This document shows positions 1 to 64,000 of a stretch of DNA of 64,000 nucleotides, piece after piece. The translations under genes and the position numbers were made by a program. The stretch is from contig CM049319.1 in NCBI GenBank assembly GCA_026874595.1, positions 1,557,501 through 1,621,500 on the forward strand, read 5' to 3'. The notes below the pieces were generated by a model. The model did no database searches, was not told the origin of the DNA, and was given only the letters and a program-made list of their open reading frames with translations. How positions within the stretch are numbered: the stretch's first letter is position 1; each line of letters begins with the position of its first letter. This stretch comes from Sipunculus nudus. Its lineage: Eukaryota > Annelida > Sipuncula > Golfingiida > Sipunculidae.

Positions 1-3000
1 GTACTTACAGGGAGGGAGGGTACAACAGGCCTTCATCAGTATATAAGGTACTTATAGGGAGGGAGGGTACAACAGGCCTTCATCAGGATATATGGTACTT
101 ATAGGGAGGGAGGGTACAACAGGCCTTCATTAGTATATAAGGTACTTATAGGGAGGGAGGGTACAACAGGCCTTCATCAGGATATATGGTACTTATAGGG
201 AGGGAGGGTACAACAGGCCTTCATTAGTATATAATGTACTTATAGTGAGGGAGGGTACAACAGGCCTTCATCAGTATATAAGGTACTTATAGTGAGGGAG
301 GGTACAACAGGCCTTCATTAGTATATAAGGTACTTATTGGGAGGGAGGGTACAACAGGCCTTCATTAGTATATAAGGTACTTATAGTAAGGGAGGGTACA
401 ACAGGCCTTCATTAGTATATAAGGTACTAATAGGGAGGGAGGGTACAACAGGCCTTCATTAGTATATAAGGTACTTATTGGGAGGGAGGGTACAACAGGC
501 CTTCATTAGTATATATGGTACTTATAGGGAGGGAGGGTACAACAGGCCTTCATTAGTATATATGGTACTTATAGGGAGGGAAGGTACAACAGGCCTTCAT
601 TAGTATATATGGTACTTATAGGGAGGGAGGGTACAACAGGCCTTCATTAGTATATATGGTACTTAGAGGGAGGGAGGGTACAACAGGCCTTCATTAGTAT
701 ATAGGTACTTATAGGGAGGGAGGGTACAACAGGCCTTCATTAGTATATATGGTACTTATAGGGAGGGAGGGTACAACAGGCCTTCATTAGTATATATGGT
801 ACTTATAGGGAGGGAGGGTACAACAGACCTTCATTAGTATATATGGTACTTATAGGGAGGGAGGGTACAACAGGCCTTCATTAGTATATATGGTACTTAT
901 AGGGAGGGAGGGTACAACAGGCCTTCATTAGTATATAAGGTACTTATAGGGAGGGAGGGTACAACAGACCTTCATTAGTATATAAGGTACTTATAGTGAG
1001 GGAGGGTACAACAGGCCTTCATTAGTATATATGGTACTTAAAGGGAGGGAGGGTACAACAGGCCTTCATTAGTATATAAGGTACTTATAGGGAGGGAGGG
1101 TACAACAGGCCTTCATAAGTAAATATGGTACTTATATGGGGGGAAAGTACAACAGGCCTTCATTAGTATATAAGGTACTTATAGGGAGGGAGGGTACAAC
1201 AGGCCTTCATTAGTATATAAGGTACTTTTAGTGAGGGAGGGAACAACAGGCCTTCATTAGTATATAAGGTACTTATAGTGAGGGAAGGTACAACAGGCCT
1301 TCATTAGTATATAAGGTACTTATAGTGAGGGAGGGTACAACAGGCCTTCATCAGTATATAAGGTACTTATAGGGAGGGAGGGTACAACAGGCCTTCATCA
1401 GGATATAAGATACTTATAGGGAGGGAGGGTACAACAGGCCTTCATTAGGATATATGGTACTTATAGTGAGGGAGGGTACAACAGGCCTTCATTAGTATAT
1501 AAGGTACTTATAGTGAGGGAGGGTACAACAGGCCTTCATTAGTATATAAGGTACTTATAGGGAGAGAGGGTACAACAGGCCTTCATTAGTATATGAGGTA
1601 CTTATAGTGAGGGAGGGTACAACAGGCCTTCATCAGTATATAAGGTACTTATAGGGAGGGAGGGTACAACAGGCCTTCATCAGGATATAAGATACTTATA
1701 GGGAGGGAGGGTACAACAGGCCTTCATCAGGATATATGGTACTTGTAGTGAGGGAGGGTACAACAGGCCTTCATTAGTATATAAGGTACTTATAGTGAGG
1801 GAAGGTACAACAGGCCTTCATTAGTATATAAGGTACTTATAGTGAGGGAGGGTACAACAGGCCTTCATCAGTATATAAGGTACCTATAGGGAGGGAGGGT
1901 ACAACAGGCCTTCATCAGGATATATGGTACTTATAAGGAGGGAGGGTACAACAGGCCTTCATCAGTATATAAGGTACTTATAGAGAGGGAGGGTACAATA
2001 GGCCTTCATTAGTATATGGTACTTAAAGGGAGGGAGGGTACAACAGGCCTTCATCAGGATATATGGTACTTATAGTGAGGGAGGGTACAACAGGCCTTCA
2101 TTAGTATATAAGGTACTTATAGGGAGGGAGGGTACAACAGGCCTTCATCAGGATATATGGTACTTATAGGGAGGGAGGGTACAACAGGCCTTCATTAGTA
2201 TATAAGGTACTTATAGGGAGGGAGGGTACAACAGGCCTTCATCAGTATATAAGGTACTTATAGTGAGGGAGGGTACAACAGGCCTTCATCAGTATATAAG
2301 GTACTTATAGAGAGGGAGGGTACAACAGGCCTTCATTAGTATATGGTACTTAAAGGGAGGGAGGGTACAACAGGCCTTCATCAGGATATATGGTACTTAT
2401 AGTGAGGGAGGGTACAACAGGCCTTCATTAGTATATAAGGTACTTATAGGGAGGGAGGGTACAACAGGCCTTCATCAGGATATATGGTACTTATAGGGAG
2501 GGAGGGTACAACAGGCCTTCATTAGTATATAAGGTACTTATAGGGAGGGAGGGTACAACAGGCCTTCATCAGTATATAAGGTACCTATAGTGAGGGAGGG
2601 TACAACAGGCCTTCATTAGTATATAAGGTACTTATAGGGAGGGAGGGTACAACAGGCCTTCATTAGTATATAAGGTACTTATAGGGAGGGAGGGTACAAC
2701 AGGCCTTCATCAGGATATATGGTACTTATAGGGAGGGAGGGTACAACAGGCATTCATTAGTATATAAGGTACTTATAGTGAGGGAGGGTACAACAGGCCT
2801 TCATCAGGATATATGGTACTTATAGTGAGAGAGGGTACAACAGGCCTTCATTAGTATATAAGGTACTTATAGGGAGGGAGGGTACAACAGGCCTTCATCA
2901 GGATATATGGTACTTATAGGGAGGGAGGGTACAACAGGCCTTCATTAGTATATAAGGTACTTATAGGGAGGGAGGGTACAACAGGCCTTCATCAGGATAT

Positions 3001-6000
3001 ATGGTACTTATAGGGAGGGAGGGTACAACAGGCCTTCATCAGGATATATGGTACTTATAGGGAGGGAGGGTACAACAGGCCTTCATTAGTATATAAGGTG
3101 CTTATAGTGAGGGAGGGTACAACAGGCCTTCATTAGTATATAAGGTACTTATAGGGAGGGAGGATACAACAGGCCTTCATCAGGATATATGGTACTTATA
3201 AGGAGGGAGGGTACAACAGGCCTTCATTAGTATATAAGGTACTTATAGGGAGGGAGGGTACAACAGGACTTCATTAGTATATGGTACTTATAGTGAGGGA
3301 GGGTACAACAGGCCTTCATTAGTATATAAGGTACTTATAGTGAGGGAAGGTACAACAGGCCTTCATTAGTATATAAGGTACTTATAGTGAGGGAGGGTAC
3401 AACAGGCCTTCATCAGTATATAAGGTACTTATAGGGAGGGAGGGTACAACAGGCCTTAATCAGGATATAAGATACTTATAGGGAGGGAGGGTACAACAGG
3501 CCTTCATCAGGATATATGGTACTTATAGTGAGGGAGGGTACAACAAGCCTTCATTAGTATATAAGGTACTTATAGTGAGGGAGGATACAACGGGCCTTCA
3601 TTAGTATATAAGGTACTTATAGGGAGGGAGGGTACAACAGGCCTTCATTAGTATATAAGGTACTTATAGTGAGGGAGGGTACAACAGGCCTTCATTAGTA
3701 TATAAGGTACTTATAGTAAGGGAGGGTACAACAGGCCTTCATTAGTATATAAGGTACTTATAGGGAGGGAGGGTACAACAGGCCTTCATTAGTATATAAG
3801 GTACTTATAGTGAGGGAGGGAACAACAGGCCTTCATTAGTATATAAGGTACTTATAGTGAGGGAGGGTACAACAGGCCTTCATTAGTATATATGGTACTT
3901 ATAGGGAGGGAGGGTACAACAGGCCTTCATTAGTATATAAGGTACTTATAGGGAGGGAGGGTACAACAGGCCTTCATTAGTATATAAGGTACTTATAGTG
4001 AGGGAGGGTACAACAGGCCTTCATTAGTATATATGGTACTTATAGGGAGGGAGGGTACAACAGGCCTTCATCAGGATATAAGAAACTTATAGGGAGGGAA
4101 GGTACAACAGGCCTTCATTAGTATATAAGGTACTTATAGTGAGGGAGGGTACAACAGGCCATCATTAGTATATATGGTACTTATAGGGAGGGAGGGTACA
4201 ACAGGCCTTCATTAGTATATAAGGTACTTATAGGGAGGGAGGGTACAACAGGCCTTCATTAGTATATAAGGTACTTATAGGGAGGGAGGGTACAACAGGC
4301 CTTCATTAGTATATAAGGTACTTATAGGGAGGGAGGGTACAACAGGCCTTCATTAGTATATAAGGTACTTATAGTAAGGGAGGGTACAACAGGCCTTCAT
4401 TAGTATATAAGGTACTTATAGGGAGGGAGGGTACAACAGGCCTTCATTAGTATATAAGGTACTTATAGTGAGGGAGGGAACAACAGGCCTTCATTAGAAT
4501 ATAAGGTACTTATAGTGAGGGAGGGTACAACAGGCCTTCATTAGTATATATGGTACTGATAGGGAGGGAGGGTACAACAGGCCTTCATTAGTATATAAGG
4601 TACTTATAGGGAGGGAGGGTACAACAGGCCTTCATTAGTATATAAGTTAATTATAGGGAGGGAGGGTACAACAGGCCTTCAATAGTATATAAGGTACTTA
4701 TAGTAAGGGAGGGTACAGCAGGCCTTCATTAGTATATAAGGTACTTATAGGGAGGGAGGGTACAACAGGCCTTCATTAGTATATATGGTACTTATAGTGA
4801 GGGAGGGAACAACAGGCCTTCATTAGTATATAAGGTACTTATAGTGAGGGAGGGTACAACAGGCCTTCATTAGTATATATGGTACTTATAGGGAGGGAGG
4901 GTACAACAGGCCTTCATTAGTATATAAGGTACTTATAGGGAGGGAGGGTACAACAGGCCTTCATTAGTATATAAGGTACTTATAGTGAGGGAGGGTACAA
5001 CAGGCCTTCATTAGTATATATGGTACTTATAGGGAGGGAGGGTACAACAGGCCTTCATTAGTATATAAGGTACTTATAGTGAGGGAGGGTACAACAGGCC
5101 TTCATTAGTATATAAGGTACTTATAGTGAGGGAGGGTACAACAGGCCTTCATTAGTATATATGGTACTTATAGGGAGGGAGGGTACAACAGGCCTTCATT
5201 AGTATATAAGGTACTTATAGGGAGGGAGGGTACAACAGGCCTTCATTAGTATATAAGGTACTTATAGGGAGGGAGGGTACAACAGGCCTTCATTAGTATA
5301 TAAGGTACTTATAGGGAGGGAGGGTACAACAGGCCTTCATTAGTATATAAGGTACTTATAGTAAGGGAGGGTACAACAGGCCTTCATTAGTATATAAGGT
5401 ACTTATAGGGAGGGAGGGTACAACAGGCCTTCATTAGTATATAAGGTACTTATAGTGAGGGAGGGAACAACAGGCCTTCATTAGTATATAAGGTACTTAT
5501 AGTGAGGGAGGGTACAACAGGCCTTCATTAGTATATATGGTACTTATAGGGAGGGAGGGTACAACAGGCCTTCATTAGTATATAAGGTACTTATAGGGAG
5601 GGAGGGTACAACAGGCCTTCATTAGTATATAAGGTACTTATAGTGAGGGAGGGTACAACAGGCCTTCATTAGTATATATGGTACTTATAGGGAGGGAGGG
5701 TACAACAGGCCTTCATTAGTATATAAGGTACTTATAGTGAGGGAGGGTTAAACAGGCCTTCATTAGTATATATGGTACTTATAGGGAGGGAGGGTACAAC
5801 AGGCCTTCATTAGTATATAAGGTACTTATAGGGAGGGAGGGTACAACAGGCCTTCATTAGTATATAAGGTACTTATAGGGAGGGAGGGTACAACAGGCCT
5901 TCATTAGTATATATGGTACTTATAGGGAGGGAGGGTACAACAGGCCTTCATTAGTATATAAGGTACTTATAGGGAGGGAGGGTACAACAGGCCTTCATTA

Positions 6001-9000
6001 GTATATATGGTACTTATAGGGAGGGAAGGTACAACAGGCCTTCATTAGTATATAAGGTACTTATAGGGAGGGAGGGTACAACAGGCCTTCATTAGTATAT
6101 AAGGTACTTATAGTGAGGGAGGGAACAACAGGCCTTCATTAGTATATAAGGTACTTATAGTGAGGGAAGGTACAACAGGCCTTCATTAGTATATAAGGTA
6201 CTTATAGTGAGGGAGGGTACAACAGGCCTTCATCAGTATATAAGGTACTTATAGGGAGGGAGGTTACAACAGGCCTTCATCAGGATATAAGATACTTATA
6301 GGGAGGGAGGGTACAACAGGCCTTCATCAGGATATATGGTACTTATAGTGAGGGAGGGTACAACAGGTCTTCATTAGTATATAAGGTACTTATAGTGAGG
6401 GAGGGTACAACAGGCCTTCATTAGTATATAAGGTACTTATAGTGAGGGAGGGTACAACAGGCCTTCATTAGTATATATGGTACTTAAAGGGAGGGAGGGT
6501 ACAACAGGCCTTCATTAGTATATAAGGTACTTATAGGGAGGGAGGGTACAACAGGCCTTCATAAGTATATATGGTACTTATAGGGAGGGAAGGTACAACA
6601 GGCCTTCATTAGTATATAAGGTACTTATAGGGAGGGAGGGTACAACAGGCCTTCATTAGTATATAAGGTACTTATAGTGAGGGAGGGAACAACAGGCCTT
6701 CATTAGTATATAAGGTACTTATAGTGAGGGAAGGTACAACAGGCCTTCATTAGTATATAAGGTACTTATAGTGAGGGAGGGTACAACAGGCCTTCATCAG
6801 TATATAAGGTACTTATAGGGAGGGAGGGTACAACAGGCCTTCATCAGGATATAAGATACTTATAGGGAGGGAGGGTACAACAGGCCTTCATTAGGATATA
6901 TGGTACTTATAGTGAGGGAGGGTACAACAGGCCTTCATCAGGATATATGGTACTTGTAGTGAGGGAGGGTACAACAGGCCTTCATTAGTATATAAGGTAC
7001 TTATAGTGAGGGAAGGTACAACAGGCCTTCATTAGTATATATGGTACTTATAGTGAGGGAGGGTACAACAGGCCTTCATCAGTATATAAGGTACCTATAG
7101 GGAGGGAGGGTACAACAGGCCTTCATCAGGATATATGGTACTTATAAGGAGGGAGGGTACAACAGGCCTTCATCAGTATATAAGGTACTTATAGAGAGGG
7201 AGGGTACAATAGGCCTTCATTAGTATATGGTACTTAAAGGGAGGGAGGGTACAACAGGCCTTCATCAGGATATATGGTACTTATAGTGAGGGAGGGTACA
7301 ACAGGCCTTCATTAGTATATAAGGTACTTATAGGGAGGGAGGGTACAACAGGCCTTCATCAGGATATATGGTACTTATAGGGAGGGAGGGTACAACAGGC
7401 CTTCATTAGTATATAAGGTACTTATAGGGAGGGAGGGTACAACAGGCCTTCATCAGTATATAAGGTACTTATAGTGAGGGAGGGTACAACAGGCCTTCAT
7501 CAGTATATAAGGTACTTATAGAGAGGGAGGGTACAACAGGCCTTCATTAGTATATGGTACTTAAAGGGAGGGAGGGTACAACAGGCCTTCATCAGGATAT
7601 ATGGTACTTATAGTGAGGGAGGGTACAACAGGCCTTCATTAGTATATAAGGTACTTATAGGGAGGGAGGGTACAACAGGCCTTCATCAGGATATATGGTA
7701 CTTATAGGGAGGGAGGGTACAACAGGCCTTCATCAGGATATATGGTACTTATAGGGAGGGAGGGTACAACAGGCCTTCATTAGTATATAAGGTGCTTATA
7801 GTGAGGGAGGGTACAACAGGCCTTCATTAGTATATAAGGTACTTATAGGGAGGGAGGATACAACAGGCCTTCATCAGGATATATGGTACTTATAAGGAGG
7901 GAGGGTACAACAGGCCTTCATTAGTATATAAGGTACTTATAGGGAGGGAGGGTACAACAGGACTTCATTAGTATATGGTACTTATAGTGAGGGAGGGTAC
8001 AACAGGCCTTCATTAGTATATAAGGTACTTATAGTGAGGGAAGGTACAACAGGCCTTCATTAGTATATAAGGTACTTATAGTGAGGGAGGGTACAACAGG
8101 CCTTCATCAGTATATAAGGTACTTATAGGGAGGGAGGGTACAACAGGCCTTAATCAGGATATAAGATACTTATAGGGAGGGAGGGTACAACAGGCCTTCA
8201 TCAGGATATATGGTACTTATAGTGAGGGAGGGTACAACAAGCCTTCATTAGTATATAAGGTACTTATAGTGAGGGAGGGTACAACAGGCCTTCATTAGTA
8301 TATAAGGTACTTATAGTGAGGGAGGGTACAACAGGCCTTCATTAGTATATATGGTATTTATAGGGAGGGAGGGTACAACAGGCCTTCATTAGTATATAAG
8401 GTACTTATAGGGAGGGAGGGTACAACAGGCCTTCATTAGTATATAAGGTACTTATAGGGAGGGAGGGTACAACAGGCCTTCATTAGTATATAAGGTACTT
8501 ATAGGGAGGGAGGGTACAACAGGCCTTCATTAGTATATAAGGTACTTATAGTAAGGGAGGGTACAACAGGCCTTCATTAGTATATAAGGTACTTATAGGG
8601 AGGGAGGGTACAACAGGCCTTCATTAGTATATAAGGTACTTATAGTGAGGGAGGGAACAACAGGCCTTCATTAGTATATAAGGTACTTATAGTGAGGGAG
8701 GGTACAACAGGCCTTCATTAGTATATATGGTACTTATAGGGAGGGAGGGTACAACAGGCCTTCATTAGTATATAAGGTACTTATAGTGAGGGAGGGTACA
8801 ACAGGCCTTCATTAGTATATATGGTACTTATAGGGAGGGAGGGTACAACAGGCCTTCATTAGTATATAAGGTACTTATAGTGAGGGAGGGTTAAACAGGC
8901 CTTCATTAGTATATATGGTACTTATAGGGAGGGAGGGTACAACAGGCCTTCATTAGTATATAAGGTACTTATAGGGAGGGAGGGTACAACAGGCCTTCAT

Positions 9001-12000
9001 TAGTATATAAGGTACTTATAGGGAGGGAGGGTACAACAGGCCTTCATTAGTATATATGGTACTTATAGGGAGGGAGGGTACAACAGGCCTTCATTAGTAT
9101 ATAAGGTACTTATAGGGAGGGAGGGTACAACAGGCCTTCATTAGTATATATGGTACTTATAGGGAGGGAAGGTACAACAGGCCTTCATTAGTATATAAGG
9201 TACTTATAGGGAGGGAGGGTACAACAGGCCTTCATTAGTATATAAGGTACTTATAGTGAGGGAGGGAACAACAGGCCTTCATTAGTATATAAGGTACTTA
9301 TAGTGAGGGAAGGTACAACAGGCCTTCATTAGTATATAAGGTACTTATAGTGAGGGAGGGTACAACAGGCCTTCATCAGTATATAAGGTACTTATAGGGA
9401 GGGAGGTTACAACAGGCCTTCATCAGGATATAAGATACTTATAGGGAGGGAGGGTACAACAGGCCTTCATCAGGATATATGGTACTTATAGTGAGGGAGG
9501 GTACAACAGGTCTTCATTAGTATATAAGGTACTTATAGTGAGGGAGGGTACAACAGGCCTTCATTAGTATATAAGGTACTTATAGGGAGGGAGGGTACAA
9601 CAGGCCTTCATTAGTATATAAGGTACTTATAGTGAGGGAGGGTACAACAGGCCTTCATCAGTATATAAGGTACTTATAGGGAGGGAGGGTACAACAGGCC
9701 TTCATCAGGATATAAGATACTTATAGGGAGGGAGGGTACAACAGGCCTTCATCAGGATATATGGTACTTGTAGTGAGGGAGGGTACAACAGGCCTTCATT
9801 AGTATATAAGGTACTTATAGTGAGGGAAGGTACAACAGGCCTTCATTAGTATATAAGGTACTTATAGTGAGGGAGGGTACAACAGGCCTTCATCAGTATA
9901 TAAGGTACTTATAGGGAGGGAGGGTACAACAGGCCTTCATTAGTATATATGGTACTTATAGGGAGGGAGGGTACAACAGGCCTTCATTAGTATATAAGGT
10001 ACTTATAGGGAGGGAGGGTACAACATGCCTTCATTAGTATATAAGGTACTTATAGGGAGGGAGGGTACAACAGGCCTTCATTAGTATATAAGGTACTTAT
10101 AGTAAGGGAGGGTACAACAGGCCTTCATTAGTATATAAGGTACTTATAGGGAGGGAGGGTACAACAGGCCTTCATTAGTATATAAGGTACTTATAGTGAG
10201 GGAGGGAACAACAGGCCTTCATTAGTATATAAGGTACTTATAGTGAGGGAGGGTACAACAGGCCTTCATTAGTATATATGGTACTTATAGGGAGGGAGGG
10301 TACAACAGGCCTTCATTAGTATATAAGGTACTTATAGGGAGGGAGGGTACAACAGGCCTTCATTAGTATATAAGGTACTTAAAGTGAGGGAGGGTACAAC
10401 AGGCCTTCATTAGTATATATGGTACTTATAGGGAGGGAGGGTACAACAGGCCTTCATTAGTATATAAGGTACTTATAGTGAGGGAGGGTTAAACAGGCCT
10501 TCATTAGTATATATGGTACTTATAGGGAGGGAGGGTACAACAGGCCTTCATTAGTATATAAGGTACTTATAGGGAGGGAGGGTACAACAGGCCTTCATTA
10601 GTATATAAGGTACTTATAGGGAGGGAGGGTACAACAGGCCTTCATTAGTATATATGGTACTTATAGGGAGGGAGGGTACAACAGGCCTTCATTAGTATAT
10701 AAGGTACTTATAGGGAGGGAGGGTACAACAGGCCTTCATTAGTATATATGGTACTTATAGGGAGGGAAGGTACAACAGGCCTTCATTAGTATATAAGGTA
10801 CTTATAGGGAGGGAGGGTACAACAGGCCTTCATTAGTATATAAGGTACTTATAGTGAGGGAGGGAACAACAGGCCTTCATTAGTATATAAGGTACTTATA
10901 GTGAGGGAAGGTACAACAGGCCTTCATTAGTATATAAGGTACTTATAGTGAGGGAGGGTACAACAGGCCTTCATCAGTATATAAGGTACTTATAGGGAGG
11001 GAGGTTACAACAGGCCTTCATCAGGATATAAGATACTTATAGGGAGGGAGGGTACAACAGGCCTTCATCAGGATATATGGTACTTATAGTGAGGGAGGGT
11101 ACAACAGGCCTTCATTAGTATATAAGGTACTTATAGTGAGGGAGGGTACAACAGGCCTTCATTAGTATATAAGGTACTTATAGGGAGGGAGGGTACAACA
11201 GGCCTTCATTAGTATATAAGGTACTTATAGTGAGGGAGGGTACAACAGGCCTTCATCAGTATATAAGGTACTTATAGGGAGGGAGGGTACAACAGGCCTT
11301 CATCAGGATATAAGATACTTATAGGGAGGGAGGGTACAACAGGCCTTCATCAGGATATATGGTACTTGTAGTGAGGGAGGGTACAACAGGCCTTCATTAG
11401 TATATAAGGTACTTATAGTGAGGGAAGGTACAACAGGCCTTCATTAGTATATAAGGTACTTATAGTGAGGGAGGGTACAACAGGCCTTCATCAGTATATA
11501 AGGTACTTATAGGGAGGGAGGGTACAACAGGCCTTCATCAGGATATATGGTACTTATAGGGAGGGAGGGTACAACAGGCCTTCATCAGTATATAAGGTAC
11601 TTATAGAGAGGGAGGGTACAACAGGCCTTCATTAGTATATGGTACTTAAAGGGAGGGAGGGTACAACAGGCCTTCATCAGGATATATGGTATTTATAGGG
11701 AGGGAAGGTTCAACAGGCCTTCATCAGGATATAAGATACTTATAGGGAGGGAGGGTACAACAGGCCTTCATCAGGATATAAGATACTTATAGGGAGGGAA
11801 GGTACAACAGGCCTTCATTAGTATATGGTACTTATAGGGAGGGAAGGTACAACAGGCCTTCATTAGTATATGGTACTTATAGGGAGGGAAGGTACAACAG
11901 GCCTTCATTAGTATATGGTACTTATAGGGAGGGAAGGTACAACAGTCCTTCATTAGTATATGGTACTTATAGGGAGGGACGGTACAACAGGCCTTCATTA

Positions 12001-13690
12001 GTATATGGTACTTATAGGGAGGGAAGGTACAACAGGCCTTCATTAGTATATAAGGTACTTATAGAGAGGGAGGGTACAACAGGCCTTCATTAGTATATGG
12101 TACTTAAAGGGAGGGAGGGTACAACAGGCCTTCATCAGGATATATGGTACTTATAGGGAGGGAAGGTACAACAGGCCTTCATTAGTATATGGTACTTATA
12201 GGGAGGGAGGGTACAACAGGCCTTCATTAGTATATAAGGTACTTATAGTGAGGGAGGATACAACACGCCTTCATCAGGATATAAGATACTTATAGGGAGG
12301 GAAGGTACAACAGGCCTTCATTAGTATATATGGTACTTATAGGGAGGGAGGGTACAACAGGCCTTCAATAGTATATGGTACTTATAGTGAGGGAGGGTAC
12401 AACAGGCCTTCACTAGTATATATGGTACTTATAGGGAGGGAGGGTACAACAGGCCTTCATTAGTATATATGGTACTTATAGGAAGGGAGGGTACAACAGG
12501 CCTTCATTAGTATATGGTACTTATAGGGAGGGAGGGTACAACAGGCCTTCATCAGGATATAAGATACTTATAGGGAGGGAAGGTACAACAGGCCTTCATT
12601 AGTATATATGGTACTTATAGGGAGGGAGGGTACAACAGGCCTTCAACAGGATATATGGTACTTATAGGGAGGGAGGGTACAACAGGCCTTCATCAGGATA
12701 TAAGGTACTTATAGGGAGGGAGGGTACAACAGGCCTTCATCAGGATATATGGTACTTATAGGGAGGGAGGGTTAAACAGGCCTTCATCAGGATATAAGGT
12801 ACTTATATGGAGGGAGGGTACAACAGGCCTTCATCAAGATATATGGTACTTATAGGAAGGGAGGGTAAAACAGGCCTTCATTAGTATATGGTACTTATAG
12901 GGAGGGAGGGTACAACAGGCCTTCATTAGTATATAAGGTACTTATAGGGAGGGAGGGTACAACAGGCCTTCATCGGGATATATGGTACTTATAGGGAGGG
13001 AGGGTACAACAGGCCTTCATCAAGATATATGGTACTTATAGAGAGGGAGGGTACAACAGGCCTTCAATAATACATGGTACTTATAGTGAGGGAGGGTACA
13101 ACAGGCCTTCATTAGTATGTAAGGTACTTATAGGGAGGGAGGGTACAACAGGCCTTCATCAGGATATATGGTACTTATAGGGAGGGAGGGTACAACAGGC
13201 CTTCATTAGTATATATTGTACTTATAGGGAGGGAGGGTACAACAGGCCTTCATTGGTATATATGGTACTTATAGGGAGGGAGGGTACAAAAGGCCTTCAT
13301 CAGGATATATGGTACTTATAGGGAGGGAGGGTACAACAGGCCTTCATCAGGATATATGGTACTTATAAAGAGGGAGGGTACAACAGGCCTTCAATAATAT
13401 ATGGTACTTATAGTGAGGGAGGGTACAACAGGCCTTCATTAGTATGTAAGGTACTTATAGGGAGGGAGGGTACAACAGGCCTTCATTAGTATATATGGTA
13501 CTTATAGGGAGGGAGGGTACAACAGGCCTTCATTAGTATATATGGTACTTATAGGGAGGGAAGGTACAACAGGCCTTCATTAGTATATATGGTACCTACG
13601 GAGGGAGGGTGCAACAGGCTTTTATTTGTATATGGAACTTATAGGGAGGGAGGGTACAACAGGACTTCATTAGTATATGGTACTGGTGGC
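1..13690. repeat. 47-bp minisatellite array, left end outside window
   Basis: Roughly 290 head-to-tail copies of a 47-bp unit, with 45- and 46-bp variants that lose one or two bases of the TATATAA/TATATGG end. Each unit has a G-rich core GGGAGGGAGGG or GTGAGGGAGGG, then TACAACAGGCCTTCAT and an AT-rich TAGTATATAAGGTACTTAT part. Copies differ at a few recurrent sites (TTAGT/TCAGG, TAAGG/TATGG, GGGA/GTGA). Rare variants recur at fixed distances, which shows large segmental duplications within the array. Units become more irregular after about 11700, and the array stops near 13690, some 256 bp before the glycosyltransferase start codon. It begins before base 1, so its full size is unknown. Short open frames inside it are by-products of the repeat. 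Confidence 0.98.
11815..12046. repeat. homogenised 45-bp sub-block of the minisatellite
   Basis: Here the unit is 45 bp, ending TAGTATATGG instead of TAGTATATAAGG, with GGGAGGGAAGG as core, and it repeats five to six times almost unchanged. Because 45 is divisible by three, a minus-strand frame stays open and would encode a 15-residue repeat. There is no sign that it is translated. The block looks like a recent local expansion of one variant unit. Confidence 0.8.
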
Positions 13691-13935
13691 AAAGAAAGCA
13701 CAAAGGATTTGAAATCACAAAAGAAACCACCCTAGATGGGGAAGAAACATTTTTATTCGATAAACTTGATAAAGAAAATAATTCAGGGCTTATAATCTTA
13801 AGTGTTAGTGTCAATTTTATATAAAAATGTTCAACCCGCATTGATTCGTGCATACACGTATTAGCACTCGACACATATTTGTCACACTGTTAATTTGAAA
13901 TACATACTTGATTTTAATAACATCTGTATCATGTG

Positions 13936-13945
13936 TTACTTTCAG
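13936..13945 (+). other. 3' splice site just upstream of glycosyltransferase ATG
   Basis: TTACTTTCAG is followed directly by ATGATGG. The pseudogene copy on the other strand has the same arrangement (TTCTTCAG then ATCATGG), so both copies probably had a 5'UTR intron ending right before the start codon. This supports the start at 13946 over the in-frame ATG at 13895. The upstream exon would lie within or beyond the minisatellite and cannot be placed. Confidence 0.6.
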
Positions 13946-15028
13946 ATGATGGAGCAAAAGTACCCAGACGGTCTTAAAGATAGTGCTCTCTGTAACATGA
14001 ATCGGAAATTCGTGTCCATTAAATTCATGTTGTTTGTGTCTGCTATTATGTTTGTGACTGGAGTTACTGTTGGAATGTGGGAGACAATTTTCAGTTACCA
14101 AAATGAATTCTCAAGTCTACCTGAGTCATATACAAATCAAGAAAACAACACCGACAAAATATGGGAGAACGTCCCCGCTTGCAAAAATGATTTGACAGCA
14201 AGACTGAAGAATGATTCTTTACAAGGAGAACAAGTAGAATACAAAATCCCGAACGTAGTGCATTATCAGTGGTATTCAGATAAACCCCAGGTGTTTCCAT
14301 TCACGGCCTACCTGAGTGTGATGAGCGTGTTCCGCTTTCAGAAGCCTTGTAGGATATACTTCCACACCAACATGGAGCCGTATGGGAAATACTGGAGCAT
14401 GACCAAATGCCTTCCATCTTTTGAAGTAGTCAAGACAGAACCACCTAAACAGTTGTTTGGGACAAAAATTGCAAATAGGTTTGACACATCTTATTCAAAT
14501 GTTGGTCGCTTGATGGTGCTTCACCGTAATGGTGGTATATATCTAGACACAGATGTACTTATTCTAAAATCTCTGGACACGTTACGTGAACATGAGTTTG
14601 TTATTGGCTATCAAGATGACCGTAAGACCGTTTGCAGCGCTGTTTTAATGTCAACGCCGTCCAATCCTTTGTTGAAATTATGGATGGAGCATTTTATATT
14701 TGACTACAAACCAACCATCTGGGCTTACAATATGCAGGCTGTACCTTCCTCAATTCTGAAGCGATATCCTGAACTGGCGTATATAGTAGAAAAAGAATTC
14801 CACCGGCCAAGTTATGTCGAATTGGATAATATATATAAGGAAGAGAATTATGACTGGAGTAATAATTATGCACTGCACTTATGGAGCAACATCATGAAAC
14901 AATATAGATTTAGATATGATTCCATCACTCAAGATAACATAAACAACATAAAAAGCACAGTGGGACAGATAGCCAGGTATATACTTTACCGTAATTCATC
15001 GCTTATGGATTTATTTTATGAGTGTTGA
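13946..15028 (+). CDS. Golgi type II glycosyltransferase, A4GALT/A4GNT-like (GT32 family)
   Basis: A 360-residue protein, close to the usual length of about 350 for lactosylceramide alpha-1,4-galactosyltransferase and alpha-1,4-GlcNAc transferase. Seen: a short cytoplasmic tail; one hydrophobic segment near residues 27-44 (type II anchor); a variable stem with NxT/S sites; the domain start IPNVVHYQW at 101-109; and the metal/nucleotide-sugar motif GGIYLDTDV with D201-T-D203. The C-terminal part contains YALHLWSN, resembling the conserved late His-Trp region. By family it would transfer a sugar from a UDP donor to a glycolipid or glycoprotein in the Golgi lumen; donor and acceptor cannot be read from sequence. 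All coding sequence is in one exon. The start is placed at the ATG after a splice acceptor; an in-frame ATG at 13895 would add 17 residues but is probably intronic. The 47-bp array ends 256 bp upstream. A damaged inverted copy lies at 21495-22528. Confidence 0.9.
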   Translation: MMEQKYPDGLKDSALCNMNRKFVSIKFMLFVSAIMFVTGVTVGMWETIFSYQNEFSSLPESYTNQENNTDKIWENVPACKNDLTARLKNDSLQGEQVEYKIPNVVHYQWYSDKPQVFPFTAYLSVMSVFRFQKPCRIYFHTNMEPYGKYWSMTKCLPSFEVVKTEPPKQLFGTKIANRFDTSYSNVGRLMVLHRNGGIYLDTDVLILKSLDTLREHEFVIGYQDDRKTVCSAVLMSTPSNPLLKLWMEHFIFDYKPTIWAYNMQAVPSSILKRYPELAYIVEKEFHRPSYVELDNIYKEENYDWSNNYALHLWSNIMKQYRFRYDSITQDNINNIKSTVGQIARYILYRNSSLMDLFYEC

Positions 15029-16548
15029 TTCCAGCAAACACCGGAGAATCTGTGAAAGAATGAGCACTGATCAGGACAACAATTGTTCTTACAATGGAAA
15101 TGTGACATTGAACAGGACTAGTGACTAACAAACCTATACAAACCACGTGAAGAGGGATGCATGTGACCAATTTATCTGGATTTCTTTATATGTGCTGGTC
15201 TACCTAATCAGTAAAAAAAGCTATTGACACTGGAATCTTGTAGCTCCAGTGATTTACACGTTCATACCGGAAGTTGACTGATTCTTTCACATCGGCTGTT
15301 CGTGAGCTTTCATGTCACAAACTAAGGTCATTATCTCGGCCTAGATTATTTTAAAGATATATATGTTTTTAACCTTAAAATTTATTTTAAAATTAAACCT
15401 TTAATTCATAGCCGATGCCAATAGCGTCTGGTAATCGAGAAGTATACCAGATGCTGCCTTTTATGCAAGTCACGTGTAACAGGACTAGTCACATTCGTGT
15501 TCTAACTCCTCCCACTAAACTGCTGCTTTCAATGGTACTATTACAGGTACAAGGCCAAAAATGTACTGATTATGTTTGAGTCATTTGATACTATGTAACT
15601 CAAAATGTGATAATATGAGCAATTACTACATACAGTTACATGTGGGTCACCAGTCTAGGTTTTTCCCTTAATTCTAACCTTCCACCTGATGATTCGATCA
15701 CAGGAATATATGAGTGCACACGATGTGATTTTGTTGATTAAGTTGTGATTATGGGATTATATCATAGTATGGGAAACTCCATTGCTGAAGAGAGATACAG
15801 GTACGCCATGCTCGTGGCCAACAACAATGTAAATATTTCCTGTGTCTGGAGTAGTCTAGAACTTCGTGTGACGTAATCTTATACTATAAATATTTAATAT
15901 ATTGGATGCTTCCCACAAATTAAGACTGGTGTATTGTTGTTTCGCCACACTTTTATTTATTTCGGCGTGACGTTCTCTTTAAGGATACATCACTTATGCG
16001 CACAACATCTCATAACACCTATGGTTTGTTGCACAGATTGTGAACCTATGTTTCTTCATAACATTTCTGTAACATTTTATTTCACATATTTTATAATTAA
16101 TTTTCTACAAAGTGATCAACATCTAGAGGCACCGATCAAATTTTAATGGATGGAACATAAATATATGTGTAGGTGTTTCATACAATTCTGCAATTTCTCA
16201 ATGTCATCCGCCATGGTACTATTTTTTAACATGTGACAATTCAGTGTGGCAACATTGTGTAAACGTGACAGAGCATCACTAACAAGACATACATTTGCTT
16301 TTAGAAAACATGTAGTTGACTTCAGTCATAGAGACTGGTTATGTTTCTCTTTGTAAGATTCATATCATCATTGTATCGGCTATGTGACGACAATGCCAAC
16401 GTACCACAAGAACAGGGGAGGAACCAATACAGCTCTAACCCATATAATTGACATTACAACAACTATATTATAATATATACACAAAATCGCAACTACACAT
16501 GATATGGTTATAGTTGGAATATGAAATGGAAGTTGCTAATAAAAGCCA
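15029..16548. other. 3' flank of glycosyltransferase, no gene seen
   Basis: AT-rich sequence with no convincing coding region. An ATTAAA at 15392-15397 could be a polyadenylation signal for the upstream gene, giving a 3'UTR of about 380 bases; no canonical AATAAA is closer. Small open frames such as 15934-16146 have no recognisable protein character. Confidence 0.5.
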
Positions 16549-16553
16549 TATAC

Positions 16554-16597
<44 letters not shown>
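16549..16597. repeat. TA dinucleotide microsatellite
   Basis: Alternating TA/CA passing into pure TA for about 45 bp, directly abutting the LTR-like block that begins at 16598. Other pure TA tracts of similar length lie at 27895, 41221, 49518 and 53041. Confidence 0.95.
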
Positions 16598-16601
<4 letters not shown>

Positions 16602-16875
16602 ACAGATGTCTCTTTTATTGTGTGCAGCAGTCATGCATGTGTCTTAGTAGCGCTAACATTGTCCGTTGCCATGGGAGACGCGCGAACTCGCCCGACCCAG
16701 GTGTGGGGACTGACATGAAGAAACACAGCGTTCATGCTAATCTGGAACTTTCTGGGCTGGTCGCGCTCTATGAGCGCGTGTCTTGTAATGTTCTTTGGGT
16801 GTGTGTATTATGTATTGTTGGGTTCTTAGGGAATGTTCGTGAAATGGAAGTTTCTATAATTTTCGGTTGAAAATT

Positions 16876-16883
16876 TATAAATA
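16876..16883 (+). promoter_or_regulatory. TATA box in LTR-like block
   Basis: TATAAATA followed by GGGGCTG, in a strong TATA-box context about 280 bases into the block. This is the best-looking core promoter motif in this part of the window. No host coding region lies downstream within 2 kb on this strand. Confidence 0.45.
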
Positions 16884-17214
16884 GGGGCTGTGTTTTAGAG
16901 CCAAGAGGAGGAGAGAGAAATACTCTAGCGGACACGGAAGAGTGTGAGTCAGTTTTGGGACCTATCCGATAATTGCAGTAGTTTTAGGGATTCTACGAAT
17001 TTTATGCAGATTTAGTGCGGCCTGTCTCCAGTTTGCTTTCGGGATTATTACCAGAATTTCACTTTTGGATTACAACAGAATGATTTTGTGATTGAATTGG
17101 ACTATTTTTCTCTGAGAAGATTTATGTGAACTGTTCATCTGGATAATATTCTTTAAGGGACTTGTTGTTGCTGTGACAGTGGTGGTATCCAGGTACTGTA
17201 CACTTTATTTATTA

Positions 17215-17278
17215 TACTGTGTAATTGTATTGATTTGCTGTTGTACTGTTGTTATACTGTGTAATTGTATTGATTTAG
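17215..17278 (+). repeat. short tandem duplication within LTR-like block
   Basis: ATACTGTGTAATTGTATTGA occurs twice, about 40 bases apart, separated by GTTGTACTGTT-type sequence. It is a local duplication just before the polyadenylation signal of the LTR-like block. Confidence 0.7.
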
Positions 17279-17599
17279 TGTATTGAAAAGTTAGGGTTGT
17301 TTTAAGAATAAATTATAATTATTTGTTAACAAAAAAACACTGACTTCTTTATTCATTCCCCTAGACATTTCACTCTGCCTAGTGTTACAGAATCTATTTT
17401 TTTTTTTATCTCCAAAACAAAATTTATGCTCGTCACGAATACGTGATCTGTTGATATTAGGTTCCGTAACAATATATATATCAATATATGGCCATTCTCG
17501 GACGTAAGTAAATGCTTCAGTGCTTGAATCTGCTTTTCCCTAAGCACCAAAAGGCTTTCATACGTCTTCGTGACTTCTAATATTTTTGCCACAGCCATG

Positions 17600-18130
17600 C
17601 GGGCCATGTTGCCAACATGTGAGCGAAGAGTGACCGGGGGTCATGACCAGGTGAAAAGTCCGTAGTCCGTATATAGCCTTTAACAGAGGTGAAATTAGCG
17701 TAGCGGTGGTGACCTCTAGTGTAGATTGAGTGGGCGTAACCTCAGTGACACCGGGATCACGCCGCATATAGGTGGAATTATATATTAAGGGTCCCGCTTG
17801 AATAAGCGAATGCCCTGTAGTAATCACACTGTCCGTCTGTCCCTCTGACCGTCCATAAAAATTTGTTTCCGGATGATAGCTACAATTTGGTTGACATATG
17901 GATTTCACACTTTACTTATATATGGCCAACCATGCACTTAAGCAAGAACCCTATTGATTTAGGGGTCATGAAGTCAAACGTCAAGGTCACATGACCTACA
18001 TCTTTGAAAATGTTGAGGTTGTATTTTAAGTCAAACTTTTCATCCCTGACCCTTTCATCTCGCACATATAGCTCACCTGCCAAAAGAGAAAAAATCCTGT
18101 CAATTGGGGTCAAAGGTCAAGGTCACAGGA
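17600..18130. repeat. degenerate dispersed repeat of molluscan type
   Basis: The block contains GTCCGTCTGTCCCTCTGACC (near 17829), a GTCAAGGTCACATGACC-like stretch and GGTCAAAGGTCAAGGTCAC near 18108-18126. These phrases resemble high-copy dispersed repeats common in mollusc genomes, and the CCGTC style also appears at 57900 and 59100 here. No ends, target-site duplications or coding capacity can be set, so this is a family-style call only. Confidence 0.35.
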
Positions 18131-18159
18131 GTCAACAGTCAACAAATTCAATTCCGAAT

Positions 18160-18456
18160 TATATTTCCAGTATATATATATTTACGTATTATACCTTACA
18201 CGTACACATCTTATATATACGTATTATACCTTCTACGTAAACACCTTATATAAACGTATTATCTCTCACACGTAGACACCGTAAAATTACGTATTATACC
18301 GTATACGTACACACCTTATATAAACGTATTATACCTTATACATTCACACCTTATATTTATACATATTATACCTTAAACGTAAACACCTTAAATATACGTC
18401 ATATAACTGATACGTACACATCCTATATATACGTATTATACCTTATACGTACACAC
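18160..18456. repeat. degenerate AT-rich minisatellite
   Basis: Imperfect units of about 30-36 bp built from TACGTATTATACC, TTATACGTACACACC and TTATATA. It grades directly into the exact 50-bp array that follows, which looks like an amplified variant of it. Confidence 0.85.
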
Positions 18457-18720
18457 CGTATATACATATATATAATATATGCGTGTTATAGCTTATACGT
18501 ACACACCGTATATACATATATATAATATATGCGTGTTATAGCTTATACGTACACACCGTATATACATATATATAATATATGCGTGTTATAGCTTATACGT
18601 ACACACCGTATATACATATATATAATATATGCGTGTTATAGCTTATACGTACACACCGTATATACATATATATAATATATGCGTGTTATAGCTTATACGT
18701 ACACACCGTATATATACATA
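18457..18720. repeat. five exact 50-bp tandem copies
   Basis: Units start at 18457, 18507, 18557, 18607 and 18657 with a partial sixth at 18707. Each begins CGTATATACATATATATAAT and ends CTTATACGTACACAC. The copies appear identical, in contrast to the degenerate units on both sides, which points to very recent amplification or an assembly-sensitive repeat. Confidence 0.95.
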
Positions 18721-18779
18721 TTATACCATTATACTTTCACACCTTATATATATATACGCGTTATACCTTATACGTACAA

Positions 18780-21290
18780 TATACTTACCCCGATTGAGCA
18801 CAGTTGACTTTAAAAGAATATAATGAGGATACAATTGTAGAAAGGAAAGAAGAAATACTCTGATCGTATGGACATTCTTTGATCATATATTGGAAACCGT
18901 ATTGATTTTACGCGACTTAACATGCGAATTTTGATACATGTAATGTTATTAGAAGTTACTGAAGGTTCAGCACCTTTGGTAAGGAACCTGTGGCCCTGGG
19001 TCAGGATACATCAAGAGGCTTAAATTTATTGACACTTGATGATGAAACAGAACCTCGTTTCTAGTACTCAGACAGCGCCCTCTTTGCCCTCGAGGTCCCT
19101 CAGATGGCCACAGGGCTCGCTGTAAATTGATATCTGCATTTTTTATATTACTTAGTAACCGGATCTTAATTGTTAGCATGAACGAGGAAGGCATTCCAAT
19201 CAAAGTGTTACTAGATTCTGGAATTTGGCTTAAATTTTTGTTACCCTGTTTATGATTGTTAGAAATAAGTAAGTTAAGTAAAAGTGCCCCGGTTAACCCA
19301 TAAATTTTGTCATATCGGCGTGATGGCTAGAGTTCGAACTAATGGACAACTAGATATGACAATAAACTGCACGAGTTAATCTTATACATATGACAAACAT
19401 CTGTTAAAATATGCCATGCACATTCTGCTAAAACTCCGTATCTAATATAAGATAATATTTTCTCCGAGACAATATTCTTCCTTGGTCATAATTATATTAC
19501 AGAAACTTAATATTTAGTACTAAGTCATATTTATAACCATGTGTAAAATTTAATTATGAATTTGCACATCTTTGGTACATTGATCGGCGTCACTAAAGTG
19601 AATGCCAACTCACAGCCTGCCTAAAATCACACTCTGCCAGAGTGAACGATCGAATAAACTCATGTGTACAACGTGTTCTAATATTATACTTATTGCATAC
19701 GTATATATGAAAAGCCACTTTTCCTAGTTAAAACAATAATCATTGACAGGACACGCTACACTCGCCTTAATATAAATAAGAGGCTAGACTTCTTATATAT
19801 TATAAGAAGTAACATAAACTTTTAATTGTTCTCAAATACAGCGGCCAATATAGCTATTAAAAGTTGGGGAACTCTTTCCTGAAATAATATGGAATTGGGT
19901 CAATAAAACTTATTCTGTCTTCCCGAGTTGGTCCAGTGTGTATACAGCTTGGTGTAAGATATGTGTGAAGCGTCCTCATTAACCTGTGTGTCTGGACAGA
20001 GGTATAACATGGATAAGAAACGCGAATAGCGTGGACCGATATTTTTATAAGGTTCAGAGCACTTATAACAAATTTGAATTTAAATGTCTTCCGTGTCAAG
20101 TTTGAAACTAAAGAATCACATGACCCCACTGAATAAAGTTTGTATGAGCATTAAAAATAAGAACGCCACCGAGAATAATATCAACTGACATATTTAGGGA
20201 CCTTTTAAACACAGAAAGCTATAGGTATACGTATGCATGCGTGCATGTTCAAAGTTTAACGAGTAGAAAGAATTGAAAAAAGAAAAGAACAATAAATCCT
20301 TAGTGGATTTTGTGGAGGAAAGCAGCTTTCCCACTGTTCTGAAATTTGAGGAAGAATGTGAAAGCGTGATAATTTAGTTTTTTTTTTCTCTCTACGAATG
20401 TTCACTGGACTAAACTGCTATTGCACGGGTGAAAGTATACCTCCGAAAAGAGGGTCATGTTAAACTGGTGTCGTGGACGGCTTGAGTTCAAACATTAACG
20501 TTTAATCGGCGAGACGAGACTGGAAGACAGGAATTCAATGTCAATAGCCATTTTTATTACTTTGGTAGACAAACCGACGCTATTTAACTCCAGCAATGAT
20601 GATATATGCAAAACTGAATAATTAGCACATGTTTGTTCGACACTTTTGCGTTCAGCACCCTTTACGAATTAACATAACAAAATTTGTCACATTTTAATTG
20701 TTTTAACAATTTTTCCCCTGAGGATTTAATGTAGAGTTCATTGCATTTTGTTAAAGGGGCCCAATCACCCATAACGCATGTTGAATTAACATGAAAAATA
20801 GCTTCTTTCCTTTCAAATAAATCTGTACATGCCAAAATATTGCCTTGAAACCGTTTGCTTACTCATGTAAACGAGTGTTAAAACAGTGGACCGGGCACGA
20901 TCACAGGTGTAAACATAAACACAGCGCGTTGGGCCGTGTGCATTTCGGAGAAACAATACGTGTCAATCAGGAGAAGACTTACTGACTTGGTCCAAAAATG
21001 TAATACATGTTCCCGATGAGTAAAACGAAGTGTGTTGCGGCTCACAATCGGACCTCCGGTCACGCGGTCATGGTATGGTGAACAGACACACCTGAACTGT
21101 GTTTACCAACGCGCAGAACCTTACAAGGTGTTAAACAGCCGCCGTATGGGAGGCACTGAGACTGTGCAGAGATGGTTTTGCTGGGAAACTTTTGTATAAA
21201 GGAAAACTGAACTGATAGTGGGAAAGAACAGGTGTGATATTGCTCCTGATTATGTCCCTTTAAAATTAACAAGAATAAAATAAATCCATA
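18780..21290. other. no gene seen; one perfect hairpin
   Basis: Intergenic sequence with only short unconvincing open frames. The one structure noted is a perfect inverted repeat at 19788-19810 (ACTTCTTATA, three-base spacer, TATAAGAAGT). A poly-T run lies near 20378. Confidence 0.5.
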
Positions 21291-21312
21291 TCCGATGAAT
21301 GTCTATGTAGAA

Positions 21313-21545
21313 TGTGTCTGGCAATTTGGCCGATCGTGCTGCTCTGGGTTTTATGTAGGATGTGTCTGGCAATTTGGCCGATCGTGCTGCTCTGGGTTTT
21401 ATGTAGGATGTGTCTGGCAATTTGGCCGATCGTGCTGCTCTGGGTTTTATGTAGGATGTGTCTGGCAATTTGGCCGATCGCCCTGCTCTGGGTTTTATGT
21501 AGGATGTGTCTGGCAATTTGGCCGATCGTGCTGCTCTGGGTTTTT
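21313..21545. repeat. 48-bp tandem repeat at pseudogene 3' end
   Basis: Five copies of a 48-bp unit start at 21313, 21361, 21409, 21457 and 21505; the + strand unit begins TGTGTCTGGCAATTTGGCCG. They are nearly identical; one carries GCCCTG in place of GTGCTG. Read on the minus strand, the unit overlaps the 3' end of the glycosyltransferase pseudogene and resembles the part of the intact gene encoding VGQIARYIL, so the array appears to have grown from the gene's own 3' coding region. Being a multiple of three, it keeps frames open on both strands. Confidence 0.93.
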
Positions 21546-22528
21546 TATGCTCTCACGGGAAAGCGAGTTATACTTGTCTTCCTTATTTCTGAAGGCGTTG
21601 TTCCAAAGGTGCAGCGCATAATTGTGACTCCAATCTAAACTGTGTTTCTTGTATATATCATCCAATTCATGGAAACTTGGACGGTGAACTTCTTGTTCTA
21701 CTATATACGCTAGTTCAGGATATCGCTTCAGAATTGCAGATGGTACAGCCAGCATATTATAACCCCAGCGGGTTGATTTATAATCAAATATGAAATGTTC
21801 CAACCATAATTTCAGGAAAGCGTTTTCAGGCGTTGACATTAAAAACGCACTGCAAACGGTCTTACGGTCATCTTGATAGCCTATAACAAACTCATGTTCA
21901 CGTAACGTGTCCAAGGATTTCAGAAGAAGTACATCTGTGTCTGAATATATACCACCATTACGGTGAAGCACCAACAAGCGACTAACTTTTGAATAGGATG
22001 TACGAAAAATATTTACAATTCTTCTCCCAAACAACTGTTTAGGTGGTTCTGTCTTGACTACTTCAAAAGATGGAAGGCATTTGGTCATGCCCAGTATTTT
22101 CCATGAGGCTCCAGGTTGGTGTGGAAGTATATCCTACAAGGCTTCTGAAAGCGGAACACGCTCATCACACTCAGGTAGGCCGTGAATGGAAACTCCTTGG
22201 GTTTATCTGAATACCACTGATAATGCACTACGTTCGGGATTCTGTACATTTTATTGTTGGTGTTGTTGTTTGACTTATTTGCTGTTTTATTTTTGCAAAC
22301 GAATATTCTGCCAGATTCTACCGATATTAATTTGTAGATATTTTGACGACTCGGTCAGACTTATTTATGGTTCAGATTGCAATCTAGAAATGTTGTCCAT
22401 ATTTCAAACATAACTCCGGACACAAACACAACACTGCACACAACCAGCAGGAATTTCAATGAAACTCTTTTCCGGTTTTTGTTAATGGCTAAACCAGCTG
22501 TAATTCCGATTGGGTACGTTTGGTCCAT
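21495..22528 (-). pseudogene. broken inverted copy of the A4GALT/GT32-like glycosyltransferase
   Basis: Homologous over its length to the intact gene at 13946-15028. The start ATG at 22528 follows a splice acceptor (CAG at 22534-22532), as in the intact gene, and the membrane anchor is recognisable. Lesions seen: an in-frame TAA at 22363-22361 in the stem region and a TGA two codons on; a one-base deletion near 22090, just after the GKYW-equivalent codons, shifting frame; and loss of the last 20 or so codons where the 48-bp array begins. After the frameshift an open stretch retains the D-T-D motif (GGIYSDTDV, with Ser for the Leu of the intact copy) and most of the catalytic domain. The stem cannot be aligned with the intact gene, while the segment around the IPNVVHYQW codons is nearly identical. 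No full-length product is possible from this copy. Confidence 0.92.
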
Positions 22529-22569
22529 GATCTGAAGAAAAAACGATAAGAGCAATGCCGCATACATTG

Positions 22570-23868
22570 TAGATATACACTACTGTTATTATTTTGGAAA
22601 TAAACCCCCGTCACAAAATCGGGGACGTGCAAGCGCTCATGAATAAAAATGGCGTGTTTACCTACCGTGATTGCTTGGTCGATGCTTAGTATTTTCTGTT
22701 AGAAATGGAGTGTTACTGTTTTAGCCTTAAACCGTTGAGCATGGCCTTGTCAACCACACACTGGGTTTTCCTTGGACTTGCCTGTACTGAGCACAGAAAG
22801 GATATCGTGTCTGTGGCCGTAAAACAGGATACGAAATCTGAAAAAACGCGGTTCAACGCATGATGAGGAAAATATCGACACTGTATGAATACTGTTTCAC
22901 TGACCACATTATCAACGAACTGCACCGTATAACGTTTTCACAATCAGGCGTAAAACTAAAGAGTGATTCAGGTGAAAAACAAACTCAATTTATTCATGTG
23001 AAAATCAAACCCTTTCAAAGTTCAGTTCACACATTGTTTACGAACGCGTGAATGTGTTTCTATGAGTGTACCATTATGTTTACTCTTGAGGATTTTTGGA
23101 GGACAAAGATTCCAAAACTCCCGCTTATGAAAAAAAATGAAAGAACCTGTGTGCACGAAAGTCATGTCAGTAGAGCTGTGTTTGGGTACAGCGAAAGTAC
23201 TCGAGTATGAGTTCGGGGTGTACATTAAAAGATACTCAAGTACTTGAACTTTATAGTCCTTTTTAAAACGGCACACTACTCGGTGTCCGTGTACTAAAAA
23301 CATTTACTCGTGGGCAACATAATTAGTACGTTTAGCTGTTTAACCAATTTCGTGAAATGAAGTTTTTCATAAAACTATAAATGCCATCACCTTTGAGACA
23401 CTGCTTTCTTTCGTTTAGGAAATATATGACTAAGGAAATATTGTAGCATTTTGCATGTTACAACAATTAAGGAATGCAATCAGCTGCCTTATTGGGTGTA
23501 AAATGTAAATTATTGCGTTAAACGTAAAAAGCTATGTAAAAATATTCTTTTGGTTTGTTGCATTTTTATATTTTAATAATAACATTGAGCATATATTTTA
23601 TTTTAACGCCTCTCACTTTACGCAGATGAATTTACATTCAAGTTGTTAGGCGTACTTGAAAATCCAGAATTGTTACACCAATTTCCGAAGTGGTGATTCT
23701 TCCTCCATATTTAAGTATACGCACGTCAACGATTGTTATATTTCCTCCTTGCTGGGCTACGTTGTGTTTTAGTATAAATTGAATCGTTCTTTGGTATTTG
23801 CCCTTAAATTTGCGGCCATTGTAGTAGACTTTAATTTGGGATCCAGATTTCGCATATAGACCCAGAAG
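22570..23868. other. no gene seen
   Basis: AT-rich intergenic DNA with only short open frames. Near 23180-23290 there is a patch of AAGTACTCGAGTA / ACTCAAGTACTTG phrases that could be the remains of a short palindromic transposon, but no ends can be set. Confidence 0.4.
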
Positions 23869-24021
23869 CGGATCCAGGGGGAGGGTCCAGGGGGTCCGGA
23901 CCCCCCTCCCCCTTTTCATCCGAAGCAACCTTTTTTAGAGCTTATATTGGTGCTCCTGCGTTGGACACCACCCCCCCGCCCCCCCCCCCCCCCCCGACAT
24001 AAATCCTGGATCCGCCCCTGA
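23869..24021. repeat. GC-rich dispersed repeat with long poly-C
   Basis: GCGGATCCAGGGGGAGGGTC at the left and TGGATCCGCCCCTGAG at the right form imperfect inverted ends. Between them lie a GGTCCGGACCCCCC palindromic stretch and a C run of more than 20 interrupted by one G. Similar GGATCCGCCCC or GGACCCC phrases occur near 51150, 51690 and 56400. It is probably a short non-autonomous element; no TSD was identified. Confidence 0.5.
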
Positions 24022-26111
24022 GACCTTTTCAACCTTTAAAAAATTATTTTTAACATTTTCTGTTAACCTATATAAGTTAAAGTTTTATAGGCTTACAGGG
24101 CTTAGCACAATATCAATACGTGACCAGTCTTCAAATATCCTACCATGTTCTTCATGTTTAAGTATATTCTAAACCCAGTGTTATCTGTATCGCCGAACAC
24201 TCTCTGAAATTTCCCCTTAAGTTCTTAGGTATAGCAATTTAACATCGGTAAACACACTGAACCACATGACTCGCCAAAATGTGTATTTCAATTCAAGACA
24301 AATTCCCCTTTTCCTAATATAGATATTTTGCTTTTGTTTATACAAAGCCTTTAATTTATTTGGACAATAAATATTTGTTTATTGTTGTTTAAATCAAGAG
24401 TGAGGGCTCTCCTGTGCAGCTGACTCCGCTCCGTAACGCTTGAGCGGAGACCCCCGTTACATAATCACTAGCCGATTTCTGAAGTTTCCACTCAAGTCAA
24501 GTCAGTTGGTATTTGCATGCGCCTCGTGCAGGACTCTCAAATCTCGCTTAAGTTTATTATCTTTTCTTATCATGGGGTAATTTTCCCAATATACATATAT
24601 ATACAAAGCCTTAAATCTATCACACAAAAATGGTGGTCTCAGCATCATAATACAATTTTAGCATATTGATATTTACTTGCACAATTGTACCTTATAATTG
24701 CAAACAATTATAGTTCACTCAGTTCGGCAGTTCCTCCTATATCTACACAATTTAGAATCGAAAAGTGTTATTTTATACCTTGAATATTACTCAGTTACTA
24801 ATTACCTCCTTTCCCGGCAAATTCAACAAAGTTGAGAGTCGGGTTCAGCAAACGTATTATATCAAAATATAAATAATGATTAGATATCAATAAGAAATTT
24901 ATTTGAAAAAGCATTTAAAGAGAATACAAACCATAAACTGCTTTCAGCCTATTAAAAATGCAAGAAAAAATTACTAAACTGTAAATACATACCTAATTCT
25001 TTTATTTTGCCCTTTCCTTGTTAACTGAGTTGAATTCTGTTAATAATTAAGAATTAGGTAGTTATATTAAATTATAAGTAATGTAAGAATTTATTTATTT
25101 GAATAGATCCTAAAACCATAATTTACTTTCAACCACGAAAAAAATACAACAGATGACTAAATGCCACTGAAAGCTCCATTGCATTGAAACTTGTTTTTAA
25201 ATCGATAATTTCGATAATTTTACTGCAGTTTATTAATTTATTGGAAATGTTATTATTCCAAACATATATTTTACATAAATGATGTTCAAGGACCGCCCAA
25301 TAACTTGTTATATACTAACAAAAGTCCATGAATTTGCTTGTAGCCACATGCCAATGTTTTCCCCTGCAGATAGATTATAAAGGATAAGTTAAAACAAATA
25401 CTGCTTCATGGCACAAGATCAACATGTATTTGTGCACTGATCATTTGTGATCAAAGGTGTGGTCAATTCAATAAATTGTTTCAATCTCCTGGGCTCTTCG
25501 TTAATACTACTTCAAATACAATTTTCGAAACAGATGATTTCACTGGAAATGTATATATACTAGCATATTCCCTATATATGTTATAGAGCTGATAATTTGT
25601 TATCATTTGAACCATTATGCAGTTCTAATTAATATTCAAATGATATACAGTTTCACATCAATGGATGACGTGACCTTTTAACCTCAAATAAGCTACATAC
25701 ATTTAACACTTTAACAAGATTTTCGTCACATTTTATGCAACAATTTTTTAAGTTATTTCATAATGGTGTTCTTAATATGTATATTTATTAATTCAAAACG
25801 AGTTTTAGAGTCAGTCAATATTAAAACATTCCGTTTATTATTGTAAACATGTGGAATTTTACGTACAATCCTGTTATTGTTGTCTCGGGCCTGCTGAAAG
25901 AAGTGGAAAATGAGTTCGGGTGGGCAACCCCTCCATAATGATCATAACTGACTTGAAGATACTTCATACCAAATTTGTTGCTTTTATCCGGTGTGTAACA
26001 AAAATTCCGTTAAGTCGTCTGACTAAGAGGAAGAAGCGTGTTGTCATCAAATGGCACACAAATGGCAGTCAGCTTTTTAACAATTGAAAAATGATGTGAC
26101 ATTCAGGATTC
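24022..26111. other. no gene seen; one GC-rich hairpin
   Basis: Very AT-rich intergenic DNA without coding signal. A perfect 8-bp stem CTCCGCTC/GAGCGGAG with a 10-base loop sits at 24424-24449 in a locally GC-rich patch. Confidence 0.45.
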
Positions 26112-26117
26112 TTTATT
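26112..26117 (-). terminator. polyadenylation signal of vWA gene
   Basis: TTTATT on the + strand, AATAAA on the minus strand, about 400 bases beyond the stop codon at 26515. It is the first canonical signal seen downstream of the gene; use is inferred. Confidence 0.4.
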
Positions 26118-26514
26118 GATATGTAAATAACAAAATTTATAACTACATACTTTAACACTTTGTAGACACACATCAAAACTCGCAAATTATACGATTACAG
26201 AGTACACTATGCTGTACGCATATCATATTACACGATTACAGAGTACACTGTGCAGAACACATTTCATATTACACGGTTACAGAGTACACTTTACGCTGTA
26301 TGCATTTCAGCATAAGACTTGCCATCCGCTGTTACATTTAAAAAGGATTTTAATTAATGATTCTGTGAATGGAATGATAAAATTACCGACTTGATTACGA
26401 CTTCCCATGATCATGAAATGATTAATGTGTCATGTTTAATGAAAGCACACGTCAAGTACACAAAACGCATGCATTAATTGAACACATGGCGTGAGACTGT
26501 CCAATTTGTCCAAA

Positions 26515-27893
26515 TTAAACAGAGATATCAATGTTCCTCCACTGAACTGCCCTTGTACAACCTCTCCTGTACATGTTCCAGGCGTAGTCGTACTGCCGTC
26601 TCAGGAATGACGTCACATCCTTTGCTGTTAGGAACACCTGGTCGCCACACTTGGTTCTTTTAGTGATCACGGCTCGCCGGACGAATACCTTGCAGCCATT
26701 TTCAATGGCATGTTCAATATTTTTCTTGAATGAGCCTTTGCACAAATAAGTGTCCCAGCGCATACCATTGAAGCCTTTAGTACAACGGCAGCCCATGACA
26801 TATTTCCGACAGGAAACCCGGGGTTGCACCGCGAATTCATACAGTGCAGGAACACAATAAGCTCCCCGGAAAAGCGCAAGTCGTCTGCTTCCGGAAAACC
26901 CATTGCGCGCTGAGCCCCAGAGGGCGCTGTTGTTGACATAGTCCGACTGAGCGAAAGCTAGTTGCCATGGCGTCCACTTAAGGTCTCTGAGAGCAAATCG
27001 TGTTTCGAATTCTTTTTCCCGATGTTTCCTTCCAGATTTTGTTGGAATCGTTGGAACGGTCGCTTTCTTACCAGCCATCTTGATCGCCTTTCTTTCAGCA
27101 GGAGCAAGGGAAGTTGGTTTAGTTCGGGACTTCAGACAGGTGGCGCCAGTTGTCTTCTTGTCTGTAGTAGATTTCTTGGCAGCACCGGTAGCTCTGCTTA
27201 TTTTTGTCTCCCTTTTCGCGGTGCTGACTTTATTTACCAGTACGGGATCGGATGTGGACTCACTTGTTTCCCCTCTTAAGGCATGAAACATGGTGTCTAG
27301 TTCATTGCGCATGCCCGGTCCTTCCCTGTCACGTACTTCCTGTTCATACGCCTGAAAAAAATAAAATACAAAATGTGAACACATGCATTTATAAATGATA
27401 CTGTGAAGTTTAGTCTCTACTTGTTAACAATTTTATATGTGATTTGTCTAGTTTGAGCAGTTTTCACGGATTATAAGCAGGGGGTGTACACAACACATTC
27501 AAGAAAATTTATATTAATAAAAACATTTACATCCAAGATAAAAAGAATTATTTTGCTTTAAAGGAAATATTTGATTCTTCAGATAACCGTTCATAAGCGA
27601 TTAAAAGGAAAAGGACCCACCTGGAAGTACTCGACGCCATGTTCACGGTAACAGATGGCCATCATCATGTCAATGACAGTCTGAAGTTCCGTCAGCGTCA
27701 AGTAGCGACCTCCAGTACGCTGAGCCAGAGGACCCCAGAACTGATGTTTGGCCGTGGGGTGGCGTCCCGCCTGAACGCTGTATATTTTGACTCCCTGGAA
27801 AGAGGAATATCATCATCATCATCATCGTCGTCGTCGTCGTTATTATTATCAAGATTCATATTATTCCTGAGAATGTGAAAAAAATACATACAG

Positions 27894-27942
<49 letters not shown>

Positions 27943-28595
27943 GTTATTTTTTTTATTAATTTATTATTTATGACAACCCTTGAAATACTTTTATTTTATC
28001 TTTATAAATATCATCCTACTTTTTTTTATAAAATAATACTTAAATATTATGATTATTTTCAATTTTATTATGTTCTTACCATTTGATCTCTGAGCTTTTG
28101 AACCTCCTCTTCCCAGTCTATGTTGTCTTCGTTCATTGTGTAGTCAGAGCTGTGTGGCAGGTCGTCTCCGATCATCACCAGGGAGCGCTGCGTACCGGGC
28201 TTCCAGCTCAGCTTCTCTCGCACTTCACGTAACACCAACTCGTAACACTCCTCGCTGTCACCTCCCCCAGTTCCACTGACGTCGTTCACAAAAGCACACA
28301 AAGCGCCAACGTCATTGGTAAAATCCACGAATTTGGTGACGTAACTCCATTTGGCATCACAGTAGTCGCCGTGGGCAAACACTGCAATCTGGAGGGAAGG
28401 AATGTCCATGAACAGCCGCTGGATGGTGTCTTTGAGTTTGTTTCTGACTTCATCAAGATACATCGACATGGAACCTGTCGTGTCAAAAGAAAACACCACC
28501 TGGATCGGCTGAGGTCCGTAGTGAGGGACAGATGACGCCATGTCGGTGTTCTCAGGAGTCGTGGTTCCTACGTCCATTGGCTCGCTGTCTGGCAT
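26515..28595 (-). CDS. von Willebrand factor A domain protein, three coding exons
   Basis: Coding exons, in gene order: 28595-28080, 27794-27621 and 27351-26515. Each junction has consensus GT/AG and keeps phase 0 (CAAATG|GTAAG, CCAG|GGAGTC, TTCCAG|GTGGG, TTTCAG|GCGTAT). The product is 508 residues. Residues about 31-230 form a vWA fold: MIDAS start FSFDTTGSM (D38, S42), HGDYCDAKWSY (75-85), GTGGGDSEECYE (108-118), MIGDDLPHSSDY, then GVKIYSVQAG and FWGPLAQRTGGRYL from exon 2. This pattern matches vWA domains of the alpha-kinase VwkA type, but no kinase domain follows. Instead there is a Lys/Thr/Ser-rich linker (about 250-345) and a roughly 155-residue Cys- and aromatic-containing C-terminal domain I do not recognise. 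No signal peptide, so probably intracellular. A splice acceptor seven bases before the ATG points to a 5'UTR intron. Likely a metal-dependent protein-binding protein; partners unknown. Confidence 0.88.
27809..27850. repeat. ATC/GTC/TTA trinucleotide microsatellite in vWA intron
   Basis: ATC x5, GTC-type x5 and TTA-type units lie 15 bases from the exon 2 acceptor (AG at 27796-27795), so they form the upstream part of the first coding intron's polypyrimidine region on the minus strand. Length change here could influence splicing. Confidence 0.9.
27895..27939. repeat. TA microsatellite in vWA intron
   Basis: A pure TA tract inside the intron between coding exons 1 and 2, about 100 bases from the trinucleotide repeat. 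Confidence 0.95.
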
Positions 28596-29300
28596 ATTTA
28601 TTCTGGAAAATAGAGTATACCCTGTTTTTCAAGGGAGATGTCTGCTTCGGAGAATATAGGCATTATTACCCTAAAACATTGATGTTTTTTTTCTTGCGTT
28701 AAAATTTTATCACAACTTAATACAACAATTTTGAAAGTCTGTGTATGTGTGGGCACGTAGTTGATTAAGATTGCGTTAAAATGTGACTTCAAATTAAAAA
28801 AAATAACCGGTAAAAATTATGTATATTCATCCTTAAACATGTATTACTGTTTTGTATAATAATGTGAACATATAGTTAGCAATGCTTCCCATGCTTAATA
28901 AGGGCTTTAATTAACGTTACACTTTAACATATCAGTGAATACAATGCATGTATTTCCTCATTTACCTCTGTTGGTTTTAAGAGGGATTGGTGCAGGTCTC
29001 CGATAGTGCTACTTAATTTATTTTATTAGAGACTGAACACGTTCTCGCCTGGTAGGTGAGCAAGTTATCTGAATGGAATGCGAATCGCCAGTGATATTTA
29101 TACTATGCTAGAGCCTCGGTCTGGATATCAGTTCGTAGACGCTTCACTTTGACCAGGTAACTTTATTCTCTTCGAGCTCATACAAACTGCCGAGTGGTAT
29201 GAATAAACCACGACCCGTTCAGACTTGCAAGCTGTGACATGAGTCCAGTCATTCAGTGAGATCCTGCCCAGACATGTATGCGCCGCCATCGCCATCTGTC
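28596..29300 (-). promoter_or_regulatory. probable 5'UTR and promoter region of vWA gene
   Basis: Upstream of the ATG there is an acceptor (CCAG at 28606-28603) and, about 360 bases farther, a good donor CAGAG|GTAAATG (GT at 28965-28964) on the same strand. This suggests a non-coding first exon ending at 28966 and a promoter somewhere in 28966-29300. No clear TATA box was chosen. This is inference from splice-site quality alone. Confidence 0.35.
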
Positions 29301-29974
29301 AACGAATAATGGTACTTATTAACTGGGCACAGTTTTGCATTTTTCGATTGTAAAAATAATGGGCTCATGAGGTCAAATGAAAAGAATTATGGGCTATATA
29401 ATAGTTTCTCAGAAACAGACAATTTACTTTGTGCAGATATTTTAACAGTCCGACTGTATGTTCACAAACTGCTACAGCGCCGTCTCATACATTGCTTCAT
29501 ATCGCAGCAGTGAATCACATAGCCTCGTTTTCAAAAAAAGATTACCTCATCAAAACAAAACCACGTGCTTTCCTGACTGATGTCAATTAGTGCATGGAAG
29601 AAATAAAGCAGCTACACGTTAAAAAACTAAAACTAAAGTTGCCGATACCCTTTCGGAACTGAGGAGTTGTCAGTTTGTTCAACTTCCATGTTCGGCGTTT
29701 ATTCAGTGCACAAATAATCCTGAAGAGATATATTAACATTATTTGCCAGTGATTTAACTGATTGTTGATATACTTATTCTGTTAATAGTAAATGTGCATT
29801 GATGTGTTATAGTGGGTAGAACCACGCATGTATATATTTACTCTATTTATTAGAAATTTCAGTTTTCGGATTTTTTCCCAAGGAAATGGTGTTTGTTATT
29901 TGAAATATCATTGACTATATATATAAAATATATATTTATATATGTGTGTGTGTTACAGTCATTCTGTGAAATCA

Positions 29975-30080
29975 GTCATTTCATGAAATGCCTAATTATT
30001 TAAGTCATTTCGCGTAATGCCTGTGACCACAAGTCATTACGTTAATTGAATAAAATTTTCAGTAATTTCATGAAATGACT
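29975..30080 (+). repeat. left arm of inverted-repeat pair A
   Basis: GTCATTTCATGAAATGCCTA followed by AAGTCATTTCGCGTAATGCC and GTGACCACAAGTCA. The same order occurs in reverse complement at 32631-32731. Within the arm the motif CATTTCATGAAATG is itself palindromic and recurs at 30064-30080. This looks like the end of a DNA transposon with repeated, palindrome-rich termini; family not identified. Confidence 0.75.
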
Positions 30081-31099
30081 GAAATTCCTGCCTGGTCTTT
30101 ACATGGAATGACTGGATTGAAAAGAATGAACACAGTTTAAGCTAAAGCAACGGTATAATTGTCAGCAAAGCTTCACCAGACAATTATAGTTGATGCAAAC
30201 ACTCAGTGATACCCTATTTATTCGTCTTACCTGAAAAACTACTACCAATTTAGTTGTATCACATCCTCCCATGGGTCACGGCACTCCACTGAAATTGATT
30301 ATGAGAACATTTGCAAATTTGTATTATAAAATTAATAATGGAAATGAGTTAATTCGTTGGTATGTCACTTTCTGGAATTTCTCAAAACAAACATAATTGG
30401 TGTTAAATATGTACTTTATAGGACTACACGAAAGAGGCAGAAGCTGCCTCTTATGATCATATTTTTTGTAAAAGTACCAGTATTTCAACTACGTGACTGT
30501 GATATGCATGTAAAATACCATCTGGAAATGTATGACCGTACACGGTGATATAATGGTTAAGAACGTGGCGCTGAAGTATAATGGCTTAAATAAAAGCTGT
30601 AAGAAAATTAATTTATTTTGATATAAAGAAAAAGGTGATAATCCTAAGAGTAATATGAAAGTATACATTTGATCAATGAAAACAATTGCAAAATTAATTG
30701 TTTCTTAAAACAGGTTAGACATGGTCAGTTGCTAAAAATTGATTTTTTTTTTAGATTTTTTTTTTCAATCAAATCAAAAGTTCTATGAAAATTTGTCCAA
30801 TTGACCTGATTTATTGAGTGTACGAGTTATATGTATAGGCAGCCCAAGCGAGTTTTAAGAGATATGAATGAAATGCTACACATTATATACCATTTTGCTA
30901 GTTTTATCTGACTACATGTATTTAATTCAGGAATTTATTTGACATATGAAGTGATACCAGATTGAAAACAGCTGTACTTGATGAAACTACCTGTTCTCAG
31001 GGCTTTATAATATCATTTAAGGAGCATCATGTTAATACAGATTGCAAGAGTGCAAACCTGCACCTCTACAACATTAATAAAATCAAAACCTACATATAT
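30081..31099. other. no gene seen between inverted repeat and LINE remnant
   Basis: AT-rich sequence with poly-T near 30745. There is no coding signal for a transposase. Confidence 0.4.
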
Positions 31100-31790
31100 A
31101 GATGAGCCATCACCAGAGCGTTTAATCCATGCATTTGTGACCAGTAAGTTTGATTATGGTAATGATCTCCTCTTAACTTAGTATATCCAGTGTCCTTCAT
31201 ACAGTGGCTCCAGAGAGTTCAAAATTGTGCAGCTCGAATTCTGTGTGGGAGTAAAGAATACGAGCATATGACGCCTGTCTTGCAAGCCCTACATTGGCTC
31301 CCTCTGTGTCAACGGATAAAGTTTAAAGTTGCTATGTTGGTGTTTAAGGCAAAATATGGTATTGCTCCAAAATACCTCCAGGATTTAATCCAGCCTTACA
31401 TACCTGCGAGACGTCTGAGATCATTAAACCAAGAATTACTGTGTGTTCCATATCAAGGCTAATAGAACTTTTTGTGTTGCAGGACCCACTTTGTGGAACT
31501 CTCTCCCACGGGACCTAAGTCAAACTTCTAATCTTGACACATTTATAAAAAAGCTTAAAACCTATTTGTTTTTGCAATATTTTGGTAGCTAATTATACTT
31601 TCACTAAAATCATTCGGCACATTTACTACGATATTTCGCTCTTGTGTTTTAACAGCTGCTTTTAATGATATGTGTATACAAAGTACTTTAAAGCAATTTT
31701 TAATCCTTTCAGTTTGTATGTTGTAAAGCGTTTTATAGAGCGGATTTAACATAAAATAAAAATTAATATTAATTATTATTATTAATTTAT
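31100..31790 (+). mobile_element. 5'-truncated LINE 3' end (CR1/L2/jockey-like reverse transcriptase)
   Basis: Fragments of the C-terminal reverse transcriptase region read in order across frames: LIHAFVTSKFDYGN (from about 31120), WLQRVQNCAARILCG, LQALHWLPLCQRIKFKV, then AGPTLWNSLPRDLSQTSNLD and FIKKLKTYLFLQYF. These are the well-known phrases that end many non-LTR retrotransposon polyproteins. At least two frameshifts and a stop break the frame (near 31180 and 31462). A TTA-rich tail at about 31757-31790 is consistent with a LINE 3' microsatellite tail. Only the last 200 or so codons remain, a typical 5'-truncated dead copy. It lies between the two arms of inverted-repeat pair A. Confidence 0.9.
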
Positions 31791-32238
31791 CAGATAAATC
31801 TATTACAATTTACAGCTGAAAACAGCTTGCAGAACCCATGCCTTTAATGCTACACGTACGAAAACAGGAGTATTACTATTATCTAGGTCGCCCAATCCCA
31901 TTACTGAATTTCAACATGTGTAAATGATTGCGTTTGATTCTAATATTTTATCTCATTGAATTTTTTTTCAAATGTAATTAATGATTATATATGTGCAGTA
32001 TGTAGATTTGGAAACCAAGACTTCTTGAACTAACATAAACACGAAGGCTTTTTTCCCACTGTTACACTCAATACTAATGGCTACCTGATACCCCGTATTA
32101 TAGAAGGTATCTGCTCAGCTAATACATGAATATTGTTGAAGGGTTTCCTTGTAGTTACTCAATGGCGATTCCCCCCCCCCCCCCCCTCCCTTTTCAGCTT
32201 TAACAGGTGGTAAGTTTTCTTATTTCCCTGCTTTGCTA

Positions 32239-32343
32239 ATGCATTTGTGTAGGGTTTATTTATAGCTTGTATACTTTACTATATTACTATATGCATTTGT
32301 GTAGGGTTTACTTATAGCTTGTATACTTTACTATATTATAATA
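32239..32343. repeat. 52-bp tandem duplication
   Basis: ATGCATTTGTGTAGGGTTTA begins at 32239 and again at 32291 (with one base difference inside the unit) and each copy runs on to ACTTTACTATATTA. A poly-C run precedes it at about 32170-32186. Confidence 0.9.
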
Positions 32344-32630
32344 CTATATTTTACTCACTATTGCTGCGGAAGGGACCAAAGACGTGTGGTATCTATGTCC
32401 CCTGCATAAATAATACGAACACGGAGGCTTTTCCCACCACTACCTATACTGCTGATGACTACATGACAGCCCTAGCGATAATACCAAACACAGTGGGAAA
32501 AAAACAGTTGGCCAGTTGCTTAATTGCCTTTATGATTAAAAAAATCTGCTCATATCTCCCTATTTTACCTGTTATACAGATTACCTGATTTGCAGTCAGG
32601 AAATTTGTGAATTTATAACCCTTAATTATC

Positions 32631-32731
32631 AGTCATTTCAATGAAATGAACAATTTAGTCATTTCACTTGACTGGTGGTCAAAGGCATTACGCGAAATGA
32701 CTGAAATGTTTAGGCATTTCATGAAATGAAC
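32631..32731 (-). repeat. right arm of inverted-repeat pair A
   Basis: Reverse complement reads GTTCATTTCATGAAATGCCT, then CAGTCATTTCGCGTAATGCC and TTTGACCACCAGTCA, matching the arm at 29975-30080 with scattered substitutions. The two arms are about 2.5 kb apart, facing inward. Confidence 0.75.
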
Positions 32732-34080
32732 ATATACATATACATATTAAACTCGTCATGAATATTTCACTATACTGTTTGCTTTATAAAGGTCAAGAAG
32801 TACGTTAGAAGTATATGCTACATTAAAAATACGCATATGTTATGACGAAACACGAACGCAAAGAGCATGTGTAAATGGAACGACCCCTGACCTATCAGGC
32901 GACTAAGTTTGTCTCCATGCAAGCAGCGTAATTGCGACCAAACAACGTATAAGTGATTCACGTTTCTAAATAATCGTCATAGTGTGTTTCACCTATAGGA
33001 TTCCCGTCCACGGGAGCTATATATAGCACGGGGAACCCCATTTCAAGTGAACGGTGACAACTAATTTTCCGAGGGGTGAAGTAAGGAAAAAGCAGGGAAA
33101 CAGAACTAGATTTTGCAAGCCTCATTATGAAGGTCTTTATCCCCATAAATACGATGGTTTATAAATTCTTAATATAATTTGACACTCTCTGAAATCAGTA
33201 TAAAAAATTGAGAAAACTGTATCCACCCCCTTTCAACACAAGGGGGGGGGGGGTGTCGCCTTCTATCTCCACCACGCTCTGACGCCTATGAAGAAGATGT
33301 TAAAAAGTAAATTTTAAATTTTCGTTCCATGAACTAAAAACATCGATTTTATTATCATAAATCATATTTAAGAAATTTAATAAACCTTTCACAATCATTC
33401 ACGAAAAATTGCATAAAAAAATATTTGTATCTGTCATGTAAACATTTTAACATGTAAATTCTTCATTAAAATTCGACTATTTCTCATCGAAACGTACTGT
33501 TGTATAATTGTTTTTGCAACTTTACCAACCAGGAAAACTATCCTAAGGACAGAAAAGTGCTGCGTGCGCAGATAATAACCGAAGGGGGTACTACAAGAAG
33601 AATAAAGCAAACAAACCATGCACATCAAGAGAATCTTGGTCATGAACATTATAATGAACACGAGCATACAAGTCGACCAAGTAATAATTAAATATGGTGC
33701 AAACATCTGATGTGGGATTATGTTGAATCCCCCTGTTTCACAATAGTGTTGAAACCATCACGAATATTGTTTATCTCTACTAATTATGGTTTTCGAGCTT
33801 GAGATAAAAAAAAGTTAATGCAGTCATTTCGTTCCCAGTTCGCCTATCGATTAATGGTTTTCTTTGATACAATGGATCGATTTTTCGATACATTGTAGGT
33901 CCGAGTCCAGTTCAGACCGCCTTCTGCGCTAAGACTCCTGATGAAAGTCTTTACCACAAGTGCCCTCTCCTCCCGTGCATTAGTGAATGGGTACTTGTTA
34001 TGATCAGCGGGAATATGTAGAACGGATAACCTTCTAGCGCTTGTTAGACATGTCTGCAAGAAGTATGGTCAGGCCCGGAA
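32732..34080. other. no gene seen
   Basis: AT-rich intergenic sequence with a poly-G run at about 33241. Short open frames only. Confidence 0.4.
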
Positions 34081-34305
34081 GGCAGGGAGCAAGTCAGATG
34101 GGACTGAAATAGGGCATTCGGTAAAACCCGGAATATCCGCGGAATTTCCGAGGCTATTCCGAGATTCCTCAGAATAAAAGTTAGAGCAATTTCCCTCGGC
34201 TGAGGACCAATGACAGTGGGAAAAAATATCTAAACATAAAGATTGAATAATAATCTTTATATTTTTATCAGGGTTCAGTTCTAATCTTCTACTATTCAAC
34301 GTTTT
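34081..34305 (-). repeat. dispersed repeat, copy 1 of an inverted pair
   Basis: Read on the minus strand this holds GAAGATTAGAACT, AAGATTATTATTCA, CCGAGGGAAAT, AACTTTTATTC and a TCGGAA / TTCCG-rich stretch ending TTTTACCGAATGCCCT. The same phrases occur in the same order on the + strand at 43205-43395. Two opposite-strand copies 9 kb apart show a dispersed family of at least 200 bp. Confidence 0.75.
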
Positions 34306-35436
34306 TCCGAGCCAGATCTGACCGGCCCGGGACGAAGGCAATGTTGTTGGGGCATCATACCTAAATCCGGCGACTTTAGGACAATTCTGGGAGAGTATAA
34401 ACAGCTGACAGGCCTGGATAAAAAAGATATGACCAAATTGCCGGTAAAGCGAGCGAATTTGAGATTTATCAGATATACTCTTCTTACTGATAATAAGATT
34501 ATGGATTATTGTGGAAGGCCATAACTAAAGAAAGGGACGTGACATGGAGGCTTCAACAGTATCTGTGTCTACATTTACCACTGGCATTATTAAAATTCCA
34601 TTTTGTTATTAGTTTAATGAACAAAGAAGACAACTTCCTCAGAAAAAAAAATAATTTATTAACAACTGAAGCATAATAATCAAATGAAATATTTAATAAT
34701 TGAAAGTAAATTCAGCCTCATGAAATACATCAGATACCAGTTATCAATGTATGAAATATTTACAAATGACAAGTAAAAAGATGAAACACAAGTGATACCA
34801 GGTTTCAATTTATGCATTATGCAAAAGAAAAGTAAAATGATCATGTAATATACTCCCTATACCAGGTGTTAATGTATGTATTATATTTACAAATGAAAAG
34901 TGAAATCATCATCTTGAAATACATTATGTACGTTACCGGGTGATAATGAATATGAATGAGAGGAGAGGAATTAATATAGGGCTGTGCCCTGTTTTCCAAT
35001 CCTCGTTGATGAATTTGAGATTCTAAACCATTGAATGCATGAAATATTTGCATATGAAAAGCAAATCGATAATGAAGTACATGTTACACAAGGTGTAAAT
35101 TAAGACATGAAATATTTACATAATGAAAAGCGAAATGGCCATCATGTCAAATACATGTTATACCAAGTGACAATTATTGAAATATTTACAAATGAAAAGC
35201 GAAATGATCATAAAATACACGTTTTGCCTGGTGTCTATGTATGAACAATTTACAATGTAACATTGAGTAACAGTTAATGAATACTATAGTACATTTATAA
35301 TTTTGGTTCTAACAGAGAAATAGTAAAAATAACACAAATACAGAAAATATGGATATAAATTAACACACACCCTGACGTATATCAACATATGATTACGTAT
35401 GTAATTAGCCGTGACAATCCGACTCAGTAGGCAATC
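34306..35436. other. no gene seen; loosely repeated AAATATTTACA / AATGAAAAG phrases
   Basis: Between about 34690 and 35260 there are recurring phrases such as GAAATATTTACAAATGAAAAG, roughly every 70-90 bases, suggesting a very degenerate tandem repeat. No coding region was recognised. Confidence 0.45.
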
Positions 35437-35440
35437 AGAT
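35437..35440. other. target-site duplication of LTR element, left
   Basis: AGAT immediately before the left LTR; the same AGAT follows the right LTR at 40588-40591. A 4-bp duplication fits LTR retrotransposon integration. Confidence 0.8.
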
Positions 35441-35828
35441 TGTAGGATTTTCCCCACAGATAATAGAAAACGACACATAATTTTAGGTTTAAATTACCAA
35501 ATGACCGAAAGATCTGTCCTTTTGAATTATACTGCCAGTCTGATAGTTATAAACGTGATAAACAGGGAGCTAGAAGGGTCGCGGCAGACTACTAAACTTC
35601 GCCTTATGTCGATTATCCTTTAGCCCCTTAACACGTCTAAATGACTAAACCTAGTGCTGACCAGACGTGGGCCTGTGTGGCCCACGTCTGCATCATTCAG
35701 CTGCACGCGGAAGAGTGAGGAGGACGGGACATTCCTGGCCGTAGGCCAGCCTACTTTACAATAGGGGTGGCATTAATGGGCGAGTCCAAATACTGATAGC
35801 TGACCGGTAGTAGGCCTCATATCTTACA
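35441..35828 (-). repeat. 3' LTR (388 bp)
   Basis: The + strand reads TGTAGGATTT...TCTTACA, so TG/CA ends on either strand. It contains a perfect 12-bp stem CAGACGTGGGCC/GGCCCACGTCTG at 35662-35690 with a 5-base loop. Apart from two substitutions and a 2-bp indel in that loop it matches the other LTR. Confidence 0.92.
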
Positions 35829-35841
35829 CTCTTCCCCCCTT
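35829..35841 (-). other. polypurine tract of LTR element
   Basis: Minus strand AAGGGGGGAAGAG ends exactly at the 3' LTR boundary, where plus-strand DNA synthesis would be primed. It sets the element's orientation as minus. Confidence 0.75.
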
Positions 35842-36960
35842 ATTTGAAAAAAAAAAAAAACAAAGTTTTTTTTTTTTTTTGTTAAATAAAGAAGACATCT
35901 TGGCCATATACAGGCAAAAGCAATTTTGAACAGACGCACATTACAGCCTCAAGGTAAAAAAAACCTGGGGACAGATATTCCAGGAAAAACCATGAGCTTG
36001 TAAATAATTGTGCCTATAACAGAGCTGGCAGTATTTGTTTTATATAACTGCAATATCTTGATCTGTGCCCCATCGCACAATTTTGTAAATTGGTAAGTTT
36101 ATTCAAATAAACACATCAGTTAGTAATGGAATGATAACAACATGGAATAGCATTTCATGTATCAGTAAAACATTAATGTTTGCAAAATATTTTGCATAAT
36201 GTCCAAATTTGGCTGCACTGTGTCAGCATAGCACATAAGAGAGTCCTTCTCAGAAATTACTCAGCATTTAGTATTCAAAAATGTCTTTCATCATAACTAT
36301 GCACAAGCAGGCAAGTCCATAGGCAGCCGTGTTGTAACTTGTAGCTGTGCTGAACATAATGTTGGGTGCAGGAGGCAGAACATGTACGTCTTACTCCTGC
36401 AAAGAAATAAAACAACGCCGCAGTATCTATTCCACACAAATTATATCACAACATATAACAATAATGAACAACTCTGACTTAAAATTCAATGTGATTTGTT
36501 TTTGTTTTTTATAACTACCGCTTACAGCTTTTAGGTCTGAATAACTTTGACATGCCATACCGCTCTGGTTAATGTAACAATTATCATATACAGGTTGAAT
36601 GGAGAATACGGTCAGGTCATAACAATACATTACCAGGGCTTATATATGTACCTAAATGGATGCAAACTTGCATGAATAACAATTTAACTCAAAGTATAAT
36701 ACGATGTTCTCATAATTAATGTTTTAATTAATTAAGTTGTGCAAGTCATGTTATACTAAAAGGAAGAAACTAAATAGCCTTAAACCGTAAGCTGTAATAA
36801 AAGAATACTGTATCCGTTTGCAAGGAGACCAACAGAACAGTTGGTCAAATTATGATTGAAATATCACACTATTTATTATAAATATCACACTATTTATTCA
36901 ATCCTTTAATGCGAGAGAGTGAACTAGCTAATAACAAGCTAACAAATATATATTGGGTAC

Positions 36961-37255
36961 AATTCGTAAATTAACATATCCGTTTTTAATAGATTTAATT
37001 GTTTACATTTAATATTGATATCCAGTAATTTAAAAAGTATACTACTAGAAATATTAATGTGCTGTTCTTTTTAAATGCCCAATGTTGTTCAAATTACTAA
37101 ACTGTGTATAATTCCTAAATAAACATATCCGTTTTTAATAGATTTATTTGTTTACATTTAATATTGATATCCAGTATTTTTAAAATGTATACTACTAGAA
37201 ATATTAATGTGCTGTTTATTTTAAATGCACTATGTTGTTCAAATTACTAAACGGT
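36961..37255. repeat. 149-bp tandem duplication inside LTR element
   Basis: AACATATCCGTTTTTAATAG occurs at 36973 and 37122 and the two copies stay alignable through ACTACTAGAAATATTAATGT to TTGTTCAAATTACTAAAC. The copies differ at several positions, so the duplication is older than the LTR pair's divergence. Confidence 0.92.
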
Positions 37256-39394
37256 GTTGGCATCCCCAAATATTACAATATGTTTCCTGTTTCGTAAATG
37301 CCACCTTTAACACACTTGACAGTCACCAATCAGGCATACTTCTCAGCCAGATTGAACTAATCTGGAATTACTCGACTTATCAGTATTTCCTGACACTCGA
37401 AAGGTATACAAAGCTACTGCACCTGATAAGCGTTTTGACAGCTGACTGCTTAATAAACAGAGACATGACATAAGGCCAGCTGCTAAGTTGATATCAGATT
37501 TTATATATACAGGATTACATAGTGTGAATTGTGGAGCACTGATAAAAGAAGGGCGATTATGGGGGTTTGGGAGATCACAAAGGCTGGTGGCCGTTGCGTG
37601 TTACATCATCTGATACCAGTGTGTAGGCTCCACAAATATGCCTGAACTTGTGACTTGTATTATCTCACTGTGAATGCACATGACTGAGCATGTGATAGAT
37701 TATTTCAATAAAGCTATTTACCTACTTTAGAAATACCTCTTTCAGTTGCCACAGTTGTTAACTATAGGCTTTATTGTTCTAGGCAAAACAGAAATATATT
37801 AAAACTGTATCTCACAGAGAACTAGTTACGTTAATTTAATATATATTATTCAGAGGGGAACGCCTATGTCTGGTTTGTTATTTAGTAATATTTACCACTA
37901 AAGAGTTTTCATTAAAAGTTTAGAGAATTGACTTTAACCACACAAAAATACCCATTACAACTCAAATCTAAAAGATTACTGCCCTTGGCCATTAAACGAC
38001 AAATTCTGCACCTGCACTTAGTATCAAATTATAGGTTATCCACTTGAGCCTTAGAGTTGTACATTTTTTATTTATTGGTATTTGTAAAATTTTTTTTTTC
38101 TATTTTTATTATTATTTATCAATATTTCATAGACTCAAACTACAAGATTAGTATAACTACTACTTTCACAGGTTGATGTTATGGAATTTTGGTGCTTGCT
38201 TTTAATCTGTTGAGAAAATTCATTTAAAAATGAGAAACTACTGGTTTTATTTTTCGTACATCAAATTGTAATTGTTAAATAAATTATGATCTTAAGCATC
38301 TAAATAACTATGAAATGTACCTTATTAAATTTTTATTTTATAGTATATTCTTTAACAGGCCTTTCCCCTTTGGGTTAAGTGAATGAAATTTTGTCTGCTT
38401 GGCCCCGGAATATGGGAGCAAACTGATTATCAGATGAAACATGTCACTAATTGCTGCCCCGGCAAGTGAATGACAGAAAATTTCTAGACGTTCATATTTA
38501 TGACTTTTTAAAGGGTGTGCATAGTTTTTCAGAATGGACTGCACAAATACACTTATTGGTTTCCTTGGATTTTTTTTTTTTTAATGTTTACGTATTATTT
38601 TAAAGCTAAAGTGTTTTAATCTTTTAAAAGTTATAAATTGTAAGATCTTGTTCAGCCACAATATTAAACCCTTGAAACCAGCCTAATAGATCTCACAAAG
38701 ATATACAAAAATGAAGAATGATTTTATTATTTTTAGACTGTATTTTATGCTTACTTTAACATTTATTTATTTTAATGGTTGTTATATGGATTAATAATTG
38801 GACATATTGATATAACAATATTTTACTCCGTTTGTGTTTTTTTTTTTTTAAATTTTTTATATCAACTTTAAACTCAAGTCTACACTTAATTACTCTATCT
38901 ATACATATATATGTAGCACGTAATCAGAATAATTAATAAATGAACGATTGGCTGTCCCCTTTTTATCATACAATTATAAAGTTCTGCATAGCGAAAAAAA
39001 AAGGATTTATAGAGCCTTACAATATATATATACACACACATATCAACGCTTACTTGACCTAACAACCTGTAAACCTCATCTTTTACATAAACTTAATTAG
39101 CACACTGCTCCACCTCTATACAATGAGTTCATGCTGCCTTACCTGGCCCTTTACTATTAACAAATACACTCAAAGTAACATTTTAAACAGTTTCTACATT
39201 TCATGTACATCAAAACAATAGTGGCACATACCTGTGTCAATAAGTACAATACTTTATTACATTTTCTCACATTATAGGCCTACCTCCTGGCCAATCATTG
39301 ACACCACACTTGTGTCATTCTTTACACACTGGTTGCTCCAAGGCACAGTTTTTCATATTAACAATAATGACACTGCCAGTCCTAAAAGGGTGCG

Positions 39395-39750
39395 CGTAGT
39401 GAAAGGCTCAAACTATCGCGGCGGCTACTTATCTTTCGCCTTATGTCGACAAGTGTTTGAACCCTTTCAGCGCCAAGGTCATTTTTCAGGCCATTGAACT
39501 ACACCAGTACCCTATTTCCAGCAACTCAGGGCCATTTCTATACAGCCAGTCCAGTCCTCGTTTGAGCGCTATTGGAAAGCTTTCAAAGTATCGCGGCAGG
39601 CTACTACTATACCGGTTCGCCTTATGTCGACACATGTTTGAACCTTTCGAGCGCTGAGGTAATTTTTCATGCCATTGAACTACAGCAGTTCCCTATTTCC
39701 AGCCACATAGGGCCATTTCTCATGTCATTTACAGCAATTAAATATTTCTA
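39395..39750. repeat. about 180-bp tandem duplication carrying LTR-like motif
   Basis: Two imperfect copies each contain TATCGCGGC, TCGCCTTATGTCGA, GCCATTGAACTACA and CCCTATTTCCAGC in order. The 14-base TCGCCTTATGTCGA also occurs once in each LTR (35599-35612 and 40360-40373), preceded by the same CGCGGCAG phrase, so part of the LTR appears to have been copied into the interior. Confidence 0.85.
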
Positions 39751-40182
39751 GCCTCATTGCTAATCATGGTTATTGCCAATATAAGCGATCTTATAAGGTA
39801 CAGGCATGTCTCCGTTACTACTTTATAAATGTTCGTGTCGGTTAACAGCGGCCACGCTTACCTATGCTATGGCAATTCTCTTTAAAAGGTCACAGAGGCC
39901 AATTTCTCATAATATGTACATCAAATCTATTCAGCCAGCCTCTTAAGGCCTTTTTGATACTTACTATAGTATATGACATTTAACACAAACACAAAATTCA
40001 CATACCGTAGTATTTCCAGGAACCTGTAACTTCTGGATTGGGTGGTCTTCTTCATCTTCACTCTTCTTCATTTATGTACCTAACTACTTTATGTGTGGCA
40101 GTTCATTTTTAAAATTTTGAAGAACAAATATTGCCAAAAATGCAGGTTCGAATCACTGCTCGTAAATATTTTGGATTTACAA

Positions 40183-40200
40183 GCTGGCAACCGCTCGCCA
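40183..40200 (-). other. primer-binding-site-like sequence of LTR element
   Basis: Minus strand TGGCGAGCGGTTGCCAGC begins one base after the 5' LTR end. TGG pairs with the CCA end of a tRNA, as in a normal PBS. The matching tRNA species was not identified. Confidence 0.6.
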
Positions 40201-40201
40201 A

Positions 40202-40587
40202 TGTAGGATTTTCCCCACAGATAATAGAAAACAACACATAATTTTAGGTTTAAATTACCAAATGACCGAAAGATCTGTCCATTTGAATTATACTGCCAGT
40301 CTGATAGTTATAAACGTGATAAACAGGGAGCTAGAAGGGTCGCGGCAGACTACTAAACTTCGCCTTATGTCGATTATCCTTTAGCCCCTTAACACGTCTA
40401 AATGACTAAACCTAGTGCTGACCAGACGTGGGCCTGTGGCCCACGTCTGCATCATTCAGCTGCACGCGGAAGAGTGAGGAGGACGGGACATTCCTGGCCG
40501 TAGGCCAGCCTACTTTACAATAGGGGTGGCATTAATGGGCGAGTCCAAATACTGATAGCTGACCGGTAGTAGGCCTCATATCTTACA
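40202..40587 (-). repeat. 5' LTR (386 bp)
   Basis: Near-identical to 35441-35828. The same 12-bp perfect stem lies at 40423-40449, here with a 3-base loop. It should hold the element's promoter; no strong TATA box was seen on the minus strand. Confidence 0.92.
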
Positions 40588-40591
40588 AGAT
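40588..40591. other. target-site duplication of LTR element, right
   Basis: AGAT directly after the LTR end, matching the AGAT at 35437-35440. Confidence 0.8.
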
Positions 40592-41215
40592 AATTGGGCT
40601 GGTAAGCCTATTCGAGTCGTGATATAAGTTATATCTATAGGAATGTATCGCAGTGGCCTTGCATCAGTGGTCTTGATCGGCCCATAATCTCAATTTTATG
40701 CTAAAAATAATGAATTTACACAATAGTATACATGTGAGCTCACAACCCAAACTGAAACACCGTCTCCATGGACACGGGTCATTTCCTGTATCGCTTGCAA
40801 GCTGCCTGCGTCCTGTAACCCGTGCCAGCCATGCACGTGTTCATGCGGACATACTGAATTCAACAAACACGCCAACGGGTTTACCAATGGGCTGATTTAA
40901 AACTGAAATTTTCTCGCTCATGTTTGGTATTATTAGAAAGAACACAAAAAATGCTAACGATTGGTCTTGTTTATGTTGATTGACAGTTTACCTGTTGGCC
41001 ATGAAGCTTTGTCAGGAATGACGAAAATATTTGCATCTTCCTCAGACATAGATGTAATGACACGCGGGCGCAAGTAATCTGGTCGTAATGCCAGAGGGTC
41101 GATATGACGCAAGTATTTAATCAATATATGTATGTATATATATAAGTGTATATAATTATATATATATATTACTATTTGATACAATTTTGAATATTAGTTC
41201 ATGTTTTAAATATTC

Positions 41216-41220
<5 letters not shown>

Positions 41221-41266
<46 letters not shown>
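41221..41266. repeat. TA microsatellite
   Basis: A TA tract of more than 40 bp within a wider AT-rich stretch from about 41120. Confidence 0.95.
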
Positions 41267-41269
<3 letters not shown>

Positions 41270-41439
41270 CAATTATATATACTTGAACATTTTATAAAAC
41301 AATTATACATCATAATCTATAGACATTATATATGAAATAATAATGAAATTTATGTGCTGTGAAAGAATTAAACGATGTTATGCAACAGGTACAAATTGAT
41401 TTGTCAACAGAAATGGAGAAACAGTTTTTCATTTAGGTG

Positions 41440-42157
41440 GTTTTAAGTGGGCCGGCCAAGTTGTCGTGGGCTGGAATCTCCGAGAATTCTCCATGATGAT
41501 GTCCGTTACACCGCTCAGGCAATAACTAGGGTTTCTACGCCGCAGTTTTGCCTCTTCGGGTACCCCCCCCCCCCCCCCCCCCCCTCTTTGCACTGAGGTC
41601 GCCAGAACTGACACGTAGGCCAGCCAGCCAGGTCCGGCCCGCCCTCGCTGACCGACCACCACCGGGGAATCCCCCAAGTAAACCCGGGAGCCTGAGCCTA
41701 GCAACCAGCCAGTAATGTCCGAGCGTCACCGGCCTACCCCTGGACTGCCGTGAGTCCTGCCCTGAGCCTTGTCCCTTTCGACCAGGTACCGTGTTCGTTC
41801 GATCGGAGCCTTTTCTGGAGCCTTTCCTGGTTCTTGTGCCATCATGCTTGAGCCTTGTCCCTGCTGGTCCTGACCGGACCCCCGGTTTTTACGTCTCGGA
41901 GCCTTGTCCCTGACCCTTTCGGGATCCCCTCAACTTTTATCCACCAAACGGCTGGCTCTTCAGGGCCAGGTTCCATACTGTCGGCAACGGGCTGGCCTAC
42001 TCTTCTATCGAAAAACAGTATGGGATCTCTTACGTGCCCATCCCCTTCTGGACACGGGACCGCCATTTTACGTCCTCATCCGATGGACGGCCCGTATTTT
42101 GCTTTTGCAGTCGGGCGCTGCAGAGCCCGGAGCCTTTCTACCCCTGCCCCACTTTTT
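41440..42157 (-). mobile_element. GC-rich 3' part of LINE insertion, with poly-C
   Basis: Base composition jumps from AT-rich to GC-rich near 41440 and stays so to about 43065, as expected of a foreign insertion. This part lies downstream of the LINE reading frame on the minus strand and is probably its 3' untranslated region. It contains a C run of about 20 at 41564-41584 and repeated GAGCCTTGTCCCT phrases (41764, 41851, 41900). No host gene was recognised. Confidence 0.5.
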
Positions 42158-43062
42158 CTAGTGGGGTGATGATATCCGTTTGCCACTGATTTTTTGCCAG
42201 TCGAGCCACATTTTGAGGTCTTTATAGAACTTCTCTTGCTTAACCTTTTCGACATAGCCTTTGCTCAACCTTAGAATGTGGTCTTTCACATATTCTATTT
42301 CTGCCTTCTCGTGAAGCACAGATACTCGGGTTCGAGGCGGGAGTCTCAAGGCCGTCCTTAAGGCTCTGTTTTGAAGCCGTTGAAGTGTCTTAATGTGGTG
42401 CTCTTTGGCTGAGATCAGGGCTATGCAGCCGTACATCATGACCGGTCTGATCCAGGCTTTATAAAGGTATACATATCAAACTTTGGGTTGACATGCCCCC
42501 TGTCCCTGCTTTTAGCACTCTTAAGCAGTTTAGTCTCGCTTTGACCCTCTGTTCGATATCCTTTATATGAGCCGCCCATGTGAGTCTCTTATCAACCGTC
42601 AGCCCCAGGAATTTTACCTGGTCTGTGAATTGAATTGGTTCTCCGGCCAATTTCAGTTCTGGCGCTTTGTCGGCCTTGCTGCCTTTCAGGTGCCTACCAA
42701 ACTTGCAAGCCTGCGTTTTTGTCGCATTGACTCTTACCCGCCATCTGGCGCACCACTCGGTCACTTCATCTAGACCTGCCTGTAGCCTGGGTGCTGCTCT
42801 CTTGCTATGTGTCCATAGCGCAGTATCATCCGCAAATTGGCTCGTCGCCCCCGTGCGGACTCCCCCTTTCTCGGACAGGCTAGGCATGTCGTTGACGTAT
42901 ATGACGTAGAGCAGCGGGCTGAGAGCTGAGCCCTGTGGTGTGCCAGCAGCGGGTTCGATCTCGTGCGACTTAGCGTCACCTACTCTGACCCATAGCTTCC
43001 TATCTCTTAGGAAGGATGAGAGAATCCTCACGATGCGAGCCGGCAGTTTAGCATGCGTTTAG
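42158..43062 (-). pseudogene. jockey-like LINE reverse transcriptase remnant
   Basis: Minus-strand protein fragments carry reverse transcriptase motifs in order: KLPARIVRILSSFLRDRKLW, GTPQGSALSPLLYVIYVND, then SQFADDTALW with the catalytic Ala-Asp-Asp, and QVKFLGLTVDKRLTWAAHI. After a frameshift near 42460 the frame resumes with YKAWIRPVMMYGCIALISA, LQRLQNRALRTALRLPPRTR and ends at SGKRISSPH. It lacks the endonuclease and the first part of the reverse transcriptase, so it is 5'-truncated and dead. The order and phrases fit jockey-clade non-LTR elements. Confidence 0.92.
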
Positions 43063-43204
43063 CCTCAGTCTGTGTCATGTAAACGTGAACGGCCTGTACG
43101 GTAGGAGGAACGAGATTTCTCCTGACGCTTCCGAAATATGAGTAAACATGGCGGTCGTCCAGGGCCTTTTGAAAAGATGTTTATAAAATCGTCCGCTGTA
43201 CCTT

Positions 43205-43395
43205 AATAATTGAAGATTAGAACTAAACCCAAAGAAATGGGAAGATTATTATTCATTCCTTTGGTATTGGTTCTTTTTTCCGACTTTCTTGAGTCGTCCG
43301 ACGAGGGAAATCGCTTTAACTTTTATTCCGAGATATCTCGGAATTTCCGAGGATATTCCGGATTTTACCGAGTGCCCTGAAATAGACCTTATCCG
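43205..43395 (+). repeat. dispersed repeat, copy 2 of an inverted pair
   Basis: Contains GAAGATTAGAACT, AAGATTATTATTCATTCC, CGAGGGAAAT, AACTTTTATTCCGAGATATC and TTTTACCGAGTGCCCTGAAA in the same order as the minus strand of 34081-34305. Confidence 0.75.
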
Positions 43396-46300
43396 GAACT
43401 CCCTGTAAGCTGGCCTGCAGGTGGTACAAACAGTGTTTAGTAGCCAGAGGCTGTGACTCACAGCAGTAGGCTGGACATAGAGCTGTTTGTATAATCTAGG
43501 GTCCTTATGTCTTAGATTTATCTGTAAATGACCATGGATAATTAGAATTAAATGCTGCTAGATGGATAACATAGGTAGCTACTGAAGTCACACATAGAAG
43601 CCATAAGATTTATTAAAATCCCAAATTAAGATGACAGGAGAAATAGATCAGACTGGATACATGTGCTTATCACTTCATGAATGTAAACAAGACAGAGACA
43701 GTGTTTATATCATGCCTAATTTTAACTCAATTTTTTTATCTATCAATTAGGGTGTTATTTGGATGAATGACAGTATTTTGGGGGAAAAAATCAATTATAT
43801 CTTTCAAACATGACTTGGATTATTTGCCAAAGACATGTAGAGCTTTTATCACTGGATTATTGCAAAGTATTGCAAACAATCAACTGATTAAGAGGATAAT
43901 ATAAGGCATAAGCATAAATTAAGATGAAAAATAATAATCCACATGATGAAGTAACATAAATTGTTGCACTAAATCATAGTGAAAAATAAATTTAACATTT
44001 ACTGAAGATTTCAACATTTATGAAACAGCTAATTTCTATTTCCTACTGATTGACAATGACCAAAAATATTAATAAGGAATATACACCAGTGATTACTTAG
44101 GGTCTAATAATGGCACCAAATGTAAAATATATTTCACATGTAAAAAATGTAACTCAATCTCTGATGGGGTACGTGGTTCCTTATGTGTTGGCTCCTCTCG
44201 CCCTGAGGTGAGACTTCACCCTGAATTTAAAGAAATATCTGGTTAATATCAACCTGATTGGCAGATTTAAAATATAAATTGTAATTTTAAAGAGGTTCAA
44301 CATTGTTCCGACAAGTTTTGTAGCTTAAGGTACACTAGCCATGAAAACATGACTCGCATACCTTTATTTGAATAACAGACTGGGCATGTAGTTATCCGCT
44401 AGTTTGATCTGCTGCTTTTCCAACAAACAGAATCAGTCCATCTGCTTACAGATAATCCAGGAATTCCTCAAATCATTCTGTTGAAAAAAAAGTGGAAAAA
44501 GAGGCCATTACACAGAACTGACTTTTATACACAGAGTAAGTGATATATAATATGACCAGAGAGCGCTGGAGCAGGCACTTTTTGTACCACCAACAGGCTG
44601 CATTGACATGCCAGATGGCCCTCATTATTGGACAGTTCCGGAGTAGATCTACTGATATGCAGTGGCTATTACTTAATTCATTTAACCTTTACATTTTATA
44701 TCCTGTTGTATATAGGATATACCATGCAAGTGCATATTTTTAGTTTCTTACCTGCTTTTGGATGACACATGAAATATACATAGGTGTCACACCACTAGAT
44801 ATGTGAACGACCAGGTTCTTTTAACTGTCAAACCAACTGGCTGAAACCCATGCATACGTACACTCAATAAGATAAATAAGACATGATTTAACAAAAACAA
44901 ATCAATACATTAAAGAACACATACACCTACGTTTCTCTGAAGAGGCAAACCATGCACATAGGCACTGATGATCATAAAAGTTTGATTATAATCACAGAAA
45001 AAAACACCAAGTCCGTTAACCACAGTACACAGAGTAGTCCCTTGTTTACACTTCTCCTGATCACATGACACACGTGACATCGGAATTTTGCGCTGCCCGG
45101 CTCACCGTTTTTTCGCGCTGTGTTCACAGAACAATCAGTCCGTTTTTGATACACGGAGCTCCGACCACCAGTAGTCCCTCGTTGGAGTACTGTTATAACT
45201 CTCAAGACACAATTCAGGCAGTACTCACTAATAAGCGCACAGACGATTCTATCTTGACTTAGAGTCAATGTGTTTTACAGCTGATGTCTCCTTGAATCAA
45301 TTTTTCTCTAGTTAACCGCATATGCTTTCAAACGAATATGCGATATCCAGTACCTACATAGTTACGCGTTTAAATAAATGTCCTCAGTCTGCTCCTGGAA
45401 GCGCTCACAACAGGTTTATATCGCCAAATTTACCAGTCCGTCGGCAAAAATGCGATACTCGCTCTGAAGTCCGTTACAGAAAATTTACAGTGGCCTTCCT
45501 CAGACACCGACAATCTACGCTTATAGACATCATCTCTCAGCTGTCTAAACTCTGACACAGACCTTCCCCTGGACTGCAGATATCGTCAAGCTACACGAAC
45601 TGGTGCGCTGACCGGGCATATGTAGCGAATTCCGTCTTAATCATGTATTATATATGCTTGCAGACGTCACAAATCCTGACGTCTTCTGGCTAAACACTAC
45701 TTCCTATTATGCTGACTACCAATTATTACATGAATCTTAATATGGACACGTATTCAGAGACAATTAAAACATTGAGAAAGCCAAATCTAAACAGCTGCAC
45801 ATCCTTTGAAGTCTACAACAAACAATCGTTACTATAAAGACCGCAAAACAGAAACGGCTCCCACGGAATTAAACTGTACTAAAATTGACATCAAACGAGA
45901 CACGTATGCTCTCTTACAAAAGTTCTTACGCTAATATCTAAACATGATACACCATATAAATGCAGTACAGTAAATTATCAAAACTATCATCTGGTTATAC
46001 TCCCTATGAGAACATGCAATACAATAACTGAGACACAGTCCTTTGGTGACAACATGTAATGACGGCAGTATACATATAAAACTAATGCTGAAAAGATTAT
46101 AATCAAGTATACACTCGAGTCAGAGTAACTTACATTTTTAGACATTGGAGCATTCTGAATTTACTAAGTATGTCCCAGCCCTGCCTGGGCTTTAATATTA
46201 GAGTTTACATATAAAATGCTTAAAATAAAACGTGATCAGGGGATTCCATGTACTGATAAATATACCTCATATCAGCTCTCATCAGTAAAGCCCTGTAAAG

Positions 46301-46905
46301 TCCGTATGGTGAATCCCTGATATTTTCATACTAGGACGTCACAAAGCTCTTTGAGGACCTGACGATTCCCCCGCATCTGCACATCAGGCTGTCACGCCTC
46401 GTGAAATCGTTACTATGAGAACGCCAACAGCGGTCCCATAGACAATAGACAGCTCGACCCGCTTGGTAACATTCGCACAGAAATCATGTATTCAGATAGT
46501 CCATACATGGACCTTCGTCTCCTATGATATATCTCTGCTGTACAAACATTACGGTCCATGGGCCAAATGTAAGTGCATTGAAGACACTATCACAACAACT
46601 TTGTATCAAAAGGTCCAGTTAAATTCCCTCTGCCGAAATGACAGGAGCAGCTGGCAGCATTTGTGTGAACTGTGTACTGGTTCGCTAAGCCATTGCCAAG
46701 TTGCGAACACGGGAATCGATCGTTATCGTTTCAGCCAGCGGTATATGTATTACATTTTGACTACGTTCATCGCGTGTACACCTGAATATCTCACGCTTAC
46801 TGGCTGAGCCAGAGTTTGTTAGGCCTAAATTTTGTTTAAACAACCCACTTTGAAGTGTGATGGTCTGATAAACGTTAACACTGAGGCTGAGAGTTTTAGT
46901 GTTGA
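43396..46905. other. no gene recognised
   Basis: AT-rich to 44960, then a more mixed composition to 46800. Short open frames exist on both strands (for example 46463-46807 +, 114 codons) but none has a recognisable domain, biased composition or supporting splice sites. Confidence 0.4.
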
Positions 46906-47127
46906 ATGTCTCGCCAAACCCAACACAGGCGAGGGCCTAATAAAATTAAGACTGATTTAATGGAAACACTAGTAGCCAACTGGAAGCCCGCAATAGGCGA
47001 TGACTTAATGAACCATGTTGGTTTTGAAAAAGATTCCTGGAAAGACCACCAATTACTGCTGACGTCACTGGTAAAGACCTTAGTTCAGCGAGGCGGTGAT
47101 GTGTGGCGCTGGCAGTCCCATAACTAG
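46906..47127 (+). CDS. small hypothetical protein, 73 residues
   Basis: ATG to TAG open frame encoding a soluble, charged protein. It starts basic (RQTQHRRGPNKIKTD) and continues with helix-prone sequence including LVANWKPAIGDDLMNHVGFE and LLLTSLVKTLVQRGGDVWRW. No domain was recognised. Its composition is more protein-like than other short frames nearby. It is convergent with the coiled-coil gene ending at 47513. It could be a single-exon gene, one exon of a larger one, or chance. Confidence 0.3.
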   Translation: MSRQTQHRRGPNKIKTDLMETLVANWKPAIGDDLMNHVGFEKDSWKDHQLLLTSLVKTLVQRGGDVWRWQSHN

Positions 47128-47428
47128 TGGAGTTTACCAGTTTATGAAATGATCGGCCAGAGATTTCTACTATAGTTATACAATTTTCTGCGAGGTGGCA
47201 TTACCTAATCTAACTTTGGAAAATAGCAAAAGTAGTTGGAGGAATAATGTTTTAACCATTGCATCGACTGGGCCAGTCTAAGTGTGCAAGTAATCTTATT
47301 CGTTTCCTAACAATATAAGTTTCATATAGCATCCCTCCATTTGCATTAAACCAATTTCAGCAATGTTGTATAATATATGCAAGCAACTCATGGATAAAAT
47401 TAGAGAAAAATAACGTTATAAATTTCAT

Positions 47429-47434
47429 TTTATT
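47429..47434 (-). terminator. polyadenylation signal of coiled-coil gene
   Basis: AATAAA on the minus strand (TTTATT on +) 79 bases past the stop codon at 47513, an ordinary distance for a 3'UTR. Confidence 0.5.
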
Positions 47435-47512
47435 ATTTTTTATCAATATTAATTACCTCCTAGATCATTATCATGGTAACAAATGTTCCAGATTATGTCA
47501 GCTCATGGAGTA

Positions 47513-48382
47513 CTAGAGTCCACATATGCTTTCCGTTTCAGCACCACGTGACGTATGACTACCCATGTCGTAGCTGGGTGTTGCTTGGTCCTGATCATCG
47601 AGAGCTACTTCAATTTTTATCAATCCTAGGTCTGGTGCACTTATTTGCATTTCTTCACGTTTAATCATTTTGTTTTCTTCTGTGTTGTTTTCTTTTGGTT
47701 GTTGTACGTTGCTTTTAGCTTTGTTGGAATGCCTATTTTTCGGTAAAAGTTTACATTTACACTCTTTAATCTTTTTAAGCTGGTTTCTGTGATTTTCCTT
47801 CAATTTTCTGATTATAAGGTTTTTCCTTTTCAGAGATTGATCTACTCTTTTGGGGTTGAGCATAATGACTTTTCTCCTCAGGGCAGCGTTTTCATTTTCA
47901 AGCTTCTCATTAACTACCTTTAATTCCTTCATCCTTCGCACCAGCCGGACCTCTTTGACCAGACCACTTTTCTCAGCAGCAAGTGTCTCCTCCATCAACT
48001 TTGGGTGCTTTTGAGCATCTTCATCTTCCGTGGCGACACGTGACCTTGGCCGCTTGCCTCTAGCAGTCACACCCAGGTGTTTGAAGTCAAAGCCCTGTTT
48101 CAAGAAGTTGTGAAAAGACTCTGGATCACGACCTTTGCATTTTAACAGTTTCATCCGCTTAGTTTTCACCTCAAGGAAGTTCCTAGCAAAGACCCTTTGA
48201 TTTATATCTGACGCAATTACCGAAAGTTTCTCTGACATAACGGTGATGACTTCTTTCCAGGAAACATGCTTTCTTTTGTTTTGTACAAATATGACAATGT
48301 TGTATGCATCTTCATTGCTCATATGCCCTGGCTGGTACTGTCGTAAGGCTGCTAAAAACGCTTCTTTGGACAACTGATCCAT
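47513..48382 (-). CDS. hypothetical basic coiled-coil protein, 289 residues
   Basis: Start at ATG 48382 (MDQLSKEAF), six bases after a splice acceptor TTTTTTTGCAG (AG at 48390-48389), so a 5'UTR intron is likely. Residues about 1-100 look like a compact helical domain (LRQYQPGHMSNEDAYNIVIF, KRKHVSWKEVITVMSEKLSV, FHNFLKQGFDFKHLGV). A basic patch with GKRPRSRVA may be a nuclear signal. Residues about 135-175 form a heptad-rich coiled coil (ETLAAEKSGLVKEV, VVNEKLENENAALRRKV). The tail is Lys-rich, with NLIIRKLKENHRNQLKKIKE, then turns acidic. I do not recognise the family. A DNA- or RNA-binding or structural role would fit, as would a domesticated transposon accessory protein; neither is shown. 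A polyA signal follows 79 bases after the stop. Confidence 0.6.
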   Translation of the reverse strand: MDQLSKEAFLAALRQYQPGHMSNEDAYNIVIFVQNKRKHVSWKEVITVMSEKLSVIASDINQRVFARNFLEVKTKRMKLLKCKGRDPESFHNFLKQGFDFKHLGVTARGKRPRSRVATEDEDAQKHPKLMEETLAAEKSGLVKEVRLVRRMKELKVVNEKLENENAALRRKVIMLNPKRVDQSLKRKNLIIRKLKENHRNQLKKIKECKCKLLPKNRHSNKAKSNVQQPKENNTEENKMIKREEMQISAPDLGLIKIEVALDDQDQATPSYDMGSHTSRGAETESICGL

Positions 48383-48399
48383 CAGACACTGCAAAAAAA

Positions 48400-49240
48400 T
48401 TTATCGATGCATGTTAATTCATACTCAATAATATATAGTTGTTAATATTTCGTAATGTTTAAGAATTAATCCTGTTGAGTAGTACTTATTGCTGACTTTA
48501 AAAAAAAATAGAATTAAATCTTAGATTAACTTTCTTCATTTATTAAACTGATATAAAAAAAGTCTAAATAAAAAAATAAATTTTAATACATTTTACATTT
48601 GTAACATTTTATAGGAATACCTATTAAATTAAAAAATGTCTTAATAAAAAATATTTCTGAATAAATAAATAATTAAATCAGAATAAAATCTTCCCCAGAA
48701 CACTATCCGTTTGGCCATACTGAAATAGGTAGAGGTTTTTCTTTTTAATAAATTACTTGGTTCAATATTAAAATCTTGCAAAAACTCACTTTTATGTCAT
48801 GTTAAAAGCAACATAGATTTCATGCAGTGAATTCGATCAAAATACACAGATTTCAAACTAAATATATTGCAACGAATAAAATCTTGTGAATTTTATTTTA
48901 ACATTGAAATTATGACTGGATGGGCTAAATTCAGCAAAGATTTCGTCAGGTTCAAATTGCCAAAATATGACATGCTCGGAGACGGGGAGGAATTCGGGGA
49001 GCATTCGGGAACGGTCCCGGCAGCTGTCGCCAGCCGGTGTGGGTAAACTTGAATTTTCATGCGCACGCCATGACCTTTTCATGACGTGAAAGTTTTATAA
49101 ACAATCCCATGAATAAGTGAGGGAAATAATCATAAATACTATGATTACTAAACAAATGAGCATTGTACAAAACTTACCACTGAAATTTAGGATCGAAGTG
49201 GTGACCAGGCGGAAATTACCCGGATAAACCAATCTAGTCT
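48400..49240. other. upstream region of coiled-coil gene
   Basis: AT-rich to 48860, then a GC-richer patch at 48960-49080 that could hold the first exon or promoter of the minus-strand gene. No specific element was identified. Confidence 0.3.
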
Positions 49241-49248
49241 CTTGCACA

Positions 49249-49306
49249 GACACAAGGTGGCGCTCGCTGCACCTAGATTGTCTTACACAGACACACGGTG
49301 GCGCTC
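49249..49306 (+). promoter_or_regulatory. tandem pair of CTCF-like motifs
   Basis: GACACAAGGTGGCGCTC at 49249-49265 and GACACACGGTGGCGCTC at 49290-49306 lie 41 bases apart in a short tandem duplication. The AGGTGGCGCT core resembles the CTCF recognition core as known from flies and vertebrates. Only similarity to the consensus supports this. The pair sits about 900 bases upstream of the coiled-coil gene. Confidence 0.35.
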
Positions 49307-49513
49307 CACTACCCGTAGTGCCAATTCGGCGAGAAGCCAACGGATTCGGCCAAGGTGTTCGGAATGCCCAGTGCCATTGTGCTAATTTTTTTCTTTTTTT
49401 TTTTTTGCAAGAGGCTTATACCGATCTCGATGCAAAATGTCGATTCGGTCATGTGGTATAGAATTCTCGTGATTTGCATAGGACTGATATCTTAACTTAA
49501 ACGAGATACAAAT

Positions 49514-49517
<4 letters not shown>

Positions 49518-49571
<54 letters not shown>
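49518..49571. repeat. TA microsatellite
   Basis: A pure TA tract of about 54 bp followed by an abrupt GC-rich stretch (ACGCCGGTATGCAGGGACCC), the kind of boundary often left by a transposon insertion. Confidence 0.95.
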
Positions 49572-49572
<1 letters not shown>

Positions 49573-51190
49573 GCCGGTATGCAGGGACCCCGGGGGAAGA
49601 GAGGTCAAGTAAGGGCTAGCTGCATCAGTCAAGTGTAGGTATCCGGGCTGGCCGGTCCATTCTGCCATGTTCGCCGCTGTACACCGTCTTTCTGATATTA
49701 AAGGTGTCTTACATCGTCCATTGGAGTTTTTGCTATAGTCGTTACATCTAATTTATATCCTGAATAAGTACAGAACATATTTTCTTAAATATTGTGTCAT
49801 TTAATTAACTTAGCATATTTCATCACATTTTATTTCATATATAGTCATTGTATCAACTCATGCTTGTATGCATATACATTGTATATTTCTTTACATTTCC
49901 TGTTGATAAATTGTAATATGTTGGAGAAAGCTTAACGTTAATCGTTGTTTGAAGGTTCCTCGTTTGATCTGTAAATTCGCACCTTCTTTGTCTGTAAGTA
50001 CAAATAAATTATCGAGAGAGTCAGATGATATTTAATGGATGTTCCTATTTTTATGAAAATACATTAAAAATCTGGCTACTTGTGATGCTGTTAAATGTAA
50101 ATGACGGCCTCTGTGTCATTTAGTCATTACTACATTTATGTTGTTACTATTAAAGTACTTCTGTCCTGTTTTGTATTAACATCATTTGTATGCACCTTCG
50201 TATGACCAAGATAGTTTACCAGGATTAACATATATGTTGAAACACGTATATTTCGGTATCAAATATGGAAGCTACTTATTCGCCTTTTCGACCAGCCCTG
50301 TCGACATCAGTTCTCAGAAAATAATTTTAGTTATCTAATTTGCTGTTGGATGACAACTGATATGAAATCAAGTCTTACCAGGCACTGCATTACATCTCAT
50401 TTTACATGTCTTAGTGGCTCTTGTTTATATAATTAATCTGCTTGCGTTTTTATTTTAAACTTGACAAAATGCTGGGTCCGCTGAACATAACAAGAGGCGG
50501 TGCGGGAGTCTTTTAATTATACATAAATAATATAAGGGCGAAATTAATTTACAGTATTACGTTTGCTTTATTTCCATAATACAAAAGCAAATTTGACAAA
50601 AGTGTTACACCACTACTTTTTTATATATACAATTATACAGGACACAAATACATCGAATACACAGAGGGCCAGAAAATAAGCCCCGATTGTTATAAATTGT
50701 CATTTCTATCAGGTTTTAGATTATGCACCATACATCTCGCACGCCGCCTTATTTTTATCAAATGTACTTTGCCATTCTTTTCTTGTATAAACGCCATAAA
50801 GCTTGTGTATAAATTTAACTGTTTAATATTTTTTCAAGGACTAAAAACAAAGTATATCTTTGTCGAAATAATAAAATGAATTAGAAATGACACAGCGCAA
50901 CCATCACCACATCATGATCTCCATATATATTCTTCTTGTTCCGTTACATTTATCTGATTCTCGATCATTTATTACTTCTTTCAGACACTAATTCTTGCAA
51001 AAAAATAATCGCCATCACCATGATTACATCATAATCATAATCATCATCGTGATAATTAGCAAGAGAGAAAAAAAGGGGGGGGGAGTTATTTCGATCTAAA
51101 CATTTGTAATCTAATATTTCATTGTGCTAAATAGCGCAGTCCTGCTGGATCCGCCCCATGATTTGCCTGAGTATGCTCCACGTAGACCCC
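49572..51190. other. no gene seen
   Basis: The first 120 bases are GC-rich; the rest is AT-rich with an ATCATC-rich patch near 51020-51055 and a G run near 51075. Short frames such as 50697-50879 are not convincing. Confidence 0.4.
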
Positions 51191-51242
51191 AATTTTACAA
51201 ACTGACTGAAAAATCAGTCAGTTTATTTGACACATTGACTGA
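51191..51242 (+). repeat. left arm of inverted-repeat pair B
   Basis: AATTTTACAAACTGACTGAA through CAGTTTATTTGACACATTGA. It matches the reverse complement of 52579-52630 at 47 of 52 positions by eye. Repeated ACTGA/TCAGT phrases within it recall the arms of pair A. Confidence 0.85.
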
Positions 51243-52578
51243 AATGTAAAAAGAAAGAAATACTATTGTTATAAGGTTACAAACATTTAAATGACATTTC
51301 ATTTATTTCATATACCTTACTCTTACAAAACATTACACCATATTATTGTACAATTTAATATTTTTTTTATAAGGAGCGTCCATCTTGCTTGATTCAAGTT
51401 CTTCCATAAATAATTAGTTAATCATATGAGAAGTAAATATTTTATTATCTCACGGGCATAATTTCCTTTTGTGCTTTGGGGAGCGGGTGTGGGCGGGATG
51501 ACCCCCTCCCTCAATGCGGGATAATTGTCACAAATGTCTTTTAAAATTTCAGCAGCTTTGAAGCACATTTGGTGTAAAATAACAAGGAATATTCTCGTTT
51601 TCAGAAACCAACAACATATTGAATTGTTTAACCTAAAATTACTTAGGGAAGCAAGCGTCCCCTGAGAACCCCCCCCCCCCCCTCCCTTGGATCTGCCGCT
51701 GGTTCAAGTTCTTGTTTAAATTCTTGAAATATGCATGGATTATTTAATTTGTGCTTTACTGATTGGGTCCCATGCACAATGTCACGGAAAAGAGCTAGTG
51801 AATTATGCCATAAATTAAGCCATGGTGTAAAGTTAGTTATTAGGTATTTCTGAAAGATTACATTCTTTCAATATTTGAGGAAAATGCTACACATTTTTTT
51901 AAATAACTGTATTTTAAGGGCAAAATGACATTCTTTTATTTGTCAATATGGGGGCGAAGGGGTTATATAATATGTCAACTCAGCCCCACCCACCCCCCAC
52001 CCCCCTTGTTCCCCACCAGTTTGCACTTCTGTACTGTCTTATTAATAGCTGACTACACAATACTTTACCAGCCATCACAGTTTGGTCCCAATCAAAGAAT
52101 GTGGATGGCCAACTCATTAAAGTAACAAATACAGTTGGTATAATTGTTGTTAAACCCTATATCCTTTGTAACTCACTGAAGCATATTTTAATCGTGTATT
52201 CGATATTAACAACCATATAACTGTGGTTATCCTCCAACATTCTACAATCTACATTAAATGTTTATTTAATCAAAAGCTTCCATTTGACATGAATCTCGTT
52301 CTTATATAAAAGCAAATATGTAGCCATATGAGTTGTAAGATATAGTATGTATATTTCATTATGTTATAATAGTCTGCATATTTCATCTATATATGATTCT
52401 GGTTACCCCTCACCTGTATGTGTATTTTAGTCTTATTACCTAATCAGTATTCTTCATAAATAGCCTAAAACGTAGAAACAGGCATAAGGTTTACTTAAAA
52501 GTAGCTGGTTATACTAAATGACAATGTCTGTTTCACAAAAATGAGATATGTGAAAACAACAGATTATTCCATATTTGT
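51243..52578. other. interior between inverted-repeat arms, no gene seen
   Basis: About 1.3 kb with poly-C at 51669 and GATCTGCCGC near 51692, no transposase-like frame. If the arms are transposon ends, this is a non-autonomous element or a nested assortment of insertions. Confidence 0.4.
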
Positions 52579-52630
52579 TCAATCAATGTGTCAAATAAAG
52601 TGACTGTTTTTTCAGTTAGTTTGTAAAATG
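52579..52630 (-). repeat. right arm of inverted-repeat pair B
   Basis: Reverse complement reads CATTTTACAAACTAACTGAA through CACTTTATTTGACACATTGA. Beyond it, to about 52670, further phrases such as TTTATAAAGTGTCTGAAAC suggest that this end is more complete than the left one. Confidence 0.85.
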
Positions 52631-53037
52631 CCCGAAAATTTTAGTCGTTTTATAAAGTGTCTGAAACTGAATCACTACCGTTGGTTTCGGATCATCAGGT
52701 GACTGAAGTTTAATTAATTGCGATATTGATTTTTATAATTTCTTTTTCGCACGGTTGGGTGCCCTTGGACCATGACGGCAGGCGGAAACGAACGTTCGTT
52801 CAATAGGTTCTTTTTTGAGCTTATGACTGCTAGTTTCTTTGCCAAACACATGTTGCACTGACATGAGGAGGCCATGAATGTGTTTGACTGCTTGATTATA
52901 GATCGATGATAATGAAACTTTAATTGTTGCTTGTCTTTCAGGGCCCATACGTGTTTGGCAAGCTCTGTTTCGTTTGAATGGGTACTGTGCATGCGTGAAC
53001 GATTTCTTGTGGTTGTAATACCTTTGTTTGAAGGGGC

Positions 53038-53040
<3 letters not shown>

Positions 53041-53085
<45 letters not shown>
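53041..53085. repeat. TA microsatellite
   Basis: A TA tract of about 45 bp just beyond the 3' end of the minus-strand LINE. Confidence 0.95.
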
Positions 53086-53086
<1 letters not shown>

Positions 53087-53124
53087 TTAAATTTAATTCG
53101 ATACCACGTGATACATATCCTTGA

Positions 53125-55030
53125 AAGTATATAGATAGATAGAGTTTATTCGGAAAAATTCATACACCTGTGCAACATACATATAAAAGTTACCGAGGAT
53201 AACACATAAAAGTATTATAAAACACTTATTTCCAATGTGGTCCTCGAGAGAGCAAGCATAGTACGGCAACACTTGACAAATTATGATTAGAAATACAGTT
53301 TCTACAAATATACAAGTTTACATTAAAAATCTGCACTTATTGAAAATTTCTTGAGAGTTAACTAAAAATTAAAATGAGTTGATTTAAGAAATAAGATCTA
53401 AAATAGTTACCTAAAAATCCTAATAGTACATTCTATGTACCCTGCTATTTGTTATTTACATACCACAATTTAGGAAACCAGTGGTTTTTACTTCTAATTA
53501 AATGAATGCACATTGATTAAGTGATGAAATTGAATATAAATACTGTCTTCTTCTGATTTCAGTTTGTTTCAGAAAAATAATTTCAACTGTTTTTTTAAAC
53601 ATATATGCTTTCACACTGTTTGACTGAAAGTGGAAGACTGTTCCATAGACAAACACCTGTAAAATGAAATTAGCTTTTACCAAATCCTTTAACACTGGTT
53701 ATAGAATTAGAACATGACAGATCATTATACCTTGTCCTGTGTCTGTGCTGCATATTACTCAAGTCCATATTATCTCTCAAGTATCTTAGTGCATTTCCAT
53801 GAAATAAAATTGTGCATATAACCAAGTTTCAGTTGATCTGCCCTGTAGGATACTGGTGGAATATGTGATATTTAAACTGATTGTAACCTATATGCATTCT
53901 AGAATGTACATTATACATAAATCGTATCACTTTATTTTGCATTGTCTGCAATCTAAGCTTCAGTTTCTTTGAAGACCACTGTACCAAGCAGAGCAAGTGT
54001 ATTCATGCATAATGACACAATATCAGGGCAGAAATAAGTAACTTTTTTTTAGACTGAAATTTTGTTTGTTTCTGTAGAGGAACTTTAGTGCATGTGCTGC
54101 TTTAGAAAGTACTTTTTTTACTTCATTGTACCAGTCATTGATTGATCCAGGTCAACCCCTAAGTACTTTACATTGGTCTTAGATTTAATAATACTATCTT
54201 TATAACAGACTCTCATTTCCTATATACTTTATTTAACCGTTTTTTTTTTTGAAGCAAATAATATGGATCCTGTTTTTCCTATATGTAACGATAATTTGTA
54301 ATCAATTAACCAATCTCCAACTGAGTGTAGATCATATCCCAATTTCTCTTCTACCTTTATTCTGTTTTCCCCTGAAATCAGGAGTGCAGATTCACTGATC
54401 TACATACAAGAATAGTTTACATGTTACTGCAGCAGGCATGCCATTTATGTACAGCAAAAACAAATAAGGCCCTAAAATAGACTCCCTGTGGAACTCAACC
54501 TGTTATAGGTTCCAGGCATAACACCATCAACAACCTGAGTTCTATCAGTTAAATAAGACCAATATTTACCAATATTTTATACCAATATATTTAAGTTTGG
54601 TTAATAAAATTCCATGATTTACACTTTCGAACGCATTTTGCAGATCCAACATAACCAAACCACAATATTTACCCTCCTCATACTTTTATTTTTCAATGAT
54701 CTGTCAAGTGAATTAAACAGGTATCTGTAGAATATGATGATCTGAAACCAGACTGGAGGTCAAATAGTAGGTCATGTTCAAGGCATTTAAGAAAGTACAT
54801 TAAGTTGATCATGTACTTTTCTCTCAAACACTTTGGAAATTATGCTTAAGCAGACACAGGCCTGTAATTACCTGGATCTGTTTCACTGATCTTTTAATGA
54901 AGTGGGACTATCCTGTTTTTCTTTGAATTTAAGGAAATACTCCGGTACTCAAGGATAAATGTATAATATGTGTCAGCTAGAGGTTTTGTAATAATAGTAA
55001 TTGCACTGTCCTTTACAAATCTAGCAAGTA
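53125..55030 (-). mobile_element. decayed LINE with reverse transcriptase (CR1/L2/jockey-like)
   Basis: Translating the minus strand across frames gives reverse transcriptase phrases in order: AITIITKPLADTY; a NYRPVS-region relic; a DLLFDLQSGFRSSYSTDTCL-type stretch; VMLDLQNAFESVNHGILLTK; SYLTDRTQVVDG; then GSILGPYLFLLYINGMPAAV and CKLFLYVDQ, where the catalytic YADD has become YVDQ. WLIDYKLSLHIGKTGSILF follows. Several stops and frameshifts interrupt it. A GATA-type microsatellite (TAGATAGATAGA on +) at about 53130-53142 fits a 3' tail. The 5' end, with the endonuclease, is missing. The element is inactive. Confidence 0.85.
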
Positions 55031-56189
55031 AGTTGAAGACAGTCAGTACCTCGAGATTCGTGTACTAAGAACTTCGACCTAGAAGTCCGCATAATATCAG
55101 GTATCTTATATCATCATTAGAAAGTCATTCTGTGGTTCTGGCTAGCACAAATATCGATGTGAGAATTGAGAAGATCGACTTTCGAAAAGACCTGGAGCCA
55201 ACGGGATGGTTTGTTGTATTGCCGCCAGATGTCACTAGCAAACAGTAGCTATGCAAAATTCAAAAGCTTGTAAAGTCTTTACAGAATTAATTGTGATCAT
55301 TGAAAAGAGGGGGGGGGGCATCAGTTTATGACGTTTCATACATGTCACTTTCCATACAGCAATCTGTTATCACCGTTTTAAGTTCGCAGAGTTATTATAT
55401 CAGGGTTTCTTGTGGCCACATGATTTCGCACAATCCTTACGGTATTGTCACAGATGGCTCATGGGATATATTAATATGGCGGACATCACCAAGAAGAGAC
55501 CAGCTCTCTTTTATCTGGTTAATTTTCACTGATTTAGGTAATTTTCAAAGCATTCCGTGTCATTTCAGAATCCGTTCCTAGTCATTTTACCATAGTTGCC
55601 ATGCATATGTCACAAGCGGTTGTACTGTCGCTGCATGTTGCCCCAACTTGTCTTTGTTGCCCCTATGTTTTGGGCTTTCGGCGCCAACCACCACTGCCTG
55701 GTAGTGTTAGTGTTAGTGGTACTCGAGACTGTGGCAAAAAATGTTTACAGGCTCTTGTCCTCCTGTTTGTTTTATTTGTATTTAAATGTATTATGATCAC
55801 ATGATAAGATGCATGAATGTTTTCGTCTGACAAGAAGCTTGTTCATGTCACAGACTTGCTCATTCGTGACTCGGTTTTACAGTTACAACCCCCCCCCCCC
55901 CCCCAATCTTCTTGGCAGTATTAAGTCTACTCTTAAAAGTCTCGGTCAAGACTGAAGTGCCAGGCTACTTCAGTCCAGGAAAAAGCATAATTAGTGGTGC
56001 AAAATATGCATCCTTCAAAATAATTTTGCGCAACCTAAATGGGAGCCACTAGAACGCAGGCTTCGTTTGTATTGAGGAACATATAAATAAAATTGTAACC
56101 TCTCATTCCCTATTTTTAACTCCTACTTTTCCCTGTAGATGTCCCTACACTCAACTCTTCTAACATAAACAACTACTAAGCATCAGAAG
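55031..56189. other. no gene recognised
   Basis: Mixed-composition sequence with a G run at 55308 and a C run at 55889-55904. Frames such as 55300-55581 show no domain. Confidence 0.35.
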
Positions 56190-56258
56190 TCGCCTGAATC
56201 GGGAATCGAACCTACGATCTCTGGAGTAGGAGCCCTACACGCTACTAAGTGAGCCGTG
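56190..56258 (-). mobile_element. tRNA-derived SINE head or tRNA relic
   Basis: Minus strand reads GGCTCACTTAGTAGCGTG (A-box-like) and, about 40 bases later, GGTTCGATTCC at 56212-56202, a perfect B box. Spacing suits a tRNA-type Pol III promoter. The acceptor stem does not pair properly, so a working tRNA is unlikely. Downstream sequence to about 56110 could be the SINE body, but no tail or TSD was found. Confidence 0.5.
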
Positions 56259-56364
56259 AAGACGAGATACCAGCAGGAACAAGTTTTGTTCATTTATATC
56301 TGCGATTGAAAAGGCATCTATCGCGAAAATGGGAAACCATTTACTATTTTAACAGGAAAATTTA

Positions 56365-56430
56365 GCTTTAGGTGGGGGCTCCGGCCCCCACCCCCGTTCA
56401 GACGGGGAACCTAGGTTCCCCGGACCCCTC
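56365..56430. repeat. GC-rich inverted-repeat fragment
   Basis: GGGGGCTCCGGCCCCC and GGGGAACCTAGGTTCCCC are two near-perfect palindromes side by side, followed by GGACCCCTCC. Similar to the GC-rich block at 23869-24021. Probably a short dispersed element. Confidence 0.5.
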
Positions 56431-57838
56431 CTCATCTAATATAATAAACTCCAGCTATGAGCATAATTAAATACGGGAATTCTGAGGAAAATGATATGTA
56501 TCGGCCTTTTCCAGGAATCAATTTATTATGCGACAATCGTTTTACCGGCGGTAGGCTGAAGCCCGGTTTCTATAGTTCTGCCCCTAAATGTCCAATAAAA
56601 AGTGACAACTGGGTATAAATGATACATCATTTTCCTTCTATGGGTATTTTAACAAGTTTGGGTAGAGAAAATCATTCTTGCCACGCTATCTGAAATGCTT
56701 TACAGTCTAATTTTACAACCTAAAATAGGCTTCCCAGATCTTGATCCTCCTGTTCACCATTATGCCGGCAAGCCGTTTTCTTATTGGCCATGGTCTCACA
56801 ACAGGCTGCCTCATTTGAATGGATTTATGTTGACAATAAACGCACATTTCCAAAAGCATGGGAGTTTACCATATAATAAACAAAGCAAAGGTCAGATCAT
56901 TCCCGTAAATTGTGAATAAAGCAATCTAACTGGTAACAGCTTGTTATAGCACTCTTCCCCCCCCCCCCCCCCCAAAACCCAAAAAAAAAGTTCCCTGAAA
57001 ACTTGCCATGATAAAAATTAAACATTTAAGATTAACGCGCACTTTCAGGCCAAAGCTGACTATGGGCTACATACAGGCTGCCTAGTGTGAAAAGGCTGTA
57101 CTGCTTAATTATATGCATGCATGGTCAGACGGCAGCATGGTGGTTTGAAAGCCATCAGTCAACAAACGGATAATAATGCCATGAGTTTAGGAAGAATTAA
57201 GTCAAGTAAAAATCATTTTTGTCTGAAACATTGAAATAAAACATCAATAAACCATTTGTGAACATAATTAATGTACATTGTCAGTTATTTGATGTGTTTT
57301 TCTGTTATTATCGTTCGAGGGGGCTTGCTTTCTATTCCGTGCAAGAAGTTCCCACATGTGACGTTAATGTATTCAAAGTCGAGTCCCATGACATTACTTA
57401 TTAGTCTTGACCTTATTTTCTGCTATTAATCTTATTCAATAATAGTCCATATTACATTCCTGCTTTGTTCCTGCTTCATTCACCTGTTGGGACATTCACA
57501 TTTTGTCATAGCCATGTTCCTGGACAAAACCGATGCCAGCCCAGCAAGGACCGCCCTAGAGTCGGTGTTGTTAATTTTGTTTAATCTGATAGCACACTGG
57601 CATGACACCCAGTATATACAGGTCTGTGTACCACAAGGGTGTTCTTGCTGATGTGGACCTCAACAGGAAAAATCTCTTTTGATGTACACAATAATGTGGT
57701 TGGCTTCATATTTGCGAGATTAAATTTTCACTGTTCAGTTTTACAGTCTTTTTCGATGGTAAAATTGTTGCGGTCCCACTGTGTATTTTAGAGATCTTAT
57801 ATCATTTAAAATATCAACTTTTGATTTATGGCAACATC
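56431..57838. other. no gene recognised
   Basis: AT-rich intergenic sequence with a C run at 56957-56973. The frame at 56695-56919 has no recognisable features. Confidence 0.35.
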
Positions 57839-57846
57839 TATTTCAT

Positions 57847-58414
57847 TATTAGCTCAGCTGACTGTAAATCATCTGAGTTATAGCGATCACTCTTTGTCTG
57901 TCGGCCGGCCGTCTGTCTGTTAACAAGGCACAGATCATAACCACTTGACCTGGAATCTTCTAACTTTACATCCTGAGAGGTCCATGAAAAATCTCCTTGG
58001 AAACCTGGAATTAAGTCTCTGTTACCCATATTCTTCAAACTATGGGGCTCTGAAGTACCCCCCCCCCCCCCCCAGAATAATGCAAAATTTGATACAAACA
58101 AAAGCTCCATTATCTGAATAACTAATGCCTTGATAGCCATGATTCTTTTGATATATATTGATCATGGAGTGTTTCATCAGTTCCTGCAGAGTGCAGACTG
58201 GTGGCACTTCCTGTATTTTTTCAAATTTTTACGCATTTTTTTTTCTATTTATGAGACCTTCAAATGAAGTTGTCATCTGTCCAAAAGCCCACTGAAACCC
58301 ATTTCTAAGGACTCTTCACAAAATTCATGATTTGTTTGCACTCTGGCAGTCATTTTCCTCATTGTTCAACATTCCTTGAATTCAGCTGAGCGTCATGGCC
58401 CAGGGGCCACTAGT
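57847..58414 (+). mobile_element. 568-bp dispersed element with 8-bp flanking direct repeat
   Basis: Begins TATTAGCTCAGCTGACTG and ends CAGCTGAGCGTCATGGCCC...CCACTAGT. AGCTCAGCTGA near the start is inverted as TTCAGCTGAGC near the end. TATTTCAT occurs directly before (57839-57846) and after (58415-58422), consistent with a target-site duplication. The start, through a CTTTGTCTGTCGGCC phrase, matches a second copy starting at 59049. No coding capacity. The style is that of a high-copy mollusc repeat family. Confidence 0.6.
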
Positions 58415-58879
58415 TATTTCATGCGATATTTAAACTTAAACATAAACATATATAAACAAAAAGCCAACCACAGTACTAACTGTAATCAACATTTAACATC
58501 TCTCTGCATTAAACCTGGAATTTTATGAAATATAGATTCACACGGATTGCTTAACCACTGTAAATAAGCATTGTGAAACAAAATAAGGCATTTGATAATG
58601 TTAGTAAAATTACTTGTATGTGAAATTCTGAATGACCTGTAGTATAAGATAGCATAATTGTATGAAGTTTATTACTTAGAATTTCATGGACAGAAAAAAC
58701 CACGTGTAACCAATTATGTAAATTGTTTAATAGAAAAATTGCATAGTAAAATTATATGCATATTTTTCAAACAGACATTATATGGTTGTGTTATTATATT
58801 TTTGCCATAATATATGTTTGTCATTGTTCTCCCTGCCAAGGTGTTAATACACATGTCTGGAAAGATCAAATATTCAAAT

Positions 58880-58985
58880 CAGGGTTGGGGCCAGGTACAA
58901 GTGAAAGTACCTAGGTACAGGTACTTGTGAATTGGCCAGGTTAGGTACTTGATTTTCACAGGGTACAGGTACAGGTACATTTATT
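58880..58985 (+). repeat. hAT-like end with GGTACAGGTAC repeats
   Basis: CAGGGTTGGGGCCAGGTACA starts like the hAT end at 61996 and is followed by several AGGTAC/GTACCT inversions. No matching right end or TSD was found, so it is a partial element at best. Confidence 0.35.
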
Positions 58986-59048
58986 TTATGATCACTTCAA
59001 AGACATTTTTAAAGAGAATAAAAGCGGCATTATGTTAACATGCCTTTT

Positions 59049-59640
59049 AGCTCAGCTGACTATAAGTCATCTGAGCTATAGTCGTGGTCCTTTGTCCGTC
59101 GGCCGTCTGGCCATCCGGCCGTTAACAGGGCACGTTTTAAAACCGTTGGACCTACGATTCCAAAATTTTGCATACCATTAGATGTCCCCAAAATCTCCTA
59201 CCATACCGAAAATTGGGTCATTAGGACTTCGTTCCTGAGAGATATTGAGGAAAAACCTCCATTTTCCATGAAAAAGCCATTGTTACACTTCAAGGCTGCC
59301 TAATATCAAAACCACTGATCTGTTTTTGATCATAATTAGTATTCATATTCTTCCATACATTTTCTATGAACATACCAAAAATTAGGTCAGTGTTGGGTCC
59401 TATTTTGAAGTTATATGCCAAAATATAATACAATTTTAAAAAATCAGGAAAGATAGTTACTCACCTAACATGAGAATTTCTGAAGCTAGAGACTTTTTTT
59501 CAGGAATATAACTTTATTTAATCAAATTCAATTGTTTACCCAAAATTAGATCTGAATTTTGTAAATTTTTCAAGTTATTAGCATAAATAAGAAATCAATA
59601 CCTTAAATTTTTTTCCAACTTTGGCAATAGCACGTTTTTT
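59049..59640 (+). repeat. second copy of the AGCTCAGCTGA dispersed element, right end unclear
   Basis: AGCTCAGCTGACTATAAGTC, ATCTGAGCTATAG, CCTTTGTCCGTCGGCCGTCT and GTTAACAGGGCAC follow the same order as 57851-57930. Homology fades after about 59180, and the CAGCTGAGCG end was not found, so the copy is diverged or truncated. Confidence 0.55.
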
Positions 59641-59954
59641 CCCTGTAAGCACTGTTGATTTAATTTTCACAGCATATATATATATAAGGATTTAATCTTT
59701 TAAAACCTGAAATTTCAAAGGAATTGATTGAAAAGGGTAGCTTTTATTCAGGTTTTCATACACCATGTCAAGTGTTATTTACATCTAGCCCACCTAGTAG
59801 TACAGCTTTCACTTGCATTATGTAACCCACCCCAGGCAGCTTGCCTTGGCTCAGCTTGGCCACTACCAGCAGGCTTCCCCTCTGCCCTGCACTCCCCCCC
59901 CCCCCCCCCCACCAGGTGGTGCATAAACAAGATGATTATTGTTAATATGTTATT

Positions 59955-61860
59955 GTATCCACAAACAGAGTTTTGCGGATACTATGTTTTCAGCCCACCG
60001 CCGCCGCCGCGTAGGTGTCCGGAGAACTCCTCCTTAACCTCTTGGCGGAATTTTACGAAACCCGGGATTATGTTCGGGTCACATGTGAACTGCTGCGCCC
60101 CGATTTTGTTTTGACCTCTGACCTTTCCTCTGCGCTCTGCGTCTGTTTGTGCGTCTGTTCCCACACATAAACCCACATATCTCGGGAACCGTTTGACCAA
60201 TCAGGAAATTTTTTTTGCACAAATGTAGCCCTTGGAGAGCTTTATAACATACCCAAAAAATGGTGGCGCCACCTGCAACCATGTTTGCACAGTGTCCATC
60301 TGTTCGTCTGCCTTGGGTTAAAATCACTCATATCTCTGCAGTGGTTTGCCTAATTCCCCTGAAATTTGGCATGTATATACATCCTGGATAGCTTTTCTGA
60401 TTTTATGACAGGTGGCGCCACCTACATTCACGTTTACGCTGCAGACATCCAAGCTCATATCTCGGGAACCGTTTGACCGATTTGGCCAAACTTTTGCATG
60501 TGTATAGATCTCACATAGCTCTTTATCATACGCAAAACTGGTGGCGCCACCTGCAGCCATTTTTGCACAGCTCCCGTCTATTTGTCTGCCATGGGATAAA
60601 ATCACTCATATCTCGGCAGTGGTTTGACATATCTGCCTAAAATTTTGCAGGTTTATACATCCCTGACAGCTCTCTTGATTTTATGACAGGTGGCGCCACC
60701 TACATTTTAGTTTATGCAGCAGATATCCAAGCTCATATCTTGGGAACCGTTCGACCGATTGGGCCAAAGTTTTGCATGTGTATAGTTCTCACATAGCTCT
60801 TTATCATACGCAAAACTGGTGGCGCCACCTGCAACCATTTTTGCACAGGGTCCATCTGTTTGTCTTTCAAGGGCAAAAATCACTCATATACATGTTCTAG
60901 TTATTTCTGTATTTGATTCATTCTTATTCTAGGCTATGCTACATTTTAAATTTTGTATTGTACTGCCAGGGTTACAATGATTAAAGTGCACATTTAATTG
61001 TGTCCACAAATTTGTGTATTGCTATGAAAGTGTGGATGTTCATTAGATAAGTAATTCCTTACTTCAGAAGAGTAAAAACTTCACCACGTGTGAAATTGAC
61101 TATTAATTGTATCCGCCAAAACAGAGTTTTGCGGATACTATGTTTTCAGCTGCACGCCGCCGCTGCGTAGGTGTCCAGAGAACTCCTCTGTAACCGCTGA
61201 GCGGAATTTGACAAAACCCGGGATTATGTTCGGGTCACATGTGAACTGCTGCGTCCATTTGTGTGTCTGTTTCCACACATAAACCCACATATCTTGGGAA
61301 CCGTTTGATGGATCAGGAAAATTTTTTTGCACAAATGTAGCCCTTGGAGAGCTTTATAACATACACAAAAAATGGTGGCGCCACCTGCAACCATGTTTGC
61401 ACAGTGTCCATCTGTTCGTCTGCCTTGGGTTAAAATTACTCATATCTCTGCAGTGATTTGACTAATTCACCTGAAATTTGGCATGCGTATACAACCTGGA
61501 TAACTTTTCTGATTTTATGACAGGTGGCGCCACCTGCATTCTAGTTTATGCAGCAGACATCCAGGCTCATATCTTGGGAACTGTTTGATCGATTGGGCCA
61601 AAGTTTTGCATGTGTATAGTTCTAACATAGCTCTTTATCATACGCAAAACTGGTGGTGCCACCTTCAACCATTTTTGCACAGCTCCCATCTGTTTGTCTG
61701 CCACAGGCTAAAATCACTCATAAACATATAGTGGTTTGACTTATCTGCCTCAAATTTTGCATATGTATACAACTTGGACGGCTTTCTGGATTTTGTGGAA
61801 GGTGGCGCAACCTACATACACCATTTGGCTGCAGACATCCATGCTAATATGCAACACTTC
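59955..61860. repeat. nested tandem repeat with GGTGGCGCCACC palindromes
   Basis: Half-units of about 125-155 bp, each containing the 12-base palindrome GGTGGCGCCACC, alternate in two types (one with CATATCTCGGGAACCGTTTG, one with AAATCACTCATATCTC). The palindrome occurs near 60264, 60410, 60541, 60690, 60819, 61377 and 61525, with degenerate forms near 61653 and 61800. A larger copy event repeats the start: GAGTTTTGCGGATACTATGT at about 59968 and 61123. Minus-strand frames across it are repeat by-products. The family is unknown; the style is of a dispersed invertebrate repeat. Confidence 0.88.
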
Positions 61861-61987
61861 ACTCTATTTCCCCTTGCCACTCAATCCATGCCTCACTTCA
61901 CCGGTTCCACTCTGATTTAGGCAGATACACGTTGTCGCTTGTCGACTACCCATATTCTAGTTCCAGTAATAAATTAAAGCTGAGATA

Positions 61988-61995
61988 GTAATTAG
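61988..61995. other. target-site duplication of hAT element, left
   Basis: GTAATTAG, identical to 63524-63531. Confidence 0.9.
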
Positions 61996-63523
61996 CAGGG
62001 TTGGGTTTTAGGCTGCCTAAAACCTGTTTTCGGCAGGGCAGAGCCTAAAACATGCCTTTAACTGCCTAAAATAGGTTATAACCTGCCTAAAACTGCCTTT
62101 AACTGCCTAAAACCTTATTTACCCTTACCTATGACTTTTAGTTTAACTATGTTTTATTGTTAAACATCTAAATGCATTAAAGAAATATGCTCAACAAATT
62201 ATAATTGAGGATCATTTTATTCAAACTAAACAAATTAAACCATGACACAAAAAAAAGCAACAAATGAATTCAACACTACTTCAGGGATTTCCTTATGAAC
62301 ACAGTTCTCCGACTCTCCTACCTCCATTACTGCCAATTTATAAAAAAATGCTCTTACTTTAAGCTTATAACCAGATACTTTTATTGGCTTTTTGATCACA
62401 AGGGATTAAATTTTGTGATAAATGGAAAAGAAGTTTTCCTGGATTTAAAATGTTGTTCCATTTACACTGATGAATAGTTCTTTATACTGTAGCTTCACTA
62501 ACATAACATGTTTATTTTGTATGCCTTTAGCTTCAATGGCAAAAAGCATTGGATTGGATTTATAAATTATTACATATCTTTTATGCTAGCCATAAAACTA
62601 AAAATATGATAATATCTGATAATGAACAAGAATTTCCACTATTTGTTTATTCCCTTAGCTAGGTCATCCCTTGTCAAATTTTAAGATTTTGTGCACATAC
62701 TTATCTTCTATATAATGATGGATATACTCTGTTAATTGTATGATGAAATTGTAAAAATGGAACCCTCATTAAACACTATAATTAGTATAAAACTGAAAAT
62801 GTGAAAATATTTTGCAATGAATATGTTGCAAACCACAGAATATTCATAATTACTCAGGGGCTGTGTTAAACCTGAAGGCCTGAGGGGCACTGACTGCATC
62901 ACTCAGTAAAATGTTTGCTCAAGAACAGTCTTCAGGGCAAGGGCTTTGATTGCATCCTCCTAGTCATGTATGAAAGTTGACATGAACATCTACTAGGACA
63001 CAGTAGTAGGACTTATGACCATTAGGTCTTATGACCCCATCACCCTGATAAATTGTAATTAACTTGTCTAATCAAGTAGTCCTCCCCTCTGATAGTGATA
63101 CCCTGTCTTACAAGGGCAAACTGGAGGCTGTATTACATCATTCAAGGTAGCTGGGCACTCATCAGGAAACCCAAAAGGTCCTGATAATGTCATTACCTTG
63201 GCCAATAAAACTATGTGCCACACAAACATGGTCTCATGTTCAGACACCTATACAGGCTCTTTGAAGACTGCATGGTACCAGCCAACAGGAAATCATGCAT
63301 TTCTAATACTTGATAGCTTCCAGAAGCCCAGCAAAGCCTTGTGACTGCTTCACCCCAGCCAGTATGGTAGTTTTACAGATCTTTAAGTAAAAAATGTAAA
63401 CAAATATAGGTTTTGGGCACTTTTGGTGCCTAAAACCTGCCTAAAACCTGTTTTAGGCGGGGCGGTTTTAACCAGGTTATAACCTATGGTTAAAACCTTC
63501 ATGCCTAAAACTTGCCAACCCTG
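61996..63523. mobile_element. non-autonomous hAT-superfamily transposon (1528 bp)
   Basis: Both ends begin CAGGGTTGG when read inward, and the element is flanked by a perfect 8-bp duplication, the hallmark of hAT insertion. The subterminal regions are packed with GCCTAAAAC/GTTTTAGGC in both orientations (about 62019-62110 and 63410-63510), as expected of transposase-binding repeats. The interior has no frame longer than 60 codons and no transposase motif, so it needs a relative's transposase. Orientation cannot be assigned. Confidence 0.9.
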
Positions 63524-63531
63524 GTAATTAG
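63524..63531. other. target-site duplication of hAT element, right
   Basis: GTAATTAG, identical to 61988-61995. Confidence 0.9.
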
Positions 63532-64000
63532 CACAATGATATTGTTTGTCCCTCATTCAACCAACAATGTGTATACTTGATTTGAAAAGATGTTTTATTT
63601 ATCAAATTTACTGAATCTTTTATTTTATATCAGTGAATAAAATTAAGCATGTACTGAAAACTCCAATGTGCAAAACTTTTTAATAGTGATTTAAGGAATA
63701 ATCTTGTAAATGCCATGTTGTGGCATTATTTTCCTTTAAATTCTGTTTAAACATTTGTGATTTAAAAATAATAAAATATATGTGTATGCATAATATGACC
63801 CAATATGAGCTACACCATGGATATATAATGATTGCAACAATTCTAATATTTTAACTTATATTTCAGTTTTTTACTCTTGATATATAGTGATTGCAACTTT
63901 TTAATGGAAAAAGTGGATATGCTATAAAAATAGGCTTATATATAAACTTAAATGCATTATTACCATGAAAGTGAAATAAAGGTATTAGTCAATATTGTCC
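63532..64000. other. no gene seen
   Basis: AT-rich sequence to the right edge of the window, with no coding or repeat signal noted. Confidence 0.4.

Follow-up and report, generated by a model that had tools for sequence, protein, structure and literature searches.

A young, structurally complete LTR retrotransposon with no recognizable protein genes and a two-block motif repeated in its LTRs and leader

The large retrotransposon derivative (LARD) is a structurally defined category of the Wicker and PASTEC classifications, and LTR retrotransposons typically generate target-site duplications of 4 to 6 bp. How a helper recognizes LTR elements that code for no proteins is, to our knowledge, mostly an open question in animals. 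LARD is named as a non-autonomous order in the PASTEC paper (PMC4008368), and in the salamander Ranodon sibiricus some of the listed LARDs show signs of being currently active (PMC9998948). Several other systems bear comparison, including the bivalve biv-TRIMs, which lack a clean primer-binding site (PBS) and carry, around its expected position, inverted repeats and a partial resemblance to tRNA (PMC6934838), and the animal Helenus elements, the longest of which in PMC10886601 is 1263 bp. Ty1 and Ty3 have a bipartite PBS with complementarity to both the 3' end and the T-arm of a tRNA, the Ty1 segments lying close together (PMC5371799 and PMC4974528).

The element described here occupies positions 35441-40587 (5147 bp in all) of the window, the whole 64-kb stretch of DNA analyzed, and is probably a young and complete LARD, a non-autonomous LTR retrotransposon carried on the minus strand and mobilized in trans. 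The kind is already known, and the additions made here are a repeated motif, a pair of predicted hairpins, and a T-arm box (Table 1). The two direct LTRs, 388 and 386 bp long, are 98.97% identical by BLAST and differ by two substitutions and a single 2-bp indel, and the termini read TGTAGG...TTACA; together with the TG...CA ends, the flush AGAT duplication, and the polypurine tract, all at the exact boundaries, these near-identical LTRs mark the locus as an LTR retrotransposon and bear out the original prediction in each of these particulars. Read on the minus strand, an orientation that the original prediction left unstated, the interior begins with a T (40201) followed by TGG (40200-40198), and because of the positions of this TGG start and of the purine tract at the boundaries, the 5' end of the element is placed at 40587. 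The LTR also contains a perfect inverted repeat with arms of 11 nt (in the left copy, 35663-35673 and 35679-35689), and the 2-bp LTR indel falls in its loop; folded as RNA, the LTR has a z of -1.76, with 2 of 100 shuffles folding equally well. LTR divergence is 0.0052, which would date the insertion to about 0.65-2.6 million years ago, with wide limits, if substitutions are taken to accumulate at 4e-9 to 1e-9 per site per year.

Table 1. Features of the element and its flanks, in window coordinates
Feature	Position	Strand	Basis
Target-site duplication AGAT, left copy	35437..35440	.	sequence, directly outside LTR
3' LTR, 388 bp	35441..35828	-	sequence
Two-block motif in 3' LTR, spacer 12	35579..35612	-	
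Interior without recognizable gag/pol, 4373 bp, 33% G+C	35829..40201	-	sequence and Pfam scan
Polypurine tract AAGGGGGGAAGAG, 13 nt, adjoining 3' LTR	35829..35841	-	sequence
A-run/T-run inverted repeat beside polypurine tract	35839..35891	-	sequence
Tandem pair of ~150-bp units with 92% identity	36954..37257	.	
Two tandem leader units, 83% identical over 138 aligned bp, two-block motif in each	39408..39720	-	
Two-block motif, leader copy 1, TCGCGGC-12-TTCGCCTTATGTCGA on +	39416..39449	-	
Two-block motif, leader copy 2, spacer 18	39591..39630	-	
13 nt antisense to tRNA T-arm (+ strand GCAGGTTCGAATC)	40142..40154	-	generic tRNA sequence
Two adjacent predicted hairpins over primer-site region (40185-40200, 40158-40184)	40158..40200	-	folding
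PBS core TGGCGAGC, pairing over 8 nt with the 3' end of generic tRNA-Arg-ACG	40193..40200	-	
5' LTR, 386 bp	40202..40587	-	sequence
Two-block motif in 5' LTR, spacer 12	40340..40373	-	
Target-site duplication AGAT, right copy	40588..40591	.	sequence, directly outside LTR

The most distinctive feature of the element is a two-block motif, TCGCGGC-N12/18-TTCGCCTTATGTCGA, of which each LTR has one copy and the leader two, and which occurs nowhere else in the 64-kb window; when the window was shuffled 100 times, a stricter form of the pattern never matched. The LTR and leader copies are identical at all 22 block letters, although this is so by construction, the blocks having been picked after the agreement was seen, and any weight lies only in the contrast with the flanks, which are 33% and 42% identical. 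Because the letters are identical in LTR and leader while their surroundings have diverged, the motif offers a specific candidate recognition signal, taken here to be a putative packaging or regulatory signal, and it provides a search key for the helper. A role as an RNA hairpin is not supported, as three stretches (one LTR and two leader copies) show no clear gain in folding over their shuffled versions (z of 0.96, -0.41, and -0.65). There are no matches to the motif in viral and genome contig collections, nor to a 36-nt LTR piece in the viral collection, although these are viral and prokaryotic sequences with little bearing on the host; the 15-nt block TTCGCCTTATGTCGA was not found on either strand in literature text.

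The primer site was compared with the 3' regions of 14 generic tRNAs, and the longest contiguous match is a weak one of 8 nt (Arg-ACG); when 18 nt are compared, no tRNA exceeds 8 matching positions, a score shared by Arg-ACG, Arg-CCG, Lys, and Asp. Because the match is this short, both contiguously and overall, the original prediction's "PBS-like" is the right strength for the TGG start. The site coincides with back-to-back predicted hairpins that are the most stable among 866 interior windows sampled, and beyond these is the T-arm box, which matches the generic tRNA-Ser over 13 nt and Arg-ACG over 9 nt, so that a single tRNA might pair with the 3'-end box as well as the T-arm box. The T-loop core has one further occurrence in the window, at 56203. 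Self-priming of the Tf1 type is not supported: the longest Watson-Crick match between the first 30 interior nucleotides and the LTR is 6 nt, and with G-U pairs it is 10 nt, whereas 60 shuffled LTRs average 9.1 nt and reach at most 13.

The interior codes for nothing recognizable. The open pieces of the element that reach 35 aa, 70 in number, have no Pfam match to gag, protease, reverse transcriptase, or integrase, in keeping with the predicted lack of gag and pol, and a degenerate pol, which the prediction had named as a refuting outcome, was sought through the same pieces and not found. The same procedure applied to an equally long neighboring segment (41001-46147) yielded 76 pieces, one of which matches RVT_1 (8e-17), although that piece is an unbroken 199 aa and hence no gauge of sensitivity to a finely broken pol. 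A zinc knuckle score on 38341-38580 (E of 0.15 over 10 residues, 12.2 versus 27 bits) is attributable to chance. Rfam gives no matches at gathering scores in the 64-kb window, and within the element only two miRNA matches at chance level (E of 3 and 3.9); ARAGORN predicts no tRNA genes in the window. The LTR alignment, the open-stretch counts given below, and the Pfam scan support the prediction of a fairly young and structurally complete element with no recognizable protein genes, and the low LTR divergence makes gene decay after insertion unlikely.

A short or highly diverged protein outside Pfam, or an interior gene with introns, would make the element partly autonomous, but this is very improbable. 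The interior has six open stretches of at least 80 aa (four plus, two minus) versus a mean of 1.66 in first-order Markov copies, an excess of moderate stretches that leaves room for a short unknown protein, but the longest stretch, 91 aa, sits at the median of 200 such copies, half of which reach that length. A 56-aa sense-strand piece (36278-36445) could likewise be read as protein coding from its weak scores to NCD3G (E of 0.0025) and zf-FCS_1 (E of 0.0039), but these fall under the curated cut-offs (18.1 versus 38.9 bits and 17.7 versus 26.6 bits), and over 70 pieces about 0.2 and 0.3 chance hits are expected; as two unrelated families score on one short peptide, both scores are ascribed to composition.

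The strongest competitor, although an unlikely one, is a one-off derivative, in which a gag-pol element had its interior swapped for unrelated genomic DNA, by recombination or by template switching during reverse transcription, and then integrated a single time without belonging to any protein-less family. A single copy is seen, with no further matches to LTR or interior within the window, and the interior is A+T-rich (33% G+C, versus 46% in the LTR), as such a swap could leave it; but the leader holds two copies of the LTR motif within tandemly duplicated units, a pattern suggesting that LTR and leader have long evolved together and are not joined by random filler, an argument that covers the leader alone and not the remaining interior. 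That the repeats are chance or segmental duplicates rather than LTRs deserves next to no credence, as nothing beyond the absence of genes speaks for it, and the flush AGAT, TG/CA ends, TGG start, and purine tract all lie at exact edges; duplicates without a target duplication, the other refuting outcome of the original prediction, are contradicted at this locus by AGAT at the LTR edges.

The preferred reading is a non-autonomous element copied through RNA in trans. Its RNA would keep cis signals only, namely a putative LTR promoter and R region, the hairpin-flanked primer site, the repeated motif, and the purine tract, with Gag, reverse transcriptase, and integrase supplied by an autonomous LTR element of the same genome, whose integrase would make 4-bp duplications. 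Because a protein-less element with near-identical LTRs needs the reverse transcriptase and integrase of another element, it is reasonable to infer that such a partner exists in this genome, its present activity aside. A more speculative extension, which we doubt, is a compact cis code in which the two-block motif would recruit the partner's Gag or a host factor and act together with a structured, split primer site; the two hairpins would then place the acceptor-complementary box beside the T-arm box, so that, as in Ty1, two contacts would anchor the primer tRNA. If so, the partner would be recognizable by the same motif without other similarity.

Compared with the known systems, the element resembles biv-TRIM in being an LTR element without proteins and in having, around the PBS position, inverted repeats and a partial resemblance to tRNA, but TRIMs are under 1000 bp with terminal repeats of 100-250 bp (PMC6934838). 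It shares 4-bp duplications with animal Helenus (TRIMp3; Helenus/Ajax), but Helenus LTRs hold tRNA-like sequence (both from PMC10886601), and neither Rfam nor ARAGORN gives a tRNA or 5S match in the LTR or interior here, the sole tRNA-like stretch noticed being the antisense 13 nt in the leader. As at the Conserved Hairpin Site of the fungal GalEa Copia elements, a hairpin lies at the junction of 5' LTR and interior, where a PBS is expected, but GalEa has a 9-nt palindromic box and its complement instead of a PBS, whereas this element has a TGG start and two predicted hairpins that are built differently; the metazoan GalEa PBS TGGTAGCAGAGC is absent directly after the 5' LTR, where TTGGCGAGCGGT is found (GalEa features from PMC5445492). 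As in Ty1 and Ty3, there are stretches complementary to a tRNA 3' end and to a T-arm, although the longest of these in the element, 8 and 13 nt, fit two different generic tRNAs, Arg-ACG and Ser respectively. A LARD family is marked by copies sharing LTR and interior, and the element is known here from one copy; its structure, with LTRs, a PBS-like start, a polypurine tract, and a several-kb interior without gag or pol, fits the LARD-like character originally predicted.

The LTR element is organized on the minus strand, with LTRs that differ from each other by two substitutions and one 2-bp indel and with AGAT on both sides of the LTR pair, flush with the TG/CA termini. The plus-strand letters at the left inner boundary are CTCTTCCCCCCTT, and the last letters at the right inner boundary are CTCGCCAA; read on the minus strand, a purine tract (AAGGGGGGAAGAG) lies immediately 5' of one LTR and T-TGGCGAGC immediately 3' of the other, and the element therefore runs from 40587 to 35441, a total of 5,147 bp with an interior of 4,373 bp. 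The duplication, termini, primer start, and purine tract share the same two edges, which is not expected by chance, and this is a well-delimited single element of known kind, as complete as the original prediction held. The divergence between the LTRs (K = 0.0052) corresponds to an insertion age of about 2.6 to 0.65 million years when rates between 1e-9 and 4e-9 per site per year are assumed, none of them measured in this host (95% limits of 0.3 to 9.4 million years at the slow rate), in keeping with its earlier description as young. An A-run and a T-run adjoining the polypurine tract form an inverted repeat with a predicted hairpin (z -2.49; 4/200 shuffles).

Positions of features within the LTR element and in its surroundings
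Feature	Position	Description
5' LTR	40202-40587	minus strand
3' LTR	35441-35828	minus strand
Two-block motif	35579, 39416, 39591, 40340	plus-strand positions; pattern scan
Leader tandem duplication	39408-39539 and 39583-39720	83% identical; 175 bp start to start; one motif copy each
T-arm antisense stretch	40142-40154	13 nt
A-run/T-run inverted repeat	35839-35891	14-nt A-run and 15-nt T-run
47-bp satellite	1-13678	about 292 copies, 94% matches; extends to left end of window
Glycosyltransferase-like pair (Gly_transf_sug)	13941-14890 and 21597-22536	inverted; DNA 80% identical
Second glycosyltransferase-like open stretch	21498-22133	minus strand; 3' end enters 48-bp tandem repeats (21304-21544)
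Open stretch with von Willebrand factor A domain	28071-28628	VWA_4, 27.4 bits (cut-off 27)
Inverted pair flanking the LTR element on either side	34111-34296 and 43205-43378	76% matching; right copy just 5' of RVT_1 fragment 42462-43058 (minus)
Degenerate repeats	34684-35255	immediately left of the element; offsets 67-68 bp for some, larger for others
~280-bp repeats	59952-61850	inside two larger copies, 83% identical

The element was also predicted to lack recognizable protein genes, and this is borne out by a Pfam scan of every one of the 70 pieces, 35 aa or longer, obtained by splitting its six frames at stops, in which gag, protease, reverse transcriptase, RNase H, and integrase are absent from the nine families at E ≤1. 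The top scores are for NCD3G (E 0.0025) and zf-FCS_1 (E 0.0039), both borne by one 56-aa piece; the six families whose scores were inspected all fall under the curated cut-offs, and the other three (LpqV, DUF6341, and HI0933_like) have E values of 0.042 to 0.17. The identical procedure applied to a neighboring stretch of equal length (41001-46147) finds RVT_1 at 8e-17 in 1 of 76 pieces, which we infer to be LINE-like, although this control piece, an unbroken 199 aa, does not gauge how well a finely fragmented pol would be detected. At 91 aa, the longest open stretch of the interior matches the median for 200 Markov copies, and the six open stretches of at least 80 aa, compared with a mean of 1.66 in the Markov copies, are a loose end. 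Gene loss by decay after insertion is an unlikely explanation for the missing genes, because the LTRs have barely diverged.

Three internal features, a two-block motif, predicted hairpins at the primer site, and a stretch antisense to a tRNA T-arm, were absent from the original prediction. In a BLAST comparison of the element with itself, each LTR has short matches to two sites in the leader; the core they have in common is TCGCGGC followed, after 12 or 18 nt, by TTCGCCTTATGTCGA. A two-strand scan that tolerates 6 mismatches at most over the 22 letters, no more than 3 of them in the first block, and spacers of 6 to 25 finds these four copies and no others except one overlapping register of the copy at 39416; a stricter pattern recovers three of the four and is found in none of 100 shuffles. 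All 22 block letters are identical between LTR and leader, whereas the flanks are 33% (46/139) and 42% (59/139) identical, compared with 64% (92/144) between the leader copies (three-way alignment). Either selection acting on the blocks or copying confined to a very short stretch could account for this contrast, but it is only suggestive, as the blocks were selected after inspection and the flank figures are without a control. None of three motif stretches folds clearly better than shuffles, and a bound protein is thus more likely than a hairpin.

Structure prediction for nt 1 to 46 of the interior (sense) gives a pair of neighboring hairpins (-17.6 kcal/mol). This is the most stable of 866 windows taken every 5 nt along the interior, and of 4,372 windows from the full sequence excluding the satellite (23-nt steps, both strands), 22 equal or surpass it in stability. 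The 62-nt stretch at the primer site differs modestly from dinucleotide shuffles (z -1.93; 9/200), and a third hairpin is predicted from the LTR end when 20 or 40 LTR bases are included. For the comparison with the primer site and the T-arm stretch, the sequences of the tRNAs named are assumed. Complementarity to a tRNA 3' end is weak, with a contiguous match of only 8 nt (TGGCGAGC, tRNA-Arg-ACG) and, over 18 nt, 8/18 for the best 4 of 14 tRNAs. Directly past the hairpins is a stretch, spotted after the fact, that is antisense over 13 nt to the T-arm of tRNA-Ser-CGA and -AGA, over 12 nt to Trp, 10 nt to Ser-GCT, Leu, His, Gln, and Thr, and 9 nt to Arg-ACG. Its T-loop core, GGTTCGANTC, is present on either strand in 10 of 2,000 Markov copies of the interior, and in none of the 2,000 when only this orientation and the initial 100 nt are counted; the window has one further occurrence, at 56203. 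Bipartite primer sites are known in Ty1 and Ty3. In Ty3, the hybridizing parts are the acceptor stem and the T-arm (PMC5371799). By analogy, a split primer site as in Ty1/Ty3 would be a lead for this element.

LARDs are a structurally defined group of large non-autonomous LTR retrotransposons without gag or pol, mobilized in trans, and are common in plants; the structure of the element fits this category. LARD is a named category (PMC4008368), and animal LARDs showing signs of ongoing activity have been listed for the salamander Ranodon sibiricus (PMC9998948). The terms "LARD" and "non-autonomous" do not occur in the main text of a survey of mollusc LTR elements (PMC6238403), and no paper devoted to LARDs in molluscs is among the matches listed, which does not prove absence. 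Bivalves have protein-less LTR elements, including biv-TRIM, for which no partner was found (PMC6934838), and Helenus, which in animals makes 4-bp duplications (PMC10886601). The element fits neither, as it is too long for both, and a tRNA search of its LTR was negative, which also speaks against Helenus; it resembles biv-TRIM in having inverted repeats and partial tRNA similarity at the expected primer-binding site (PBS) (PMC6934838). Its predicted hairpins are placed similarly to the junction hairpin at the expected PBS of fungal GalEa but are built differently (PMC5445492).
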